Shown here: positions 1 to 64,000 of the stretch, piece after piece
Numbering within the stretch: the first letter of the stretch is position 1
Layout of the letters: every line of letters begins with the position of its first letter
Source of the DNA: Pricia antarctica
Lineage (GTDB): Bacteria; Bacteroidota; Bacteroidia; Flavobacteriales; Flavobacteriaceae
Reading direction: 5' to 3'
DNA: 64,000 nt
Assembly (NCBI RefSeq): GCF_900101815.1
Contig: NZ_FNAO01000004.1
Location: forward strand, 372,001 to 436,000
The notes under the pieces: generated by a model
Seen by the model: only the letters and a program-made list of their open reading frames with translations
What the model was told of the DNA's origin: nothing
Database searches by the model: none
Program-made: the position numbers and the translations under genes

Positions 1-1546
1 CACCGGTAGCATTTTCTCCAGATGAAACCGTACCGCTGATCACACCGGTGGAAGCATTGATAGTCAAGTTAGGAGGCAGTACTGTTGCACTATAGGTAAA
101 TGCACCATTGTTATTTTTACCTTGTATAGGTAAACTGACGGAATCATCCTCCTTATTGTATTGGGTTCCGGGATTATCTATTCCGGTGGAAAGTTCACCA
201 TTTTTTAGGAGGATGTTTAATTCGGAAGAGGCTCCGTATGCAATGGTCAATACAGCGTTGTTATTCTGGCCTGAACCCGTGAGGGATACCGTAATCGTAC
301 GAGAACTTTCCGGATCTAAAAATGCATTTTCCAACGCCCCGGAAGTCAGGCTAAAGTTCGCTGCACCGGCGCCTGTCACAACCATGGAACGGATAAACAT
401 TCCCATGTTTCCACCCGTTACCCTCAAGGTAAATTCGGTCGATGCGCCAGGCTCGAGGTCAATGACATCAGGAGCCACAAGAGAGCTGGCGGTGTTCGGT
501 ACCCCGATCGGATTATCTTCCCCTAAATACTCCATGTTCATTTGATTGCCGCCTCCCTTATTGGGAGAGCCGGCGAGAACAAATATCCCGTTACCGGAAA
601 CAATGGCCTGGGTGCCATGCCTTTCACTGTTCAGGTCGGGCAGGCGTGTCCATTGCTGCGTGACGGGGTCATACTGCTCCGTTATTTTTAGGGCATCATC
701 GACCGGTTCGCCATATACCTGTTGATTCTCCACCTCCCCGCCGATGACCAGCAGTTTACCATTAAAACTGGCCACTGCCGGGGCGCCCCTAGGGGTGGGG
801 AGATTCTGATCGGAGGGGAGGGTGCTCCATGTACCAGTCGTAAAATCGTAGACATCGACTTGGGCAATGGTGGGCCTGAACGTGCCCCCGTCCCCGCCGG
901 AAAGACGCCCGCCCGCCAAGTACATTTTAGTACCGATACGGGCGGCATGAAAATGGTCCCTTGCCCTGGGCGCATTGGCCAAGGGGGTCCAGGTGCCCGT
1001 GGCAGGATCGTACTCGTCGAACCAATTTACGTATCCTCCGTTATGGCCAATCGTGTTTCCCCCGGCGATATAAAATTTGTCGTTGTACACCACCAAGCCC
1101 GCCGATCCCCGTTTTCTGTTTTCGGGAATTTCGGGTCCTTGAATCCATTCCTCGTTCACCGGATCGAAAGCCCAGATGTAATCCGCCGGCGTCTCACTAG
1201 GGAAATCATTGTTCTTAAAGGCACCGATTACCCAGATCAGCCCCTTGTACTCCGTAGCCTGAAAGTGGTTGAATTCCACCGGTGGGGAATCGGGAATCTG
1301 CGTCCAAGCATTCGCAGTATAGTCGTATACATCAATCGTCTTGGCATTCTCGCGGCCTCCCATCAAATAGAATCGGTTTCCTGCCTGTACTACCGAACAT
1401 TCGTGGCGCGGCGTATAGTTCTCGGCCTCGTTCTTGTTCCTCCATTGATCAAAACCCGTCGTTCCTTGCGCGTGCGAAAAAAAGATAAACAATGGGGAAA
1501 GGATTAGAAATGCAAGTACGTGGTTCCGGGAGTAGCATTTTTTCAT
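1..1546 (-). CDS. Secreted kelch-repeat protein with C-terminal Ig-like domains (3' end outside window)
   Basis: The reading frame is open from an ATG at 1546 to the window edge (515 codons), so the C-terminus is missing. Residues 1-26 form a signal peptide ending SHAQG. Residues of about 45-330 carry repeated kelch blades (for example FYLMGGREN, KFYIAGGN, KMYLAGGRLSGG, KLLVIGGE), each followed by VYDY/EYDP and W-x-x-L/I segments, so a beta-propeller is expected. About 350-450 resembles a choice-of-anchor-D domain (LEPGASTEFTLRV, then FSLTSG and SLTGSGQNNAVLTI). From about 455 a putative Ig/cadherin-like domain begins (LPPNLTINASTGVISGTV). It is probably an exported or surface carbohydrate-associated protein; a catalytic role of the galactose-oxidase type cannot be judged from this part. 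A good -7 box (TATATTTG) lies at 1599-1606. Confidence 0.85.
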   Translation of the reverse strand, partial: MKKCYSRNHVLAFLILSPLFIFFSHAQGTTGFDQWRNKNEAENYTPRHECSVVQAGNRFYLMGGRENAKTIDVYDYTANAWTQIPDSPPVEFNHFQATEYKGLIWVIGAFKNNDFPSETPADYIWAFDPVNEEWIQGPEIPENRKRGSAGLVVYNDKFYIAGGNTIGHNGGYVNWFDEYDPATGTWTPLANAPRARDHFHAARIGTKMYLAGGRLSGGDGGTFRPTIAQVDVYDFTTGTWSTLPSDQNLPTPRGAPAVASFNGKLLVIGGEVENQQVYGEPVDDALKITEQYDPVTQQWTRLPDLNSERHGTQAIVSGNGIFVLAGSPNKGGGNQMNMEYLGEDNPIGVPNTASSLVAPDVIDLEPGASTEFTLRVTGGNMGMFIRSMVVTGAGAANFSLTSGALENAFLDPESSRTITVSLTGSGQNNNAVLTIAYGASSELNILLKNGELSTGIDNPGTQYNKEDDSVSLPIQGKNNNGAFTYSATVLPPNLTINASTGVISGTVSSGENATG

Positions 1547-1598
1547 ACACTAACATTATGGGTTGAATATACTACCAAAACGGGTAGGTATAAGCGAG

Positions 1599-1606
1599 CA
1601 AATATA
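1599..1606 (-). promoter_or_regulatory. -7 box for kelch gene
   Basis: On the minus strand the sequence reads TATATTTG, a full match to the Bacteroidetes -7 consensus TAnnTTTG. It lies 52 bp before the ATG at 1546. No convincing -33 TTTG was identified, and the 18-bp regulon element found elsewhere in the window is absent here. Confidence 0.5.
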
Positions 1607-1800
1607 AACCGAGAAAAGAAAACCTCCTAAAACACGGTACTTTTATCGTCTATTCCCTGTTTTTGCCCGACCAGAGGAATGTTTTCTCGCCAATTATTCG
1701 ATAAATAGGTGAAATTCGGCGAAACAAGTATCGAAGGATGGCTTATATTCCTTGATTTCTCTATATTTAGAGTCTATATACTTAAAAGTAAGGAATACCT

Positions 1801-3165
1801 ATGGATATCAACAGACGAAATTTTGTAAAAGGTACTACGGCCGCCATGGTACTCTCTTCCTTTGGCGCTTACGGCATCGACCTGATAAACAGCGACAAAC
1901 CGATACGGGTCGGATTGATCGGAACGGGATGGTACGGAAAAAGCGACTTGTTCCGATTGATTCAAGTAGCCAATGTGGAAGTCGTTTCCCTTTGTGATGT
2001 GGACAAAAATATGCTTGCCGAAGCTGCCGAACTCGTAAGCAAACGTCAGAAATCCGGTGCAACCCCCAAGCTGTATGGCGATTACCGAAAAATGCTCGCC
2101 GAAAAAAATCTGGATGTCGTGCTTATAGGGTCGCCAGATCACTGGCATGCCCTTCAGGGTATCGAGGCACTAAAATCAGGCGCACACGTATATCTGCAAA
2201 AACCCATCTGTGTCGATGTTATCGAAGGGGAAGCCTTGGTCGCCGCACAGAAAAAGTATGGAAAGACCATCCAGGTCGGCACCCAACGAAAGAGCACGCC
2301 GCATCTCATCGATGCCAAAAAGAATATCGTAGATGCCGGATTATTGGGCAAAGTATCGCATGTGGAGATGTGCTGCTATTACCACATGCGAGCCAACGGC
2401 AACCCGCCTATACAGCCCGTTCCCGACTTTCTGGATTATGAAATGTGGACGGGGCCCGCTCCCCTTCGCCCTTATGATGGCCTTCCCCATAGACGCTGGT
2501 GGCGAACTTTTATGGAATATGGCAACGGTATTACGGGCGATATGTGCGTACATATGCTCGATACCGTCCGTTGGATGCTTGATCTCGGCTGGCCGAAACG
2601 CATAAGTTCTACCGGGGGTATCTATGTGCAAAAGGATGGAAAATCGAATATATCCGATACCCAAACCGCCCTTTTTGAATATGACGAACTGGATTGTGTC
2701 TGGAACCACCGCACTTGGGGCACGCCCGCCGACCCTGATTACCCTTGGTCCTTTACACTTTATGGGGACAAGGGAACCTTAAAGGGAAGCACCATGCAGG
2801 CCGATTTTATTCCCGAGGGCGATAAGAACGGCAAACCGATACATTTCGATGTTTTATATGAAAAGGAAAAATACCCAGAAGACCTAACAGAAAAGGATAT
2901 CGAGCTGAACGCGGCCCCCGCGACCCGTGGCCACATGCTCGATTTTCTTGCCGCAATCGATAAAGGCACACAACCGGTAGCCAGCATACAGGAAGGTCAT
3001 ATCTCGACCGCCAGTTGCATCTTGGCCAATATGGCGATGGCCCTAAAAAGGCCATTGGTCTATGATCAAAAATCCATGACCGTACTCGATGACCCCGAAG
3101 CGACGCAATGGTTGCAACGGAAGTATCGGGAGGGATGGGAGCATCCATTGCCGGGAACGATCTAG
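1801..3165 (+). CDS. Tat-exported Gfo/Idh/MocA family oxidoreductase
   Basis: 454 residues. The N-terminus has a twin-arginine motif (NRRNFVKG) before a short hydrophobic stretch, so export by Tat with bound nucleotide is likely. The Rossmann glycine motif (VGLIGTGWYG) is near residue 38. The usual EKP motif of the family reads QKP (VYLQKPICVD), keeping the lysine. The C-terminal Gfo/Idh domain includes a WRTFMEYGNGITGDMCVHMLD segment split by family-typical aromatic residues. Members oxidise or reduce sugar hydroxyls with NAD(P); some Bacteroides members make 3-keto-glycosides. It is the only plus-strand gene amid minus-strand polysaccharide genes, so it needs its own promoter; a TATATTTA-like stretch lies near 1763. 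The exact substrate is unknown. Confidence 0.85.
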   Translation: MDINRRNFVKGTTAAMVLSSFGAYGIDLINSDKPIRVGLIGTGWYGKSDLFRLIQVANVEVVSLCDVDKNMLAEAAELVSKRQKSGATPKLYGDYRKMLAEKNLDVVLIGSPDHWHALQGIEALKSGAHVYLQKPICVDVIEGEALVAAQKKYGKTIQVGTQRKSTPHLIDAKKNIVDAGLLGKVSHVEMCCYYHMRANGNPPIQPVPDFLDYEMWTGPAPLRPYDGLPHRRWWRTFMEYGNGITGDMCVHMLDTVRWMLDLGWPKRISSTGGIYVQKDGKSNISDTQTALFEYDELDCVWNHRTWGTPADPDYPWSFTLYGDKGTLKGSTMQADFIPEGDKNGKPIHFDVLYEKEKYPEDLTEKDIELNAAPATRGHMLDFLAAIDKGTQPVASIQEGHISTASCILANMAMALKRPLVYDQKSMTVLDDPEATQWLQRKYREGWEHPLPGTI

Positions 3166-3342
3166 GGCAAGGGCTTGCCTTGTAATAAATACTTTGCCTC
3201 GCCTGCGGCGTTTTGCATACGAGGTGCCTTTTTTAAGGATATAAATCCGTTGTCACAAGATTGGCCAATCTTTCAGCCTTCCTAACCGACATCTTCGTGT
3301 TCCTGTCGTTATATCGAAGATCTATTTCCGTAGCACAATCGA

Positions 3343-3657
3343 TTATTTCATAAAAAACACCTCTTCCAAAGCCATGGATACCGGGGAATTATCGGGATTC
3401 GTTTCCATAATGTCGGCCATAAACGCCCACCATTTTTTAACCAAAGGGTTACGTGCCAAATCTTGCGAGCCACCATCACCTGCTATTTTTTGAAAGGCGA
3501 ACAGCGTATCGGTTTCCTCATCGAGAAATATAGAATACTCGCTTACGCCCGAATCTCTAAGCAGTTTCTTAAGTTCCGGCCAGATTTCGTTATGCCTTTT
3601 GATGTAGGCTTCCCTCTGTCCGGCATTCAGTTTCATTTTAAAGGCCAATCGTGTCAT
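3343..3657 (-). CDS. rhaM: L-rhamnose mutarotase
   Basis: 104 residues, the normal length of the family. It interconverts alpha and beta anomers of L-rhamnose, feeding the beta/alpha form needed by the isomerase. The characteristic segments RHNEIWPELKKLL (His22 is the expected catalytic residue), WWAFMADIM and NPDNSPVSMALEEVFF closely match the E. coli RhaM pattern. It is the last gene of a minus-strand run that begins at the sulfatase/rhamnosidase gene, 21 bp after the Gfo/Idh gene, linking that run to rhamnose release. The remaining rhamnose enzymes are 20 kb away on the other strand. Confidence 0.95.
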   Translation of the reverse strand: MTRLAFKMKLNAGQREAYIKRHNEIWPELKKLLRDSGVSEYSIFLDEETDTLFAFQKIAGDGGSQDLARNPLVKKWWAFMADIMETNPDNSPVSMALEEVFFMK

Positions 3658-3678
3658 TGGTATACCTCATTTTGGGGA

Positions 3679-4980
3679 TCAACTATACTTCCGTTGCGTT
3701 CGCTTCAGTAATGCATCGGCTTCCGCATTGTGTTTAAATTGCTCTTTTACCGGATCCCAATCCAATGGCTCTCCTAACCAATAGGCGATATTGGCCACAT
3801 TACAGACTGTTGCCGATCGGTGGCCTGTCTCTGCGGGACAAATGGTTTCACCCCTGGTTTTGATGGCGGACAGCCAATCTTGATAGTGGTTGTTCTGGTC
3901 ATCGAATTGTTTCGAAGGATTTTCGAACGGCTCTTCATATACGATATTTAGGGGGAGGGATTCTAAGAAGCTACGTCCGACATCCAAAATACCCTCTGAG
4001 CCGATAAAGCGAACGGACCAACTTCTTCCGAAATCTTCGTGTACCATCTCTATTCCGTTATCATATAACATTCGGAGGCCCCTTACGGCTTGAGGGTCTT
4101 CGGGGGGCATAAATTTTACCGGACCGGTTTTGTCCATTCCCAAACACCATTGCGCAATATCGAACATGTGCGCGCCCCAATCGGCAAGGATACCGCCACC
4201 GGTTTCCTTATAATCCCGCCAATCAGGATATTTATCTACTACTTGGGGGGCGATCTTGCTGTTATAGGCCAGCAAAGGTGCGGGGCCACACCACAAGTTC
4301 CAATCGATACCCTTGGGCATGGGTTCTTCGGGAAGATCGTACGCTATCGCCGGGTCACCAACGTTGACCAATACTTTTGAAATTTCTCCCAATTTTCCGG
4401 AGCTGACGATTTCCTGTGCCTTTTTAAAGCGGTCCCAAGAGCGCTGCATACTGCCGGTCTGGAAAACGGTTTTATTTTTTTCTACCGCATCGACAAGGGC
4501 CCTACCTTCGGCTACCGTATGGGTCAACGGTTTTTCGCAATATACATCCTTACCCGCATTCATGGCATCTATAGCCTGAATCGCGTGCCAATGATCGGGT
4601 GTGGCGATGACCACGGCATCGATATCCTTTCGATCCAGAAGTTTTTGGTACTCCAAATAGGTTTTCACGCCCTTATAATCCGCTTGTCTCCTTTTTTCAG
4701 CGTAGAACCCGCTTACAACCCCTTCGAATGCATTGCGCTTGGATTTCCAGACATCGCTGCCGGCAATGATTTGGGCATCGGTGTTGCTAATAAATTTATT
4801 GGACAAGATGCCCCCCTGCTTGCCTAAACCTATATAGCCTAAATTAATTTTATCGCTTGGCGGGGTAAAGCCTTGGCCCAAAACGTGTCTTGGGATAATG
4901 GATATGGCACCAAGCGTTAAGGCAGAATTCCTTACAAACTTTCTTCGGGATAATATTTTTTGATTCTTCATTTTGTTCAT
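3679..4980 (-). CDS. Tat-exported Gfo/Idh/MocA family oxidoreductase
   Basis: 433 residues with a Tat signal (SRRKFVRNSALTLG) at the N-terminus. The NAD(P)-binding motif LGYIGLGKQG is near residue 46, the EKP motif is intact (VYCEKPLTHTV), and DHWHAIQAIDAM precedes it. It sits between the GH105 and rhaM genes in the same orientation, 29 bp after GH105, so it is probably co-transcribed with the rhamnoside-degrading enzymes. This is one of two exported Gfo/Idh proteins in the locus. Its likely role is redox chemistry on a sugar or oligosaccharide in the periplasm; the cofactor would have to be carried in prebound. The substrate cannot be read from sequence. Confidence 0.87.
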   Translation of the reverse strand: MNKMKNQKILSRRKFVRNSALTLGAISIIPRHVLGQGFTPPSDKINLGYIGLGKQGGILSNKFISNTDAQIIAGSDVWKSKRNAFEGVVSGFYAEKRRQADYKGVKTYLEYQKLLDRKDIDAVVIATPDHWHAIQAIDAMNAGKDVYCEKPLTHTVAEGRALVDAVEKNKTVFQTGSMQRSWDRFKKAQEIVSSGKLGEISKVLVNVGDPAIAYDLPEEPMPKGIDWNLWCGPAPLLAYNSKIAPQVVDKYPDWRDYKETGGGILADWGAHMFDIAQWCLGMDKTGPVKFMPPEDPQAVRGLRMLYDNGIEMVHEDFGRSWSVRFIGSEGILDVGRSFLESLPLNIVYEEPFENPSKQFDDQNNHYQDWLSAIKTRGETICPAETGHRSATVCNVANIAYWLGEPLDWDPVKEQFKHNAEADALLKRTQRKYS

Positions 4981-5009
4981 CTTTTTATTATATAGTTGTT
5001 ACTTCCTTT

Positions 5010-6119
5010 TTATTTCTCAAGTTTTAGCATTTCACTTCCGGCCAACAAAAATGCACCGGTGCCGAAATTCTGCCAGCTGTCGGCACTGGCGGGTTCCGGA
5101 CTGGCACCGATGTTCTGCACCCATCCTACCCTTCCATCCTCATGCTGGGAGGCACGAAGCGCGGTCCATGCTTTCTGTACTACAGGCGTATACACTACCT
5201 TATCAAGTATACCCTTATTGATGCCCCAAGCCAGCGCAAACGTGAAAAAACCGCTACCGCTAACTTCGCCGTGGTCGTAGGATTCCGGGGACAAAAGACT
5301 GGTACGCCATAAACCATCTTGCTGCTGTAGCTGCTTAATTTTTACCGCCATCTCCTTATACAGGTCCAAATAAAAGTTTCTATGCTTGTAGTCTTCGGGC
5401 ATATCGTTCAAAATCAATGCTAAACCGGCAATAACCCACCCATTTCCGCGGGACCAAAAGATTTTTTTACCATTTTCCTCCCTTAAATCCTCCGAATTCC
5501 CTTTCCAGACAAAACGGGTGTCCCGGGCAAAAAGATGCTCATCCTTATTATAAAGCAGATCATAGGTTTGCTTGTAGTACTTGTGCATGGCATCCAAATA
5601 CTTGTCATCCTTTTTAAGCAGGGCATACTCAACGATGACGGGCGGTGCCATAAATAGGGCGTCGCACCACCACCAAAGAATGCTCCTTTCTGCATCGCTA
5701 CCGTCAGTCCATTGATTGGATTCAAAGAGATGCTTATCCAGAAATTTTTCGGTTGGTTTTAGGTCTACCAAATCCTTTCGTTTGCCATTGACGTAGAGAT
5801 AGGAATAGGCTATGGCGATATCGTCTGCGTGATAGAATCTAGGTGCCGTTTGCCAATCATTTTGCCATCCCATATTTTTTAAAGCGGCCAGATACACTTC
5901 ATCATTGGTGGTCTTGTGCGCTTGAACTACCCCGGTATAATAGGCGCCATTGGTCCAATCGGTCGGTGCCATAGCATAGATAGGATGGGCCTCTTGCCAC
6001 TCGAGCGCTTTTATCATGGCCTGTTGATCTGATGTTTTAGTTCCTTGCGCGTTGGAGTTGTGTGGTGCCACAAAGGCCAAGGTCAAAAAGACGGTAAAAA
6101 GTAAAGTGGATTTTATCAT
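5010..6119 (-). CDS. GH105 unsaturated uronyl hydrolase
   Basis: 369 residues with a signal peptide (about 1-24, ending NSNAQ). The (alpha/alpha)6-barrel features of GH105/GH88 are visible: [11 protein letters not shown] near 53, [12 protein letters not shown] near 94 and [11 protein letters not shown] with Asp153 as a likely catalytic acid. These enzymes hydrate the 4,5-double bond of a lyase-made uronyl residue and release 5-dehydro-4-deoxy-glucuronate, the substrate of KduI encoded at 38820-39659. The sulfatase and rhamnosidase neighbours favour ulvan oligosaccharides over pectin fragments. It lies 59 bp downstream of the sulfatase/GH78 gene and probably shares its promoter. Confidence 0.9.
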
Positions 6120-6178
6120 GTGTCTGCGATGTTAAATGGATGTGCTATTCGTATAATTTTCCAAATTGCCATAAAGGG

Positions 6179-9100
6179 TCAAAATGAATTTACGACCAAT
6201 TCGATTTCATGCTTCCCCGGGGTTAGGCGGATGCTCCCGAAAGCGGAGTCCACTTTTTCACCATTATGCTTCAATACCTTATCCGATGAAGCTTCCACTA
6301 CAAATTCCGCCACCATGTTCGCGGGGATTTCGATAGTATAGCGTTGTAACCTAGGGTTAATATATTCATATTCCGCAAGTATGGGTCCTTTTATCGTAGG
6401 CGTTTTGATACTGCTCTTTTTCAAATCGCCCATCTGCGGTCTGATACTGGCCACGCCAAAACCCGGGGTCGTCGGGGTGATGCCCCAAAGGCCACGGGGA
6501 ATGATATTGGCGGGTACCGCGCCCCAAGCGTGGTTCCAGTCCGCATTCGGCTTGTATTTCATATCCCAGGCTTCCATGGTCATGGTGGCGCCGACACGGA
6601 TCATGTTGTACCAACTGCGGTCGGATTCCGAGGTCAGCAGTTCCAAAGCATAATCGGCTTCCCCGGCGTTGTACAGGCCTTCCATCAGATACTGCGCTCC
6701 ATAGACACTAGCGGCCATACCTCGGGATTTGATGAATTCGACCACCGATGCCTGGCGCTCTTTGGGTACGATACCGAATGCCAACGGAAACATATTCGCA
6801 TGTAACGATGCATGTTGGGTACCTATTCCATCGACGTAAGTGCCGGTGCTTTTGTCGAACATTTGTTGGTTAATTGCTTTTTTGGCCTGTGCCGCGCGAA
6901 GTTCGAAGTCCAGTTTTTCATCGTCCTTGCCCAGCACTTCGGCGAATTCGGCCATAATCTGCATATTCCTGTAATAAAGGCTGTTGATGACAGTATTATA
7001 ATCCTCGAACACAAAACCGTCGCGCTCGCCTATAACATTCGGGTCACCGCCCCATCCCGATGGTGGCCAGTCCACGATATCTTTAAGCGCTTCATCCCTA
7101 TCCCCAAAACCTAGGTTTTTCATGATTTCGGAGGTTACTTTGGATGAGGTAATCAGGCCATGGTCACCCTCCAGTTCCATTAGGGTCTTGTACTTTAAAT
7201 CATCGTAGTATTTCTCGATGAGTTCGGTATTGCCCGTATACATATAATCGGCGTAGAACATAAGCGCTACGTGCTGCTGCCATTCGGTGGGCCAAGTAGG
7301 CATTTGCATAAAATACTCGATGGTCTGCCGGGCAATGGCGTATTCTTGATCGGTAGTGTAATGGCTGAGCTGGTTCAGATAGGCATCCGCTTCATAGGGG
7401 ATGCGTTCACGGTCGCCGTCAACGTAAAGCCCGGCAAAAGTGGTGGCTTTGATGGAATACTTGCAAAGTTCCCAAACCTGGTTCAAAATATCGTTGTCAC
7501 TATTGAAGCTGCTCGCATCATCTTCCCAATAGCTGTGGAAAGCGAGTTGGGTGAAATCTTCGGACTTGACATCACTTTTGGGACTCTCCAGTTCGACATA
7601 CTGGAAAGGAACGACCACTGGAAAAGAATCCGGAAGGGCTATCGCCTTGTTGGGCAGTGTATTGCGTGCATCAACATGAACGGGAAGTTGATATTTTTTT
7701 TGGTCCGGGGTGACCGGAACCTCTATCCTCTGATAGCGAATATGGCTTTTTTCGGCAGGCTTTCTGTTCAGGCGGTTCCCGTTCAATTGCTCGCCCACAT
7801 GAAAGACCAAGGTTTCCTTCTTTTTGGCGGTGTAGGTAAAATCCATTGTTCCGAAGGCATCCTTACCAAAATCAATAAAATAAGAATCGCCGCGTTTCTC
7901 GAATACTTTTGGCTTGATACTGTCGATTTGGAAACTATTGGGAGTGGTCATAGTTTTCCCTTGTTTGGAAGCCATGGTAAAGGATTGTTCTTCGGAATAT
8001 TTGGAGAGCCGGTTGTCTTGGTCCCAAATACGGACTTTCCAAAAATAGGACTCCCCTGCTTTAAGAGCCTGCCCATCGTGCTCTATTTCGGAGGATGCAT
8101 TGCTGCGTACCTGTCCACTATCCCAAATATCACCAATATTGTTATCGCTGTTATCTTCAGAGGATGCGACTAGTATCTGATAGGCGGATTGGGTTACGGC
8201 ACCTTCGGGAACTGCCCAACCATATTCGGGTTTTGAATCCAGGATTTTTACCCCTTTCGGTTGTCGGATGAATTCGACAATCAGATTATCGGGCCCGTCG
8301 GAATAGGAATCACTGTATTTGCCGATCAACTGGTCTGTTTTCTTGCGGAACGCCTTCAGCTTCTCCGCGTATTTTGGGTTGTCGGCAAGATTTTCGATTT
8401 CTTGCGGATCATTTTTGAGGTCGTAAAGTTCCTCGAAGGATTGGTCGTTGACGTATCGAAAATATTTCCAGGCTTTGGCACGAACCCCTTCGCTGGGCGG
8501 GATATGCTCAAATTCCCAGATGTGTTCTATAAGTACGGTATCTCGTTCCAAACTGTTCGTTTTGCCCGATACCAGTGGCATTAAGCTTTTACCTTGCCAA
8601 GTTTTTGGAGGTTGCACTCCGGCCAGATCCAAAATTGTAGGAGCAACGTCGATGTTCAAGGCCATCTCCTTACTGTCCTGATGTCTATTGATCCGCGGGT
8701 CGTAGACGACTAGAGGTACTCGAACGGAATTGTCATATAACAACCACTTGCCCGCCAATTGCCTTTCACCTAAAAAGTAGCCGTTATCGCCCATAAAAAT
8801 AATGACGGTGTTCTTGTCCAGTCCTTTTTTCTTAAGTTCGGCACGGATTTTCGAAATTTCTCGATCAATACCCGAAATCATCCGAAAATATCCTTTGACG
8901 CTGTGCTGGTATTTTTCGGGCGTGTCGTAGCGCCAGGTCCAGCGCAGGCGGTTAAAACCGTCCCTCACGATTTTCGGTTGGGCCTCAAAATATTTGTCCT
9001 CCCCAAGTTTCGGATCCGGCATGGTCGTGCCCTGCAAGAGCTTGTCCGATTCCGCTTGCCAGAAATATTGGTCCTTGGCGGAATCATGGGCGTGCGGCGC

Positions 9101-9706
9101 ACTGAAACTTAACGACAGGCAAAAGGGTTGTGAAGTATCGGCCTTATCGATATAGTCCAAGGCCTGTTGCCCAGTATATCGGGTCAGATGCACGGTATCT
9201 TTCCCCAAGGTTTTGTAGTAATAGCCGCGTCTATCGGCGTATGCATTGTTCCGGTCATACGATTCGAAGTCATGGAACTGTTTGTCGAGATTATCATAGC
9301 GAACGCCATATTTTCCATAGAAAGCCGTTTTGTAGCCGTTATTCTTTAGGATGGTCGGATAGGAATTCTCCATATACGAGGCCCGGATATTGCCCGTTTG
9401 AAAGTTGAAGTTATGGGTGCGTTCGTACAGTCCGGTCAAGATGCTGGCCCTGCTAGCCGCACAAATCGGCGTCGTGACCATGGCATTACTAAAATAGGTG
9501 CCCTCTTTGGCTAGCTTGTCCATTTCAGGTGTCGAAATCAATTCGTTTCCAGCATAGCCCAGGGCATCGAAACGTTGGTCGTCGGTGAGGATAAAGATGA
9601 TGTTGGGTCTGTTAGCGGTTGTATTTGAATTCCGAACCTGCGCGGAAATAGAGTAATATGAAATTAGGTTAGCGAATAGTATAACTAATAAAAAAAGCTT
9701 CTTCAT
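6179..9706 (-). CDS. Bifunctional formylglycine sulfatase / GH78 alpha-L-rhamnosidase
   Basis: 1175 residues. A signal peptide (about 1-22) is followed by an S1-type sulfatase: metal-binding [10 protein letters not shown] near 41, and the formylglycine motif CAASR with Cys82. Since position 3 is Ala, this is the CxAxR variant. From about residue 475 the chain changes to a GH78 layout: N-terminal beta-domain, then the (alpha/alpha)6 core with [16 protein letters not shown], a catalytic-site signature, and a C-terminal beta-domain. The same two-domain arrangement is known in the ulvan locus of Formosa agariphila. The expected role is desulfation and removal of rhamnose-3-sulfate ends. It is preceded by a regulon element and a -7 box, and probably heads the operon through rhaM. 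Confidence 0.92.
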
Positions 9707-9775
9707 GAATTGCTATTTGGTAGGAGTGTAAGTTAGATTTTTTGAGTACAAACCACAACAGGTTTAAACATTTCC

Positions 9776-9783
9776 TAAAAATA
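9776..9783 (-). promoter_or_regulatory. -7-like box for sulfatase/GH78 operon
   Basis: Minus strand TATTTTTA, one mismatch to TAnnTTTG. It begins exactly 21 bp after the end of the 18-bp element at 9805-9822, the same spacing seen at three other gene promoters in the window. The gene start is 69 bp further on. Confidence 0.5.
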
Positions 9784-9804
9784 AACCCAAATACCACCGA
9801 AACT

Positions 9805-9822
9805 ATCCTGTACCTACCTGTA
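9805..9822 (-). promoter_or_regulatory. 18-bp regulon element, site E
   Basis: Minus strand tacaggtaggtacaggat. It matches the other copies in ACAG, GTAC and AGGAT and lies between two sulfatase genes, upstream of the sulfatase/GH78 gene and pointing towards it. It covers the place where a -33 element would be, so the bound factor would either activate or occlude. Confidence 0.55.
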
Positions 9823-9833
9823 TTAACTAACGC

Positions 9834-11276
9834 TTAGGGGCTGTAGGGTACTGTACCAGTTCTATCCACCGGATAGCCCCATTTTTGGATATACTCCATC
9901 CCGGGAAGAAATTCGTCGCCGTTTTCTTTTAGTCGTTCGGTCAAAAGTCGGTCCAGCTCGGATTGTATGTCGCTATACTGGTCATTGCCTACCAAATTGT
10001 TCATTTGATAAGGGTCATTTTCATTATCGAACAATAGCCATGGGCCGTTCAAATCGCGGGTGTAGGTGTAGTCTTGCGTACGTAATCCACGATACTCCCT
10101 GCCATTGTGCTCTACCCTGTTCCATTGTCCGAAGGGTTGCACGCAGGTAATCAGGGCAGCTCGGTCTATGTCTTCCTTGCCTTCCAAATAGCTTTTGTAA
10201 TTAATTCCTTCTACCGTTTCGGGAATATCAATAGTGCACAATGCCAGTAGGGTCGGCAGAATATCTTCGGAGTTCAGCAAGGCGTCTTTCACGGCCGGAG
10301 CGATACCCAAAGTTTTGGGAATATACCATAACATGGGTACCCGTATGGATTCATCGTAAGGCTGCTGCTTTTTATAGGCGCCGTGGGACCCGAGCAGATC
10401 GCCATGGTCGGAAGTAAAAACGATTATCGTGTTATCCAACTGTCCGGTATTTTTCAAATTGGACATCAAGTTGCCGATCATATCATCGAGTGCCCCAATG
10501 TGGGCGTAATAGCCGGCCAAATCTTTTTTGACCTGTTCTTTCATCTCTTCCGGAACGTTCTCACGCAATTGTATGCTATCCGGATGAAAACGCATTTGGT
10601 AGGCTTCGGGAGCTGTTTGATAGGGGGCATGCGGCGTTCCGTAGGATAAAATCAACGAGAACGGTTTTTTTTCTGTTGTTTGACCCTTCATATAATCAAT
10701 GGCGGCATCGGTCTGGGCAAAGGTGTCGTAACCGTCCCAAATCTTTTTTTCAGGGTCGTTGTTGGCGTAATACACCGAGTGGTTATAATCGTGCGTACAT
10801 TCATTGCCCTTCCAGAAATCAAAGCCCTGTCTTCTTTCTCCAGGTGGGATGAATGAAAGTCGGCCATGCCCGTCCAAATGCCATTTTCCGATATAGCCGG
10901 TATCGTATCCTGCTTTTGAAAATAGTTTACCGAAAGTGACCGCCGCCGTATCCAATTGTACATCGTTCATAAAGACGCCATGGGTGAGCGGTCGCTGCCC
11001 GGTAATAAGGGAAGCCCTGAACGGCGAGCAAACTGGCATACCGGATACGGCATTCTTGAAATTGACGCTTTTTGCGGCCAGACTGTCCAAATTGGGAGTG
11101 CTAATATTGGGGTCTCCGGCGTAACCGGTGGCTTGGGCCCGCCATTGATCGGTAAGGATAATTAGTACGTTGGGGCGTACTTTTTGGTCTGCACTATTTA
11201 CGATATCTTTATTTTGATGATTGCAAGCAACCGAAAATACAATGAACAAGCCCAACCTCCCCATTAATTTCTCCAT
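9834..11276 (-). CDS. Formylglycine-dependent sulfatase (S1 family), lipoprotein or exported
   Basis: 480 residues. The N-terminus (LGLFIVFSVACNHQ) looks like a lipoprotein signal with Cys18, though position -3 is Ser rather than Leu/Val. The sulfatase signature is complete: LTDQWRAQATGYAG near 41 with Asp43, and CSPFR with Cys83 as the residue converted to formylglycine, then ASLITGQRPLTHG. A second metal site appears as FTSDHGDLLGSHGAYKK in the C-terminal half. It probably removes sulfate from rhamnose or uronate in ulvan-type oligosaccharides. It has its own promoter-element pair (site D, 11402-11420). No maturase gene is visible in the window, so activation must rely on one encoded elsewhere. 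Confidence 0.9.
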   Translation of the reverse strand: MEKLMGRLGLFIVFSVACNHQNKDIVNSADQKVRPNVLIILTDQWRAQATGYAGDPNISTPNLDSLAAKSVNFKNAVSGMPVCSPFRASLITGQRPLTHGVFMNDVQLDTAAVTFGKLFSKAGYDTGYIGKWHLDGHGRLSFIPPGERRQGFDFWKGNECTHDYNHSVYYANNDPEKKIWDGYDTFAQTDAAIDYMKGQTTEKKPFSLILSYGTPHAPYQTAPEAYQMRFHPDSIQLRENVPEEMKEQVKKDLAGYYAHIGALDDMIGNLMSNLKNTGQLDNTIIVFTSDHGDLLGSHGAYKKQQPYDESIRVPMLWYIPKTLGIAPAVKDALLNSEDILPTLLALCTIDIPETVEGINYKSYLEGKEDIDRAALITCVQPFGQWNRVEHNGREYRGLRTQDYTYTRDLNGPWLLFDNENDPYQMNNLVGNDQYSDIQSELDRLLTERLKENGDEFLPGMEYIQKWGYPVDRTGTVPYSP

Positions 11277-11372
11277 TTCTAATTGCTTTATAAAGTGTTA
11301 TACTCTATTCTTTTATGATTTTCAGATCTTCAGTTGCTTGCACCTCAGTTTGAACTTTTCAGGAATTATCGC

Positions 11373-11380
11373 GAAATATA
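11373..11380 (-). promoter_or_regulatory. -7-like box for sulfatase gene
   Basis: Minus strand TATATTTC, one mismatch to TAnnTTTG, starting 21 bp after the end of site D (11402-11420) and 96 bp before the ATG at 11276. Confidence 0.5.
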
Positions 11381-11401
11381 AAATCATTTGAGCTAACGGG
11401 C

Positions 11402-11420
11402 ATCCTGTACCGTGCTGTTC
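11402..11420 (-). promoter_or_regulatory. 18-bp regulon element, site D
   Basis: Minus strand gaacagcacggtacaggat (the element plus one flanking base). It shares AACAG, GTACAGGAT and the spacing to the -7 box with the other copies, and points towards the sulfatase gene. Confidence 0.6.
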
Positions 11421-11478
11421 GATGGAAAAAAGAAGGATTGGGAAGCAATCAGGTAGGCCCAGGATACCTATCCTAAAA

Positions 11479-11640
11479 TTTAGTTTTATTCCTACTCCAG
11501 TTTCCGGGTTAAAGAAAAATGGTCAAAAAATCAAGGGTAGTTCAGATATCAAGGTCTTGTCATCTAACGATGATGAAACCGTTTTGGAAGTTGTCTCTGG
11601 CAGCTATTCTTTTGACGGGAATTTTTCTGGACAATCATAA
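11479..11640 (+). pseudogene. Relic of the C-terminus of a GH78 alpha-L-rhamnosidase
   Basis: About 52 codons read in frame to a stop at 11638-11640: GLKKNGQKIKGSSDIKVL and then DDETVLEVVSGSYSFDGNF. This matches the pattern of the C-terminal beta-domain of GH78 enzymes (IP..., xENGKxI..., then VLEVGSGxYxF at the very end). The upstream frame contains nothing of the catalytic domain, and no start codon with a ribosome site precedes it. I infer that a plus-strand rhamnosidase gene once stood here and was mostly deleted. It sits head-on to the DUF1080 gene and between regulon sites D and B. Confidence 0.6.
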
Positions 11641-11662
11641 ATTTTCAATGAATTCCTTTCAA

Positions 11663-11680
11663 AACAGGACAGTACAGGAT
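11663..11680 (+). promoter_or_regulatory. 18-bp regulon element, orphan site B
   Basis: Plus strand aacaggacagtacaggat, identical over all 18 bp to site C upstream of SusC-1 (21430-21447, other strand). A TAATATAG box (two mismatches to TAnnTTTG) begins exactly 21 bp after it, at 11702. No protein gene follows on the plus strand before the terminator at 11760. Confidence 0.6.
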
Positions 11681-11713
11681 GGGGCTTTTTTAAAATTATG
11701 GTAATATAGTCCT

Positions 11714-11791
11714 ATGGAGCCTCATAACCTCCAGGTTGTTTGAGTTAGTTAGTTTATAGGGGGCGAAAAGAAAAATTTCGCCCCTTTTTTT
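11714..11791 (+). ncRNA. Candidate small RNA (about 78 nt) driven by site B
   Basis: The predicted start is a few bases after the -7-like box at 11702-11709, and the transcript would end in the terminator at 11760-11791. The body can form a GGAG (11716-11719) / CTCC (11729-11732) hairpin and leaves a CCTCC tract that could pair with ribosome-binding sites. There is no start codon with a usable reading frame. Alternatively the promoter is a leftover of the gene loss next door and drives nothing useful. The boundaries are inferred, not observed. Confidence 0.35.
11760..11791 (+). terminator. Intrinsic terminator
   Basis: A perfect 9-bp stem (ggggcgaaa at 11760-11768, tttcgcccc at 11776-11784) with a 7-nt loop, followed by seven T. 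The T-tract is on the plus strand, so it ends plus-strand transcription (relic GH78 gene and/or the candidate small RNA). It could act weakly on the opposing DUF1080 transcript. Confidence 0.8.
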
Positions 11792-11800
11792 ATGCCAGGT

Positions 11801-12613
11801 TTAAAGGTTCTTTAAACGAATGTTCCGGTACTCAACGGTCATCGGAGGCCCTACGTGTACTTGAACTCCCAAATATCCAGATGATTTTCGGTTGATGGCA
11901 TCGTCATCGGTAACATCGCTCATCAGCACACCGTTCACATAATGCTGTAATCGATTTCCTTTAACAATCAGGTGAATTTTGTTCCAGTCCTCACTGTTAA
12001 TTTTTGTTTTTAGGGAGTCTGATTCCCCAAGGGATGCGACCACTTCCCTACTCTGCCAACAGTTTTTTTGAACATTGGCGCGTAAGGATCCGGCTTCTTC
12101 TGGATTATCTTGTGAATGTATGATGACCTTCTCCCCCCGATAGGCCAATGTTGTCCTTTTCCTCTCCTCGTAGTTCTGTCCGGTATAGGTGTTTTTTCCG
12201 TCAATATCGGCCTGATAGCCTCGTAGGGCGTGGGGGATAGTATCGATCTGTTCACTGCGATAGTTGATACCACTATTGCCTGTTTCCGCAATTTTAACGT
12301 CCAATTTCAGTTCAAAATCGTCGGGTTGGCCACCTTGCCAGATGATAAAGGTGTTGTTCTTGAGCAGCGTTTCGGGAGTGACCTCACCCGTTAAATTACC
12401 GTTTTTTACACTCCAATAGGTAGGGTCGCCTTCCCAACCTTCCAAGGTTTTACCATCGAAGATTGTTGTGAAACCATCCTTATCCTCATTTGTGGCAACT
12501 TCAGGTTTTTCGGTTGTTTTATCCTTCTTATTTTCACCGCAGGCTTGCAGTACGAAGCATAACGAAATGGTAAACAGCATTTGCAGCGGAATATTCAGTT
12601 TGGATTTTTTCAT
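11801..12613 (-). CDS. DUF1080 (3-keto-disaccharide hydrolase-type) lipoprotein
   Basis: 270 residues from the ATG at 12613; a TTG seven codons upstream is less likely. The lipobox LQACG places Cys near residue 24. The DUF1080 beta-sandwich shows its hallmarks: GFTTIFDGKTLEGWEGD, FELKLDVKIAETGNSGINYRS, and the end VGPPMTVEYRNIRLKNL. Some DUF1080 proteins act on 3-keto-glycosides made by Gfo/Idh enzymes; others may only bind sugar. It is the last gene of the SusC-1 operon, after the FG-GAP protein. Together with the exported Gfo/Idh enzymes and the heme protein it suggests an oxidative step in this locus. Confidence 0.85.
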   Translation of the reverse strand: MKKSKLNIPLQMLFTISLCFVLQACGENKKDKTTEKPEVATNEDKDGFTTIFDGKTLEGWEGDPTYWSVKNGNLTGEVTPETLLKNNTFIIWQGGQPDDFELKLDVKIAETGNSGINYRSEQIDTIPHALRGYQADIDGKNTYTGQNYEERKRTTLAYRGEKVIIHSQDNPEEAGSLRANVQKNCWQSREVVASLGESDSLKTKINSEDWNKIHLIVKGNRLQHYVNGVLMSDVTDDDAINRKSSGYLGVQVHVGPPMTVEYRNIRLKNL

Positions 12614-12751
12614 CTTTTTGATTTCAAATTTCAAGTCAATTTTCGCATTGAAGTTCGTTCATGCGCTCAACTTCTTTTATATCTTTTATTTAATCTTTCT
12701 CCTTGTTTTTGTTTCTTGGCGCTTAATGCTTGATTCTCGGCCCATTTATGG

Positions 12752-13927
12752 TCATTTTTGATCTACCCGTTCATTGTAATAAACGACCAATCCATCCTTG
12801 CCCGCCACTATAATATCTTTTCTACCGTCATCGTTTAAATCGGCAACGCTAAAATAGACACCAGTACCTTTTCCCACTCCATAGGCCCCATAGTCGATGA
12901 CCTGTTTGCTAAAATTCTCACCATTCCAACGAAAATAATAGAGGCCTAATTCGTCGTTTCCGCCGGGATCTTTACCGTTGTGGGCGCGGTATCGCTTGCC
13001 GGTGATCAGTTCGTTGGTTCCGTCTACGTCCAAATCGGCCCATTCCATGCTGTGGTATTGGGAATTGAAAGGGTCGATAGCATGTTTTAGCCATTTTTTA
13101 TCCTTGGCTTCTTCGGGAGTCTGTTCGTACCAATACAGGCCATAATCGTGCCCTTGTCCCACAATCAAATCGTTCAGTCCGTCTTCATTGACATCCACCG
13201 CAAGAACGGGGACGCTGGCCGTACCCAGTTCAAATTCGGAATGGAATTTCCAAAGGGCTTCAAAAGGTTTTTTTGGAGCTTCCAACCAGCCTGAAGGTAT
13301 GACCAGATCTCCCCTCCCATCGCCATTGATATCTCCAAAGCCCAGACCGTGGCCGTGTTTATCGGTAATCGCAAACGATTTGAATTTTCCGGTACCTTTT
13401 CCCTGGTTATCCAAGATGAGACGAAAGATTTTGAGAGAATCATTGGGCGTATTGGGAACGATCTCTACAACGCCATCCCCATCAATATCCCAAGAACGGG
13501 TAGTCTCAATATTACCTACTTCGGCAATAACATGGTCTGCCCACTCGCCTTCATCTCCGGGATTTTCTTTCCATACCAATTTGCCCCCGAACCATCCACC
13601 GGTAACAAAGTCCATATGGCCATCACCATTGACATCCAAAGGAATCGTGGAAAAATCATCGTAATATTCACCATAGCGTTTGGCCGCGCCTATGGCCTGT
13701 CGGATTCTATATTCGGGACCCTCATACCAAAATCCGCCCGAAACTATATCGGGCACCTTATCGTTGTTCACGTCGAATACTCCTACGGATTCATAACTTT
13801 CAGAGGCGATTTTTTTCTTGGTAAAACGTATGGGTGGTGTATTGTTTTTCTGAGGAACATGACCCGATTGACCGACACCATAATTTGTCAACATAAAAAA
13901 TAATAGAACTAAAATCGCGGCTTTCAT
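12752..13927 (-). CDS. Secreted FG-GAP/VCBS beta-propeller protein
   Basis: 391 residues with a signal peptide (about 1-19, ending GVGQS). At least six repeats contain calcium-binding-like motifs: FDVNNDKVPDIVSGG, LDVNGDGHMDFVTGG, WDIDGDGVVEIV, GDINGDGRGDLVIPSG, VDVNEDGLNDLIVG, ADLDVDGTNELITG and ADLNDDGRKDIIVAG. This predicts a seven-bladed propeller covering the whole chain. It starts 15 bp after the heme-protein gene and belongs to the SusC-1 operon. Ulvan lyases of families PL24/25 are also propellers, but I see no evidence of a lyase active site here, so a binding or scaffold role is equally possible. Confidence 0.85.
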   Translation of the reverse strand: MKAAILVLLFFMLTNYGVGQSGHVPQKNNTPPIRFTKKKIASESYESVGVFDVNNDKVPDIVSGGFWYEGPEYRIRQAIGAAKRYGEYYDDFSTIPLDVNGDGHMDFVTGGWFGGKLVWKENPGDEGEWADHVIAEVGNIETTRSWDIDGDGVVEIVPNTPNDSLKIFRLILDNQGKGTGKFKSFAITDKHGHGLGFGDINGDGRGDLVIPSGWLEAPKKPFEALWKFHSEFELGTASVPVLAVDVNEDGLNDLIVGQGHDYGLYWYEQTPEEAKDKKWLKHAIDPFNSQYHSMEWADLDVDGTNELITGKRYRAHNGKDPGGNDELGLYYFRWNGENFSKQVIDYGAYGVGKGTGVYFSVADLNDDGRKDIIVAGKDGLVVYYNERVDQK

Positions 13928-13941
13928 CGGCGGAGCATTTC

Positions 13942-16644
13942 TTATCGCGAAGCCTGTGCCTGATTTCCTCCTTTTGAGTACACAGGGTTATCGGGATTAC
14001 CACCTGCCTTTAGATAGGCCAACAAATCTTTCAGTTCATCAGGATTCATTCTATTGATCAATCCCGCTGGCATGAGGGAAACGGTGGACATCTTTTGGCT
14101 CGTTACTTCGCTTTTGGGAATTTTCCGGGTCAAATCGGGCGCATAGGGGTTTTGGGAAATGACGTAATTGCTATCATCTTCACTGATCAGCCTTCCTACC
14201 ACCGTTTGCCCGTTCTTTAAGGAAAACTCCGTTGCATTATATTGGTCCGAAATGGTTTTGTTGGGTTCTATGATAGCTTCCATCATATCCTCGGGCGTAA
14301 ATCGCGTACCCAACTGGGTAAGGTCGGGACCAATATTTTCGCCTTCACCGCGCATGGCATGACAGGTAACACAGGTCGCTGCGGCATACATGTTTTTACC
14401 ATCCTCAAAATTCCTTCCCTCAAGGCCATCGGCCAATAAGGATTCTACATCCTCAGGCTGCCAGTTTCTTCCGGGACCTTCGGGCTGCTCGGCTTCCTGC
14501 ACCAAATCCGTACCGGAACTTCCGAGTAACGAATCCCCGGAAATGGTATTGTAATATTCGAATTTGTTTTTGGGGACCTGTGATAAGGCAGATTCCCTAG
14601 CTTTATCGATAAATCCGATATAGCTGCGGCCCGCCTTAAATGAAAAGGCCTTGTAAAACCATTTGAAATATTCGTCACGCAGTTCGGGAGTCCAACCTGC
14701 ATTGACACTGTCAAGAACGATACCGTAATAGGTATGCTGGGCCAAGGGCATATTTTTCAAGGTACTGGCAATGTCCATTCCGTATTGTGGGTTCCTCAAT
14801 ATTAGGTCAGAGGCGTCCGTAGCTGTATTTGCCATGACCGAGGCGTTTTCGCCTTCCTGTGATTGTAACAAGGCCAAGGTTTTACTCACGACCTTCGGAT
14901 CATCCAAATAGGCGAGCGTTTTGCTCAAGGATTGGTTCAGTACATCGGTCTTCGCCGGGTAATGGCCTTCTAAATACTGTACGACTTTGTTACTCATTCC
15001 GGATGCGGGCTTGCCAAAACGGGAGATGGTAACCTCAAAGGCCCGCAGCAGGTCTACTTGCTGTATATCCGAAAGTCCATCGTATTTTACCTCCATCATC
15101 GCAATCAACATCCGGTCACGTTGGGATGCGTTTCCATGTCGGGCCAAAGCTATCATGCCTTGAACCATCGCTTCGGGGTCTTTTTCGCTGTATACCCGAT
15201 CCTGCCATTCCTTTACGGGCTGATGCTCTATTGCTATTCTGGCGGCATAGCGCACAAAACGGTCGGTATGTTTTAAGTTGGGCCAAGCGAAATCGACCGC
15301 GCCTTCTATTGGTCCCATATGATAGGTTTCCAATTTTTTACGTAGTGCGTTTTCCTCGGTCTGTTCCGGAGCCGAAGTGGAAGCCAAGGCAGCTTCCTTT
15401 CCTTCTTCATCCTTATAGTACACCCGATAAAGATCGGATTCCAACCGGCGGCCACCGGTCATAAAATACATGGCTCCATCGGGACCAATGACACCATCGG
15501 TCAAGGGAAGTGGTATGCCAGAAACAAATTCCTCCTTTATTCCGGAATAGGTAGCGCCTTCCGGCTTTAGTTCTATGGCGTAGATGATACCGAAGCTCCA
15601 GTCAAAGGCAAAAATGCTATGCTTGTATTTTTCGGGAAATTTGGCATCTTTTCCATAAGAAACGCTGGTCGGAGAGCCTTGGCCGATATTCAACACTGGC
15701 GGCAGGTTGTCTGGATAGGCAGCAGACCATTTTTGGTTGCCCGTACGCCATCCGAACTCGGCCCCACTGGGTACATGACAGATCCGCGTCGGCCGGTACC
15801 AGGGCATGCCCAGGTCCCATTCCATATCCGAATCATAGGTAAACATATCGCCCAATTCGTTAAAGGCCAGATCGAAAGGATTCCGAAAACCGGAAGCGAC
15901 TTGCTCCCATTTTTTTCCTTCGGGATCTATATGGGCGATCCATCCGCCCGGTGCGCCACGATCATTGGCATGGCCACGCGGATCTTTGATCAACGGAAAT
16001 AAATTGTCGTCTTCCCATACCTTGGGAAGCCGATACGAATCCATTTCAGGCATATCGGTATGGTTGCCGGCGATGACGTAAAGGGATTTTTGGTCTGGCG
16101 CCATGACGATACTATGGGGGCCATGCTCGCCTGCGCCGTCCAATTCTTTGAGCAAGGTTATCTTGTCGTATTGGTCGTCGTTGTCCGTATCCTGCAAGCG
16201 GTATAGACCGCTTCCCTTTTCAAACTCGTCATCACTGCGGTGGTTGACCATTACATACAGACTGTTGAACGCATAGAGCAAGCCTTGGGCGTACCCCATC
16301 TGGATTACCGAATCGGCCACTTGTTCCCCGGTTTGAATCTTTAGTTTTTCAATTTTCGGAGTTAGGTTTTCAGAGCCAATCGCCGGTATTTCCATCCGGT
16401 ATAGCGCACCGTACTGATCTGAGGTAATCAAACGGCCCTTATTGTCGAAGGTCATCGCCACCCAAGAACCTTCTTCCTCGTCGCCGGGACTATAGAGATG
16501 CTCCGCCTTAAAGCCCGGCTGCAGTTTCAGCTTGGCCAGTTTCGGGGGCAGGTTTTCGGGGGTTTCATTTTTCGAATCGGAATTAGTAGTACAGGAAATT
16601 GCCAAAAAAGCAATACCTATTAAAATTAACAATCTTCTGTTCAT
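13942..16644 (-). CDS. PVC-type heme-binding lipoprotein (propeller, HEAT-like region, cytochrome c)
   Basis: 900 residues. Lipobox AISCT (Cys18). Residues about 30-430 form a membrane-bound-dehydrogenase/sorbosone-type propeller (WVAMTFDNKGRLITSDQYG, GFRNPFDLAFNELGDMF). The middle, about 450-720, is helical and HEAT-like. Near residue 755 a c-type heme site CVTCH is followed by GEGENIGPDLTQLG and a Met-rich tail (SLMPAGLINRM) that could supply the axial ligand. Such proteins are thought to pass electrons from periplasmic sugar oxidation. It lies 43 bp after SusD-1. It may accept electrons from an oxidative step on the imported glycan; the partner is not proven. Confidence 0.85.
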   Translation of the reverse strand: MNRRLLILIGIAFLAISCTTNSDSKNETPENLPPKLAKLKLQPGFKAEHLYSPGDEEEGSWVAMTFDNKGRLITSDQYGALYRMEIPAIGSENLTPKIEKLKIQTGEQVADSVIQMGYAQGLLYAFNSLYVMVNHRSDDEFEKGSGLYRLQDTDNDDQYDKITLLKELDGAGEHGPHSIVMAPDQKSLYVIAGNHTDMPEMDSYRLPKVWEDDNLFPLIKDPRGHANDRGAPGGWIAHIDPEGKKWEQVASGFRNPFDLAFNELGDMFTYDSDMEWDLGMPWYRPTRICHVPSGAEFGWRTGNQKWSAAYPDNLPPVLNIGQGSPTSVSYGKDAKFPEKYKHSIFAFDWSFGIIYAIELKPEGATYSGIKEEFVSGIPLPLTDGVIGPDGAMYFMTGGRRLESDLYRVYYKDEEGKEAALASTSAPEQTEENALRKKLETYHMGPIEGAVDFAWPNLKHTDRFVRYAARIAIEHQPVKEWQDRVYSEKDPEAMVQGMIALARHGNASQRDRMLIAMMEVKYDGLSDIQQVDLLRAFEVTISRFGKPASGMSNKVVQYLEGHYPAKTDVLNQSLSKTLAYLDDPKVVSKTLALLQSQEGENASVMANTATDASDLILRNPQYGMDIASTLKNMPLAQHTYYGIVLDSVNAGWTPELRDEYFKWFYKAFSFKAGRSYIGFIDKARESALSQVPKNKFEYYNTISGDSLLGSSGTDLVQEAEQPEGPGRNWQPEDVESLLADGLEGRNFEDGKNMYAAATCVTCHAMRGEGENIGPDLTQLGTRFTPEDMMEAIIEPNKTISDQYNATEFSLKNGQTVVGRLISEDDSNYVISQNPYAPDLTRKIPKSEVTSQKMSTVSLMPAGLINRMNPDELKDLLAYLKAGGNPDNPVYSKGGNQAQASR

Positions 16645-16687
16645 GCTGTAAATATTTTTTAACTTTTTCTTCTATGCTCCTAAAGTA

Positions 16688-18181
16688 CTAAAAATTTGGG
16701 TTCAATGAGGATTCGGCTGCAGGAAGCGCATATCGCAGACTGATATTCGAAAATGCATTTGCACGGGGTTCTACGCCTTCGGGATAGTAGTATTCGTTGG
16801 GTGTGGCCTTTATTCGGTTTCCGTAGGCCGTAATTACCTCCACGGCACGACCGGTCCTGACAAGGTCGAACCAGCGTTTGTTCTCAAAGGCGAGTTCTAC
16901 CCTACGTTCCCTATAAATAGCATCCAATAAATCGCCCGAGGCGTCACCGAGTCCGGCACGAGTTCGCACTTCGTTCAAAAAGGTGGCTGCTTCCCCCGAT
17001 TTGCCCTGTTCCTCCAGCGCTTCCGCCATAAACAACAGCACCTCCGAATAGCGATATACCGGCCAGTTCATTCCAGTATTTCCATTCAGCGCATGCGGCT
17101 CAACATATTTTTTGATGATGGGGTACACCCCGTCTCTCCAGAAACTTTCGCTGGCCGTAATATATTGAATGGAGGCCTCTAGTCTTAAATCGCCTGGCTC
17201 ATAGGCCGCTATAATATCCGGTGTGGGGATATTATTACCTTCGCCGTTAAGCGGTTGGGGGTTTGAAGTACCCGTAATCAATCCCACTTCATCGGCCGTC
17301 AGTGGTCGTGGCAGAAAATTGTAGAGAAAACTTCCGTTCAATCCCTCGGCACCTTCCTTGTACTGTACCTCAAATACCGATTCCATATTGTTTTTGTTGT
17401 CGGTGGTACCGGAAAATGCATCGGCATAAATCGGCATCAGGGTATATTCGTTACTGTCGATAATAGCCCTAAGCTGAGTTTCGGCGCCCGCCCAGTTTTT
17501 TTGAACAATATAAGCATTGGCCAATACCGTACGTGCTGCCCCGGAGGTGACCCTTCCGGCCTCCTGTTCCGATTTTGGGGGTAATAATTGTGCGGCCTCC
17601 CCGGCATCGGCTATGATTTGCACATAGATTTCCTCTTCGGATGACAGCGGTAATGCCGCATCTTCACGACCGGCAACCGGAACCAAATGAAGAGGTACAC
17701 TTCCAAAGAACTGCACCAATTCTAAATAGGCGTATGCCCTGAGAAAAAGAGCTTGGCCCTTGAGATTATTCTTGGCAGAGGTGTCAAATTCGGCATCGTC
17801 GATAGTAGCCAATATTTGATTTGCGCGGGCAATTATTTGGTAATCCAGCACGTATTGCTGTCCTACCCAGTTGTTGGCGGTGATTCCGTTATCGCTGGGG
17901 ATGGCAAAGTCGGCAATATCCTCTTGTTGCTCGGTTGCCCCAAAAGCGGTATTTCTGGCATAATAGGTGTTATCGGAATGCATTTCGGCCAAATAGGGCT
18001 TTGCTTGGTTGTTTATCTGACGTAAGGGTACGTAAGCCCCGTTGACGGCCTGTTCAAAATCATCTGCGGTCTTAAAAAAGGTAGGCTCGCTTAATGAATC
18101 CTCTGGGAAAATCGTAAGCTCATCCTCACAACCAACTGTTAGGACGCCCAAAACTAGGAGAAATAGGAATTTATTTTTCAT
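16688..18181 (-). CDS. SusD-like surface glycan-binding lipoprotein (SusD-1)
   Basis: 497 residues, lipobox LTVGCE. The N-terminal segment (FPEDSLSEPTFFKTADDFEQAVNGAY, seen in pieces), a TPR-rich middle (LRAYAYLELVQFFGSVPLHL) and the C-terminal RERRVELAFENKRWFDLVRTG are typical of SusD/RagB. It caps the SusC channel on the cell surface and captures oligosaccharide. The gene lies 67 bp downstream of SusC-1 and is in one operon with it. Confidence 0.95.
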   Translation of the reverse strand: MKNKFLFLLVLGVLTVGCEDELTIFPEDSLSEPTFFKTADDFEQAVNGAYVPLRQINNQAKPYLAEMHSDNTYYARNTAFGATEQQEDIADFAIPSDNGITANNWVGQQYVLDYQIIARANQILATIDDAEFDTSAKNNLKGQALFLRAYAYLELVQFFGSVPLHLVPVAGREDAALPLSSEEEIYVQIIADAGEAAQLLPPKSEQEAGRVTSGAARTVLANAYIVQKNWAGAETQLRAIIDSNEYTLMPIYADAFSGTTDNKNNMESVFEVQYKEGAEGLNGSFLYNFLPRPLTADEVGLITGTSNPQPLNGEGNNIPTPDIIAAYEPGDLRLEASIQYITASESFWRDGVYPIIKKYVEPHALNGNTGMNWPVYRYSEVLLFMAEALEEQGKSGEAATFLNEVRTRAGLGDASGDLLDAIYRERRVELAFENKRWFDLVRTGRAVEVITAYGNRIKATPNEYYYPEGVEPRANAFSNISLRYALPAAESSLNPNF

Positions 18182-18248
18182 TTTATTTGTTTTATATAGT
18201 GATATAAAATGGTTTCAATTATTAAATCCGAAAATCAGTTTTTTTCCC

Positions 18249-21200
18249 TTAAAAATTAAGATTAAGGCCAACGCTGAAAATACGGGGTACCGGATATCCG
18301 GAAATATCGACACCTTGGCTCAGGTTTCCGCCGTCTCCGGTCCCATCAGGCTGTACGCTAATTTCGGGGTTGGGGCCACCCCAGTATTTGGTGAAGATAT
18401 ACACATTTTGGATGGAGCCATAGATGCGGGCGGATTTGAAAAATCGATCCACGCCATCAAGGGTATATCCTAGCGTAATGTTCCTAATATTGAAATAGGA
18501 AGCGTCCGCAATGAAACGGTCGTTTATCCAATCCCTTTCAATACCGGTAACATTCCCACCTCCGACGGTGGTTCCATAAAACCCCCTACCCGGATTTTCC
18601 ACCGATCGGAAACGATATTTCACATCGTTCACCAAATTGAACACGCCGTCAAGATTGGCCGTGCTGTACAAATGGCGGACCAGCAATTGGTTGCCTTGGG
18701 AACCTGTGCCTATTACCGAAAAATCAAAATTTCCGTATTTGATAGTGTTCGTTATACCGTACGTAAAGTCGGGAAACGGACTGCCCATAATGGCCCTGTC
18801 ATCGTCGTCTCCCCCATTGGTAATGATACCGTCACCGTTGAGGTCCAACAATTTTATGCTGCCCACGGTAGAACGACCGGGTACCTGGGGCGAACTGTCA
18901 AGATCTTGCTGATTTAAATAGACCCCATCGGAAAGATGGCCATAGAATTGGCCGAAGGGCTCGCCGACCTTGGTAATATGGAAACGACCGTAAACACGGT
19001 CAATACCTTCTGCCAAGGCTACAACCTCATTTCTATTGAACGAGATATTGGCATTGGTCGTCCATCGAAATTTTCCGGTAGTGTTTATGGTGTTCAGCGC
19101 AAATTCGTGACCCCAGAAATGAATTTCCCCAATATTATCGCTGAAGTTAGAGAAACCCGATTCTTGGGGTACTTGAACATTATATAATAAATTCGTAGTG
19201 TTCTTGGTGTAATAGTCGTACAAAAATGAAACTCTATCGTTGAACAAGCTTACATCAATACCGGCATCGAACTGTTTGGTCGTTTCCCAGCCCAAGTTAG
19301 GGTTTGCCAAGGAGGTCACCGCCGATCCGGGAGCAAGGTCGTTTCCAAAAGCGGCGTTCACAGTATTGTCGATAAGCGCATATTGGGTGTAATTACCAAT
19401 GTTATTGTTTCCTGTGACCCCGTAGCTGGCTCTAATTTTCAAAAGGGACACCGGTTCTACACTTTCCATAAAACCTTCATCGGAGATAATCCAACCGGCA
19501 GATACCGATGGAAAGGTACCCCAACGATTCTCGGAACCGAATCGCGATGAACCATCGCTACGTACCGATGCCGTAAACAAGTACCTGCCTTTATAGTTAT
19601 AGGTCAGTCTTGAAAGAAAGGAAACCAAACTCCATTCCTGCACTCTATCATAAGTACCGTTTCGATCAATGTTAGCGGCCCCTTGGATGGTTGGCAAACG
19701 GTCGTCGGCAAAATTACTGGCTTGTACCCTATTAAAATCCCTACGGAACTTTTGAAAGGTAAATCCTCCCAAAAGTGAAAAATTATGATCTCCAAAACTT
19801 TTGGTGTAGGTCGCCAAGTTTTCGTTCAGCCAAGAAAAATCGTTAGTATCTTCCCAAACTGCCCGCGAATCCGTAGGAATGGGAACGTTAATACTAGAAG
19901 TAGCCGTAGTAGGACTAAAAAGCTCGTACCTTGAATTATACAGCTCGGCATTCAAACTTGTTTTTATGATCAGACCCTCAATCGGTTCGTACTCCAAAAA
20001 GGCGTTGGTCAATAAATTAACATCTTTGGTTTCATTAACAATCTGTTTGGCCGAGGTAATCCAGTTGGCGTAGGAGAAAATGTTACCTGTTTCCGCGGGA
20101 AACCTATTAAACTCGGTCAAAGAACCATCAGGCTTGTAGATGGGCATGATGGGCCAGGTGTGTAAAGCGTTAAATAGAATTCCTGTTCCTCTTTCCCCAT
20201 CCGTTCTTGGCGTGTTATCTTTTATGTAGGAAGGTGCCACATTGAGACCGATTCGTATTTTATCGGATATTAGATAATCCATATTTGCCCGAAGCGAATA
20301 GCGGCGATAATCTGAATTTATGACGACTCCGTCTTGTTTAAAAAAGCCTGCCACCATGGAGCTACGAAGTTTTTCTTTGTTTGAGGTAATGGTCAGGTTA
20401 TAGTTTTGCACCGGTGCCGTTCTCAGCAGGGCATCATACCAGTCATTGGTCTTACCTTCATATTGCGATGGGTCCTGGAAAATTTCGGGAACTGGATCGC
20501 CTTGATCGGTATAGTACTCCTTTTTAAATTGAGCGAATTCAACGGCATCCATCATATCGATCCTGCCCCGCTGCGGTACCTGCTGAATTCCCGTGGAAGT
20601 GTTGAAGCTGATGTTAGTCTCACCGGGAACTCCCGTTTTAGTGGTAATTAAAACAACCCCGTTAGCAGCTCTAGAACCGTACAAAGAAGTAGACGCGGCA
20701 TCTTTAAGAACTGAAATATCTTGGATTTCATCAGGGTTTAAAGCACCTATTCCGCCAGTGATGGGGAAACCGTCTACAACATAGAGTGGGTCGCTACCTC
20801 CCGAAACAGATAACTGACCTCTTATACGTACCGACATACCCTGACCGGGTTTGCCTGTGGTTTGATTGATTTGAACCCCGGCCAGTTTACCTTGTAGTTT
20901 CTGTGTAACCTGTGAAACGGGAATGTCCGCCAGCTCTTGAGCATCAATTGTCTGTACCGCGCCCGTTACCTGTCGTTTAATTTGGGTACCATACCCCACC
21001 AGCACCACTTCGTCTAGCGCAGTCGCATCTTCTGCCATGGAGATGTCAATCTGTGTTTTACCGTTCACCGGCACTTCTTGCATCGCAAACCCGACATAGG
21101 TAAATACCAAGGTGGCGTTATCCCCGGAAACGGAAATGCTGTATTTGCCATCAAAATCGGTAACCACTCCATTCGTAGTTCCTTTTTCGACCACATTGAC

Positions 21201-21335
21201 ACCGGGAAGGCCCAAACTGTCATCTGCCGAGGTGATAGTGCCGGTAATAGTCTTGTCCTGTGCATGCGCCGGTAACCACAGGAGCAAGGCAAAAACAACG
21301 CATAGTGTTTTTAGACTCGTGTAGATTTTTTTCAT
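18249..21335 (-). CDS. SusC-like TonB-dependent transporter (SusC-1)
   Basis: 1028 residues. Signal peptide (about 1-25, ending PAHAQ), then a carboxypeptidase-D-like plug extension (ITGTITSADDSLGLPGVNV), the TonB box region ending LDEVVLVGYGTQ, the plug (LQGKLAGVQINQTTGKPG, LYVVDGFPI, EIQDISVLKDAASTSLYGSRA) and a 22-strand barrel ending VGLNLNF. It imports glycan fragments with SusD-1. It heads a five-gene operon (SusC, SusD, heme protein, FG-GAP, DUF1080). The promoter at 21401-21408 with regulon site C indicates control with the sulfatase and rhamnose units. Confidence 0.96.
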   Translation of the reverse strand: MKKIYTSLKTLCVVFALLLWLPAHAQDKTITGTITSADDSLGLPGVNVVEKGTTNGVVTDFDGKYSISVSGDNATLVFTYVGFAMQEVPVNGKTQIDISMAEDATALDEVVLVGYGTQIKRQVTGAVQTIDAQELADIPVSQVTQKLQGKLAGVQINQTTGKPGQGMSVRIRGQLSVSGGSDPLYVVDGFPITGGIGALNPDEIQDISVLKDAASTSLYGSRAANGVVLITTKTGVPGETNISFNTSTGIQQVPQRGRIDMMDAVEFAQFKKEYYTDQGDPVPEIFQDPSQYEGKTNDWYDALLRTAPVQNYNLTITSNKEKLRSSMVAGFFKQDGVVINSDYRRYSLRANMDYLISDKIRIGLNVAPSYIKDNTPRTDGERGTGILFNALHTWPIMPIYKPDGSLTEFNRFPAETGNIFSYANWITSAKQIVNETKDVNLLTNAFLEYEPIEGLIIKTSLNAELYNSRYELFSPTTATSSINVPIPTDSRAVWEDTNDFSWLNENLATYTKSFGDHNFSLLGGFTFQKFRRDFNRVQASNFADDRLPTIQGAANIDRNGTYDRVQEWSLVSFLSRLTYNYKGRYLFTASVRSDGSSRFGSENRWGTFPSVSAGWIISDEGFMESVEPVSLLKIRASYGVTGNNNIGNYTQYALIDNTVNAAFGNDLAPGSAVTSLANPNLGWETTKQFDAGIDVSLFNDRVSFLYDYYTKNTTNLLYNVQVPQESGFSNFSDNIGEIHFWGHEFALNTINTTGKFRWTTNANISFNRNEVVALAEGIDRVYGRFHITKVGEPFGQFYGHLSDGVYLNQQDLDSSPQVPGRSTVGSIKLLDLNGDGIITNGGDDDDRAIMGSPFPDFTYGITNTIKYGNFDFSVIGTGSQGNQLLVRHLYSTANLDGVFNLVNDVKYRFRSVENPGRGFYGTTVGGGNVTGIERDWINDRFIADASYFNIRNITLGYTLDGVDRFFKSARIYGSIQNVYIFTKYWGGPNPEISVQPDGTGDGGNLSQGVDISGYPVPRIFSVGLNLNF

Positions 21336-21400
21336 AATAGTGTTCAGTAATTAGGTTAGAAATCCTTTTTTATTGAAATAAAAATTTATTGGATTAAGTT

Positions 21401-21408
21401 CAAATATA
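21401..21408 (-). promoter_or_regulatory. -7 box for SusC-1 operon
   Basis: Minus strand TATATTTG, perfect match to TAnnTTTG, 66 bp before the ATG and exactly 21 bp after site C. Confidence 0.65.
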
Positions 21409-21429
21409 TTCGACCAATTGAAACTTCGC

Positions 21430-21447
21430 ATCCTGTACTGTCCTGTT
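21430..21447 (-). promoter_or_regulatory. 18-bp regulon element, site C
   Basis: Minus strand aacaggacagtacaggat. It is identical to orphan site B on the plus strand at 11663-11680, 10 kb away, which argues for selection on the sequence. It points to the SusC-1 operon. Confidence 0.65.
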
Positions 21448-21763
21448 AAAATTTTAAGGAACAAGAAAGATGGAGAAACAAATAAGCCAAATCACCCCCC
21501 TTATTTGTCTCTCAACGACAGTTTTACCGGTCCTAATAATCCAGAAGGCATCAAGGGAGATGCTGAAAGCAAAATATTAGGACTCTTTGACACTAAGCCT
21601 GAAACCGGCTTTCTTACCCTTTTTTCGTCTTTCTTCGATATTTTTTGCCAAGGTAGCTCGCTATGTTTGGCGAAAACCGCTCTAAAATCTGAAAACCTTC
21701 CTGCCAACGGGCAGAATTAATGAAATGATCCGTGACTTCTGTTTAGTGCTAACAGGCTCTGGT
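21448..21763. other. Intergenic stretch without recognised gene
   Basis: 316 bp between the SusC-1 promoter element and the end of the GntR-type regulator gene. Both strands contain short open frames (up to about 100 codons from a TTG) but none has a ribosome site, family signature or coding-like composition that I can recognise. It may be gene debris or a dispersed noncoding element. Confidence 0.5.
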
Positions 21764-22810
21764 TTACAGCGATTCCCTATCGATAAAATTAAACGGATTC
21801 TTTACCTTCCCCTTGGTTTTATCCAAAATCATACGCGCTGCAGTCTCGCCCATCATTTTAAAATCCGTAGAAATACAGGTAATGCCCAAGAGTTCCTTTA
21901 GAGGCGTATCGTTATAGGATATTACCCCGATATCACCGCCCAAAGAAAATTCCTTTTCGCGGATCTGGTTGACCAAATTGACAAGATCAGATTCCTCTAT
22001 CGTGATAAAAAGATCTCCCTTTTTAAGGATGATATCGTCGTAAATCTCTTCGAGTATCTCAAAATCAAGGGAGAATTCAAGGCAAAATTTTCGAAATCCG
22101 TGTAAAATCCTTCTCGGATAGGGATAAACCGAGTTTTCAGGATAGACCAAAAACAATTTTTCGTACTTCTTAATTTTTTGCAGCCCGTGCTGTAATGCAT
22201 TGTAGATATCATTCTCAAAGTCCTGATAAATTTCGATAAAGGCCTTTTCAATGGCCAGTTTGTTATTGTCCATGATTACCAATTTATCCTTCGCGATTTT
22301 ATTGATGGCCGTTACCACCTCGTCCGTATAACTAATATGCTTCAGGTCTTCGGTCTTGAAATGAGGCATGATGATGTAATAGTCATAGGCATTCCTGTTT
22401 TTTTCCAGCAGATTTAGGAACAAAGAATTGTCACAATGGTAGATATGCAGGTCGGTGTGCGAATTACCGCCGATACTATTTACAAAGCTGTTGTAGATAC
22501 GCATCTTGTACGTGCTCAACTTATTAATCATAAATAGGATGTTAACTTTCGATAGCAACTTCGTACGGGTAATATAATAGCCTTTTCCCCTGATGGAAGT
22601 GATTATCTGTCGCTCTTTTAGGATGGAATATGCTTTTTCAACGGTATCTCTCGAAAGTAGATATTCTTCGCTGAAACTATTGATAGAGGGTATTTTTTGA
22701 TCTATGTTCAGCTTGCCGACCGAAATATTATGGATGATAGAGTCAACGATTTGCCTATATTTAGGAATTCTCGATTGACCGTCGATTTCTACATACTTAA
22801 AAATGTCCAT
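21764..22810 (-). CDS. GntR-type regulator with sugar-binding (LacI-like) sensor domain
   Basis: 348 residues from the ATG at 22810, which begins MDIFKYVEIDGQSRIPKYRQ, the usual start of the winged helix; an upstream in-frame extension lacks family residues. Residues 1-75 are the GntR DNA-binding domain (SINSFSEEYLLSRDTVEKAY, then IRGKGYYIT). Residues of about 90-348 resemble a periplasmic-binding-protein sensor (DYYIIMPHF, GDIGVISYND, TDFKMMGETAARMIL). It is divergent from the rhamnose operon with regulon site A in the gap. It is the best candidate to bind the 18-bp element and respond to L-rhamnose or a catabolite. This assignment is from position, not proof. Confidence 0.85.
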   Translation of the reverse strand: MDIFKYVEIDGQSRIPKYRQIVDSIIHNISVGKLNIDQKIPSINSFSEEYLLSRDTVEKAYSILKERQIITSIRGKGYYITRTKLLSKVNILFMINKLSTYKMRIYNSFVNSIGGNSHTDLHIYHCDNSLFLNLLEKNRNAYDYYIIMPHFKTEDLKHISYTDEVVTAINKIAKDKLVIMDNNKLAIEKAFIEIYQDFENDIYNALQHGLQKIKKYEKLFLVYPENSVYPYPRRILHGFRKFCLEFSLDFEILEEIYDDIILKKGDLFITIEESDLVNLVNQIREKEFSLGGDIGVISYNDTPLKELLGITCISTDFKMMGETAARMILDKTKGKVKNPFNFIDRESL

Positions 22811-22882
22811 GGTTCTCGTCTTAGGAATCGGTAAGGTAACGAACTCTTTTAAAATAATGCATTCTCCCTTTATTTTACGATT

Positions 22883-22900
22883 ACAGTACAGTACAGGATA
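22883..22900 (+). promoter_or_regulatory. 18-bp regulon element, site A
   Basis: Plus strand tacagtacagtacaggat, in the gap between the GntR-type regulator and the rhamnose operon. It lies 21 bp before a TATTTTAG box and 56 bp before the operon's first ATG. It could also affect the regulator's own promoter on the other strand. Confidence 0.65.
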
Positions 22901-22921
22901 CAAACCTTAATTTCACATCTT

Positions 22922-22929
22922 ATTTTAGC
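22922..22929 (+). promoter_or_regulatory. -7-like box for rhamnose operon
   Basis: TATTTTAG, one mismatch to TAnnTTTG, beginning 21 bp after the end of site A. The predicted leader is only about 20 nt. Confidence 0.5.
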
Positions 22930-22956
22930 GGAAAGAAAAAAAATTAAATTAGCATT

Positions 22957-25062
22957 ATGGGCAATACGGTCAAACAATTCAATTACGTAGACTACTTATG
23001 GGATGAAAAGAAAGCGGCAGAACTGGGCAACGATCAGGTCGAGCTGTTTTTATACCGCTCCAATATACTTGGTGCCGATCTGAGGATAACCAATTATGGG
23101 GGCGGAAACACAAGTTGCAAGACCATAGAAAAAGACCCCTTGACCAATGCCGAAGTTGAGGTGATGTGGATAAAAGGTTCCGGTGGCGATATCGGCACCT
23201 TGACCAAAAAAGGGATTGCGGGATTGTACACCGAACGCCTCCGCAACCTGAAGGATGTCTACGGGGGCCTTGAAGATGAAGACCGCATGGTCGGCCTTTT
23301 CAACCATTGTATTTATGATTTGGAGAGTAAGGCACCATCGATCGATACGCCATTACACGGCTTACTTCCTTTTAAACATATAGATCACCTGCACCCCGAT
23401 GCCTTAATTGCAGTGGCCGCTGCGAAGGATAGTGAAAAAGTGACCAAAGAAATTTGGGGCGATACGATGGGATGGGTGCCTTGGCAACGTCCCGGTTTTG
23501 ATTTGGGACTGCAATTGGAAAAATGTTTGAACGATAATCCCGGTATCCGGGGTATCGTTCTGGGCAGTCACGGCCTGTTTACTTGGGGCGACACTTCCTA
23601 TGAATGTTATATGAACAGTTTGGAGGTCATCGAAACGGCATCCGAATATGTCGCAAAAAGAATCGAAGAAAACGCTAGTGTTTTTGGAGGCAAAAAAATC
23701 GAAAGCCTGCCACAAAAAGAACGTAAGGAAAAAGCGGCGCAGCTTATACCCATATTACGTGGACTCTGTTCCGCTGAAAATAGGATGATCGGCCATTTTA
23801 ACGATAGTGATACGGTGCTGGAATTTATCAACAGCAACGATATGCAACGCTTGGCGCCCATGGGCACTTCTTGCCCCGATCACTTTCTACGCACGAAAAT
23901 CCAGCCGTTGGTACTCGAACTTGATGCCAACGCCGACCTTTCTAATACCGATGCGGTTTTGAAGCAACTAAAACCGGCTTTTGAAAAGTATAAAAAGGAG
24001 TATGCGGACTATTATTCTTCCCATAAACACCCGAACAGTCCCGCCATGCGCGATGCCAGTCCCGTAATCATCATCTATCCAGGAGTCGGCATGTTCAGTT
24101 TTGCAAAAAACAAACAGACGACTCGGGTCGCCAATGAATTTTATGTCAACGCCATCAATGTGATGCGCGGTGCCGAGGCGATTACCGAATACACATCTTT
24201 ACCGAGACAAGAAGCCTTTGATATCGAATATTGGTTGCTGGAAGAGGCCAAGCTACAACGCCAGCCCCAGGAACAACCCTTGTCCCGAAAAGTAGCTTTG
24301 GTTACAGGTGCAGGTGGCGGAATCGGAAAGGCCATCGCTGATAAACTGGCCGAAGAGGGTGCTAACGTGGTACTTACGGATATTGCCGAAGACCGTTTGC
24401 AGGAAGCCCTGAAAACCTTCGGAAAGGATACCGCCAGCTATGCCGTCTGCGATGTGACCCAAAACGAATCGATTGCCGATGCGTTCAAAAAGGCCTGTCT
24501 CGATTTTGGAGGCGTCGATATCGTTGTGCATAGTGCGGGACTCGCCATCTCAAAACCGCTCGAGGAAACCACTGAAAAAGATTGGGACCTGCTGCAGAAC
24601 GTGCTCGTGAAGGGTCAATTCGAACTCGCCAAACAGGCCGTTGCTATCATGCGCAAGCAGGATTTGGGAGGGGATTTCATCAGTATCGCCAGTAAAAACG
24701 GACTCGTATCCGGCCCAAATAACGTGGGCTACGGCACCGCCAAAGCGGCGCAGCAGCACATGGCGCGTCTCTTGGCCGCCGAACTGGGCGGGGATAAGAT
24801 CCGCGTGAACACGGTAAACCCCGACGGCGTTATCGTCGGCAGTAAGATTTGGGAAGGGGATTGGGCCGAAGGCCGGGCCAAGGCCTATGGTATTACCGTT
24901 GAGGAACTCCCCGCACACTACGCCAAAAGAAACCTATTAAATGAAATTATTTATCCCGAAGATATCGCCAACGGGGTTTTTGCCTTGGTCGGTATTTTAG
25001 ATAAAAGCACCGGAAATATTATCAATGTGGATGGTGGAATGGCGAATGCTTTTGTACGGTAA
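22957..25062 (+). CDS. rhaEW: Bifunctional L-rhamnulose-1-phosphate aldolase / L-lactaldehyde dehydrogenase (RhaEW type)
   Basis: 701 residues. About 1-435 is a class II aldolase/adducin domain (NYGGGNTSCKTIEKDP, VMWIKGSGGDIGTL, GLFNHCIYDLE, LGSHGLFTWGDT with zinc-type histidines). About 440-701 is a short-chain dehydrogenase (VTGAGGGIGKAIADKL near 448; catalytic Tyr592 and Lys596 in YGTAK; INVDGGMANAF at the end). The aldolase splits rhamnulose-1-phosphate to DHAP and L-lactaldehyde; the second domain oxidises the latter to L-lactate. The length and domain order fit the known fused enzyme (relative of B. subtilis YuxG). First gene of the operon and directly after regulon site A. Confidence 0.93.
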   Translation: MGNTVKQFNYVDYLWDEKKAAELGNDQVELFLYRSNILGADLRITNYGGGNTSCKTIEKDPLTNAEVEVMWIKGSGGDIGTLTKKGIAGLYTERLRNLKDVYGGLEDEDRMVGLFNHCIYDLESKAPSIDTPLHGLLPFKHIDHLHPDALIAVAAAKDSEKVTKEIWGDTMGWVPWQRPGFDLGLQLEKCLNDNPGIRGIVLGSHGLFTWGDTSYECYMNSLEVIETASEYVAKRIEENASVFGGKKIESLPQKERKEKAAQLIPILRGLCSAENRMIGHFNDSDTVLEFINSNDMQRLAPMGTSCPDHFLRTKIQPLVLELDANADLSNTDAVLKQLKPAFEKYKKEYADYYSSHKHPNSPAMRDASPVIIIYPGVGMFSFAKNKQTTRVANEFYVNAINVMRGAEAITEYTSLPRQEAFDIEYWLLEEAKLQRQPQEQPLSRKVALVTGAGGGIGKAIADKLAEEGANVVLTDIAEDRLQEALKTFGKDTASYAVCDVTQNESIADAFKKACLDFGGVDIVVHSAGLAISKPLEETTEKDWDLLQNVLVKGQFELAKQAVAIMRKQDLGGDFISIASKNGLVSGPNNVGYGTAKAAQQHMARLLAAELGGDKIRVNTVNPDGVIVGSKIWEGDWAEGRAKAYGITVEELPAHYAKRNLLNEIIYPEDIANGVFALVGILDKSTGNIINVDGGMANAFVR

Positions 25063-25173
25063 TTTATTAATGTCTGGCATATTTCCGGGCTGTTTGGAGC
25101 AATAAAATCTAACTTGACTGCTCTATTCCAAATAGGATAACAGGACAACATGGATAAGAACAGGCTAAAATGA

Positions 25174-26460
25174 ATGTATATGAAAATAGACAAACAACAT
25201 ATAGAAGAAAGGAACCAACAATCCCTTGACGACCACCTTGAAAGTTTCGATTATATCGCGAACCGATTGACCAAAAACGGAATCGAGGTCGAGAATGTCG
25301 TTCAAAAACTGGCGGATTTCCAAGTCGCCATCCCCAGTTGGGCCTTAGGCGCTGGCGGTACACGCTTCGGTCGCTTCGGCTTTCAGGGCGAACCGGGTAC
25401 TCTAGAACAAAAAATAGATGATGTCGGTGCCATTCATGCGCTGACCCAGACTGCAGGTGCCATTTCCCTACATATTCCTTGGGACGTTCCGAAAGATTAT
25501 ACCGCCATAAAAGAATTGGCACAATCTCATCAAATCAGTTTTGATGCGGTCAACTCAAACACTTTTCAAGATCAGAAAAATACCACAAAAAGCTATAAGT
25601 TCGGCTCCCTGAGCAATATCGATGAAGCAATTCGGGAACAAGCGGTCGAGCATAACAACGAAGTTATCAAAATCGGGAATAAACTGGGTTCAAAGAGCCT
25701 TACCGTTTGGTTGGCGGACGGAGCTTCTTTTCCGGGGCAGACCAATTTTCAATCCGCTTTAAAGCAAACACAGAAAAGTTTACAGGAAATTTATGCCAGC
25801 CTACCTGAAGACTGGAAACTTTTTATCGAATACAAACCCTACGAACCCAACTTTTACAGTACGGTAATCCAAGATTGGGGTACCTCCTTTATGTTGGCGA
25901 ACGAATGTGGCGAAAAGGCCTATACTTTGGTAGACCTTGGCCATCACCTGCCCAATACGAACATCGAGCAAATCGTATCGACATTGATGATGAAAGGTAA
26001 ACTCGGCGGATTCCATTTTAACGACAGCAAATACGGCGATGACGACCTGACCGTGGGCAGCGTAAAACCCTATGCGCTTTTCCTAATTTTCAACGCCTTG
26101 GTCTATGGAATGGAGAACAACCCCCAGAACCCCTACCCTGCTTGGATGATCGATGCCAGCCACAATATCAAAGATCCTTTGGAAGATATTATACAGTCTT
26201 TGGAGGCCATTCAAGAGGCATATGCCAAAGCTTTGCTAGTTGACCAAAAGGCATTGAACGAAGCGCAGCAAAATCACGACGTGGTCAAATGCCAAGAAAT
26301 TCTTCAGGACGCCCATCGAACCGATGTCCGGCCTTTATTGCAAAAAGCCAGGTTGCAAAACGGGGGGGCCTTACATCCGCTGAAAACCTATCGCTCGTTG
26401 GGTATACGAAAACAATTAGTTGCTGAGCGAGGTGCAAATTCCGTAGCTACCGGACTTTAA
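25174..26460 (+). CDS. rhaI: L-rhamnose isomerase (RhaI-type TIM-barrel sugar isomerase)
   Basis: 428 residues. It has the xylose-isomerase-like TIM barrel of the Pseudomonas/Bacillus-type rhamnose isomerase rather than the enterobacterial RhaA. Visible features are IPSWALGAGGTRFGRFG, LFIEYKPYEPNFYSTV (metal Glu), LVDLGHHLPNTNIEQIV, GFHFNDSKYGDDDLTVG (metal His/Asp) and the C-terminal LGIRKQLVAERGA. It converts L-rhamnose to L-rhamnulose. ATGs at 25174 and 25180 are both possible starts. It is 111 bp after the aldolase gene and 24 bp before the kinase gene. Confidence 0.92.
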   Translation: MYMKIDKQHIEERNQQSLDDHLESFDYIANRLTKNGIEVENVVQKLADFQVAIPSWALGAGGTRFGRFGFQGEPGTLEQKIDDVGAIHALTQTAGAISLHIPWDVPKDYTAIKELAQSHQISFDAVNSNTFQDQKNTTKSYKFGSLSNIDEAIREQAVEHNNEVIKIGNKLGSKSLTVWLADGASFPGQTNFQSALKQTQKSLQEIYASLPEDWKLFIEYKPYEPNFYSTVIQDWGTSFMLANECGEKAYTLVDLGHHLPNTNIEQIVSTLMMKGKLGGFHFNDSKYGDDDLTVGSVKPYALFLIFNALVYGMENNPQNPYPAWMIDASHNIKDPLEDIIQSLEAIQEAYAKALLVDQKALNEAQQNHDVVKCQEILQDAHRTDVRPLLQKARLQNGGALHPLKTYRSLGIRKQLVAERGANSVATGL

Positions 26461-26484
26461 AAATAGGACTATAGGAACACTACT

Positions 26485-27864
26485 ATGCAAGAGGTAACCG
26501 CCATATTCGACATCGGCAAGACCAACAAAAAGTTCTTTCTTTTTGATTCGGAGTATCAAGAGGTGTATCGGGAATATATGCGTTTTGACCTGATCGAGGA
26601 CGAAGATGGCCATCCTACAGAAGACCTGAAATCCCTACAAGTTTGGCTAAAGGAAGTTTTCGATCGGATTCTGACCTCCAAGAAATTCAACATTACGGCC
26701 ATCAACTTTTCTACTTATGGTGCCAGTTTTGTCCATTTGGATGAAAACGGGAAGGTATTGACACCCCTTTACAGCTATACAAAACCATTGGATGAAGCAT
26801 TGATAGCATCCTTCTATACCAAATATGGTCCGGAAACCAAATTCTCGACCCATACCGGATCGTCGAATTCGGGAATGTTAAATTCAGGCATGCAGCTGTA
26901 CTGGCTGAAGCATAACCGACCTGAAATTTTTAAAAAGATAGCCTTTTCATTACATCTTCCACAGTACATCAGCTATTTGTTTACAGGTATTCCCATCAGC
27001 GAGTATACGAGTATCGGCTGTCATACCGCGCTGTGGGATTACGGTAAAAAGGACTATCACGAATGGGTCTATAAAGAGGGTATCCACCACATCCTCCCTC
27101 CTATCGTTTCCACGGAAACCAGCATCAATATGAACTATAACGGCAACCATATTAAAATCGGTGTCGGTATTCATGATAGTTCGGCGGCACTTCTGCCCTA
27201 CTTGCGCAGCATTAAAGAAAAATTTATCCTGATTTCCACCGGTACCTGGAGCATAGCTTTCAACCCGTTTACCGAAACGGCGCTTTCTGAAAATGAAATG
27301 CAAAATAACTGTATCAACTATATGCGGATCAATGGAAAAGCGGTGAAGGCCAGCCGGATATTTTTGGGCAACGAATATAGCCTTCAAGTGTCGGCACTAT
27401 CCAAAAAATACAATGTCCCAGACGATTCCCATAAGACGGTGGCCTTCGATGATGAGGTATTTTACGAAATCATAAAGGATTTTGAATACGCCTTTCGATG
27501 GATAAGTATCAACGATAAAAACATGCCCGTCGAGACCCATTTTAAATTCGATCGGTTCGAACATGCCTACCATCAGTTGATGATAGAACTGGTCTTGATT
27601 CAAGTGGAAAGCATCAAGATTGCAGCCGGTGGAGATCACATCGAAAAATTATATATCGACGGCGGTTTCAGTGATAACGATGTTTATATTAAATTGGTCT
27701 CGCATTACTTAAGAAATATGGAGCTACGTACGACGGATTCGTCTTTAGGATCGGCATTGGGTGCCGCTATTGCAATCTCGGATACGAAACTGAACTCCAA
27801 ATTTTTAAAAAAGAACTATTCGTTAAAAAAACACATTCCGATTATTCTTAATGAAATCATTTAG
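26485..27864 (+). CDS. rhaB: FGGY-family carbohydrate kinase, probable L-rhamnulokinase
   Basis: 459 residues. The FGGY actin-like fold is shown by the phosphate-binding AIFDIGKTNKKFFLFD at the N-terminus, INFSTYGASFVHLD, SIGCHTALWDY, the second phosphate loop LISTGTWSIAFNPF and the adenosine motif YIDGGFSDNDVYIKLV. In the rhamnose pathway it phosphorylates L-rhamnulose to the 1-phosphate consumed by RhaEW. The position between isomerase and lactate-oxidase-like genes supports this. The last two codons merge with a dispersed repeat. Confidence 0.88.
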   Translation: MQEVTAIFDIGKTNKKFFLFDSEYQEVYREYMRFDLIEDEDGHPTEDLKSLQVWLKEVFDRILTSKKFNITAINFSTYGASFVHLDENGKVLTPLYSYTKPLDEALIASFYTKYGPETKFSTHTGSSNSGMLNSGMQLYWLKHNRPEIFKKIAFSLHLPQYISYLFTGIPISEYTSIGCHTALWDYGKKDYHEWVYKEGIHHILPPIVSTETSINMNYNGNHIKIGVGIHDSSAALLPYLRSIKEKFILISTGTWSIAFNPFTETALSENEMQNNCINYMRINGKAVKASRIFLGNEYSLQVSALSKKYNVPDDSHKTVAFDDEVFYEIIKDFEYAFRWISINDKNMPVETHFKFDRFEHAYHQLMIELVLIQVESIKIAAGGDHIEKLYIDGGFSDNDVYIKLVSHYLRNMELRTTDSSLGSALGAAIAISDTKLNSKFLKKNYSLKKHIPIILNEII

Positions 27865-28005
27865 AGGTATTTTTTGGAACCGAGAATATCGGCTTTTGAG
27901 GTCAGATGAAGTCATTTTCTAACAGCATAGCAGGGCTAAGATTTTCAAAAATGAGGAAATAGGGCCTCAAAATGTGATATTCGTAGGTAGAAGAAAAAGT
28001 CTAAA
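27859..28005. repeat. Dispersed intergenic repeat, copy R1
   Basis: About 147 bp, starting in the last two codons of the kinase gene. It aligns along its whole length with 46136-46283: shared landmarks are catttagaggtatt, ggcttttgagg, agtcatttt, the agcata.cagggcta core and agaaaaagtctaaa at the end. Differences are spread as point changes, as expected for old copies. It is not coding. It fills most of the 184-bp gap before the flavoprotein gene. Confidence 0.75.
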
Positions 28006-28048
28006 GGAGTTCAATTACTAATTAGTGGCTAATAACTTTAAAAAATAA

Positions 28049-29200
28049 ATGGCGATGGAATTTAATTCCGATTATCCTTCCGTAGATGATTTAAGGAACA
28101 AGGCTAAAACCCGTGTTCCCAGATTTGCATTCGAATATTTGGATGGCGGCTGCAACGAAGATGTGAGCATCTCCCGAAATACTTCGGAAATACGGGAGGT
28201 AGAGCTACAGCCCCGCTATCTGAGAAATCAAGGCATAAGTTCCACGAAAACCAAGGTGCTCGGCATGGAATTCGACGCTCCTTTTGGAATTGCACCCGTG
28301 GGACTTCAAGGCCTAATGTGGCCCAATTCCCCCGCGATTTTGGCCAAGGCCGCCCACAAACACAACGTCCCTTTTATTTTGAGCACCGTTACAACGATGG
28401 ATATTGAAAAGGCCAGCGAACTTACCGAAGGAAACGCCTGGTTTCAATTATATAATCCGGTGGAAGATGAAATCCGCAACGATATCATTGATCGTGCCGC
28501 TGCTGCCGGATGCCCCGTTCTAGTTTTGCTTTGCGACGTACCGACCTTCGGCTATCGACCGCGGGACTTCAAAAACGGACTGGCCTTGCCCCCGAAAATG
28601 TCCGTAACTAACATTCTACAAATTTTAGGCAAACCGACTTGGGCGTTTAACACCTTAAGATATGGACAGCCCACTTTTGAGACTTTAAAGCCCTATACCC
28701 CCGAAGGCTTAAACTTAAAGCAGTTGGGTGCGTTTATGGACAAAACTTTTTCCGGTCGCCTCAATGCCGAAAGAATAAAACCCATCCGTGATAGATGGAA
28801 AGGCAAGCTGGTGTTGAAAGGTGTCGCCTCGGAACGGGATACCGAAGATGCCATCCGCATGGGTTTTGACGGCATAATCGTTTCCAACCACGGCGGAAGA
28901 CAATTGGATGCCGCACAGTCGACCATCCGTTCCATGCAGGAAATTGCCGCGAAATACAGCGATCAAATTGAGATTATGATGGACAGCGGGCTACGCTCCG
29001 GTCCGGATATCGCCCGAGCAATGGCCTGTGGGGCTAAATTCACTTTTATGGGCCGGTCCTTTATGTACGGAGCCGGGGCCTTAGGGAATTCGGGGGGAGA
29101 TCATACAATATCCATATTAAAGACACAATTCAAACAGGTCATGGACCAGCTTTGTTGCGAAAGGGTGGAAGATTTACCCCAACATTTGATCACCAATTAA
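28049..29200 (+). CDS. FMN-dependent alpha-hydroxy-acid oxidase/dehydrogenase (L-lactate type)
   Basis: 383 residues, the usual size of LldD/glycolate-oxidase enzymes. FMN barrel features: FEYLDGGCNEDVS near 29, IAPVGLQGLMWP, the catalytic-base motif SNHGGRQLDAA with His281, and MMDSGLRSGPDIARAMACGAK. It would oxidise L-lactate, the end product of the RhaEW reaction, to pyruvate, completing rhamnose use. It sits in the rhamnose run, separated from the kinase by a repeat and 14 bp before the permease gene. Other 2-hydroxy acids are possible. Confidence 0.87.
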   Translation: MAMEFNSDYPSVDDLRNKAKTRVPRFAFEYLDGGCNEDVSISRNTSEIREVELQPRYLRNQGISSTKTKVLGMEFDAPFGIAPVGLQGLMWPNSPAILAKAAHKHNVPFILSTVTTMDIEKASELTEGNAWFQLYNPVEDEIRNDIIDRAAAAGCPVLVLLCDVPTFGYRPRDFKNGLALPPKMSVTNILQILGKPTWAFNTLRYGQPTFETLKPYTPEGLNLKQLGAFMDKTFSGRLNAERIKPIRDRWKGKLVLKGVASERDTEDAIRMGFDGIIVSNHGGRQLDAAQSTIRSMQEIAAKYSDQIEIMMDSGLRSGPDIARAMACGAKFTFMGRSFMYGAGALGNSGGDHTISILKTQFKQVMDQLCCERVEDLPQHLITN

Positions 29201-29214
29201 AAACCCAACCACCC

Positions 29215-30630
29215 ATGAGCCAAAACCAACACGAAGAAGAACTGATCGAAGAAATAGCGGGGGGGGAATTCGAACGCGAACCCGTTCCCACTACCAAATT
29301 AAAAGGCTGGAAAAGCTTTTTGGGGATGTATGCCGGAGAACACGCCGCCGGAACCGAGTTTGTTATCGGACCCTTATTCCTGACCACTGGCGTCAGCGCT
29401 TTTGATTTGATAATCGGTCTTTTGCTCGGAAATCTCATGGCCGTTTTGAGCTGGCGATTTTTAACGGCAGAAATTGCGGTCAAAAGAAGGCTCACCTTAT
29501 ACTATCATCTGGAAAAGATTTGTGGAAAAAAATTAGTGATCGGCTATAATTTGGCCAATGGCGTATTGTTCTGTTTTCTAGCTGGTGCGATGATCACCGT
29601 TTCCGCTACTGCTGTCGGAATTCCATTTGATATGGAAATGCCCAAACTGACCGACACCATGCCCAATGGGGTCACCTGGGTGGTTATCGTTATTGTTATT
29701 GGTGCTGCCATATCATTGATCGCCTCAAAGGGATATGATACGGTGTCAAAGGCCGCCAACTGGATGTCACCGGTAATCGTACTTGCCTTTTTGGCCTGTG
29801 GCATCGTGGCTTTGCAACAACTCGGTGTAGGTAGCTTTTCGGAATTTTGGGAAATATGGGGCGAAGGCGGGGACCCCTTCCCAGGACAGATCAAATACAC
29901 GTTCTGGCATGTTTTTTTCTGGTCGTGGTTTGCCAATGCCGCCATGCACATCGGGATGTCGGACCTTTCGGTATTCCGGTTTGCCAAAAAACCAAGTTCA
30001 GGATGGACTACCGCCGCAGGCATGTATGTGGGCCACTATATGGCATGGATAGCCGCCGCACTGCTTTATGCTGTTTATGTTAAGACCCCTGAGGCCCAGG
30101 CATTTTTAGCGCAAGGCGAAGCTCCTACCGTTGCACCAGGTCCTTTGGCTTACAACGCAATTGGCTTTTTTGGAATTATTGCCGTTGTTTTGGCAGGATG
30201 GACCACTGCCAACCCTACCATCTATAGGGCGGGGCTTGCTTTTCAAGCGGTGATACCAAAAGCATCAACCTTTTGGGTCACCATCTTAGCGGGCAGCATC
30301 GCCACCATAGCCGGTCTTTTTCCCGCTTTTGCCATGAAATTATTAGATTTTGTGGCCCTTTACGGCTTTATATTAGCTCCCGTGGGCGCCATCATCGTTT
30401 TTGAACATGTCTTTTACCGGCAAGCTGGTATTGCGCAAAACTATGCCGAAATCGCAAATTTGAAATTTAACAGGTCCGTGCTCTTGGCCTGGGCCATCAG
30501 TTTCGGGCTGTTCTACTTTATCTCTATACAATTCGATGTGTTTCTCTCGTTCGTCACGCTTCCGGCGTGGCTGTTATGCGGAATTTTATTCCTCGCTTTC
30601 AGTAAACGGTTTCAAAATCGTCCAAATTAG
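29215..30630 (+). CDS. NCS1-type (cytosine/purine permease family) transporter
   Basis: 471 residues from the ATG at 29215, 14 bp after the preceding gene; the frame extends upstream inside that gene but without a better start. About 12 hydrophobic helices are visible, beginning after residue 35 (SFLGMYAGEHAAGTEFVIG) and ending ILFLAFSKRF. The fold is that of nucleobase:cation symporters, normally for nucleobases, hydantoins or thiamine precursors. Its place at the end of the rhamnose operon suggests it moves L-rhamnose, lactate or a related metabolite, which would be atypical. The specificity is inference from context only. Confidence 0.8.
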   Translation: MSQNQHEEELIEEIAGGEFEREPVPTTKLKGWKSFLGMYAGEHAAGTEFVIGPLFLTTGVSAFDLIIGLLLGNLMAVLSWRFLTAEIAVKRRLTLYYHLEKICGKKLVIGYNLANGVLFCFLAGAMITVSATAVGIPFDMEMPKLTDTMPNGVTWVVIVIVIGAAISLIASKGYDTVSKAANWMSPVIVLAFLACGIVALQQLGVGSFSEFWEIWGEGGDPFPGQIKYTFWHVFFWSWFANAAMHIGMSDLSVFRFAKKPSSGWTTAAGMYVGHYMAWIAAALLYAVYVKTPEAQAFLAQGEAPTVAPGPLAYNAIGFFGIIAVVLAGWTTANPTIYRAGLAFQAVIPKASTFWVTILAGSIATIAGLFPAFAMKLLDFVALYGFILAPVGAIIVFEHVFYRQAGIAQNYAEIANLKFNRSVLLAWAISFGLFYFISIQFDVFLSFVTLPAWLLCGILFLAFSKRFQNRPN

Positions 30631-30759
30631 ACCTATTTAGGCATTTTAAATCCGTACGAAAGTTTCTGTCAATTAGTCATTCAACAATTTATGGCCTTAG
30701 TTTTTGAAAAATTTCACATAAAAACTTCAAAAAATTAACATTGAATTAAAGATTCTTGT

Positions 30760-30767
30760 TATTTTTG
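30760..30767 (+). promoter_or_regulatory. Possible -7 box for SusC-2
   Basis: TATTTTTG matches TAnnTTTG, with a TTG 16 bp upstream at 30741. It would give a leader of about 200 nt before the ATG at 30978. The remaining part of this 347-bp gap holds no gene; a degenerate half-match to the regulon element is at 30921-30938. Confidence 0.4.
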
Positions 30768-30977
30768 GAGGAGACCTTCCAAAAGAATGTCAGAATTATA
30801 CAGAGTAACTAAATACACTATTAATCCTATAGGTTGCCACGTAAGTAACACAGATTCCATTTGTGTCCCCAAAATTTAACCAATCTATAACCAATAATTT
30901 AAATATCAGGAACACGATAGAACAGTATAGTACTTAAAAATTTCATTCATCAAAACCTCAACCAAAAAATTTTAATT

Positions 30978-33900
30978 ATGAAAGTAAAGGATTCGTTTTT
31001 CAAGCTGTTAAACGGCATGTTCAAAAAAGTATCCAAATGGCAACTTTCGCTTTTAGTTTGTGCCTTGGTGCTAAACCACATATCGGCAACTGCCCCTCTA
31101 CATAAATTCCATCCGCAGCAAACCCCGATGACCGGTATAATTCTGGATGATACGGGCGCCCCGTTGCCTGGTGCAAGCGTAGTGGTCAAGGGTACTACGG
31201 TGGGCACCACCACCGATTTCGATGGTAATTTCGAAATTGTACTACCGGAGGGCAACAACACCCTAGTGATTTCCTATATCGGTTTTAAGACCCAAGAAAT
31301 CGATGTTGCGGATCGGACCGATATAGAAGTGACTATGGTTATGGATGCCGCGGGGCTCGAGGAAGTAGTAGTGGTAGGATACGGTACGCAGAAAAAAACT
31401 TCCCTCACTGGATCGATTAGTTCCATCAAAGGGGAGGACATAGCAGTAGTGCCTGCCGCCAATATCTCCCAATCCCTGGCAGGGCGAATGTCCGGGGTAA
31501 GTATGAGGCCCAATGGAGGTACGCCTGGCAACGACAATCCCGATATTTATGTTCGGGGCGTAGTGTCCACTGGAAACACCAATCCTTTGATAGTGGTGGA
31601 TGGTATACGAAGGGACAACATTAGCCAAATAAATCCGAACGTCATCGAGAGCGTAACCGTACTTAAGGATGCCGCCGCTGTGGCGCCCTTCGGCATTGGT
31701 GGGGCCAACGGGGTCATACTGATTACCACCAAAAAGGGAAAAACGGGCAAGCCCCAAGTGAGTTTAAGCACCTCATTTGCCTTTCAAAGTCCGACCTATC
31801 TTCCCGATATGCTCAATGCCCAAGATTACATGTCACTGCAAAACGAAGGCTACTTTAACCTGAACCCCAACGGAACGACACCCCCCAGCGACCCCAATCT
31901 CGTGTCCAACTACAACGCACTCCACCGGGAAGACCCGTTCAGATACCCGGACTCCAACTTTCTGGATGTTTTTAAAAAGAACGGTACCATGCTCATCGAC
32001 AACTTGCAAATTAGTGGGGGTACCGACAATGTTCGATATCATGCCGGGTTGGGGTATTATGACCAAAAAGGGATCTTCGAACCCGTGGGATACAAAAGAT
32101 ATACTTACGACCTTAGTCTCGACGTTGATGTAACGCCCACTACCAAAATAGGTATGTCCTTATACGGTTCTATCGAGAATACCGATGGCATCGATGCCGA
32201 TGAAGCAATGCCCCACCTCTTCAGAAGCTTCTATAAATTCGTTCCAACCCAAGCTTTGCTGTATCCCGGTGGGGATAGATGGGGAGAATCATCCGCGAAT
32301 AGTCCCGTAGGCGTATTACGTTCGGACGGATATCGGAGGGACGGGGACAATACCTTGCTCAGCTCCATTTCCGTAGAACAAAAACTACCATTTATTGAAG
32401 GCTTAAGCGTAAAAGGCGTATTTGCCTATGATAATCTGGAGCAGAACAATAAATTGTGGCATATTCCTTATAAATATGACATCATCGACCTGTCCCAGAC
32501 GCCATATACCTTTACGGAGGCCGTATCCCTACAAGAAGGTAATGGACAGCCTTATACTTGGCTGCAACTCGAAAATTATCGGTCTAAAAAGTTTACCTAT
32601 CAGGGGTATATCAACTACGACCGATCCTTCGGCGACCATGAAGTCTCGGCTCTGTTCGTCGCGGAGGCCCGGGAGACCATAAATGACTTTTTTACCACTA
32701 GAAGAAACAACTTCGCCATTGAAATCGATGAACTGAGTTTCGGCAGTTCAGACAAAGCGGATTATGACAATTCGGGATCCTCCAGTACCGGCAGCGAGAT
32801 CGGTTATGTTTATCGACTGGGCTATACCTACAAAAATAGGTATATCTTCGAGGCATCAGGGCGATATGACGGGCACTACTCTTTCGCTCCAGGCGAACGA
32901 TGGGGCTATTTTCCTGCCTTTTCGGCCGGATGGAGAATTTCCGAAGAAAGTTTCATGGAAAACCTTACCGCGATTAACAACTTAAAGCTAAGGTCCTCCT
33001 GGGGAAAATCGGGTAACCTTCCTTATATCGATGGACAACTCGCCGCCTTCCAGTACCTCGCCGGTTATGATTTACGCGGCAACGCTTATGCGTTCGGAAA
33101 CGGTTCCCTCGTGCAGGGCTCCCGAATACAAAATGAGCCCAATCCGAATATAACCTGGGAAATTTCCACTAAATTTGATATCGGATTTGACATGACCATG
33201 TGGAACGGACTGCTCAACGTAGAGTTCGATTATTTTCATGAAGACCGCACCGGGATGCTACTTACCCCGCAGGTTACTCTACCCGTGGAATATGGACTTG
33301 CCCTATCCCAAGAAAATAAAGGAGAGATGAATAACAATGGCTTTGAGGTAAGCATCGGTACCCAAAAGACATGGGATAGCGGTTTGCTGTTCAGTCTCTC
33401 AGCAAACATGAGCTATGCCGAGAACAATATGATAGAGGTGTTCCAAACCGATGCCCAAAGCAACAATCCTAATAGAACCCGCGTAGGACAACCTTTTGGC
33501 ACCCCCTATGGTTATAAATCCCTAGGCCTGTTTTCCACTTCGGACGATTTGAACGCCGATGGTATTATCAATGCGGCAGATGGCTACGAGATTCAGCAAT
33601 TTGGGGATCTTCACCCGGGGGATATCAGATATGCGGACCTAAGCGGACCTGACGGTGTACCTGACGGCATAATCGATTCGAACGATGAAACGGTGATCGG
33701 TTACCCGGTTTACCCCGCGATTACCTACGGTATGAACACTTCGTTAAAATACAAGGGATTTGATCTTTCCCTATTTTTTCAGGGCACCGCCAATTCCAAC
33801 ATCAATATTAGACAGTTTATGACTGTACCTTTCGAAAATAACGGAAGCAATACCGCCTATGAATATTTTGACAATCGATGGACGCCTGATCGTCAAAATG

Positions 33901-34193
33901 CACGATATCCCAGGTCAACCCCGTCCCCATACGCCAATAACACCCAGGGATCCGATTTCTGGATGGCAGATACCGATTACCTACGACTGAAGACAGCGAC
34001 ACTGGGTTACAGGCTTCCCAGCAGTATTACCGAAAAATTGAATATAGCATCCATTGGGTTTCATTTGACCGGCCAAAATCTGCTTACTTTCAGTTCCCTC
34101 GACCATATTGATCCGGAATTGGGTTACGATGACCGTGAGAATTCGTATCCGGTAATGAAGTCATGGGCTTTTGGAATGGATATTTCATTTTAA
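30978..34193 (+). CDS. SusC-like TonB-dependent transporter (SusC-2)
   Basis: 1071 residues. A long N-terminal signal region (about 1-40) precedes the carboxypeptidase-like domain (MTGIILDDTGAPLPGASVVV), the TonB-box region (LEEVVVVGYGTQKK), plug (SLAGRMSGVSMRPNGGTPG, NPLIVVDGI, ESVTVLKDAAAVAPFGIGG) and barrel ending AFGMDISF. Imports a glycan with SusD-2. It differs clearly from SusC-1 in sequence, so it probably takes a different substrate or size class. It follows the rhamnose operon on the same strand after 347 bp. Confidence 0.95.
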   Translation: MKVKDSFFKLLNGMFKKVSKWQLSLLVCALVLNHISATAPLHKFHPQQTPMTGIILDDTGAPLPGASVVVKGTTVGTTTDFDGNFEIVLPEGNNTLVISYIGFKTQEIDVADRTDIEVTMVMDAAGLEEVVVVGYGTQKKTSLTGSISSIKGEDIAVVPAANISQSLAGRMSGVSMRPNGGTPGNDNPDIYVRGVVSTGNTNPLIVVDGIRRDNISQINPNVIESVTVLKDAAAVAPFGIGGANGVILITTKKGKTGKPQVSLSTSFAFQSPTYLPDMLNAQDYMSLQNEGYFNLNPNGTTPPSDPNLVSNYNALHREDPFRYPDSNFLDVFKKNGTMLIDNLQISGGTDNVRYHAGLGYYDQKGIFEPVGYKRYTYDLSLDVDVTPTTKIGMSLYGSIENTDGIDADEAMPHLFRSFYKFVPTQALLYPGGDRWGESSANSPVGVLRSDGYRRDGDNTLLSSISVEQKLPFIEGLSVKGVFAYDNLEQNNKLWHIPYKYDIIDLSQTPYTFTEAVSLQEGNGQPYTWLQLENYRSKKFTYQGYINYDRSFGDHEVSALFVAEARETINDFFTTRRNNFAIEIDELSFGSSDKADYDNSGSSSTGSEIGYVYRLGYTYKNRYIFEASGRYDGHYSFAPGERWGYFPAFSAGWRISEESFMENLTAINNLKLRSSWGKSGNLPYIDGQLAAFQYLAGYDLRGNAYAFGNGSLVQGSRIQNEPNPNITWEISTKFDIGFDMTMWNGLLNVEFDYFHEDRTGMLLTPQVTLPVEYGLALSQENKGEMNNNGFEVSIGTQKTWDSGLLFSLSANMSYAENNMIEVFQTDAQSNNPNRTRVGQPFGTPYGYKSLGLFSTSDDLNADGIINAADGYEIQQFGDLHPGDIRYADLSGPDGVPDGIIDSNDETVIGYPVYPAITYGMNTSLKYKGFDLSLFFQGTANSNINIRQFMTVPFENNGSNTAYEYFDNRWTPDRQNARYPRSTPSPYANNTQGSDFWMADTDYLRLKTATLGYRLPSSITEKLNIASIGFHLTGQNLLTFSSLDHIDPELGYDDRENSYPVMKSWAFGMDISF

Positions 34194-34209
34194 TATAAAA
34201 TTGTACATT

Positions 34210-36021
34210 ATGAAAAGGTTATTTAATAAAAATTGGGTTACTCCCGCTTGTTCGATGCTACTATTGCTTTCCTTATCCTGTGAAAGCGAAACCTTTCTTG
34301 AGAACGAAGATAAATCAAAACTTACCGACGCTACCCAGTGGCAATCCGAATCAAACGCAGATATCTTTATCAACGATGTTTATAGCGAAATACCCAGGAT
34401 TTCTACACTGGCCGAACAATTGGACTATTATACCGACGATTATAACATAAGCCATTACTATACGGCCTCTAACTGGCGAACAGGTATCTCCCAGGCCCCT
34501 GCACAAAGTAATGATAGCCCCTGGGGAGGCACCTATGGGCCTACCAACGCTTACACTTGGGAATCCTTTTTCGTAAAGATCAGGAAATGCAATACCGGAA
34601 TTCAAAAACTGGAAGAAAACAAGGACAACTTCCCTGCGGAATACACCAATGCGCGCATCGACGAGCTACGGTTTTTAAGGGCTTATTTTTATAGTGAATT
34701 CTTTATGCAGGTCGGCGGACTTCCCATCCTTACCATACCTTTGGACCGCTCGACGATGACCGAGGAAGAGATGCTGATTCCAAGGAGCAGCTTTGAGGAG
34801 ACTTTCAACTTCATGACGGACGAGCTAGGGGAAATAGTGGAAAATAATTATCTGCAAACAAAATACAACAATGGGGACGGTGATGCGGGGCGCGCTACTT
34901 TGGGCGCTGCCTTGGCTTTAAAAGGATGGTTGGAACTATTTGCCGCCAGCCCGTTGTTCAACAGCGGATCAGGCTATCTTCCCGATGCCAGCAACTTTGT
35001 TCATTTTGCATCTGCGGATGCCGGCAGGTGGGCAACAGCCGCCGCGACCAATAAAAAGTTTATCGACGAGTACGGCGGTATGTACGAACTGTTTGACGAC
35101 CTCCCCAATTTGTGGAGGGCTTCCAACGAATATAATTCGGAAGTAATCTGGGATCGCCAAATAGTCGCGAATATCCCTGGTATGGGTACCAACTACGAAA
35201 GACGTGGGGGCCCTACCTACGTGCTGGGCCAGTATATGACCTGGGGAAATTACAATCCCACACAAGAATTGGTGGACGAATTCGCCATGGTCGACGGCAC
35301 GCCCATTACCGATCCCGCTTCTGGTTACGATCCACAAAATCCGTATGCAAACAGGGAGAAACGGTTTTACGATTTTATCGTTTACGACGGAGCGCCTTAC
35401 AGGCTGGATTGGATGCCAGCAACGGATACAATCTATACCCGGATCGACGAAACCTATGAGAACCCCGATAAGACCAATCAAATAGACCTTGCAGGTTCTA
35501 CCGATGTTGGTGATTCAGGCTATTACCAGAAAAAAAGGCTCAACCCGGATGCTGCTCCCGGAAACGACGCCAGCGGCCAGAACGACCTTTTTTACCGATA
35601 TGCCGAAGTTTTGTTGAATTATGCGGAGGCCCAAAATGAGGCTGTGGGTCCTGATGCCTCGGTTTACGAGGCGATAAACAAAATCAGGAACCGTTCCGAA
35701 TTGCCTGACCTGCCTTCTGGTCTTTCTCAAGAGGGGATGCGCAATGCCATTTACTCTGAACGTAGGGTCGAGCTCAGTTTTGAGAATAAAAGATATTGGG
35801 ACAACAAACGTCTCATGCAACAGGAAGAAAAAATGGGTGTCCCCAGACACAATATGATTATCAGAAATACGGTACCTTCTAACAATTCCGGTGTGTGGGT
35901 CTATAGTGTGGAACCGGAGGTGAAATTTACCCCTAAGTTCGAAAAGAAACAGTATATGAGTCCAATACCACAGAATGTCATCGACCAGAATCCGAACATA
36001 CAGCAAAATCCGGGATATTAA
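34210..36021 (+). CDS. SusD-like surface glycan-binding lipoprotein (SusD-2)
   Basis: 603 residues from the ATG at 34210, 16 bp after SusC-2; a further upstream in-frame start would overlap SusC-2. Lipobox LSLSCE (Cys near 24). SusD traits: RIDELRFLRAYFYSEFFMQVGGLPIL, FYRYAEVLLNYAEAQNEA, and YSERRVELSFENKRYWDNKRL near the C-terminus. At 603 residues it is longer than SusD-1. No enzyme gene follows, so this pair depends on enzymes encoded elsewhere in the locus or genome. Confidence 0.94.
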   Translation: MKRLFNKNWVTPACSMLLLLSLSCESETFLENEDKSKLTDATQWQSESNADIFINDVYSEIPRISTLAEQLDYYTDDYNISHYYTASNWRTGISQAPAQSNDSPWGGTYGPTNAYTWESFFVKIRKCNTGIQKLEENKDNFPAEYTNARIDELRFLRAYFYSEFFMQVGGLPILTIPLDRSTMTEEEMLIPRSSFEETFNFMTDELGEIVENNYLQTKYNNGDGDAGRATLGAALALKGWLELFAASPLFNSGSGYLPDASNFVHFASADAGRWATAAATNKKFIDEYGGMYELFDDLPNLWRASNEYNSEVIWDRQIVANIPGMGTNYERRGGPTYVLGQYMTWGNYNPTQELVDEFAMVDGTPITDPASGYDPQNPYANREKRFYDFIVYDGAPYRLDWMPATDTIYTRIDETYENPDKTNQIDLAGSTDVGDSGYYQKKRLNPDAAPGNDASGQNDLFYRYAEVLLNYAEAQNEAVGPDASVYEAINKIRNRSELPDLPSGLSQEGMRNAIYSERRVELSFENKRYWDNKRLMQQEEKMGVPRHNMIIRNTVPSNNSGVWVYSVEPEVKFTPKFEKKQYMSPIPQNVIDQNPNIQQNPGY

Positions 36022-36083
36022 AAGACAGATTTGAAATTTGTGGGAGAGTTTTCATAACTCATTTTTATGCCCTTTTAGGCAAA

Positions 36084-36135
36084 ATTTTCTAGCATAGCAG
36101 TAACTACGGTATAAAATTTTAACGATGAAGGGTAT
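36084..36135. repeat. Degenerate partial copy of the dispersed repeat (R3)
   Basis: Contains attttct.agcatagcag, the core of the R1/R2 repeats, then drifts. It lies in the 251-bp gap between SusD-2 and tRNA-Cys; the rest of the gap shows nothing recognisable. Confidence 0.3.
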
Positions 36136-36272
36136 AAAAAAACAATCGGTATATTTCCAAATAATCTCCAAATAATCTCTAAGAACCTTTGCTTAATTGC
36201 TTCCATCCTATAAAAAGCCACTTTTAATTTAAAGCTTTCTAAAATAAAGTTTAATTTTAGGCTTTCAAAAAA

Positions 36273-36343
36273 GGCATCGTGGCTGAACGGCTAGGCGAGA
36301 CTCCGCAAGAGTCTATATAATGGTTCGAATCCATTCGATGCCT
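36273..36343 (+). tRNA. tRNA-Cys (GCA)
   Basis: 71 nt fold into a full cloverleaf: acceptor GGCATCG/CGATGCC (7 bp perfect), D arm with AACGGCTA loop, anticodon stem AGACT/AGTCT with loop CCGCAAG (anticodon GCA), T stem AATGG/CCATT with TTCGAAT loop, and discriminator U73, an identity element of tRNA-Cys. CCA is not encoded. Odd point: position 33 is C, not the near-universal U. Confidence 0.85.
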
Positions 36344-36534
36344 CAAGTGTCATGGCAAATTAAAACCAACACCTATACCAAAGTATCTTTTGCACCAAGT
36401 CTTGGTTAAAACATAATTCCGTAGCTACGATATGCAATTATTTTTGTCTAGACCTGCCACAAAATCTACGATTGTCTTAGGTGTCCTTTTAACTTTGACA
36501 TGACACACCATACCTTATAACTAAATTTTCTGTC

Positions 36535-36696
36535 ATGGCTAAAATCGAAATCAAGGGAACTCCCGAAAAATTGGAGCGTATCGCCATCTTTTTAAAGGCA
36601 AACAATATTCAACACGCCATAATCGATGATTATGGGAACCACTCCCAAGAAGACCTCGCCAAATATCGCGAGTTAATGACAAAGCATAACGCTTAG
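36535..36696 (+). CDS. Small uncharacterised protein (53 aa)
   Basis: ATG at 36535 to TAG at 36696. The peptide starts MAKIEIKGTPEKLERIAIF and ends KYRELMTKHNA. It is mixed-charge, with no signal or membrane segment, and could form a beta-alpha-beta plus helix fold (about 3-10 strand, 11-22 helix, 26-32 strand, 37-50 helix). It is upstream of rpiA by 46 bp on the same strand and may be co-transcribed. I do not recognise a family. Codon usage looks coding, and the next 190 bp upstream hold no other gene. Confidence 0.6.
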   Translation: MAKIEIKGTPEKLERIAIFLKANNIQHAIIDDYGNHSQEDLAKYRELMTKHNA

Positions 36697-36742
36697 ACTT
36701 GTTTCTGTCGCACGGGCGGGCAAGTTCCAAAAATTAAAGAGG

Positions 36743-37417
36743 ATGGATTCGGATTACGAAAAGAAAACGGCTGCGGCCAAGTCATTAGATTGGATTAAGG
36801 AGGGTATGCTTGTCGGACTGGGATCAGGTTCAACGGCAGCCCATATGATCCGGGGCTTGGGAGAAAAGGTCGCTGCAGGCCTTTCAATAAAAGGAGTGCC
36901 GTCATCCGATACGACCGCTCAACTCGCGCGGGAAGCGGGTATTCCCCTTATTACTCTAGAAGAAGCTGGAAAATTGGACGTCAATATCGACGGTGCCGAC
37001 GAATTCGATGCCAACCTGCAACTGATTAAAGGCGGCGGCGGTGCGCTTCTAAGGGAAAAAATTGTGGCTTACAATTCCAAATTCAACATCGTAATATCCG
37101 ATTCGAGCAAGCAAGTAGAACGTTTGGGGAAATTTAAACTGCCCCTAGAGACCATCCCTTTTGCTACTAAAAATATCATTACAGAGTTGGATGAAATGGG
37201 ATTGAGTCCCGAACTTCGAAAAAAAGGGGATGAAATCTACAAGACCGATGAGCAAAACTATATAGTAGATGTCGATGTTCTTGAACAAAACGATTTAGTA
37301 GCATTGAACAATATCCTCATAAATATTCCGGGTGTGGTAGAAACCGGGCTTTTTTTGGATACTACGGATGTGATCATTATGGGAAAAGATGAGGGTACCG
37401 TCATTTTTAAAAAGTGA
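36743..37417 (+). CDS. rpiA: Ribose-5-phosphate isomerase A
   Basis: 224 residues, the normal RpiA length. Signature segments: MLVGLGSGSTAAHMIRGLGE near 23, the GADEFD motif (VNIDGADEFDANLQLIKGGGGAL, active Asp/Glu) and LREKIVAYNSKFNIVISDSSK with the conserved lysines. It interconverts ribose-5-phosphate and ribulose-5-phosphate in the pentose phosphate pathway. It is a housekeeping gene, convergent with the DUF4861 gene over a palindromic intergenic element. Confidence 0.95.
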   Translation: MDSDYEKKTAAAKSLDWIKEGMLVGLGSGSTAAHMIRGLGEKVAAGLSIKGVPSSDTTAQLAREAGIPLITLEEAGKLDVNIDGADEFDANLQLIKGGGGALLREKIVAYNSKFNIVISDSSKQVERLGKFKLPLETIPFATKNIITELDEMGLSPELRKKGDEIYKTDEQNYIVDVDVLEQNDLVALNNILINIPGVVETGLFLDTTDVIIMGKDEGTVIFKK

Positions 37418-37439
37418 CCCATAAAAGTAAAATCATTCA

Positions 37440-37570
37440 CACGCTATCATTTCGAGCGCAGTTAAGACCTAAAAGGCGTCTGCCGGTTTGAGTTCTCGAC
37501 TGCCTGGAACGGACATGACCTCGGTTCTCGAAACGCTATTTTTTATAATTTCAGCGTGTTTTTAGAAAAA
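37440..37570. repeat. Palindromic (REP-like) intergenic element
   Basis: The 163-bp gap between convergent rpiA and DUF4861 genes holds nested inverted segments: cacacgct/agcgtgtt at the outer ends, catttcgag against ctcgaaacg, and gcagttaagac against gttctcgactgc. Elements built from a ttcgagcgcagtcgaga-like unit are common between convergent genes in flavobacteria. It may act as a bidirectional terminator; no T-run was clear enough to assert it. Confidence 0.4.
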
Positions 37571-37580
37571 AATCATCAAA

Positions 37581-38780
37581 TCACCGCATCTCAACGACAA
37601 GCGGATTCTTCAATTTCTCAGAAAATGCTTCCAAATAGTTTTCCCATTCCGTCCGGTTCATGAACTGTGCGCTTTTTTTCCAACCAAACCCGGCATAATA
37701 AACGGCCTTACCATCCTCATTTAATTTGATATGTGCGTATAGATTGCTCCGGTCTGTTTCTTCGGTTTCGTATTTTTCATGCCCTAACATATGGCCATTC
37801 GGTACAACGATGCCCGTACCAATTTCCGAATCGAAATGGGGTTCCCAATAGCTTATCCAACCCTCTTCCCCACCAACACCTATGGTACCTTCGTTCTCAT
37901 GTAAGGCGAGTCCCGCTGATATCGTATCGGTTCCTTTGATACTAATTTCGAATTTCGAAAGGTTACTACCATAATCCAATGAAATGTGTTTTTCTTCGGA
38001 TATTTGTTTTCCGGCAGCATCCCAATCCGCATAGGTCAGTATGAAACTGGTACGTATCGGTCCGTTGTACAATCGTTTCCAAGCCGTGAAATTTTTGGAA
38101 ATGGAATAGGTATCGCCATCTTTGGATGCAATGCCCCCTACTCCCCTACTACTACCGACATGAAAACTATCAAGGCCCTCACCATCATCTTCGTGATAGG
38201 AACCATCCGTCTCCAACTCCTTTTTATACCATTTGTTGATGATGGGATAATCCACACGTTTTAGCCAAGCATCGATACCGCTGGAAAGCGTACCGCCTTT
38301 TACATCATCCTCCACCATTTTTTGGGCGGTCGGACCGTAAGTCCGAAATGCGACCCGGTCATTTTCCCAAGCATAATCGTCGGTGCGTTCCGGCACGAAA
38401 CGGGAGTAACACCGCGTAACGCTGTCATTAGCGGTTGCTGCCGTAGAATCGCTGCTGGACACGGAAAATACCATTTCGGATGTCGCCTTAATCTCAGGCT
38501 GAAACAAAACCATATCATCGGTGCCATCACCGTCGGAATCGATGGTTTGACTGAGTATGGGTTTTTGCGTCGCATCATCAATAATAACAATTCTTCCTTT
38601 TTTGTCATCGGTCGCGTCAATGTCTAGGGAATCGATGGGAATGGAAACGGTTTCAAATTCCCGGTTCGTGTCCATGGTATTGCTCACCACGATTTTTTTC
38701 CTTACAGGGGCTTCTTTTTCGGCACATCCCATAAAAAACAATCCTGTTAAACAAATAAAGGCTAGTTGTTTTGAGTTCAT
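37581..38780 (-). CDS. DUF4861 lipoprotein
   Basis: 399 residues, lipobox FMGCAE with Cys19. The body matches DUF4861: an N-terminal beta domain (KIVVSNTMDTNREFETVSIP, in pieces) and a long beta-rich domain with DDYAWENDRVAFRTYGP, KRVDYPIINKWY, HVGSSRGVGGIAS and the end AFSEKLKNPLVVEM. Members are found beside kduI in pectin, alginate and ulvan loci and are thought to act on uronate oligosaccharides; the reaction has not been settled to my knowledge. It ends the kduI-DUF4861 unit, 39 bp after kduI. Confidence 0.8.
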   Translation of the reverse strand: MNSKQLAFICLTGLFFMGCAEKEAPVRKKIVVSNTMDTNREFETVSIPIDSLDIDATDDKKGRIVIIDDATQKPILSQTIDSDGDGTDDMVLFQPEIKATSEMVFSVSSSDSTAATANDSVTRCYSRFVPERTDDYAWENDRVAFRTYGPTAQKMVEDDVKGGTLSSGIDAWLKRVDYPIINKWYKKELETDGSYHEDDGEGLDSFHVGSSRGVGGIASKDGDTYSISKNFTAWKRLYNGPIRTSFILTYADWDAAGKQISEEKHISLDYGSNLSKFEISIKGTDTISAGLALHENEGTIGVGGEEGWISYWEPHFDSEIGTGIVVPNGHMLGHEKYETEETDRSNLYAHIKLNEDGKAVYYAGFGWKKSAQFMNRTEWENYLEAFSEKLKNPLVVEMR

Positions 38781-38819
38781 ACTGCTGGTTATAAATGGTA
38801 TCTTAATTCGATGATTTTA

Positions 38820-39659
38820 CTACCGTAGTTCCGTGATTTTGGCAACATCCATATCACCATAGTCCAAATTCTCGCCGGCCATGCCCCAGATAAAGGTGTA
38901 GTTAGACGTTCCGGAGCCACAGTGAATGGACCATGGCGGCGAAATGACCGCTTCGTGGTTCTGCATCCAAATATGACGGGTTTCTTTGGGCTGGCCCATA
39001 AAATGGCAGACGGATTGGCCTTCGGGCACATCCAAGTAAAAATAGACCTCCATGCGGCGATCATGAACGTGCGCGGGCATCGTATTCCAAACGCTTCCGG
39101 TTTTCAGTTCCGTCATTCCCATCTGTAATTGGCAGGTGGTGACTATTCCGCCGATAATCATTTGGTTGACCGTACGGTGATTTGCGGTTTCCAGAGATCC
39201 CAGTTCTAATTTATTGGCATCTGCCATGCCCACTTTTTTAGTAGGATAACTTTTATGCGCGGGGGCGGAATTTAGATAAAATTTCGCAGGCGTACCGGAA
39301 TCCTTACTTTTGAAAACGACCTCTTTCGCACCTTGCCCGACGTACAACGCGTCTTTATAGGCAAGTTCATAGGCAGTTCCGTCGACCTCGACCGATCCGT
39401 CACCGCCAACATTGATGACACCCAGTTCACGACGTTCTAGAAAATATTCAGCTTTAAGAGGGTCGATAGCTTCTAATTTCAAAGGTTGATCGGGCACCGC
39501 ACCACCAGCCATATAACGATCGTAATGGGTATAGGTGAGGTTGATTTTACCTTTTTCCATAAGATTCGAGATAAGGAACTCTTTCCGTAATCCATCGGTA
39601 TCCAGTTGTTTCGTAGCTTCCGGATTGGTAGCGTAACGTGTTTCGAACTTCGTCGGCAT
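38820..39659 (-). CDS. kduI: 5-dehydro-4-deoxy-D-glucuronate isomerase
   Basis: 279 residues, the standard KduI length. Cupin zinc ligands lie in [17 protein letters not shown] and in [19 protein letters not shown]; the N-terminus has [13 protein letters not shown]. It converts 5-dehydro-4-deoxy-glucuronate, released by GH105 at 5010-6119, to 2,5-diketo-3-deoxygluconate. The next enzymes (KduD, KdgK, KdgA) are not seen in the window. It is probably controlled by the divergent LacI-type regulator, with a 296-bp intergenic region holding a tandem repeat and an operator. Confidence 0.95.
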
Positions 39660-39731
39660 TTTTTTTGAAATTTAGATATTAAACGTTAGATTTTTTGGTG
39701 TTTATACTTAGCAATTTACTGTGGATTGTCC

Positions 39732-39739
39732 TAAATATA
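39732..39739 (-). promoter_or_regulatory. -7-like box for kduI
   Basis: Minus strand TATATTTA, one mismatch to TAnnTTTG, about 72 bp before the kduI ATG and directly beside the tandem repeat, which would span its -33 region. Confidence 0.4.
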
Positions 39740-39772
39740 AGAACCAACCTTACAATAAGAACCAACCTTACA
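39737..39772. repeat. Two perfect tandem copies of an 18-bp unit
   Basis: ataagaaccaaccttaca occurs twice without a spacer (39737-39754 and 39755-39772). It sits upstream of the kduI promoter. It may be duplicate binding sites for a regulator or a recent slippage duplication. Confidence 0.8.
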
Positions 39773-39869
39773 ATTTCGAGGGTTAAGATCAATTGCCTGA
39801 CCTGAACTAGTTAAGGGTAAAAACATCGTTGCAGGATGTTTAAACGAATTTCACAAATATAGTAAATTT

Positions 39870-39887
39870 AATACAATCGATTGTATT
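39870..39887. promoter_or_regulatory. Operator candidate for the LacI regulator
   Basis: aatacaatcgattgtatt is a perfect 18-bp palindrome with a central CG, the usual operator form for LacI-family proteins. It covers the -33 position of the regulator's own promoter, so binding would repress it. Confidence 0.65.
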
Positions 39888-39901
39888 TAATATAAAATCC
39901 A

Positions 39902-39909
39902 TAACTTTG
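39902..39909 (+). promoter_or_regulatory. -7 box for the LacI gene
   Basis: TAACTTTG is a perfect match to TAnnTTTG, with TTG at 39881-39883 (inside the palindrome) 18 bp upstream. The ATG is at 39956. Confidence 0.6.
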
Positions 39910-39955
39910 AAAGCATACCTTCTCAAAATTATTTGGGAGTTTTGTCCACCAGTCC

Positions 39956-40975
39956 ATGAAAAAAACCACCATCCACGAGATTGCCAAGGCGTTGAACATA
40001 GACAGTTCAACGGTTTCACGGGCATTGAACGATAGTGACCGCGTGAAGGCCAAGACCAAAAAGAGGGTTATGGATAAGGCTAACGAGTTAGGGTATACGC
40101 GAAATATGCTGGCCTCTAACCTACGCCGTAACAGAAGCAATACCATTGGCGTAGTCGTGCCGCGGATCTCGCGCTATTTCTTTTCATCAACCATTGCCGG
40201 TATCGAAGAAATGGCCTATCAGGCAGGCTATAACGTGATCATTTGTCAATCTTTGGAAGAAGTGGATCGCGAGCGAAAAATCATAAGTAACTTAATGGCA
40301 AACCGTGTAGATGGTATCTTGATTTCCGTTTCGATGGAAACGCAAGACCATTCCCATTTGACCGCATGTGTTGAAAACGGTACACCTCTTGTCTTTTTTG
40401 ATAGGCATGTCGCCGGAATGAAGCACACGGGCAAGGTTTTGATCGATGATGTGCGGGGCGGTTTCGAAGCGACGGAACACCTGATACAAAAAGGATGTCA
40501 GAAAATTGTACATCTCACCGCACCTCTTGACGTAGAAATCTATAAAAACCGGCACGAGGGATATCGACAGGCATTGGAGAAGTATAATCTAGACTATGAT
40601 AAAAACCTGGTATTGGTCTCCAAACTGTCCAAAGCCGACGGCAATCGTTTGGCTGCTAAGATCTTGAAAGAACTTGATGGTGTGGACGGTATTTTTTCTG
40701 CCAATGATTTAGCCGCTATCGGAGTGATGGACTATTTAAAAAGTACCGGCGTAAAGATTCCTGAGGATATCGCTATCGCAGGCTTCAGCAACGAACCGAC
40801 TTCGGCGGTCATCGAACCTTCGTTGACCACCGTGGACCAATCCGGTGAGGAAATCGGACGTTTGGCCTGTAATCTGTTGCTAGATTACTTTGAAAACGGC
40901 AATACGCTGGTCAATGACCGGACAATAATGGTACAACCGAAATTGATTGTGCGAGATTCGACGAAACGAAAGTAA
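39956..40975 (+). CDS. LacI-family transcriptional regulator
   Basis: 339 residues. The N-terminal helix-turn-helix with hinge helix is clear (TIHEIAKALNIDSSTVSRAL, then LGYTRNMLASNLRRNRS). The sensor domain follows the PBP1 pattern (IGVVVPRISRYFFSSTIAGIE, VDGILISVS, PLVFFDRH, DGIFSANDLAAIGVMDYL, IAGFSNEPTSAVIEPSLTTV). Divergent from kduI and DUF4861, it probably controls uronate use in response to a keto-deoxy sugar, and represses itself through the palindrome at 39870-39887. A role for the downstream sugar genes at 42.9-46.1 kb is possible. Confidence 0.9.
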   Translation: MKKTTIHEIAKALNIDSSTVSRALNDSDRVKAKTKKRVMDKANELGYTRNMLASNLRRNRSNTIGVVVPRISRYFFSSTIAGIEEMAYQAGYNVIICQSLEEVDRERKIISNLMANRVDGILISVSMETQDHSHLTACVENGTPLVFFDRHVAGMKHTGKVLIDDVRGGFEATEHLIQKGCQKIVHLTAPLDVEIYKNRHEGYRQALEKYNLDYDKNLVLVSKLSKADGNRLAAKILKELDGVDGIFSANDLAAIGVMDYLKSTGVKIPEDIAIAGFSNEPTSAVIEPSLTTVDQSGEEIGRLACNLLLDYFENGNTLVNDRTIMVQPKLIVRDSTKRK

Positions 40976-41175
40976 ACATATCCCCCGAAATCGCTGAGCC
41001 CTCCCGAGGATTCGGAACCAAAACATGCAAAAAATGTCTTCAAAACATAATTTACTCATTATACTTTTCTTCACCGAAGATTCAAAGACTCCGATATCCT
41101 GTTCAAAAGATGCGATTTTATTGCTACATTCGGGCTAGGGAATAAAATGAAAGAACTCACTTAAATATATAGCGT

Positions 41176-42822
41176 ATGCTACCTAAAGTAAATCCTACCG
41201 AGACTTCGGCATGGAAAGACTTGACCGAACATCATTCAAAGATGAAGGCACTGCAGATCAAAGACCTTTTCACCGAAGACCCAAAGCGTTTTGAAACCAT
41301 GTCACTTGTCTTTAAAGATCTGCTATTCGATTATTCGAAAAACAGGATTACCGATGAGACGATGAATCTCTTATTCGAACTGGCCGAGGAATGTCATTTG
41401 AACACGGCCATCGAAGCTATGTTTAGCGGTGAAAAAATCAACGAGACCGAAGACCGCGCCGTGTTGCATACCGCCCTTCGGAATTTCTCGGGGAAACCGG
41501 TTAGTACCGATGGAAAAGACGTGATGCCCGAAGTCGAAGAAGTACGCCAGCGTATGAAGGCGTTTTGCGAAAAAGTCCATTCCGGAAAATGGAAGGGATA
41601 TACCGGAAAAACTATTAGACATATCGTCAACATCGGCATCGGTGGCAGTGATTTGGGTCCCGTTATGGTTACCGAGGCCTTGCGTCCGTACTGGAAACAG
41701 GGAATAGAAGCGCATTTTGTCTCCAATATCGACGGAACGCAGATTTCAGAGACACTGAAACAATTAAATCCCGAGGAAACCCTCTTTCTTATTGCATCCA
41801 AGACCTTTACTACGCAAGAGACCATGACCAATGCGCATACGGCCAGGGAATGGTTTTTAAAATCCGCCAAAGCCGAAAAGTACGTCGCTAAACACTTTGT
41901 GGCCCTTTCCACCAATGAAGAGGATGTCATGGCCTTTGGAATAGCTAGGGATAACATGTTCGGTTTTTGGGATTGGGTCGGCGGTCGCTATAGCCTTTGG
42001 AGCAGTATCGGACTTTCTATTGCCCTGACAATCGGTTATGATAATTTTGAACAATTATTAAAAGGAGCCGAGGCTTCGGACGTTCATTTCAGGACGACCC
42101 CCTTTAAAGAAAACATTCCCGTCATCATGGGCCTTATAGGGCTATGGTATACCGATTTTTTTGGAGCCCAAACCGAGGCCATACTACCCTATGATCAGTA
42201 CATGCACCGCTTTTCCGCCTATTTCCAACAGGGAAATATGGAGAGTAACGGGAAACATGTAGATCGCAACGGCCATCCGGTCTCGTACCCTACCGGCCCC
42301 ATTGTCTGGGGAGAGCCGGGCACTAACGGCCAGCATGCCTTTTATCAACTAATCCATCAAGGCACACCCCTTATTCCGTGTGATTTTATTGCGCCGGCCA
42401 TCAGCCATAATCCCATAGGGAAACACCATCCCATTCTGCTTTCCAATTTCTTTGCCCAGACCGAAGCGCTCATGAACGGCAAGGACGCGGAAGAAGTGGC
42501 CGAAGAATTGCAAAGTATGGACGAGCAAGAAAGGGAAAAATTGGTTCCCTTTAAGGAATTCGAGGGCAACCGACCTACCAATTCCTTCCTCTTAAAAGAA
42601 ATTACGCCTTTTTCCTTGGGTGCCCTTATCGCGTTATACGAACATAAAATATTCACCCAGGGCATTCTCTGGAACATTTTCAGCTTTGACCAATGGGGGG
42701 TGGAACTCGGGAAACAATTGGCCAAAAAAGTACTTCCCGAATTGGATGGGGATAAAAAGATTGACTCTCACGATTCTTCTACCAACGGTTTGATCAACCA
42801 ATACAAAGAATGGCGGAAGTAA
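41176..42822 (+). CDS. pgi: Glucose-6-phosphate isomerase
   Basis: 548 residues, the length of E. coli-type PGI. Signatures: [20 protein letters not shown] near 155, [32 protein letters not shown] near 270, and [15 protein letters not shown] near 380. It interconverts glucose-6-phosphate and fructose-6-phosphate in glycolysis. A 200-bp gap after the LacI gene separates it; no operator like that of the LacI gene was seen there. It reads like a housekeeping gene between two sugar regions. Confidence 0.96.
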
Positions 42823-42871
42823 GTATTTTTTTAGTCCGCCAATTTTTTAAAAATTTGAAAGCAGAACAAGA

Positions 42872-43885
42872 ATGAAGTATATTGTATGTGAAAAACCGGG
42901 TGAATTTGTACTAAAGGAAAAGGATACCCCCCGAAAAAAGCCAACAGAAGCTTTACTAAAGGTCAAAAAAGTGGGTATCTGCGGTACCGATTTACATGCC
43001 TATGCCGGCAATCAGGCCTTTTTTACCTATCCCAGAATATTGGGCCACGAACTGGCGACCCAAGTAGTGGAAATCGGCGAAAATCCACAGGGCATCAAAG
43101 TGGGCGATAATGTGGTGGTCATGCCTTATGTAAACTGCGGCAAATGTATCGCTTGCCGAAACGCCAAGCCAAACTGCTGTACTAATTTAAAAGTTTTAGG
43201 CGTACATACCGACGGTGGCATGCAAGAGTATATTAGTGTTCCCATTGATTTGCTGATACCGGCAAAACAGCTTGACAACGATCAAATGGCGGTGGTAGAG
43301 CCGTTGGCCATCGGGGCACATGCCATTCGCCGGGCCGCATTGAAATCTACTGAAACCATTGTGGTCGTCGGGTGCGGCCCCATCGGAATCGGGATTCTAA
43401 AACTCGCGCAGATTGCGGGCGCCACGGTGATTGCAATCGATATGAACGAGCAACGGCTAGCCTATGCCAAAAAAGACATAGGAGTCGATTACATAGTGCA
43501 GGCAGGTACGGAAGCCGTACACAAAGTCGCTGAAATAACAAATGGCGATATGGCCACGGTAGTGTTCGATGCCACCGGTCACAAAGGGGCCTTAGAAAGC
43601 GGGCCGGACTATATGGCGCACGGCGGTCGGTATGTGCTGGTGGGACTATCCAAGGGGGAACTTAATTTTAACCATCCTGCCCTACACGCTAAGGAGACGA
43701 CGCTACTGTGCAGCCGCAATGCGACCTTGGAGGATTTCAAGCATGTGATTTCCGTCTTGGAAAAGGGAAGATTCCCCATTGACTCATTTATCACTCATAA
43801 TGTCGGCTACAACGATATGATTGACAATTTCGACGGTTGGCTTGATCCCGCGAACGGGGTAATCAAGGCCACTGTAGATTTTTGA
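42872..43885 (+). CDS. Zinc-dependent alcohol (sugar/polyol) dehydrogenase
   Basis: 337 residues of the medium-chain dehydrogenase superfamily. Catalytic zinc site: GICGTDLHAY with Cys and RILGHELA; structural zinc: CGKCIACRNAKPNCC; NAD fold: VVVGCGPIGIGILKLAQ. Substrate unknown; with the SDR and FucP-like permease that follow it probably belongs to an L-fucose, L-galactonate or similar oxidative route. It is 50 bp after pgi and 21 bp before the SDR gene. Confidence 0.88.
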   Translation: MKYIVCEKPGEFVLKEKDTPRKKPTEALLKVKKVGICGTDLHAYAGNQAFFTYPRILGHELATQVVEIGENPQGIKVGDNVVVMPYVNCGKCIACRNAKPNCCTNLKVLGVHTDGGMQEYISVPIDLLIPAKQLDNDQMAVVEPLAIGAHAIRRAALKSTETIVVVGCGPIGIGILKLAQIAGATVIAIDMNEQRLAYAKKDIGVDYIVQAGTEAVHKVAEITNGDMATVVFDATGHKGALESGPDYMAHGGRYVLVGLSKGELNFNHPALHAKETTLLCSRNATLEDFKHVISVLEKGRFPIDSFITHNVGYNDMIDNFDGWLDPANGVIKATVDF

Positions 43886-43906
43886 ACCTGTAAAATTTGA
43901 ATTATC

Positions 43907-44698
43907 ATGGATTTACACTTGAAAAACAAAGTAGTCGTCATCAGCGGGGCGGCTGGAAAGGAAGGGAGTATCGGAGAGACCATACTGCAACGCTTGGTCG
44001 AAGAAGGTGCCATTCCCGCGGTTATCGATAGAAATGAGCGTGGGGGGGAGTACGTGGAGGAAATAACGAAAAATGGCATTGATGCGATTTTCTGCCAAAC
44101 CGACGTCATGCGACCAGATGAGATAAAAAAAGCGCTGGATACCATTGCCCAAAAATATGGGCGTATCGATGTCGTACTCAATAACGTAGGAGTTAACGAC
44201 GGTGTGGGCCTTGATGCCACTTACGATGAATTTATGGATTCCCTAAAGCTGAACCTGGTGAGCTATTTCCTTGTTGTGAAGCATGCCCTGCCCCTATTGA
44301 AAAAATCGAAAGGAAATATTTTGAACATCGGTTCCAAGGTCGCCTTGACCGGGCAAGGAAATACATCGGGCTATGCCGCCGCCAAAGGGGGCGTTCTCGG
44401 CCTGACCCGCGAATGGGCGGTCGATTTAGTAAAATATGGGATACGTTCGAACGCCATTATCATTGCGGAGAGTTGGACGCCCTCGTACGAAACTTGGATA
44501 AATAGCTTGGAGAACGGAGAGGAAAAACTGAAATCCATAGTTGATAAAATCCCGTTGGATAACCGGATGACCACCACCCAAGAAATTGCCAACACTTGCC
44601 TGTTTACCATTTCGGACCGTTCGTCTCACACCACCGGCCAGTTTATTTTTGTCGATGGTGGCTATGTCCATTTAGACCGCGCATTGCTGACAAAGTAA
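43907..44698 (+). CDS. Short-chain dehydrogenase, possibly sugar (L-fucose-like) dehydrogenase
   Basis: 263 residues. The nucleotide motif is VVISGAAGKEGSIGE, an odd variant of TGxxxGxG with two extra residues. NNVGVNDG replaces the common NNAG. The catalytic YAAAK is present in SGYAAAKGG, and it ends FVDGGYVHLDRA. The N-terminal LKNKVVVISG start is usual for the family. Operon with the Zn-dehydrogenase and permease suggests a soluble sugar oxidation pathway of the L-fucose kind; I cannot fix the substrate. Confidence 0.8.
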   Translation: MDLHLKNKVVVISGAAGKEGSIGETILQRLVEEGAIPAVIDRNERGGEYVEEITKNGIDAIFCQTDVMRPDEIKKALDTIAQKYGRIDVVLNNVGVNDGVGLDATYDEFMDSLKLNLVSYFLVVKHALPLLKKSKGNILNIGSKVALTGQGNTSGYAAAKGGVLGLTREWAVDLVKYGIRSNAIIIAESWTPSYETWINSLENGEEKLKSIVDKIPLDNRMTTTQEIANTCLFTISDRSSHTTGQFIFVDGGYVHLDRALLTK

Positions 44699-44770
44699 GT
44701 CCGATAACGGATTAGACCTGACGGAATGCCTTTATTGTACAACCTAACCTCCACTGACCACTGACTTCCA

Positions 44771-46111
44771 ATGCGTAAACCATCTAAAATTCCCGTAGTA
44801 AGTAAAGAACTATTATTTCCATTTATCATCATCACTTCGCTGTTCGCCCTATGGGGCATCGCCAACGACCTCACCAACCCTATGGTCTCGGCCTTTAAAA
44901 AAGTGATGCCCGAACTTTCGAACGTACAGGCATCCTTAGTGCAGTTCGCGTTTTATTTCGGATATTTTTTTATGGCCCTTCCCGCAGCCCTATTCATCCG
45001 AAAGTTCAGCTATAAGTCCGGCATTATTGTGGGATTGGTGCTCTACTCCATAGGTGCCTTTTTGTTCTATCCTGCGGCGGCCTACGAAGAATATAGTTAT
45101 TTTTTGATTTCGCTATGGGTGCTGACCTGTGGATTGGCATTTCTAGAAACCACTTCCAATCCCTTGGTATTGGCCATGGGCGCTAAGGAAACTGCAACAA
45201 GGCGATTGAATTTGGCACAGGCGTTCAACCCTATGGGATCTCTGACCGGAATGATTATTGCCCAAGTATTTGTAATCGGTGCCCTACGTTCCGATGACTA
45301 TGCGCCCGATGCCTATGCGGCGCTTTCATCCGTAGAATTGTCCGCCATTAGAGAAAACGATCTGGGTATTATTAGCATTCCTTACATCGCTCTTGGAATT
45401 TTGGTGTTGGTCATTATGGGCATCATCCTTTTTACGAGAATTCCCAAAACCCCGGACCAAGAAAAAATGTCCGTTTCCAAATCCTTTAAAAAATTGCTAG
45501 GCAACAAAAACTATATCATGGGGGTTGTTGCACAAGCCTTTTACGTGGGTTCCCAAATCATGTGCTGGACCTATATTTTTCAATATGTCGACAATCTGAA
45601 TGTGGGCCTTCCCGAATCGGAACAATTGACCGCCACTTGGTTCAACGTAACCGCCATGGTGCTCTTTCTGACAGGAAGATGGATCGGGACCTTGCTGATG
45701 AAAACGATCGACCCGTCCAAACTTTTGATGTACTTCGGTATTGGCGGGGTTATCATGTCCGCAGGGGCCATTTTGCTTCCGGGAATGATCGGACTTATAT
45801 CGTTAGTAGGGATATCGGTCTTTATGTCGATCATGTTCCCGACCATCTACGGAATTGCGTTGAACGATATGGGCGAGGAGGCTAAAATCGGTTCCGCAGG
45901 TCTGGTCATGGCTATTGTAGGCGGCGCGTTGATGCCCGTTTTACAGGGAAGCATCCTAGATTGGGGCGGTGATGGTTTCGCGGATGTACAGGTTCTCGGA
46001 TTTATCCCCGAGGTCAAATTTTCCTTTATCCTGCCTCTGATTTGCTTAGCTGTGGTCGCTTGGTACGGATACAGCAGTTTCAAATTTTCACAAAGCAACA
46101 TCGAAGTTTGA
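44771..46111 (+). CDS. fucP: FucP-type sugar:proton symporter (MFS)
   Basis: 446 residues with 12 predicted membrane helices. FHS-family traits: SLFALWGIANDLTNPMVSAFKK, QFAFYFGYFFMALPAALFIRKF, LAFLETTSNPLVLAMG, RRLNLAQAFNPMGSLTG, and the C-terminal GLVMAIVGGALMPVLQGSI. E. coli FucP takes up L-fucose, L-galactose and D-arabinose; relatives import glucose or galactose. Last gene of the sugar-dehydrogenase run, 72 bp after the SDR gene. Confidence 0.87.
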   Translation: MRKPSKIPVVSKELLFPFIIITSLFALWGIANDLTNPMVSAFKKVMPELSNVQASLVQFAFYFGYFFMALPAALFIRKFSYKSGIIVGLVLYSIGAFLFYPAAAYEEYSYFLISLWVLTCGLAFLETTSNPLVLAMGAKETATRRLNLAQAFNPMGSLTGMIIAQVFVIGALRSDDYAPDAYAALSSVELSAIRENDLGIISIPYIALGILVLVIMGIILFTRIPKTPDQEKMSVSKSFKKLLGNKNYIMGVVAQAFYVGSQIMCWTYIFQYVDNLNVGLPESEQLTATWFNVTAMVLFLTGRWIGTLLMKTIDPSKLLMYFGIGGVIMSAGAILLPGMIGLISLVGISVFMSIMFPTIYGIALNDMGEEAKIGSAGLVMAIVGGALMPVLQGSILDWGGDGFADVQVLGFIPEVKFSFILPLICLAVVAWYGYSSFKFSQSNIEV

Positions 46112-46135
46112 CCCAAGCGATACTTTTTTCGAACT

Positions 46136-46283
46136 CATTTAGAGGTATTGTTTGGTCCCAAGAATATTGGCTTTTGAGGGCGGATAAAGTCATTTTTTAA
46201 TAGCATAACAGGGCTACAGTTTTTCGAAATCAGAAAATAAGGCCTTATGACTCTATCATCGTAGATAATAGAAAAAGTCTAAA
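46136..46283. repeat. Dispersed intergenic repeat, copy R2
   Basis: About 148 bp, aligned end to end with R1 (27859-28005) in the same orientation, with scattered substitutions. It begins 25 bp after the permease stop codon. The rest of this 383-bp gap (46284-46494) is AT-rich and shows no gene. Confidence 0.75.
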
Positions 46284-46494
46284 TATGCTCTTCATGAATT
46301 AAATATCAATTAGGCCAATCCGCATGTCTTTAATGATGTTCAGGGGGAACTCCTAGATACCCCGTAAGCCTGATATCAGCATTCCCATTAAATACGAATC
46401 AGCAAATAAAATTTGGATTACCGACCACAAAATCATATTATTTGGCTTATATTTTAGCCTAAATCTAATTTCAAGAAATCATACCTATTTTCAA

Positions 46495-47811
46495 ATGATA
46501 AAAGAATTGACTAAATCACAGGAGCTCCTTAATAGAAGAAAGGAGGCTGTGGCAAACGGTGTCGGTGTGTTTAATACCGCTACGGTGAGCGAAGCTAAAG
46601 GGGCTATCATCATTGATGCCGATGGTAGGGAGCTTATCGATTTCGCAGGAGGAATAGGCGTTGTTAACGCAGGCCATTGTCCCGAGCCCGTTGTTGCGGC
46701 AATACGCGAACAGGCCGGAAAATACTTGCACACCAGTTTCAACGTAGTAACCTATGAACCCTACATACAACTCTGTGAGGAACTGGCAGAGATTTTACCG
46801 CATGGGGAAAAAACTAAGGCGATGTTGGTCAGTACCGGTGCGGAGGCAGTGGAGAATGCTATCAAAATTGCACGGCAAGCTACTAAAAAACCTGCGATAC
46901 TTTGTTTTACCGGGGCCTATCACGGGCGCACGATGATGGCCATGACCTTGACAAGTAAAGTGAGTTATAAATATGATTGTGGCCCTTTTGCCCCAGAGGT
47001 ATACCGACTTCCTTTTCCTAATTTTTATAGGTATCACGGTGCCCGTGATATGGATACATTTGTAGACGACGAACTCAAAAGGCTGCATGAGAGCGCGCTA
47101 AATTTGGTGGATATTAAGAGCGTTGCGGCCGTGATTATAGAGCCCATCCAAGGTGAAGGAGGATTTAATCCAGTGCCTCAAAAATATCTGGAAGGATTAA
47201 GGGCTTTCTGCGACACCCACGGAATTATACTGATCATGGACGAGGTACAGAGCGGATTCTGTCGCACCGGGCATTGGGCCAGTTGGCAACATTATGGCGT
47301 ACAACCGGATATTAGTACGTATGCCAAATCCATGGGCTCCGGTTTACCCATTGCTGCCGTAGTTGGGCGGGCAGAAATTATGGACGCTGCGGCAATAGGC
47401 TCTATCGGAGGCACTTATATTGGCAGCCCCATTTGTTGTGTTGCCGCATCTGCCACCATCAAATACATGAAAGAAATTAATTTGAATGAAAAAGCCGTCC
47501 AAATAGGCAAAGTGATGATGGATAGGTTGCAGCATTTAATGGGGCAACATTCCGAGATTGGTGATGTTAGGGGCGTAGGCGCCATGATAGCCATCGAATT
47601 TGTTAGAAACGGGGATGCCACACAGCCAAATTCCGAAATCTGTCCTCAAATCGTGAAAGGCTGTGCTGAAAATGGGCTGGTCATTCTAAGTGCTGGGACC
47701 CATAAAAATATCTTGCGGATTTTATCCCCTTTAGTTATTACGGACAAACAATTAGAAAAAGGGCTATCCATTTTGGAGTCCCAAATAAAGAAAGCGATAC
47801 ATACTATATGA
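46495..47811 (+). CDS. Class III omega-aminotransferase (GABA transaminase type)
   Basis: 438 residues, PLP fold type I. Features: VSTGAEAVENAIKIARQATKKP, CFTGAYHGRTMMAMTLT, MDEVQSGFCRTGHWASWQHYGVQPDI, and the Schiff-base Lys278 in YAKSMGSGLPIAAVVG. It fits GabT-like enzymes that move the terminal amine of GABA, putrescine or related amines onto 2-oxoglutarate or pyruvate. First gene of a seven-gene run; its stop overlaps the next start by 4 bp (ATGA). The exact amine is unknown. Confidence 0.85.
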   Translation: MIKELTKSQELLNRRKEAVANGVGVFNTATVSEAKGAIIIDADGRELIDFAGGIGVVNAGHCPEPVVAAIREQAGKYLHTSFNVVTYEPYIQLCEELAEILPHGEKTKAMLVSTGAEAVENAIKIARQATKKPAILCFTGAYHGRTMMAMTLTSKVSYKYDCGPFAPEVYRLPFPNFYRYHGARDMDTFVDDELKRLHESALNLVDIKSVAAVIIEPIQGEGGFNPVPQKYLEGLRAFCDTHGIILIMDEVQSGFCRTGHWASWQHYGVQPDISTYAKSMGSGLPIAAVVGRAEIMDAAAIGSIGGTYIGSPICCVAASATIKYMKEINLNEKAVQIGKVMMDRLQHLMGQHSEIGDVRGVGAMIAIEFVRNGDATQPNSEICPQIVKGCAENGLVILSAGTHKNILRILSPLVITDKQLEKGLSILESQIKKAIHTI

Positions 47812-48749
47812 AACCATTTGCAATAGCAGGAATACAAATGAAAGTGTCGGCAGTCGCTTCCAATGTGGAAATGATGAAGCTGAAAATCGATATTACCATG
47901 AATCTTTACCCATGGATCGAAATGATCATGTTCAGTGAACTTTGCGCATTTGGTCCATTGACCCACACAGCACAACCCATTCCCAATAGCTTTGAATCAG
48001 AAATGCAGGCCATGGCCAAAAAATATGGCATTTGGCTGCTGCCGGGATCCATATTCGAAAAAAGTGAAGGGAAAATTTACAATACCGCTACGGTAATCAA
48101 CCCTAAAGGGGAAATCGTAACGCGATACCGCAAAATGTTTCCTTTTTATCCTTACGAAGTGGGCGTAACCCCGGGAGAGGCGTATTGTGTTTTTGATGTG
48201 CCCGGTGTCGCCAAATTCGGAGTCTCCATCTGTTATGACATGTGGTTTCCCGAAACTATCAGAACATTGGTAACCATGGGTGCCGAAGTTATTATGCATC
48301 CAACCATGTCGGGTACCATCGATCGTGATATCGAACTATCCATTGTAAGGGCCATGGCCTCTATCAACCAATGTTATTTATTCGATGTAAACGGTCTGGA
48401 TACAGGCGGTTGTGGCCGTTCTATTGTTTGCGGCCCCGATGGGCGTGTCTTGCATCAATCGGAAGGTACCGAGGAAATCATACCCCTCGAATTGAATATT
48501 GAAAGGGCAAAAAGAAGCCGTGAACTAGGTATACTGCGTTTAGGACAGCCCCTTAAAAGTTTTAGAGACCACCTACATGCCGGTCAATTTGGAATTTACC
48601 AACCCAATGTTCCTACGCCCTATCTTGATTCCTTAGGGCCGTTGATAAAGCCTTCACGTATAGATGCCATTACAGAATTAAAGATAAAAGAAGATACATT
48701 AGAGCAAAAAGGCTCGCCCGTTCACTATAAAGGGGATGGGGTAATTTAA
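47808..48749 (+). CDS. Nitrilase-superfamily C-N hydrolase (amidase)
   Basis: 313 residues. The Glu-Lys-Cys triad is visible: Glu44 in MFSELCAFGP, Lys109 in RYRKMFPFYPYE, and Cys142 in FGVSICYDMWFPET. These enzymes cut amides or carbamoyl groups, for example N-carbamoylputrescine amidase. The C-terminal ~70 residues (LKSFRDHLHAGQFGIYQPNV and beyond) extend beyond the minimal domain. Translationally coupled to the aminotransferase. Confidence 0.88.
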   Translation: MKPFAIAGIQMKVSAVASNVEMMKLKIDITMNLYPWIEMIMFSELCAFGPLTHTAQPIPNSFESEMQAMAKKYGIWLLPGSIFEKSEGKIYNTATVINPKGEIVTRYRKMFPFYPYEVGVTPGEAYCVFDVPGVAKFGVSICYDMWFPETIRTLVTMGAEVIMHPTMSGTIDRDIELSIVRAMASINQCYLFDVNGLDTGGCGRSIVCGPDGRVLHQSEGTEEIIPLELNIERAKRSRELGILRLGQPLKSFRDHLHAGQFGIYQPNVPTPYLDSLGPLIKPSRIDAITELKIKEDTLEQKGSPVHYKGDGVI

Positions 48750-48759
48750 ACCAACAAAT

Positions 48760-49167
48760 ATGGGTGGAAGTCCACAAAATAAAAAGAAAAAAGATACGGC
48801 ACCGACCGATTTTGTAAGTTGGTTTGAAATACCTGCACTCGATTTTAACCAAGCGGTACAATTCTATAACCACATTTTTGGAATTGAAATGGAGCAAAAT
48901 ATTACGGACGTGAATTCAATGGCCTTTTTTCCGGTCACTTCGGGTATTGGTGGCGCCGTAATTTCAGGCCCTGGCTCCATACCTTCCCCTATAGGACCAT
49001 TAATCTATTTAAATGGGGGTAACGATCTTAAAAATGTACTTAACAAAGTAGAGCAGGCAGGTGGACGCATAGTGATGCCAAAGACCCTTATCAGTGAAGA
49101 TGAAGGTTATTTTGCCATTTTTATAGATTGCCAGGGGAACAAACTGGCCTTACACTCAAAAAATTAA
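48760..49167 (+). CDS. VOC (glyoxalase/bleomycin-resistance fold) protein
   Basis: 135 residues after a basic N-terminus (PQNKKKKDTAP). Two beta-alpha-beta-beta-beta units are expected: DFVSWFEIPALDFNQAVQFYNHIFG and the GGRIVMPKTLISEDEGYFAIFIDCQGN end. The fold serves metal-dependent lyases, dioxygenases or binding. No unmistakable metal triad can be read with certainty (a final His is in LALHSKN). Same operon, 10 bp from the nitrilase gene. Confidence 0.8.
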   Translation: MGGSPQNKKKKDTAPTDFVSWFEIPALDFNQAVQFYNHIFGIEMEQNITDVNSMAFFPVTSGIGGAVISGPGSIPSPIGPLIYLNGGNDLKNVLNKVEQAGGRIVMPKTLISEDEGYFAIFIDCQGNKLALHSKN

Positions 49168-49170
49168 AAA

Positions 49171-51918
49171 GTGACTAAAATTAAATCAAAAAGTGCACCT
49201 TATTATAACATCGGACAACTTCGGGTCGATTTTTGGAACAAGTTAAAAATTGAAACTTCAGAATTAACTCGGTGTCGTAAAGGGTCAACAAATGAAAAAA
49301 CGCACAAACAGAAGATAAAGGAGTTACTAAAAGACCTCAAAGGGGTGGAATGCTTTTTCGCATCTCCTGGAAAAGAGCGCTTGCGAAAGCTCGAAAACGC
49401 TTTTGCAAGCCATGAATACGCCTCGTTGTCCCATGCCGTATTGGAAACCACAAAACAGCTTTTCGGGGATAGTTATAAAAGTAATCCCGAATTCATCGAT
49501 TTTGATGAACATAGCATAGATGCTGCCGAGGAACATGACCAACAAAACGGTGTCAGAAAAAATCATTTTGAGGTCTTGTTTATGGACAATATCTCTGAAC
49601 AGGAAGAGCATAAATTAAAGCATAATCTAAAAGCCCTACGGACACCGAATGACAAGTTTACCTATGGCGTTGTTGTACAACGCTCTTTTCAGGATGCCCT
49701 GATTACCTTGTTGTTCAATCACAACATACAGGCCGTTGTCGTACGTTATGCACCCTCGTATCTTTCAAAGCTTAGTACACCGCTTATAAAACCTTATATC
49801 GACGAGCTTACTGAGCATGATTTTTCCTCCAAACCGGAAACGGATCTCGGCCCTATCTTGGGAGAGTTGATCAAACAACTACGTCCTGAGCTAGATACCT
49901 ATTATGTTACCGATACTTCTTTGGGTCATCTAAAGGACAATACCATCAAGGGTTTTAGACGCATATTCTATCAAACGGAAGATATTCAAGAACTGCACCT
50001 CACCATAATGCGGGGTATTGAAGAACGGTATTGCACTCCTTTCTTTTCCGCGTTGGTAGAATACAGTCAAAAGCCAACCGGTGTTTTTCATGCCATGCCT
50101 ATCTCCCGTGGAAATTCGGTTTTCAAATCAAGATGGATCCACGATTTTGGAGAATTTTATGGTCGTAATATGTTTTTGGCAGAAACCTCCGCAACTACCG
50201 GGGGACTTGATTCCCTACTACAGCCGACCGGGCCACTTAAAAAAGCCCAAGAGATGGCACGCGATGCGTATGGCTCCCAATACACCTATTTCGTGACCAA
50301 CGGAACATCTACCGCCAATAAAATAGTGATGCAGGCCTTGGTAAAGCCCCAAGACGTCGTGCTTATAGATCGGGATTGCCATAAGTCACATCATTACGGC
50401 TTGGTTTTGGCAGGTGCCTATCCCGTTTATTTGGATTCCTACCCCATTGAGGAATACTCTATGTACGGTGCGGTTCCTTTAGCGCAAATAACCACCAAAA
50501 TGTTGCAATTGAAGGAGGCAGGAAGGTTGGACAATGTGAAAATGTTACTCCTGACCAATTGTACTTTTGACGGCCTGGTCTATAACGTAGAACGTGTAAT
50601 GGAGGAGGTACTGGCCATTAAGCCGGATATGATTTTTTTATGGGATGAAGCTTGGTTTGCCTTTGCAGGATTTGCTTATAACTATAAGCAACGTACCGGC
50701 ATGTTCACCGCAAAAAAGTTATATGAAAAATACAACAGTGAGGCGTATAGGAAAAAATACGAAGAGCATATAAAAGGATTGAAAACGGGAGATCGTTCCG
50801 AATTGCCCGATCCGGATAAGGTCAGAATACGGGTATATGCCACACAAAGCACTCACAAGACCTTGAGTAGTTTTCGACAAGGTTCCATGGTTCATATTTG
50901 GGACGAGGATTTTAGGAGGAAAACTGAAAACACATTCCTTGAAGCGTACATGACCCATACGTCAACGTCCCCGAACTACCAAATGTTGGCGTCGCTGGAT
51001 GTAGGAAGACGGCAAGTGCAACTGGAAGGTTTTGAATTAGTAGAGAAAAGTATTGAATTGGCCATGGTACTGCGAGCAAAGGTGAACGACAATCCCCAAT
51101 TGAGCAAGTATTTCGATGTGCTTACCGTTCACGATTTTATTCCCGATAAATTCCGTGAAACCGGCCTAAAGGAATATTACACCAAACGCGAAGGGTGGAA
51201 TCGAATGGACGATGCCTGGCAGAAAGACGAGTTTGTTCTCGATCCAACTAAAATCACCTTATATATTGGAAAAACGGGTGTGGATGGAGACACCTTTAAG
51301 AACAAATATTTAATGGATAAATTCAATATCCAAATCAACAAAACGTCTCGCAATACGGTTTTGTTCATGACCAATATCGGAACGACCAGAGGTAGCGTCA
51401 CCTATCTGGTAAATGCACTTTTAAAAATTTCGGATGAATTGGATGATGAATTAAAGGCGTTAAACGACAAGGAAATGGAAATACGCGATAAAAGAATCTA
51501 TTCCTTGACCCAAGAAGTGCCGCCATTACCTGATTTCAGTTATTTCCATCCATCATTTCAGGCCGTGCCCGGAGTCCCGGGCGGCAATTTAAGGGAAGCC
51601 TATTTCTTGGCGTATGATGAAGAAAATTATGAATATATTCCCCTGAACGAATGTTTAGCGACAATGGGCGAAGGCAGAAAGCTGGTAGCATCCACTTTTG
51701 TAATCCCTTATCCCCCCGGTTTTCCAGTATTGGTTCCGGGACAAGTGGTGAGCGAAGAAATTATCAATTTCATGACGGCATTAGATGTTAGTGAAATACA
51801 TGGTTACCGCGCTGATCTAGGTCTTCGGGTATTTAAGGAAACCGTGTTGAACAGGCATAAAATTATTACTTCAATAGGCGGTATGTCTAAGGGAAAGCAG
51901 AAAAAACAATTAATATAA
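49171..51918 (+). CDS. Large Orn/Lys/Arg-type PLP-dependent decarboxylase
   Basis: 915 residues from a GTG start only 3 bp after the VOC stop. About 1-130 is an extra charged segment; about 140-230 resembles the receiver-like wing domain. The PLP core has TNGTSTANKIVMQ, DRDCHKSHHYG, FLWDEAWFAFAGFAYNYK, and Lys563 in STHKTLSSFRQG. The C-terminal domain ends with IPYPPGFPVLVPGQVV and EIHGYRAD. Usual family members are about 700-750 residues, so this is about 160-200 longer. It likely makes an amine from a basic amino acid; arginine, lysine or ornithine cannot be told apart here. Confidence 0.87.
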   Translation: MTKIKSKSAPYYNIGQLRVDFWNKLKIETSELTRCRKGSTNEKTHKQKIKELLKDLKGVECFFASPGKERLRKLENAFASHEYASLSHAVLETTKQLFGDSYKSNPEFIDFDEHSIDAAEEHDQQNGVRKNHFEVLFMDNISEQEEHKLKHNLKALRTPNDKFTYGVVVQRSFQDALITLLFNHNIQAVVVRYAPSYLSKLSTPLIKPYIDELTEHDFSSKPETDLGPILGELIKQLRPELDTYYVTDTSLGHLKDNTIKGFRRIFYQTEDIQELHLTIMRGIEERYCTPFFSALVEYSQKPTGVFHAMPISRGNSVFKSRWIHDFGEFYGRNMFLAETSATTGGLDSLLQPTGPLKKAQEMARDAYGSQYTYFVTNGTSTANKIVMQALVKPQDVVLIDRDCHKSHHYGLVLAGAYPVYLDSYPIEEYSMYGAVPLAQITTKMLQLKEAGRLDNVKMLLLTNCTFDGLVYNVERVMEEVLAIKPDMIFLWDEAWFAFAGFAYNYKQRTGMFTAKKLYEKYNSEAYRKKYEEHIKGLKTGDRSELPDPDKVRIRVYATQSTHKTLSSFRQGSMVHIWDEDFRRKTENTFLEAYMTHTSTSPNYQMLASLDVGRRQVQLEGFELVEKSIELAMVLRAKVNDNPQLSKYFDVLTVHDFIPDKFRETGLKEYYTKREGWNRMDDAWQKDEFVLDPTKITLYIGKTGVDGDTFKNKYLMDKFNIQINKTSRNTVLFMTNIGTTRGSVTYLVNALLKISDELDDELKALNDKEMEIRDKRIYSLTQEVPPLPDFSYFHPSFQAVPGVPGGNLREAYFLAYDEENYEYIPLNECLATMGEGRKLVASTFVIPYPPGFPVLVPGQVVSEEIINFMTALDVSEIHGYRADLGLRVFKETVLNRHKIITSIGGMSKGKQKKQLI

Positions 51919-51936
51919 TTATTGAAAATCATTTAT

Positions 51937-53490
51937 ATGACAGCTAAAAAAACAACACTAAATACAAAATCAACTAAAAACGTAAGCAAAAAAAAGGCGC
52001 CCGTAAAAAAAACACCGGTAAAAAAGGCAGCTAAGACCGAAGTGCTTGATGGCGTGTCGGATATACGACGTTTCTTCCATAAAAACGAGACACCGCTATA
52101 TTTTATAAGTGCTACCAATTTTAATATGCTTGGTGCCGATGAATGGATAAAAGGCTTCAAATTTATCAGTCATATCGAATGCTTTGGCGGACAACATCCC
52201 AATGTATTTTCCCCCAAGGAGGAAATTCCCCATGACGACTTTACAAGTATCGAAGATATCAATAATTACCTGCTTCAACATCCTGAAGTCCAAGATTATC
52301 TGACGACCAGAAAAAAAGGACGGTCCGTCGGAAAGGCCATGTTTCTCATGTTCAATGAACAGACGGAGAAACTCGCAAAAAAATTAGGATTGCAGATCAT
52401 GTTCCCCCCTGCAAAGATGCGGACCCTGATGGACAACAAAGTAAATACCAACCGGATTGCCGAAAAAGCCGGGGTATCCTGTGTGCCCTATGTGCTCTCG
52501 CCAGTTTCAGATTATGAACACTTGAATAAAGTCTCTAAGTCTCTCGGCACCGACCTGGTAATTCAAACCCCATTTGGCGATTCGGGCCACACCACCTTTT
52601 TTATCACGAACGAGGAAGAATTCAAAAAACATGAAGAGGAAATCGTAAAGGAGAAGGAAGTCAAGATAATGAAACGCATCAATTGCAAAGGTTCTGCTAT
52701 TGAAGCCTGTGTCACGAGACATGGTACCATCGTTGCACCATTGATGACAGAACTCGTCGGTTTTAAGGCATTGACCCCCTACAAAGGAGGCTGGTGCGGC
52801 AATGAAATTTATCCCAACGCGTTTACTCCGGAAATCCGCGAAAAGGCTACAAAATATACCCAGTTATTCGGGGACCAATTACGTAAGGAAGGCTATAAAG
52901 GCTATTTTGAGCTGGATTTTCTTATCGATCAAGACAACGGCGAAGTGTATCTGGGTGAATTGAACCCTAGGGTAACGGGTGCAAGCTCTATAACCAACCA
53001 TGCCGTATTTGCGTTGGCAGATGCCCCCTTATTTGTATTCCATATTATGGAATGGATGGGCGTGGACTATAAACTGAACGTAGAAGAGATTAATAATCGA
53101 TGGTCCAGACAAGAAAATATAGACGGGTGGAGCCAATTGATCATCAAACACACCGAGGATACCATTGAATATGTATCGGAAGCACCACGATCTGGAATTT
53201 ATAAGATGTTCGACAACGGCCATATCCAATTTGACAGAATGGATACGCATAGAAGGGCCGTGGAGACCGAAAATGAAGCATTTTTCCTCCACATTGCCAA
53301 AGAAGGAGATTATTTGTACGAAGGGGCCGACATGGGTATTTTAGTCTCAAGAGGTCGTATGATGACGGATGATTTTAAGCTTAATGCCCGTGCAAAAGAT
53401 TGGATCAACGCCATACGCGGAAAATATACTTCCCAGATTGTAGAAGATAAGCGTGAACAAGTCGTACTTACCGGTAGCTTGACCAAATAA
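51937..53490 (+). CDS. ATP-grasp ligase (biotin-carboxylase-like fold)
   Basis: 517 residues from the ATG at 51937 (a TTG 15 bp upstream is less likely). Residues 2-35 are Lys/Thr-rich and low-complexity (KKKAPVKKTPVKKAAK). The ATP-grasp core shows MRTLMDNKVNTNRIAEKAGV, LVIQTPFGDSGHTTFFI, and the magnesium site YFELDFLIDQDNGEVYLGE followed by LNPRVTGASS. No biotin-carrier partner is near, so a carboxylate-amine ligase is likelier than a carboxylase. 18 bp after the decarboxylase and 26 bp before the C45-type gene; it may attach a carboxylic acid to the amine made by the decarboxylase. Confidence 0.8.
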   Translation: MTAKKTTLNTKSTKNVSKKKAPVKKTPVKKAAKTEVLDGVSDIRRFFHKNETPLYFISATNFNMLGADEWIKGFKFISHIECFGGQHPNVFSPKEEIPHDDFTSIEDINNYLLQHPEVQDYLTTRKKGRSVGKAMFLMFNEQTEKLAKKLGLQIMFPPAKMRTLMDNKVNTNRIAEKAGVSCVPYVLSPVSDYEHLNKVSKSLGTDLVIQTPFGDSGHTTFFITNEEEFKKHEEEIVKEKEVKIMKRINCKGSAIEACVTRHGTIVAPLMTELVGFKALTPYKGGWCGNEIYPNAFTPEIREKATKYTQLFGDQLRKEGYKGYFELDFLIDQDNGEVYLGELNPRVTGASSITNHAVFALADAPLFVFHIMEWMGVDYKLNVEEINNRWSRQENIDGWSQLIIKHTEDTIEYVSEAPRSGIYKMFDNGHIQFDRMDTHRRAVETENEAFFLHIAKEGDYLYEGADMGILVSRGRMMTDDFKLNARAKDWINAIRGKYTSQIVEDKREQVVLTGSLTK

Positions 53491-53516
53491 TCCATATAAT
53501 TTGATTAAAATACACT

Positions 53517-54707
53517 ATGCAATTAAAATTTAGTACGGTCTCCGAGCCATCGATAGCAGGGGCCAAATGGAAAGGATTATTTGATGCCTATTGGTCAGGA
53601 TACCGAACATGGTTTTTGTCGAATAACACCGCGTACACACCTGATTTAAAGACATCACAAGATGCCCTAAAAAAATACATGCCTAAAATGTGGGCCACTT
53701 ACCAACAACTCTGCACGTTGACTAATGCCGACCCTGTTATAGCCAGATTTTTTACAGGGTTTCAGCCACCTGCGTATATTAGTGCCTGTGCGCAAGCGGT
53801 TATCAAAGCAGATGAAATTCAACTGGTCCGTAATTATGATTACCATCCTGATTTGCTCGAAGGTACCATACTATTAAGTAAATGGAACGACCATAGAGTA
53901 ATGGGTATTTCTGATTGTTTGATCGGCTTGGTAGATGGCATGAACGATGCCGGACTTTGTGTTTCCCTCACATTTGGGGGTCGTAAAGAAGTAGGGTACG
54001 GCTTTGGCATCCCTTTCATTTTAAGATATGTCCTAGAATTTTGTACGAATACTGCGGAAGCCGTAAAAACATTGAAAAGTATTCCATCGCACATGTCCTA
54101 TAATGTGACCGTTGTGGACAAAACAGGAGCTTCAAAAACGGTCATGTTAGCCCCTGATAAGGCAACATTGGTTACGAACGATGCATTCGCTACCAATCAT
54201 CAGGGAATTGTAGATTGGCCGGAAAATGCCCGATTCAATCAAACGATAAAGCGGTACAATTTTATTAAAAACTACTTGAAATCGAAAAATATTAAGGCAA
54301 GTGAATTAGCAAAGGCCTTCTTGCATTCCCCGTTGTACAATACCAAGTTTACGGAGGGGTTCGGAACCTTATATACCTCGGTATATCAACCCAAAAACTT
54401 GATTATGAAAGTACTATGGCCCAATGAGGCTATAGAAAGGAGTTTCGATAATTTTGAGGAAGAAAATATTCTCATAGATTACAATGCTGCGGAACGGTTC
54501 ATTATTCCTGATGATACCGAAGAGCAGGCGCCTGTAGCAAGTAATGAAAACCGATGGCAGGATGCCGTTGTGGATTCATTGGTGAAGGGAATGGCCGGGA
54601 AAAAAACAAAACAGAAACAACAGGAACTTCGCGAGCGTCTAATGCCCGATGGTGAAATAGCTTGGGAAGTTTTGATAGATTATTGGAACGAGCCCGTCGA
54701 GTATTAA
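53517..54707 (+). CDS. C45-type (AAT-like) acyltransferase/amidohydrolase
   Basis: 396 residues of the Ntn-hydrolase superfamily. Cys91 in YISACAQAVIKADE, followed by LVRNYDYHPDLLEG, GMNDAGLCVSLTFGG and YNVTVVDKTGASKTVML, reads like the acyl-CoA:6-aminopenicillanate acyltransferase and choloylglycine-hydrolase layout. In relatives self-cleavage exposes the Cys; here a ~90-residue leader would be removed. No signal peptide, so cytoplasmic. It probably hydrolyses or forms an amide, which pairs naturally with the ATP-grasp ligase just upstream. Confidence 0.75.
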   Translation: MQLKFSTVSEPSIAGAKWKGLFDAYWSGYRTWFLSNNTAYTPDLKTSQDALKKYMPKMWATYQQLCTLTNADPVIARFFTGFQPPAYISACAQAVIKADEIQLVRNYDYHPDLLEGTILLSKWNDHRVMGISDCLIGLVDGMNDAGLCVSLTFGGRKEVGYGFGIPFILRYVLEFCTNTAEAVKTLKSIPSHMSYNVTVVDKTGASKTVMLAPDKATLVTNDAFATNHQGIVDWPENARFNQTIKRYNFIKNYLKSKNIKASELAKAFLHSPLYNTKFTEGFGTLYTSVYQPKNLIMKVLWPNEAIERSFDNFEEENILIDYNAAERFIIPDDTEEQAPVASNENRWQDAVVDSLVKGMAGKKTKQKQQELRERLMPDGEIAWEVLIDYWNEPVEY

Positions 54708-54724
54708 TAAATTTATAGATAAAA

Positions 54725-56083
54725 ATGGAATTCAAAAGTATCAACCCTTATAATGGAGAGCAAGTTGGCTCATACACAGCACTAACGGAGGAGGCTTTGG
54801 TTGAAAAGCTGAACAAAAGTCAATCCGCTTTTGAATCTTGGAGAAAAGTGCCACTTGCCGAACGCTGTCGTCTTCTTAAAAAAGCGGGACAAGTATTGCG
54901 GGATAATGAAGAGGAATATGCCAAAATGATCACGTTGGAAATGGGGAAACCCATATCGGAATCCAGGTCGGAAGTAAATAAATGCGCATGGGTGTGCGAC
55001 TACTATGCCGAAAATGCCCCTACATTCCTTGCGGACGAATACATATCCACCGACGCTGATAAAAGTTTTGTTCGGCATGACCCCATCGGAAGTGTCTTTG
55101 CAGTTATGCCCTGGAATTTTCCGTTTTGGCAGGTTTTTCGATATGCGGCCCCGACCTTGACCGCAGGAAATACAGGATTGTTAAAGCACGCTGCGAACGT
55201 TTTTGGATGTGCTGAGCAAATTGAAGGCGTTTTCCTTAAAGCGGGATATCCTTCGTACGTTTTCCAAAACCTGATAGTCCATCACGATCAAACGGAACGC
55301 ATAATTGAACACAAGGGTGTAAAGGCGGTAACCTTAACGGGAAGCGAAAAGGCAGGTTCGGCCGTCGCCGAAATAGCTGGTCGCCACATCAAAAAATCCG
55401 TATTGGAACTCGGTGGTAACAACGCCTTTATCGTTTGGGAGGATGCTGATATTGATCAGGCAGTGAAAACTGCAATAACTGCCCGGATGCTTAATTGTGG
55501 ACAAAGTTGTATTGCGGCCAAACGCTTTATTTTAGTGGAAGGTATCTACGAGGAATTCGTGACTAAATTTACCGAAGCCGTTAAACTACTGAAATCCGGA
55601 GACCCCTCAAACGAGGATATCAACATAGGGCCGCTAGCGCGACCTGACCTTGCCGATCAGTTGAACAAGCAAGTGAACGATTCGTTAAATAAAGGGGCTA
55701 AACTAGTATTGGGAGGGCATCGGAATGACTGCTATCACGAGCCGACCATTTTGGGAGATGTTGTACCGGGCATGGCCGCTTTCGACCAAGAAACTTTTGG
55801 ACCTTTAGCGGCCATGATCAAAGCAAAGGATATTAACCATGCCTTTGAACTTTCCGAAAAATCCAAATATGGACTGGGGGTTACGGTATGTACCAAAAAC
55901 ACAGAGGAGGCATTGAAATATGCAGATCGGGTAAGTGATGGGGCCTATTTCATCAACGAACTGGTAAAATCAGATCCAAGATTACCCTTTGGAGGCACCA
56001 AAAAATCCGGATACGGCCGTGAACTCGCAAAAGATGGGATAATGGAGTTTGTAAATCGAAAAACGGTTTATATGAAGTCCTAA
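54725..56083 (+). CDS. NAD(P)-dependent aldehyde dehydrogenase, succinate-semialdehyde type
   Basis: 452 residues, the compact form of SSADH. Motifs: AVMPWNFPFWQVFRY, LTGSEKAGSAVAEIAG, Glu228 in VLELGGNNAF, nucleophile Cys262 in CGQSCIAAKRF, and ETFGPLAAMI, LPFGGTKKSGYGREL at the end. With the GABA-transaminase-like first gene it would oxidise an amino-aldehyde or semialdehyde to the acid. It closes the operon. Confidence 0.88.
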   Translation: MEFKSINPYNGEQVGSYTALTEEALVEKLNKSQSAFESWRKVPLAERCRLLKKAGQVLRDNEEEYAKMITLEMGKPISESRSEVNKCAWVCDYYAENAPTFLADEYISTDADKSFVRHDPIGSVFAVMPWNFPFWQVFRYAAPTLTAGNTGLLKHAANVFGCAEQIEGVFLKAGYPSYVFQNLIVHHDQTERIIEHKGVKAVTLTGSEKAGSAVAEIAGRHIKKSVLELGGNNAFIVWEDADIDQAVKTAITARMLNCGQSCIAAKRFILVEGIYEEFVTKFTEAVKLLKSGDPSNEDINIGPLARPDLADQLNKQVNDSLNKGAKLVLGGHRNDCYHEPTILGDVVPGMAAFDQETFGPLAAMIKAKDINHAFELSEKSKYGLGVTVCTKNTEEALKYADRVSDGAYFINELVKSDPRLPFGGTKKSGYGRELAKDGIMEFVNRKTVYMKS

Positions 56084-56177
56084 TTGAAACGGTAACCCCC
56101 CGAATAATTTAAAACAGACACCAGAATCCGAATAAATTTTATCTAAAATGAGACAATATACCAAAGGACAGCTTAGA

Positions 56178-56214
56178 ATGTTCCCGCTTTAGAACATCTT
56201 TAGATTTCAAATCT
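56178..56214. promoter_or_regulatory. Two inverted repeats upstream of the efflux operon
   Basis: ATGTTC (56178-56183) / GAACAT (56192-56197), and AGATTT-c-AAATCT (56202-56214), both perfect, end 32 bp before the TolC-gene ATG. They are candidate operators for a local regulator; no regulator gene is adjacent, though a two-component system lies downstream. Confidence 0.4.
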
Positions 56215-56246
56215 ACTTTAGCCATTTGAAATTTAAAGTTTCATGC

Positions 56247-57524
56247 ATGAAATTTATAGTCCTTTGGATACTGGTATTTTTTACGGCCGCCTCATTACAT
56301 GCCCAAGAGGCCGATTTGGACTATTTCCTAAAAACGGCACAAAAAACGGACGATTCACTTTATAACACGGTAAACCTTCAAAAAATCGGGCAATTGCAGC
56401 AGCAAATCATCCTTGCCCAAAACAAGGCTCCACAGATAGATGCCCTGGCGAACGTAGTGGTCTCGCCCTATTTCAACAACAATGGCAAAGCGGTCGACAT
56501 TACGACCAATCCATCGCCCGATGCCTTCGGTTACGATGTTGGCATCAGCAATGGTGGGCTTTATGCCGCACAGATAAAAGTAACGCAGCAACTTTTTAAT
56601 CAGGCAGTCGTTGATAACCTCCAGTTTCAACAACGGATCAAGAACGAGGCCCTAGCTTTGACCTATGAAGCGGTATACCATAACCTTAAGAACAATATTA
56701 CCCGGGTGTACGTGACCGCCTATGGATATCAACTGCAGCTTGCGCTCAACGAAAGCCTTATCGCCGAACTGGAAAACCGTTTAAAGGTAATCGAGGTACT
56801 TGTAAAGAACGGAATTCTACTACAGAGCGACTATCTTTTGCTGCGGGTCACTATTGACCAGAACAAAATAAACGGCGAACAGGTACGCAATACCCTTCGG
56901 GAGTCCCTCAGGCAGCTTTATGCTATTTGCGCAGTACCGCTTGTGCAGAACGTCGCCCTCACCTACCCCGGTCTGGTGATAATGCCGGAAAAGAAACAAT
57001 TTTTTTATCAAAAACGCTTTGCCAACGACAGTTTGCAACTCGAGGCCGACCGCAAGGTTTTCGACAACAAGTATAAACCCAAGATCTCCGCCTATGCCGA
57101 TGGTGGCCTGAACGCTGTGCAAATTCCAGGTATCGCCCACCGGATAGGGGCCAGTGCAGGCCTACAGCTTACCCTGCCCATTTACGATGGGCACCAGAAG
57201 CAAATCAATGCCGAGCAAAGCATGCTGCAACAGGAAAACCTGCAGAACAGCTTAAAAAACAAACGGCAGGTCAAGCAAAATGACCTGCTTAGCCTGACCG
57301 AAAGAATCGCCGCCCAGAACGAAAACCTGAATCTCATGGAGCAACAGCTGAAAAGACAACAGATCGTGCAGCAACTCTATAAGGCCAAGTTAGTGCAGGG
57401 CCAAGTATCCGTAATCGATTACCTCACCGTCATCCAAAATTACCGGATGATGGAAAACGCAAGGATACAGATGCAGAGCAATCTTTGGCTCCTCCAAAAT
57501 CAATATAATTATTTAAACTGGTAA
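56247..57524 (+). CDS. TolC-family outer-membrane efflux channel
   Basis: 425 residues from the ATG at 56247 (a TTG seven codons upstream is less likely). Signal peptide ends LHAQE. The two-fold repeated coiled-coil layout is seen in LQKIGQLQQQIILAQNKAP, ALTYEAVYHNLKNNITRVYVTAYG, LEADRKVFDNKYKPKISAYADGG, LQLTLPIYDGHQKQINAEQS and the final QSNLWLLQNQYNYL. Forms the outer-membrane duct for the RND pump encoded next; the adaptor gene starts 1 bp later. Confidence 0.88.
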   Translation: MKFIVLWILVFFTAASLHAQEADLDYFLKTAQKTDDSLYNTVNLQKIGQLQQQIILAQNKAPQIDALANVVVSPYFNNNGKAVDITTNPSPDAFGYDVGISNGGLYAAQIKVTQQLFNQAVVDNLQFQQRIKNEALALTYEAVYHNLKNNITRVYVTAYGYQLQLALNESLIAELENRLKVIEVLVKNGILLQSDYLLLRVTIDQNKINGEQVRNTLRESLRQLYAICAVPLVQNVALTYPGLVIMPEKKQFFYQKRFANDSLQLEADRKVFDNKYKPKISAYADGGLNAVQIPGIAHRIGASAGLQLTLPIYDGHQKQINAEQSMLQQENLQNSLKNKRQVKQNDLLSLTERIAAQNENLNLMEQQLKRQQIVQQLYKAKLVQGQVSVIDYLTVIQNYRMMENARIQMQSNLWLLQNQYNYLNW

Positions 57525-57525
57525 T

Positions 57526-58452
57526 ATGAGGCTTTTTAAACTTTGTAATCTATTCCCCGTTATATCGGTTCTGACTTTGGTTACTGCCTCGTGTGGCGGA
57601 GATAAAAATCAGGCCTCAAACAGCGAAAAACCAGCCATCGAAGTCGAGGCCGTCCTCGTGAAGATTCAGGATATCAGTGAATATCAGAATTTTAACGGAA
57701 CGACCCAATATCAAAAAAAAGAAAGCCTGCGCGCCAATGTTACCGGCTATATCGCCTATCTACCCTACGAGCGCGGCAATGAAGTACAAAGAGGCGGTAC
57801 GTTTGCGACCGTACGTACCATGGAGCAGAACGCTTTGGCCGATGCGGTAAAAATCGATAGTTCTCTGGCACAATTTGTTAAACCCTTGAGCATAACCAGC
57901 AATGCCTCGGGCATCATAACCAAACTCAACGTGGTCAAGGGCGATTATGTGGCCGAAGGGGATGTACTTGCGGTCATTGCGCAGCCCAAAACTCTGGTGG
58001 TAAAGGTGAATGTACCCTTTAGCGAAAAAAACGATATGGAAGTGGGGACGCCCTGCCAGATTATGATTCCCGGTCAAAATACAATTCAGGCCCAAGTCAC
58101 GAGCAGGCTCCCGGTTATCGACTCGGTCAACCAGACGCAGGCTTTTCTCATCGCACTGCCGAACAGCCAATTGCCGGAACGGCTCAATGTAAACGTCAGG
58201 ACAGTGCTCAAGCAGGACAGTACCGCACTGGGCATACCACATAAGGCTCTACAGACCAATGAGCTCATGACCGATTTTTGGGTGATGAAAATCTTTAATG
58301 ACACCTTGGCCATCAAAGAAACGGTAAGACCGTTGCTACAGAACGATTCCGTAGTACAGTTCAGTTCCAAGAACGTAAAAAAAGGAGATTATGTGGTTAC
58401 GGAGGGTAGTTACCAGATGCAGGATTCTACCAAAGTGAAAATCATGAAGTGA
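57526..58452 (+). CDS. RND periplasmic adaptor lipoprotein, short form
   Basis: 308 residues, lipobox TASCGG (Cys about 24). Lipoyl halves are ANVTGYIAYLPYERGNEV and ITSNASGIITKLNVVKGDYV, followed by a beta-barrel domain (LVVKVNVPFSEKNDMEVGTP) and a membrane-proximal part. The link between lipoyl halves is only about 45 residues and lacks the long helical hairpin that normally docks onto TolC. It couples the pump to the outer membrane. The stop TGA overlaps the pump ATG. Confidence 0.87.
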   Translation: MRLFKLCNLFPVISVLTLVTASCGGDKNQASNSEKPAIEVEAVLVKIQDISEYQNFNGTTQYQKKESLRANVTGYIAYLPYERGNEVQRGGTFATVRTMEQNALADAVKIDSSLAQFVKPLSITSNASGIITKLNVVKGDYVAEGDVLAVIAQPKTLVVKVNVPFSEKNDMEVGTPCQIMIPGQNTIQAQVTSRLPVIDSVNQTQAFLIALPNSQLPERLNVNVRTVLKQDSTALGIPHKALQTNELMTDFWVMKIFNDTLAIKETVRPLLQNDSVVQFSSKNVKKGDYVVTEGSYQMQDSTKVKIMK

Positions 58453-61448
58453 TGAAAAATAAGTTCAGTAGTTATAAGTTCCCTTTACTCGCCATAGGGA
58501 TTATGCTCTTGGTCGGAGGGTTCTTTGCCTACCAGAACCTGAATACAGGACTGTTCCCTAATATTACCTTCCCCAAGATCAAGGTGATTGCCGACTCCGG
58601 CCAGCAACCGATCGACAAGATGATGGCGGCCGTCACCATACCATTGGAGAACGCGATACGCAGAACCCAAGGGCTCAACTACATAAAGAGCACCACTTCG
58701 AGGGGGAGCTCGGAAATTTCGGTTTTCCTGAATTGGGACATGGATATCGACGTGGCCCGCTCCCAGATCGAATCCTTTATAAATCAGGCCAAGCCTAACC
58801 TATTGCCCAACACCAATTTTACAGTGGAGAAAATGAATCCGTCCATTTTGCCGGTGATGGGGTACTCGCTGGAGGGCGATATGTCTCAAGTGGATTTAAA
58901 GGTCATCGCAAAATACCAGATTAGGCCCTACCTCAGTGCCACTCCAGGCGTATCCGATATTGCTATAATCGGGGGAAAGGACAAAGAATATCGCATCATA
59001 CTCAAGCCTGAGGCACTGAAAAATTTGGGGATTAGTCCGGCTACCGTGCAAAACGCGGTAAAGAATTCAAACATCATTCAATCTGACGGCTATCTGACCG
59101 ATTACAACCGCATGTACCTCACGTTGACCGATAACTCGGTGAAGGGCTTGAAGGATCTCCAAAACCTGGTCATTAAAAATTCACCCACGCGCCTCTTCCA
59201 GCTGAAGGATGTCGCCGATATTACGGTCGATGCGGCCAAACAATATGTAAAAATCAATGCCAATGGCAAGGACGTACCCTTAATTGCCGTAATCAAACAG
59301 CCGGGCGCGAACCTAATCGCGGTGAACGACAGCATCGAGAAAAAAGTGGATGAGCTTGCCAAGATTCTGCCCAAGACGGTCAAGCTAGTGCCCTATTACA
59401 AGCAAGCGAATTTTGTGAATACGAGTATCAAGAGCATCAAAGACGTTCTTTGGATAGGTTTGGCACTGGCGTTGCTTGTGGTCATTGCCTTTTTGAGGTC
59501 CTTTTCATCGAGTATGGTGGTTCTTTTTACCATTCCAGTTACGCTGGCGCTCACCTTTATCGTGCTGGACGGTATAGGTTACACCTTCAATATAATGACC
59601 CTCGGGGCCATTGCCGCGGCCATAGGGCTAATGATCGATGACGTAGTAATCATCCTAGAGCAGATCTATAAAATACGGGAGGAGAAACCACAAGAGTCGG
59701 TATCTTCTTGCGCCCGTGAGGCCATCTCTAAATTGTTCCCCGCTATGGTCGGGTCTTCCTTGAGCACTTTGGTCATCTTTATCCCCTTTGTGATGATGAC
59801 CGGCGTTGCCGGGGCCTATTTTAAGGTGATGGCATTTACCATGATCATTGCCTTGGCCTGTTCCTTTTTCGTTACCTGGTTTATGGTGCCGGTTCTCGCT
59901 ATTTTGTTTTCACGGAATAAGCCCGTGGGCCACAAACATGAACCGAATACCAAATGGATACATCATATACTGGAGAAGCCCTTCATCGGAATCGTATTTG
60001 CGGCTATCTGTGTGGCCCTTATCGTGATTCTTCCTTCCAAGCTGCCCTCTGGCTTTTTACCTGAAATGGACGAGGGAAGCATCGTGCTCGATTTTAACAG
60101 TCCGCCGGGCACGACCCTGGAAGAGACAGGGAGGATGCTATCCATTGTGAACAATATCCTGAGCGATCAGCAAGAAGTAGAGGCGTTCTCCGCAAGAGCG
60201 GGCACACAGATGGGATTTTTCATTACCGAGCCGAATCGTGGCGATTATCTGATAAAGCTCAAAGATTCGCGCTCGAAGACCACTACCGAAGTCTCGGACG
60301 AGATACGCACAAAGATCGAGCAAAAATTGCCCCAGCTTACTGTGGATTTTGGGCAGGTAATCGGCGATATGCTAGGCGATCTGATGAGTTCGGTACAGCC
60401 CATCCAAATTAAAGTTTTCGGTGACGATAAGGCTAAATTGAGGCAGATATCCCAAAAAATCGCTTCAGAAATCGAGCAGGTCAAGGGCACGGCAGATGTA
60501 TTTGACGGCATCGTAATCGCCGGCCCCGAGATCGAGATACGGCCCAAGGTTCCCGCACTGGCACAGTTCGGACTTACCCCCGCAGATTTTCAGTTACAGT
60601 TGCAGACCCAGATTACTGGTACGGTGGTCGGTAGCGTAATCGATAATATTAGGGTAATAGACATTCGTATGCTCTATCCGGATACCTATAAGACATCGGT
60701 ACAGCAGTTGAAGGATACAAAATTACTGTTGCCGAACGGATCCAGCGTGCCCATTTCCCAAATGGCCGAGGTCGTGCTAAAAAAGGGAGTGGCCGAGGTG
60801 AACCGCGAAAATGAAAAAACGGTCGACTATATCACCGCCCGCCTTGACAACCGGGACCTAGGCTCCACATTGGCAGACATTAAGGACAGATTAAGCAAAA
60901 ACCTCAGTCTACCCAGTAATTTCCATATGGAATATGGGGGTTCGTACGTACAACAGCAAAAGGCCTTTCAGGAGCTACTCATTATTTTGATATCGGCCTT
61001 CCTGTTGGTTTTTGTCGTGATTCTTTTCCTCTTCAGAAAACTGAAAATCGCCGCGGCTATCGTTTTTATCGCCATTTTTGGTGTGGCCGGTTGTCTTTTG
61101 AGCTTGTTTTTAACGGGTACGCCCCTCAATGTGGGTAGTTATACCGGCATAATCATGATTGTGGGGATCATAGGGGAAAATTCCATTTTTACCTATCGGC
61201 AATACCAAGAAGTGGATGAATCCCTTAGCCATGAAGAAAAGATAGAATATGCTATTGCGGCACGCCTGCGACCCAAATTAATGACCGCTTTTGCGGCGAT
61301 CATGGCCTTGGTACCTTTGGCACTCGGCATCGGTGCGGGTGCCCAGTTGCACCAACCTTTGGCCATCGCGGTCATCGGGGGAATGGTATTCGCCCTGCCC
61401 TTGCTATTGGTGGTATTGCCTACGCTATTAAAGTTAATCAAAGAATAA
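58452..61448 (+). CDS. RND (HAE1-type) efflux permease
   Basis: 998 residues from the ATG at 58452 (overlapping the preceding TGA); a GTG one codon earlier is possible. RND landmarks: NTGLFPNITFPKIKV, GVSDIAIIGGKDKEYRI, two sets of six helices (after about 335 and 835), and the proton-relay pair Asp396-Asp397 in GLMIDDVVIILEQ. Asp pair rather than the metal-pump pattern favours hydrophobic or drug-like export. Operon with TolC-type and adaptor genes. Substrate unknown. Confidence 0.93.
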   Translation: MKNKFSSYKFPLLAIGIMLLVGGFFAYQNLNTGLFPNITFPKIKVIADSGQQPIDKMMAAVTIPLENAIRRTQGLNYIKSTTSRGSSEISVFLNWDMDIDVARSQIESFINQAKPNLLPNTNFTVEKMNPSILPVMGYSLEGDMSQVDLKVIAKYQIRPYLSATPGVSDIAIIGGKDKEYRIILKPEALKNLGISPATVQNAVKNSNIIQSDGYLTDYNRMYLTLTDNSVKGLKDLQNLVIKNSPTRLFQLKDVADITVDAAKQYVKINANGKDVPLIAVIKQPGANLIAVNDSIEKKVDELAKILPKTVKLVPYYKQANFVNTSIKSIKDVLWIGLALALLVVIAFLRSFSSSMVVLFTIPVTLALTFIVLDGIGYTFNIMTLGAIAAAIGLMIDDVVIILEQIYKIREEKPQESVSSCAREAISKLFPAMVGSSLSTLVIFIPFVMMTGVAGAYFKVMAFTMIIALACSFFVTWFMVPVLAILFSRNKPVGHKHEPNTKWIHHILEKPFIGIVFAAICVALIVILPSKLPSGFLPEMDEGSIVLDFNSPPGTTLEETGRMLSIVNNILSDQQEVEAFSARAGTQMGFFITEPNRGDYLIKLKDSRSKTTTEVSDEIRTKIEQKLPQLTVDFGQVIGDMLGDLMSSVQPIQIKVFGDDKAKLRQISQKIASEIEQVKGTADVFDGIVIAGPEIEIRPKVPALAQFGLTPADFQLQLQTQITGTVVGSVIDNIRVIDIRMLYPDTYKTSVQQLKDTKLLLPNGSSVPISQMAEVVLKKGVAEVNRENEKTVDYITARLDNRDLGSTLADIKDRLSKNLSLPSNFHMEYGGSYVQQQKAFQELLIILISAFLLVFVVILFLFRKLKIAAAIVFIAIFGVAGCLLSLFLTGTPLNVGSYTGIIMIVGIIGENSIFTYRQYQEVDESLSHEEKIEYAIAARLRPKLMTAFAAIMALVPLALGIGAGAQLHQPLAIAVIGGMVFALPLLLVVLPTLLKLIKE

Positions 61449-61454
61449 TTTCCT

Positions 61455-62114
61455 ATGAATAGCATACTCGATTTTCTATTGCACCTTGACACCCATCTGT
61501 TTACCATGATCGTTGATTATGGCCCATGGGTCTATGCCCTATTGTTCGGTTTCATATTTATCGAAACGGGATTTGTGGTGATGCCCTTTCTGCCAGGGGA
61601 TTCCCTTTTGTTCGCGGCGGGGGCTTTCTGTGCAGGCGTACAGAACGAAGCAGGTGAAACCGCACAGCTAAGTCTGGGAATTATCTTTGTATCGCTTAGC
61701 GCAGCTGCCATTTTAGGGGATAGCCTTAATTATTACTTCGGAAAGACTATCGGGCTTAGGGTTTTGGGATGGAAGATTGGCGGAAAGCAGCTGGTCGGGC
61801 AAAAAAACATCGAAAAGAACCATGAATTCTTTGATAAACATGGTCCGAAAACCATTATCATCGCCCGTTTTGTACCTATAATTAGGACATTTGCCCCTTT
61901 TGTAGCGGGTATCGGTGATATGCATTATAAGAAATTTATCCGTTTCAACATCATCGGGGGTACCGTATGGGTATTACTTTTAACGCTCGTGGGCTATTTT
62001 TTCGGGAACCTTCCCTTTGTGAAAAATAATTTTGAAGTGGTCGTTTTGGGTATCATTATCTTGTCTTTGGTACCGATTACCGTTGAATTCATCCGTAACA
62101 AGTTTAAAAAATAA
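61455..62114 (+). CDS. DedA-family membrane protein
   Basis: 219 residues. DedA/VTT features: FIETGFVVMPFLPGDSLLFAAGA, ILGDSLNYYFGKTIG, the reentrant arginine segment IIARFVPIIRTFAPFVAGIG, and RFNIIGGTVWVLLLTLVGYFFG. Members are linked to membrane-lipid scrambling (undecaprenyl-phosphate or phospholipid recycling). It begins 6 bp after the pump gene, so it is likely co-transcribed. Confidence 0.93.
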   Translation: MNSILDFLLHLDTHLFTMIVDYGPWVYALLFGFIFIETGFVVMPFLPGDSLLFAAGAFCAGVQNEAGETAQLSLGIIFVSLSAAAILGDSLNYYFGKTIGLRVLGWKIGGKQLVGQKNIEKNHEFFDKHGPKTIIIARFVPIIRTFAPFVAGIGDMHYKKFIRFNIIGGTVWVLLLTLVGYFFGNLPFVKNNFEVVVLGIIILSLVPITVEFIRNKFKK

Positions 62115-62321
62115 AAATCCTAAGTGAGCGTTGCCGACCAAGGTTCTTTGGATCGCCCGCCTTTCGAATACGGTCCTAATTTTATCCTGTTGAACGGTTA
62201 TAAAATGAATAAAAGATCTGAGAGGAAAGGGGTTTTTACAACTCATTGACCAATTATAATACAAGTTCGCTTAAGAATTTCCTTAGATTCGAATACTAAT
62301 TTTATCCTTAAATTTATAGAG

Positions 62322-62996
62322 ATGAAAATCTTGATCGCCGAAGACGAAATCGCCTTGCAGCAATCCATTGTTACCTATTTGGAAAAGGATGGCAACGTCT
62401 GCGAAGTAGCATCCGATTATAACGATGCCATTTACAAAGTGGACCTTTACGATTACGACCTGATTATTTTGGATATCAACTTAGCTACCGGCAGTGGCCT
62501 GGACGTCCTCAAAAAACTGAAAAAAGAAAATAAAGAAGCAGGGGTCATCATCATTTCAGCCAATAATTCCTTAGACGATAAATTGGACGGTCTCGACCTT
62601 GGTGCGGATGATTATATTACCAAGCCCTTTCATTTGGCCGAACTCAATTCACGGATCAAGGCGGTGCTCAGACGTGGCAAATTCGGGGGCGACGATACCA
62701 TAACTTTCAACGAGATCAGTGTGGACACCAAATCAAGAACGGCCTATGTAAACGGCAAGGCCATGGCGCTGACCCGTAAGGAATATGATTTGTTGGTGTT
62801 CTTTATGACCAATCAGGGCAGGGTACTATCCAAAGAAATCATCGCCGAACATTTATGGGGCGACAATAGCGATTTGGCCGATAATTTTGATTTTATTTAC
62901 GTACACGTCAACAACTTACGAAAAAAATTGACCGGCGAAGGAGCCAAATATATCAAGACCGCCTATGGTAGCGGCTATAAATTCATAGAAGACTAA
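62322..62996 (+). CDS. OmpR/PhoB-type response regulator
   Basis: 224 residues. Receiver with acidic Glu7/Asp8 (IAEDEIALQQS), phospho-acceptor Asp51 in LIILDINLATGSG and lysine in DYITKPFHL. The C-terminal winged helix is seen in ALTRKEYDLLVFFMTNQGRVLSKEI and YVHVNNLRKKL, ending TAYGSGYKFIE. Paired with the histidine kinase that begins one base after its stop. A 207-bp gap separates it from DedA; that gap contains a weak direct repeat (tcgaatac ... ctaattttatcct at about 62164 and 62288) and no gene. Confidence 0.95.
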   Translation: MKILIAEDEIALQQSIVTYLEKDGNVCEVASDYNDAIYKVDLYDYDLIILDINLATGSGLDVLKKLKKENKEAGVIIISANNSLDDKLDGLDLGADDYITKPFHLAELNSRIKAVLRRGKFGGDDTITFNEISVDTKSRTAYVNGKAMALTRKEYDLLVFFMTNQGRVLSKEIIAEHLWGDNSDLADNFDFIYVHVNNLRKKLTGEGAKYIKTAYGSGYKFIED

Positions 62997-62997
62997 A

Positions 62998-64000
62998 TTG
63001 ACCAAGACCACCAAAAAGGTTAGATTGAGCAGAAAAACATCCCAGAGCTTTCTCGGGATCAGTCTTATTTTGATGGTCGTAAGTACCATAGTATTATATT
63101 TTTACGTTAGCAACCTGCTACAGGACGAAGTGGAAGAGGCTCTTTTTTCTACGGAGGCGCGTATCGAGACCGCCTTAAAATCAAACTATGCTCCCTTTGA
63201 CCTACCGCCCATCGTCGAGATAGGGACCGTTGCTGTACTTGGTGTTGAAAAAATCAAGGATACGATTATCTACGACCCCTCACAAGATGAGATGGAGGAA
63301 TTTAGGGAACTCACATCGTTCAAGGAAATCAATGGTAAAAACTATCGTATAACGGTGCGTGACCTTGTGGTTGAATCAGAAAATATTTTGATGGCCGTAG
63401 TGGTATCCTATATTACCATTATTCTTTCGGTATTCGTATTCCTTTTCTATTTCAGCAAAGCGCGAAACCAAAAACTCTGGCAGCCATTTTTCACCAATTT
63501 GGAAAAGATGAAAAGATTTTCGTTGACCTCTGATAAACCGATAGGGTTGATGGACAGTGAAATTTTGGAATTCCACGAGCTGAACAAAGAAATAAAGACC
63601 TTGACCGGTAAGGTAAAGTCCGACTACCTGAACCTAAAACAATTTACCGAAAATGTATCCCACGAACTTCAGACCCCGCTCGCCATTATACAGGCAAAAA
63701 TCGAGAACATAATCAACGGAGATGATCTGAACGATATCCAGTATGGGCATCTGACTTCCATCCAAAAAGACATCCAGCGATTGACCCAGATGAACAAGCG
63801 CCTTACGCTGTTGACCAAGATAGAGAACAAGCAGTTCCTAAATATTGAAAAAGTCTCCCTTGCCGAGCTGATGGGAGAAACGATCCAAAGCTTCCATGAA
63901 ATCTCCGTTACCGAAATCAAGTACCATCGAAAGGATGATATGTGGACCAAAATGGATTCTTACCTTGCGGAAGTACTATGTACCAATTTACTTTCCAACG
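62998..64000 (+). CDS. Sensor histidine kinase (3' end outside window)
   Basis: The reading frame is open from a TTG at 62998 to the window end (334 codons). An in-frame TAG at 62986 excludes any upstream start, and no ATG occurs before the first membrane helix (ISLILMVVSTIVLYFYVSNLL around residues 20-41), so a TTG start is likely. A second helix is near 130-150. The dimerisation and phosphorylation motif is VSHELQTPLAIIQ with His222; the ATPase domain is only begun (LAEVLCTNLLSN). The short gap to the response regulator shows they form one unit. The signal sensed is unknown. Confidence 0.92.
   Translation, partial: MTKTTKKVRLSRKTSQSFLGISLILMVVSTIVLYFYVSNLLQDEVEEALFSTEARIETALKSNYAPFDLPPIVEIGTVAVLGVEKIKDTIIYDPSQDEMEEFRELTSFKEINGKNYRITVRDLVVESENILMAVVVSYITIILSVFVFLFYFSKARNQKLWQPFFTNLEKMKRFSLTSDKPIGLMDSEILEFHELNKEIKTLTGKVKSDYLNLKQFTENVSHELQTPLAIIQAKIENIINGDDLNDIQYGHLTSIQKDIQRLTQMNKRLTLLTKIENKQFLNIEKVSLAELMGETIQSFHEISVTEIKYHRKDDMWTKMDSYLAEVLCTNLLSN

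Follow-up and report, generated by a model that had tools for sequence, protein, structure and literature searches.

What reads the 18-bp element that recurs before rhamnose, SusCD and sulfatase genes of Pricia antarctica, and do its copies define a common regulon? A pattern scan of the 64-kb stretch analysed here (the window) detected wACAGnaynGTACAGGAT without mismatches at 11402-11419 (−), 11663-11680 (+), 21430-21447 (−) and 22882-22899 (+). A fifth copy, at 9805-9822 (−), had two mismatches. The original prediction had listed all five, and all are present; one copy lies one base away from where it had been placed (22883-22900), and the 9805 copy fits the pattern only with its mismatches. 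A fixed distance to a −7 box had also been claimed. The gap was exactly 21 bp at all five sites, and the boxes were sigma-A-like, of the TAnnTTTG type. Orientation followed the transcript at the four gene-linked copies, as had been proposed for all; for the fifth (11663) no target had been named.

The copy at 22882, also recovered by a position weight matrix (PWM), consists of two ACAG(G/T)AY repeats 10 bp apart. The −7 box of this rhaEW promoter, TATTTTAG (22921..22928, +), is followed by a predicted start at ~22933 and an operon (22957..30630, +) of rhaEW, rhaI-like, rhamnulokinase-like, FMN-dependent lactate dehydrogenase-like and NCS1-like transporter genes, of which only rhaEW reached the NCBIfam cut-off. 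Divergent from rhaEW is the gene of a regulator (21764..22810, −) with a GntR winged helix-turn-helix (wHTH) and a LacI-type (Peripla_BP_3) effector domain. The copy at 21430 and the box TATATTTG (21401..21408, −) precede the SusC-1 operon (11801..21335, −), which encodes SusC1, SusD1, a cytochrome c domain protein, an FG-GAP protein and a 3-keto-disaccharide hydrolase; its gene order is the same in the relatives' loci L237 and L167/L243. The copy at 11402, with the box TATATTTC (11373..11380, −), belongs to a sulfatase gene (9834..11276, −). The copy at 9805, found by both pattern scan and PWM and followed by the box TATTTTTA (9776..9783, −), belongs to the genes of a sulfatase-GH78 fusion, a GH88 protein and a Gfo/Idh/MocA-type oxidoreductase (3679..9706, −).

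Seven matches with up to three mismatches were found in the window, against a mean of 0.98 in shuffles, and seven were reached in none of 100 shuffles. The two extra matches, at 14974 and 30911, had three mismatches and no box; the latter, before SusC-2, was rejected as a sixth site for lack of a box. With the box required, a PWM trained on relatives (score at least 10) recovered exactly the five known sites, and the element PWM with the box gave no site in 50 dinucleotide shuffles of the window. In the organism's own genome, 18 matches had up to two mismatches; the box was present at the five in the window and absent from the other 13. It was also absent from the 12 three-mismatch places whose loci were examined. 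At up to three mismatches the genome contained 123 matches, compared with 64 for the reversed pattern. Thus, the letters of the element alone are not specific, whereas element and box together are. The original prediction was to be given up if the element proved equally frequent at unrelated sites, and once the box is required it is not. A chance motif was rejected on the PWM scan and shuffles of the window, the box at 21 bp and the co-occurrence with the regulator described below.

We searched 397 genomes of the family and other loci with the pattern, without requiring a box, and recovered 93 unique sites. The box lay at 21 bp in 80 of the 86 sites from genomes possessing an orthologue of the regulator (six lacked it there) and in none of the seven sites from genomes without one. 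PWM sites in 80 named loci, which overlap the PWM training genomes and, like the genomes, share descent, had the box at 21 bp in 124 of 143 cases (reversed control, 0/5). By manual reading of the site lists, the remaining 19 were sorted into 12 upstream or out-of-register array copies, five sites with the box at 22 bp, one at 20 bp and one with none. Ten of the 80 loci had no site with a PWM score of at least 16 and a box at 21 bp. A rhaEW-like gene was downstream of 64 of the 124 sites. The spacers kept their length while their letters varied: 119 of 124 were distinct, and identity was 0.31-0.42 at rhaEW, SusC1, transporter and unlabelled sites and 0.51-0.72 in three groups of 4-8 sites.

An ordinary −33 promoter box with chance similarity beyond it is a scarcely credible account of the element. 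The element does sit at the −33 position; however, GGAT was found 21 bp before only 3 of 1898 other TAnnTTTG boxes, inside the range of 2-13 observed over spacings of 14-29 bp (the peak of 13, at 20 bp, was taken as noise), and the motif co-occurs with the regulator. GGAT was therefore rejected as an ordinary −33 box. A TTG at −33 was found in at most 3 of 86 sites at any gap of 15-24 bp. The activator-like geometry of the original prediction is supported by the 21-bp spacing kept despite spacer drift, the missing −33 TTG and the failure of GGAT to behave as a general −33 box. Lying next to or over the −35/−33 region, with spacing and orientation fixed, the element has the placement of a class II activator site. 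Sigma-A boxes occupy −12 to −5 relative to the start, and CGT-type −10 boxes mark ECF sigma promoters (PMC9723704); the box logo here, TAnnTTTG, is not of the ECF kind.

Which protein reads the element? Among 28 aligned orthologues of the regulator, an N-terminal GntR wHTH (PF00392, E ≤ 0.001) was found in all and a C-terminal Peripla_BP_3 domain, of the LacI/periplasmic-binding type, in 26. The top Foldseek matches were mostly LacI-type (e.g. Lac repressor 1efa, E 5.2e-13, TMq 0.56), and the wHTH resembles arabinose repressor chain 4egy. An orthologue was present in 54 of the 61 motif genomes (Fisher 3e-39 over 397 genomes that are related by descent). It was found in 79 of the 397 genomes, 25 of these 79 having no exact motif, and there were no motif genomes among the 88 having distant homologues only. 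Among genomes with rhaEW, the motif occurred in 54 of the 78 that have the regulator and in 0 of the 17 that lack it. The motif tracks the GntR-type regulator and not the rhaEW pathway. Where the regulator beside rhaEW is diverged (41-44% identical), the element is diverged too and keeps its 21-bp distance: in these promoters the best, if weak, PWM match had the box at 21 bp in 7 of 7 cases. This co-occurrence and co-divergence agree with the proposal that the protein at 21764-22810 is the putative binder, and the comparative evidence upholds the common regulon.

Another factor, such as a response regulator, an AraC-type protein or an ECF sigma, might instead read the element, the GntR gene being a linked passenger. 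Direct repeats at 10-11 bp are known for response regulators. They have also been described, with the same 10-11 bp periodicity, in the motifs of DeoR-type RhaR (PMC3870299). However, the motif goes with the GntR orthologue, not with rhaEW, diverged homologues are paired with a diverged element, and the box is of the sigma-A type and not the CGT box of ECF sigmas. We consider such a factor very unlikely.

Sites in the relatives suggested how the GntR-type regulator may contact the element. Over 124 sites, a direct repeat at 10 bp scored 0.69 versus 0.54 for a dyad (seven position pairs each). The element is best read as a direct repeat, with ACAGGAY every 10 bp. Six SusC promoters carried arrays of four direct repeats. 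No more than 13 of 243 sites scored as carrying a third repeat; on average, registers three and four were near background. A weaker partial dyad, CNGTACNGTACNG, was also present. A palindromic operator was rejected as the main description, since the dyad was weaker than the direct repeat and the arrays favour the repeat. Inverted repeats are described as the usual targets of GntR proteins (PMC5320631).

We think it likely that the adjacent GntR-type regulator uses the element as its operator and would activate through direct repeats at a fixed position in the −33 region. Computation showed where the sites lie, how they are spaced and oriented, that they are built of repeats, and that they co-occur and co-diverge with the regulator; direct binding, activation instead of repression, the effector and the short RNA are inferred. 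Two protomers of this rhaR-like protein, combining a GntR wHTH with a LacI-type sugar-sensing domain, would lie in the same orientation (head-to-tail) on ACAGGAY-type repeats one helical turn apart, with a footprint of about −51 to −34 in place of a −33 box. The signal may be rhamnose or a rhamnose-derived metabolite. The bound regulator would then recruit sigma-A polymerase, class II style, to the TAnnTTTG box 21 bp downstream. The regulon would comprise the rhamnose catabolic operon, the SusCD uptake operon, the sulfatase gene and the sulfatase/GH78/GH88 genes, together with a short transcript that is probably non-coding.

The same protein could also bind the element but repress, blocking polymerase at −33 until rhamnose releases it. 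AraR-type proteins (e.g. AraR of Bacillus subtilis), which share the GntR wHTH and LacI-type effector architecture and sugar catabolic targets, are repressors on palindromic operators. AusR of Zobellia galactanivorans, likewise a GntR protein that regulates a polysaccharide pathway in a marine flavobacterium, reportedly represses alginate catabolism and would differ in this respect. The element covers the −33 position, so it could serve to block polymerase. However, repression requires neither a single orientation nor a 21-bp spacing held despite spacer drift, the element covers no residual −33 TTG, and GGAT does not serve as a −33 box at other promoters; we regard repression as rather unlikely. 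Since the sites here are direct repeats with a fixed place upstream and not palindromic operators, the regulator was not filed as AraR.

Nor does the activator proposed here belong to the DNA-binding families recorded for rhamnose regulators, which form twelve groups within AraC, DeoR and LacI and, like it, control rhamnose genes including rhaEW (PMC3870299); its domain is GntR, a term that does not occur in the main text of that survey. Bacteroides HTCS and SusR-like regulators also have direct-repeat sites before PUL genes, but they are of other protein families, and their repeats lie about 21 bp apart at HTCS sites and 67 or 77 bp apart at SusR-like sites (PMC3878776), compared with the 10 bp of the element. 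MocR-type GabR and PdxR are likewise described as GntR wHTH activators of divergent operons, often on direct repeats; unlike the regulator here they have an aminotransferase-like sensor and repeats two or three helical turns apart instead of one (PMC5320631). A literature search found no title or abstract opening describing this GntR-type regulator or its operator.

The regulon genes are those that marine flavobacteria, consumers of algal polysaccharides, appear to use for rhamnose-rich algal sugars, and these bacteria would thereby gain a defined rhamnose regulon whose regulator and operator can be named. A GntR-type protein would add to the AraC, DeoR and LacI regulators, the only ones listed in the main text of the rhamnose survey (PMC3870299). 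The fixed geometry would allow sequence-based regulon prediction in many genomes and offers a candidate natural promoter for these flavobacteria, probably rhamnose-inducible. It also makes testable how a GntR wHTH with a LacI-type sensor binds direct repeats and activates. Only tentatively do we extend the reading to the family: a head-to-tail GntR/LacI-type activator on decamer repeats (two, sometimes four) may serve the rhamnose/ulvan regulon across Flavobacteriaceae, with a dedicated RNA of ~70-95 nt in some genera. In that reading the RNA, mostly convergent at the 3′ end of the SusCD operon, might couple sugar sensing to post-transcriptional PUL control.

The fifth copy (11663..11680, +; pattern scan) and its box TAATATAG (11702..11709, +) form an orphan promoter with no gene downstream. 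The copy may drive a transcript of ~77 nt without a known gene (11714..11790, +; both ends predicted), a candidate small RNA that would consist of a 5′ hairpin, TTGAGTTAGTT and an intrinsic terminator (11758..11786, +) of 11 pairs, six of them G-C, with a T-run. This arrangement recurs in five other genomes. By sequence alone, the transcript has a promoter and a terminator of its own, as a bacterial small RNA gene would. If real, it would link an RNA to the PUL and place it directly under the control of sugar. Neither the 10-bp direct-repeat structure nor the short transcript behind the fifth copy had been part of the original prediction.

The covariation score of the 5′ hairpin, from five sequences only, was reached by 256 of 500 shuffles. 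A covariance model of the 5′ part, run against the 397 genomes, gave values below E 1e-4 only in four training genomes (the Pricia MAG, also a training member, lies outside these family lists); 26 further genomes at E 0.007-0.1 look like chance matches, and genome G378 had no match. Searching 60 genomes at the DNA level with the RNA region recovered that region and four short fragments, including one from the organism's own genome. Rfam matched only a tRNA in the window and no other RNA family. The best duplex energy of the RNA with any of 37 start regions was −24.8, a value that ranks between 1% and 5% in a set of 500 random windows, and no target is therefore claimed. A tiny reading frame, not the same across the six loci and absent in two, is conceivable in the RNA. 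The frames had 9 codons in the window and L116, 34-35 codons in L152 and L237, where they reach into or beyond the terminator, and no more than 3 codons in L167 and L242. In the window and in two relatives, the base predicted as the transcript start coincides with an ATG or GTG, and an (M/V)E-x-HNL peptide was common to the three Pricia genomes.

All five copies of the 18-bp element wACAGnaynGTACAGGAT noted in the window were present. Four matched this pattern exactly in a pattern scan, the copy at 9805-9822 had two mismatches, and the rhamnose-operon copy lay at 22882-22899. As noted, each was followed by exactly 21 bp and then a -7-like box (sigma-A-like, TAnnTTTG type). With a weight matrix from relatives, the five were the only element and box sites scoring at least 10 in the 64 kb, and none were found in 50 shuffles of the window. 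The whole genome held 18 places with at most two mismatches, where the box was present at the five in the window and absent at the 13 elsewhere. Once the box was required, the element was not as frequent at unrelated sites: its letters alone are unspecific (123 matches at three mismatches versus 64 for the reversed pattern), and element and box together are specific. GGAT as a general -33 box was rejected, being unenriched 21 bp before other boxes (3/1898; range 2-13 of 1898 at gaps of 14-29 bp, with 13 at 20 bp).

Across 397 Flavobacteriaceae genomes, ACRGNAYNGTACAGGAY, scanned without the box, was found in 61, and the reversed pattern gave four matches in total. Orthologues of the GntR-type regulator encoded divergently from rhaEW (21764-22810, minus strand) qualified at a best E <= 1e-100 in 79 genomes, including 54 of the 61 with the motif (Fisher 3e-39). 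In 88 genomes the best homologue was more distant (1e-20 to 1e-100), and none of these had the motif. Among the 95 genomes with rhaEW, it was found in 54/78 with an orthologue versus 0/17 without, and the motif therefore tracks the regulator rather than the pathway. The exact letters were absent from 25 orthologue genomes; eight of these had a locus examined, and in seven the regulator locus showed the motif with one to three mismatches.

When 93 unique sites (exact pattern matches in the loci examined) were aligned on the element alone, a TAnnTTTG box emerged 22-29 bp downstream. TAnnnT lay at exactly 21 bp in 80/86 sites from orthologue genomes (17 sites at the next best offset) versus 0/7 from genomes without an orthologue. 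At a score of at least 16, the matrix found 143 sites in 80 named loci, and the box stood at 21 bp in 124 of them; reversed sequence gave five sites, none with the box. The matrix's training genomes partly overlap these loci, and the box was never part of training. Of the 19 others, 12 were extra array copies or out of register, five had 22 bp, one had 20 bp and one had no box. Spacing of 22 bp was seen at a minority of sites (L195, L203, L206, L224, L228, L280, L281, L066), L280 and L281 being from orthologue genomes. Spacer identity was 0.31-0.42 for the rhaEW, SusC1, transporter and unlabelled classes, and three small groups (4-8 sites each) gave 0.51-0.72; 119/124 spacers were distinct, so spacer length is conserved and its letters are not.

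A diverged regulator homologue (41-44% identical) adjoins rhaEW in seven genomes, where the best matrix match upstream of rhaEW was weak (-5.7 to 10.5). This match is nevertheless related to the element in sequence, with an (A/G)CAGAAC end in four of the seven promoters, for example TCAGAACTGTACAGAAC. The box lay 21 bp from the best match in 7/7 (L265-L271; TANNNT background rate 0.031) and in 0/8 rhaEW promoters that have no regulator next to them (L272-L279), a comparison covering all of the 17 genomes with rhaEW but no orthologue except G209 and G299. The changed element in L265-L271 goes along with the diverged homologue at unchanged spacing.

Over the 124 sites, the element scored 0.69 as a direct repeat at 10 bp and 0.54 as a dyad. 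Most promoters have two repeats, and a third was recognised in 13/243 promoter sites. Four ACAGGAY-type repeats, exactly 10 bp apart, were found at six SusC promoters (L153, L156, L161, L178, L181, L185), assigned by downstream-gene comparison for five and by reading its leader for L153; these amount to two elements in a row. The arrangement suggests that the regulator may bind head to tail, although inverted repeats are the usual targets of GntR proteins (PMC5320631).

By Pfam and NCBIfam, one copy precedes genes for a sulfatase-GH78 fusion, GH88 and an oxidoreductase, another precedes a sulfatase gene, and a third a SusC/SusD operon. Behind the rhamnose copy were rhaEW and rhaI-like, rhamnulokinase-like, lactate dehydrogenase-like and transporter genes, only rhaEW reaching the NCBIfam cut-off. 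Taken together, the genes behind the copies hint at ulvan or some other sulfated rhamnose-uronate polymer. The fusion joins sulfatase and GH78 alpha-L-rhamnosidase in one protein (6179-9706), the SusCD operon contains a PVC-type heme/cytochrome c domain protein (13942-16644), and a tRNA gene (36273-36343) lies within the sugar gene cluster. The transporter at 29152-30630, with a weak NCS1 match, is a candidate rhamnose permease, with homologues behind the element at six sites in named relatives. In the census of first genes downstream of the 124 sites, 64 were rhaEW-like, 18 SusC1-like (12 at >=50% identity), eight sulfatase-GH78-like (six at >=50%), six transporter-like (five at >=50%), four like the KduI-like protein 38820, four sulfatase-like (all <50%) and one 3-keto-disaccharide hydrolase-like; 15 had no window match, and at four no ORF was found.

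The regulator combines a GntR wHTH with a Peripla_BP_3 domain, found in 28/28 and 26/28 aligned orthologues, respectively; it is 91% identical to that of the closest named relative, a Pricia MAG. Most structural matches to its model, built from the 28 sequences (mean pLDDT 88.8, pTM 0.70), were LacI-type proteins, among them Lac repressor 1efa (E 5.2e-13, TMq 0.56). With the -7 box at -12 to -5, as described in part of PMC9723704, the element would span about -51 to -34; a TTG at -33, the region that the fixed spacing had been proposed to replace, is missing at the sites from orthologue genomes. From this geometry we infer binding and positive control by the regulator, the main rival being that it represses. 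Most likely, a regulator charged with a rhamnose-derived signal would bind the repeats on one DNA face beside the -7 box and recruit sigma-A polymerase, substituting for the -33 contact. The relevant passages of PMC3870299 name rhamnose regulators of AraC, DeoR and LacI types without mentioning GntR, unlike the regulator here. Each of the three components (GntR regulator, LacI-type sensor, class II site) is of a known kind; their combination appears to be new, and no account of this operator was found in the literature searched.

The promoter at 11663 faces DNA that holds no gene of the usual length. A strong terminator (11758-11786) lies 49-77 bp past the box, just short of the convergent SusC operon's end, which predicts a transcript of about 77 nt. 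A like layout of element, 21 bp, box, short leader and terminator was found in the Pricia MAG (L152), G002 (L237), G191 (L116) and G053 (L167/L243), and with a weaker element in G378 (L242). Five of the six candidate RNAs are encoded on the strand opposite a 3-keto-disaccharide hydrolase gene, past its 3′ end. The layout was within 260 bp of 4/12 such gene ends in the loci examined (two with incomplete flanks) and slightly further out in G378. TGGAGCCTCATAACCTCCA is common to the window and G002, and the terminator stems are kept while their letters vary. A 5′ hairpin is plausible from the sequence; no significant covariation was found for it among five sequences.

A leaderless micro-frame at 11714 is less likely than an RNA. 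The window has a nine-codon frame (MEPHNLQVV, 11714-11740) with its ATG on the predicted start base, and L116 has a GTG frame of equal length and place. The frame is only partly kept in relatives: L152 and L237 share (M/V)E-x-HNL but run 34-35 codons, and no such frame is present in L167 or L242. The candidate RNA appears narrowly distributed, because the only genomes among 397 that a model built on its 5′ part picked up at E < 1e-4 were those used in training, and Rfam gave no match; no target stands out. TTGAGTTAGTT, at 11740-11750, recurs soon after stop codons and ahead of a hairpin, often behind rhaEW (L153-L164, L168, L178, L182, L185 and L191, among others). In 12 of 27 unique contexts it is preceded by the rhaEW-like end GC(A/C)TTTGTA, as if it were part of a flavobacterial 3′-end signal.
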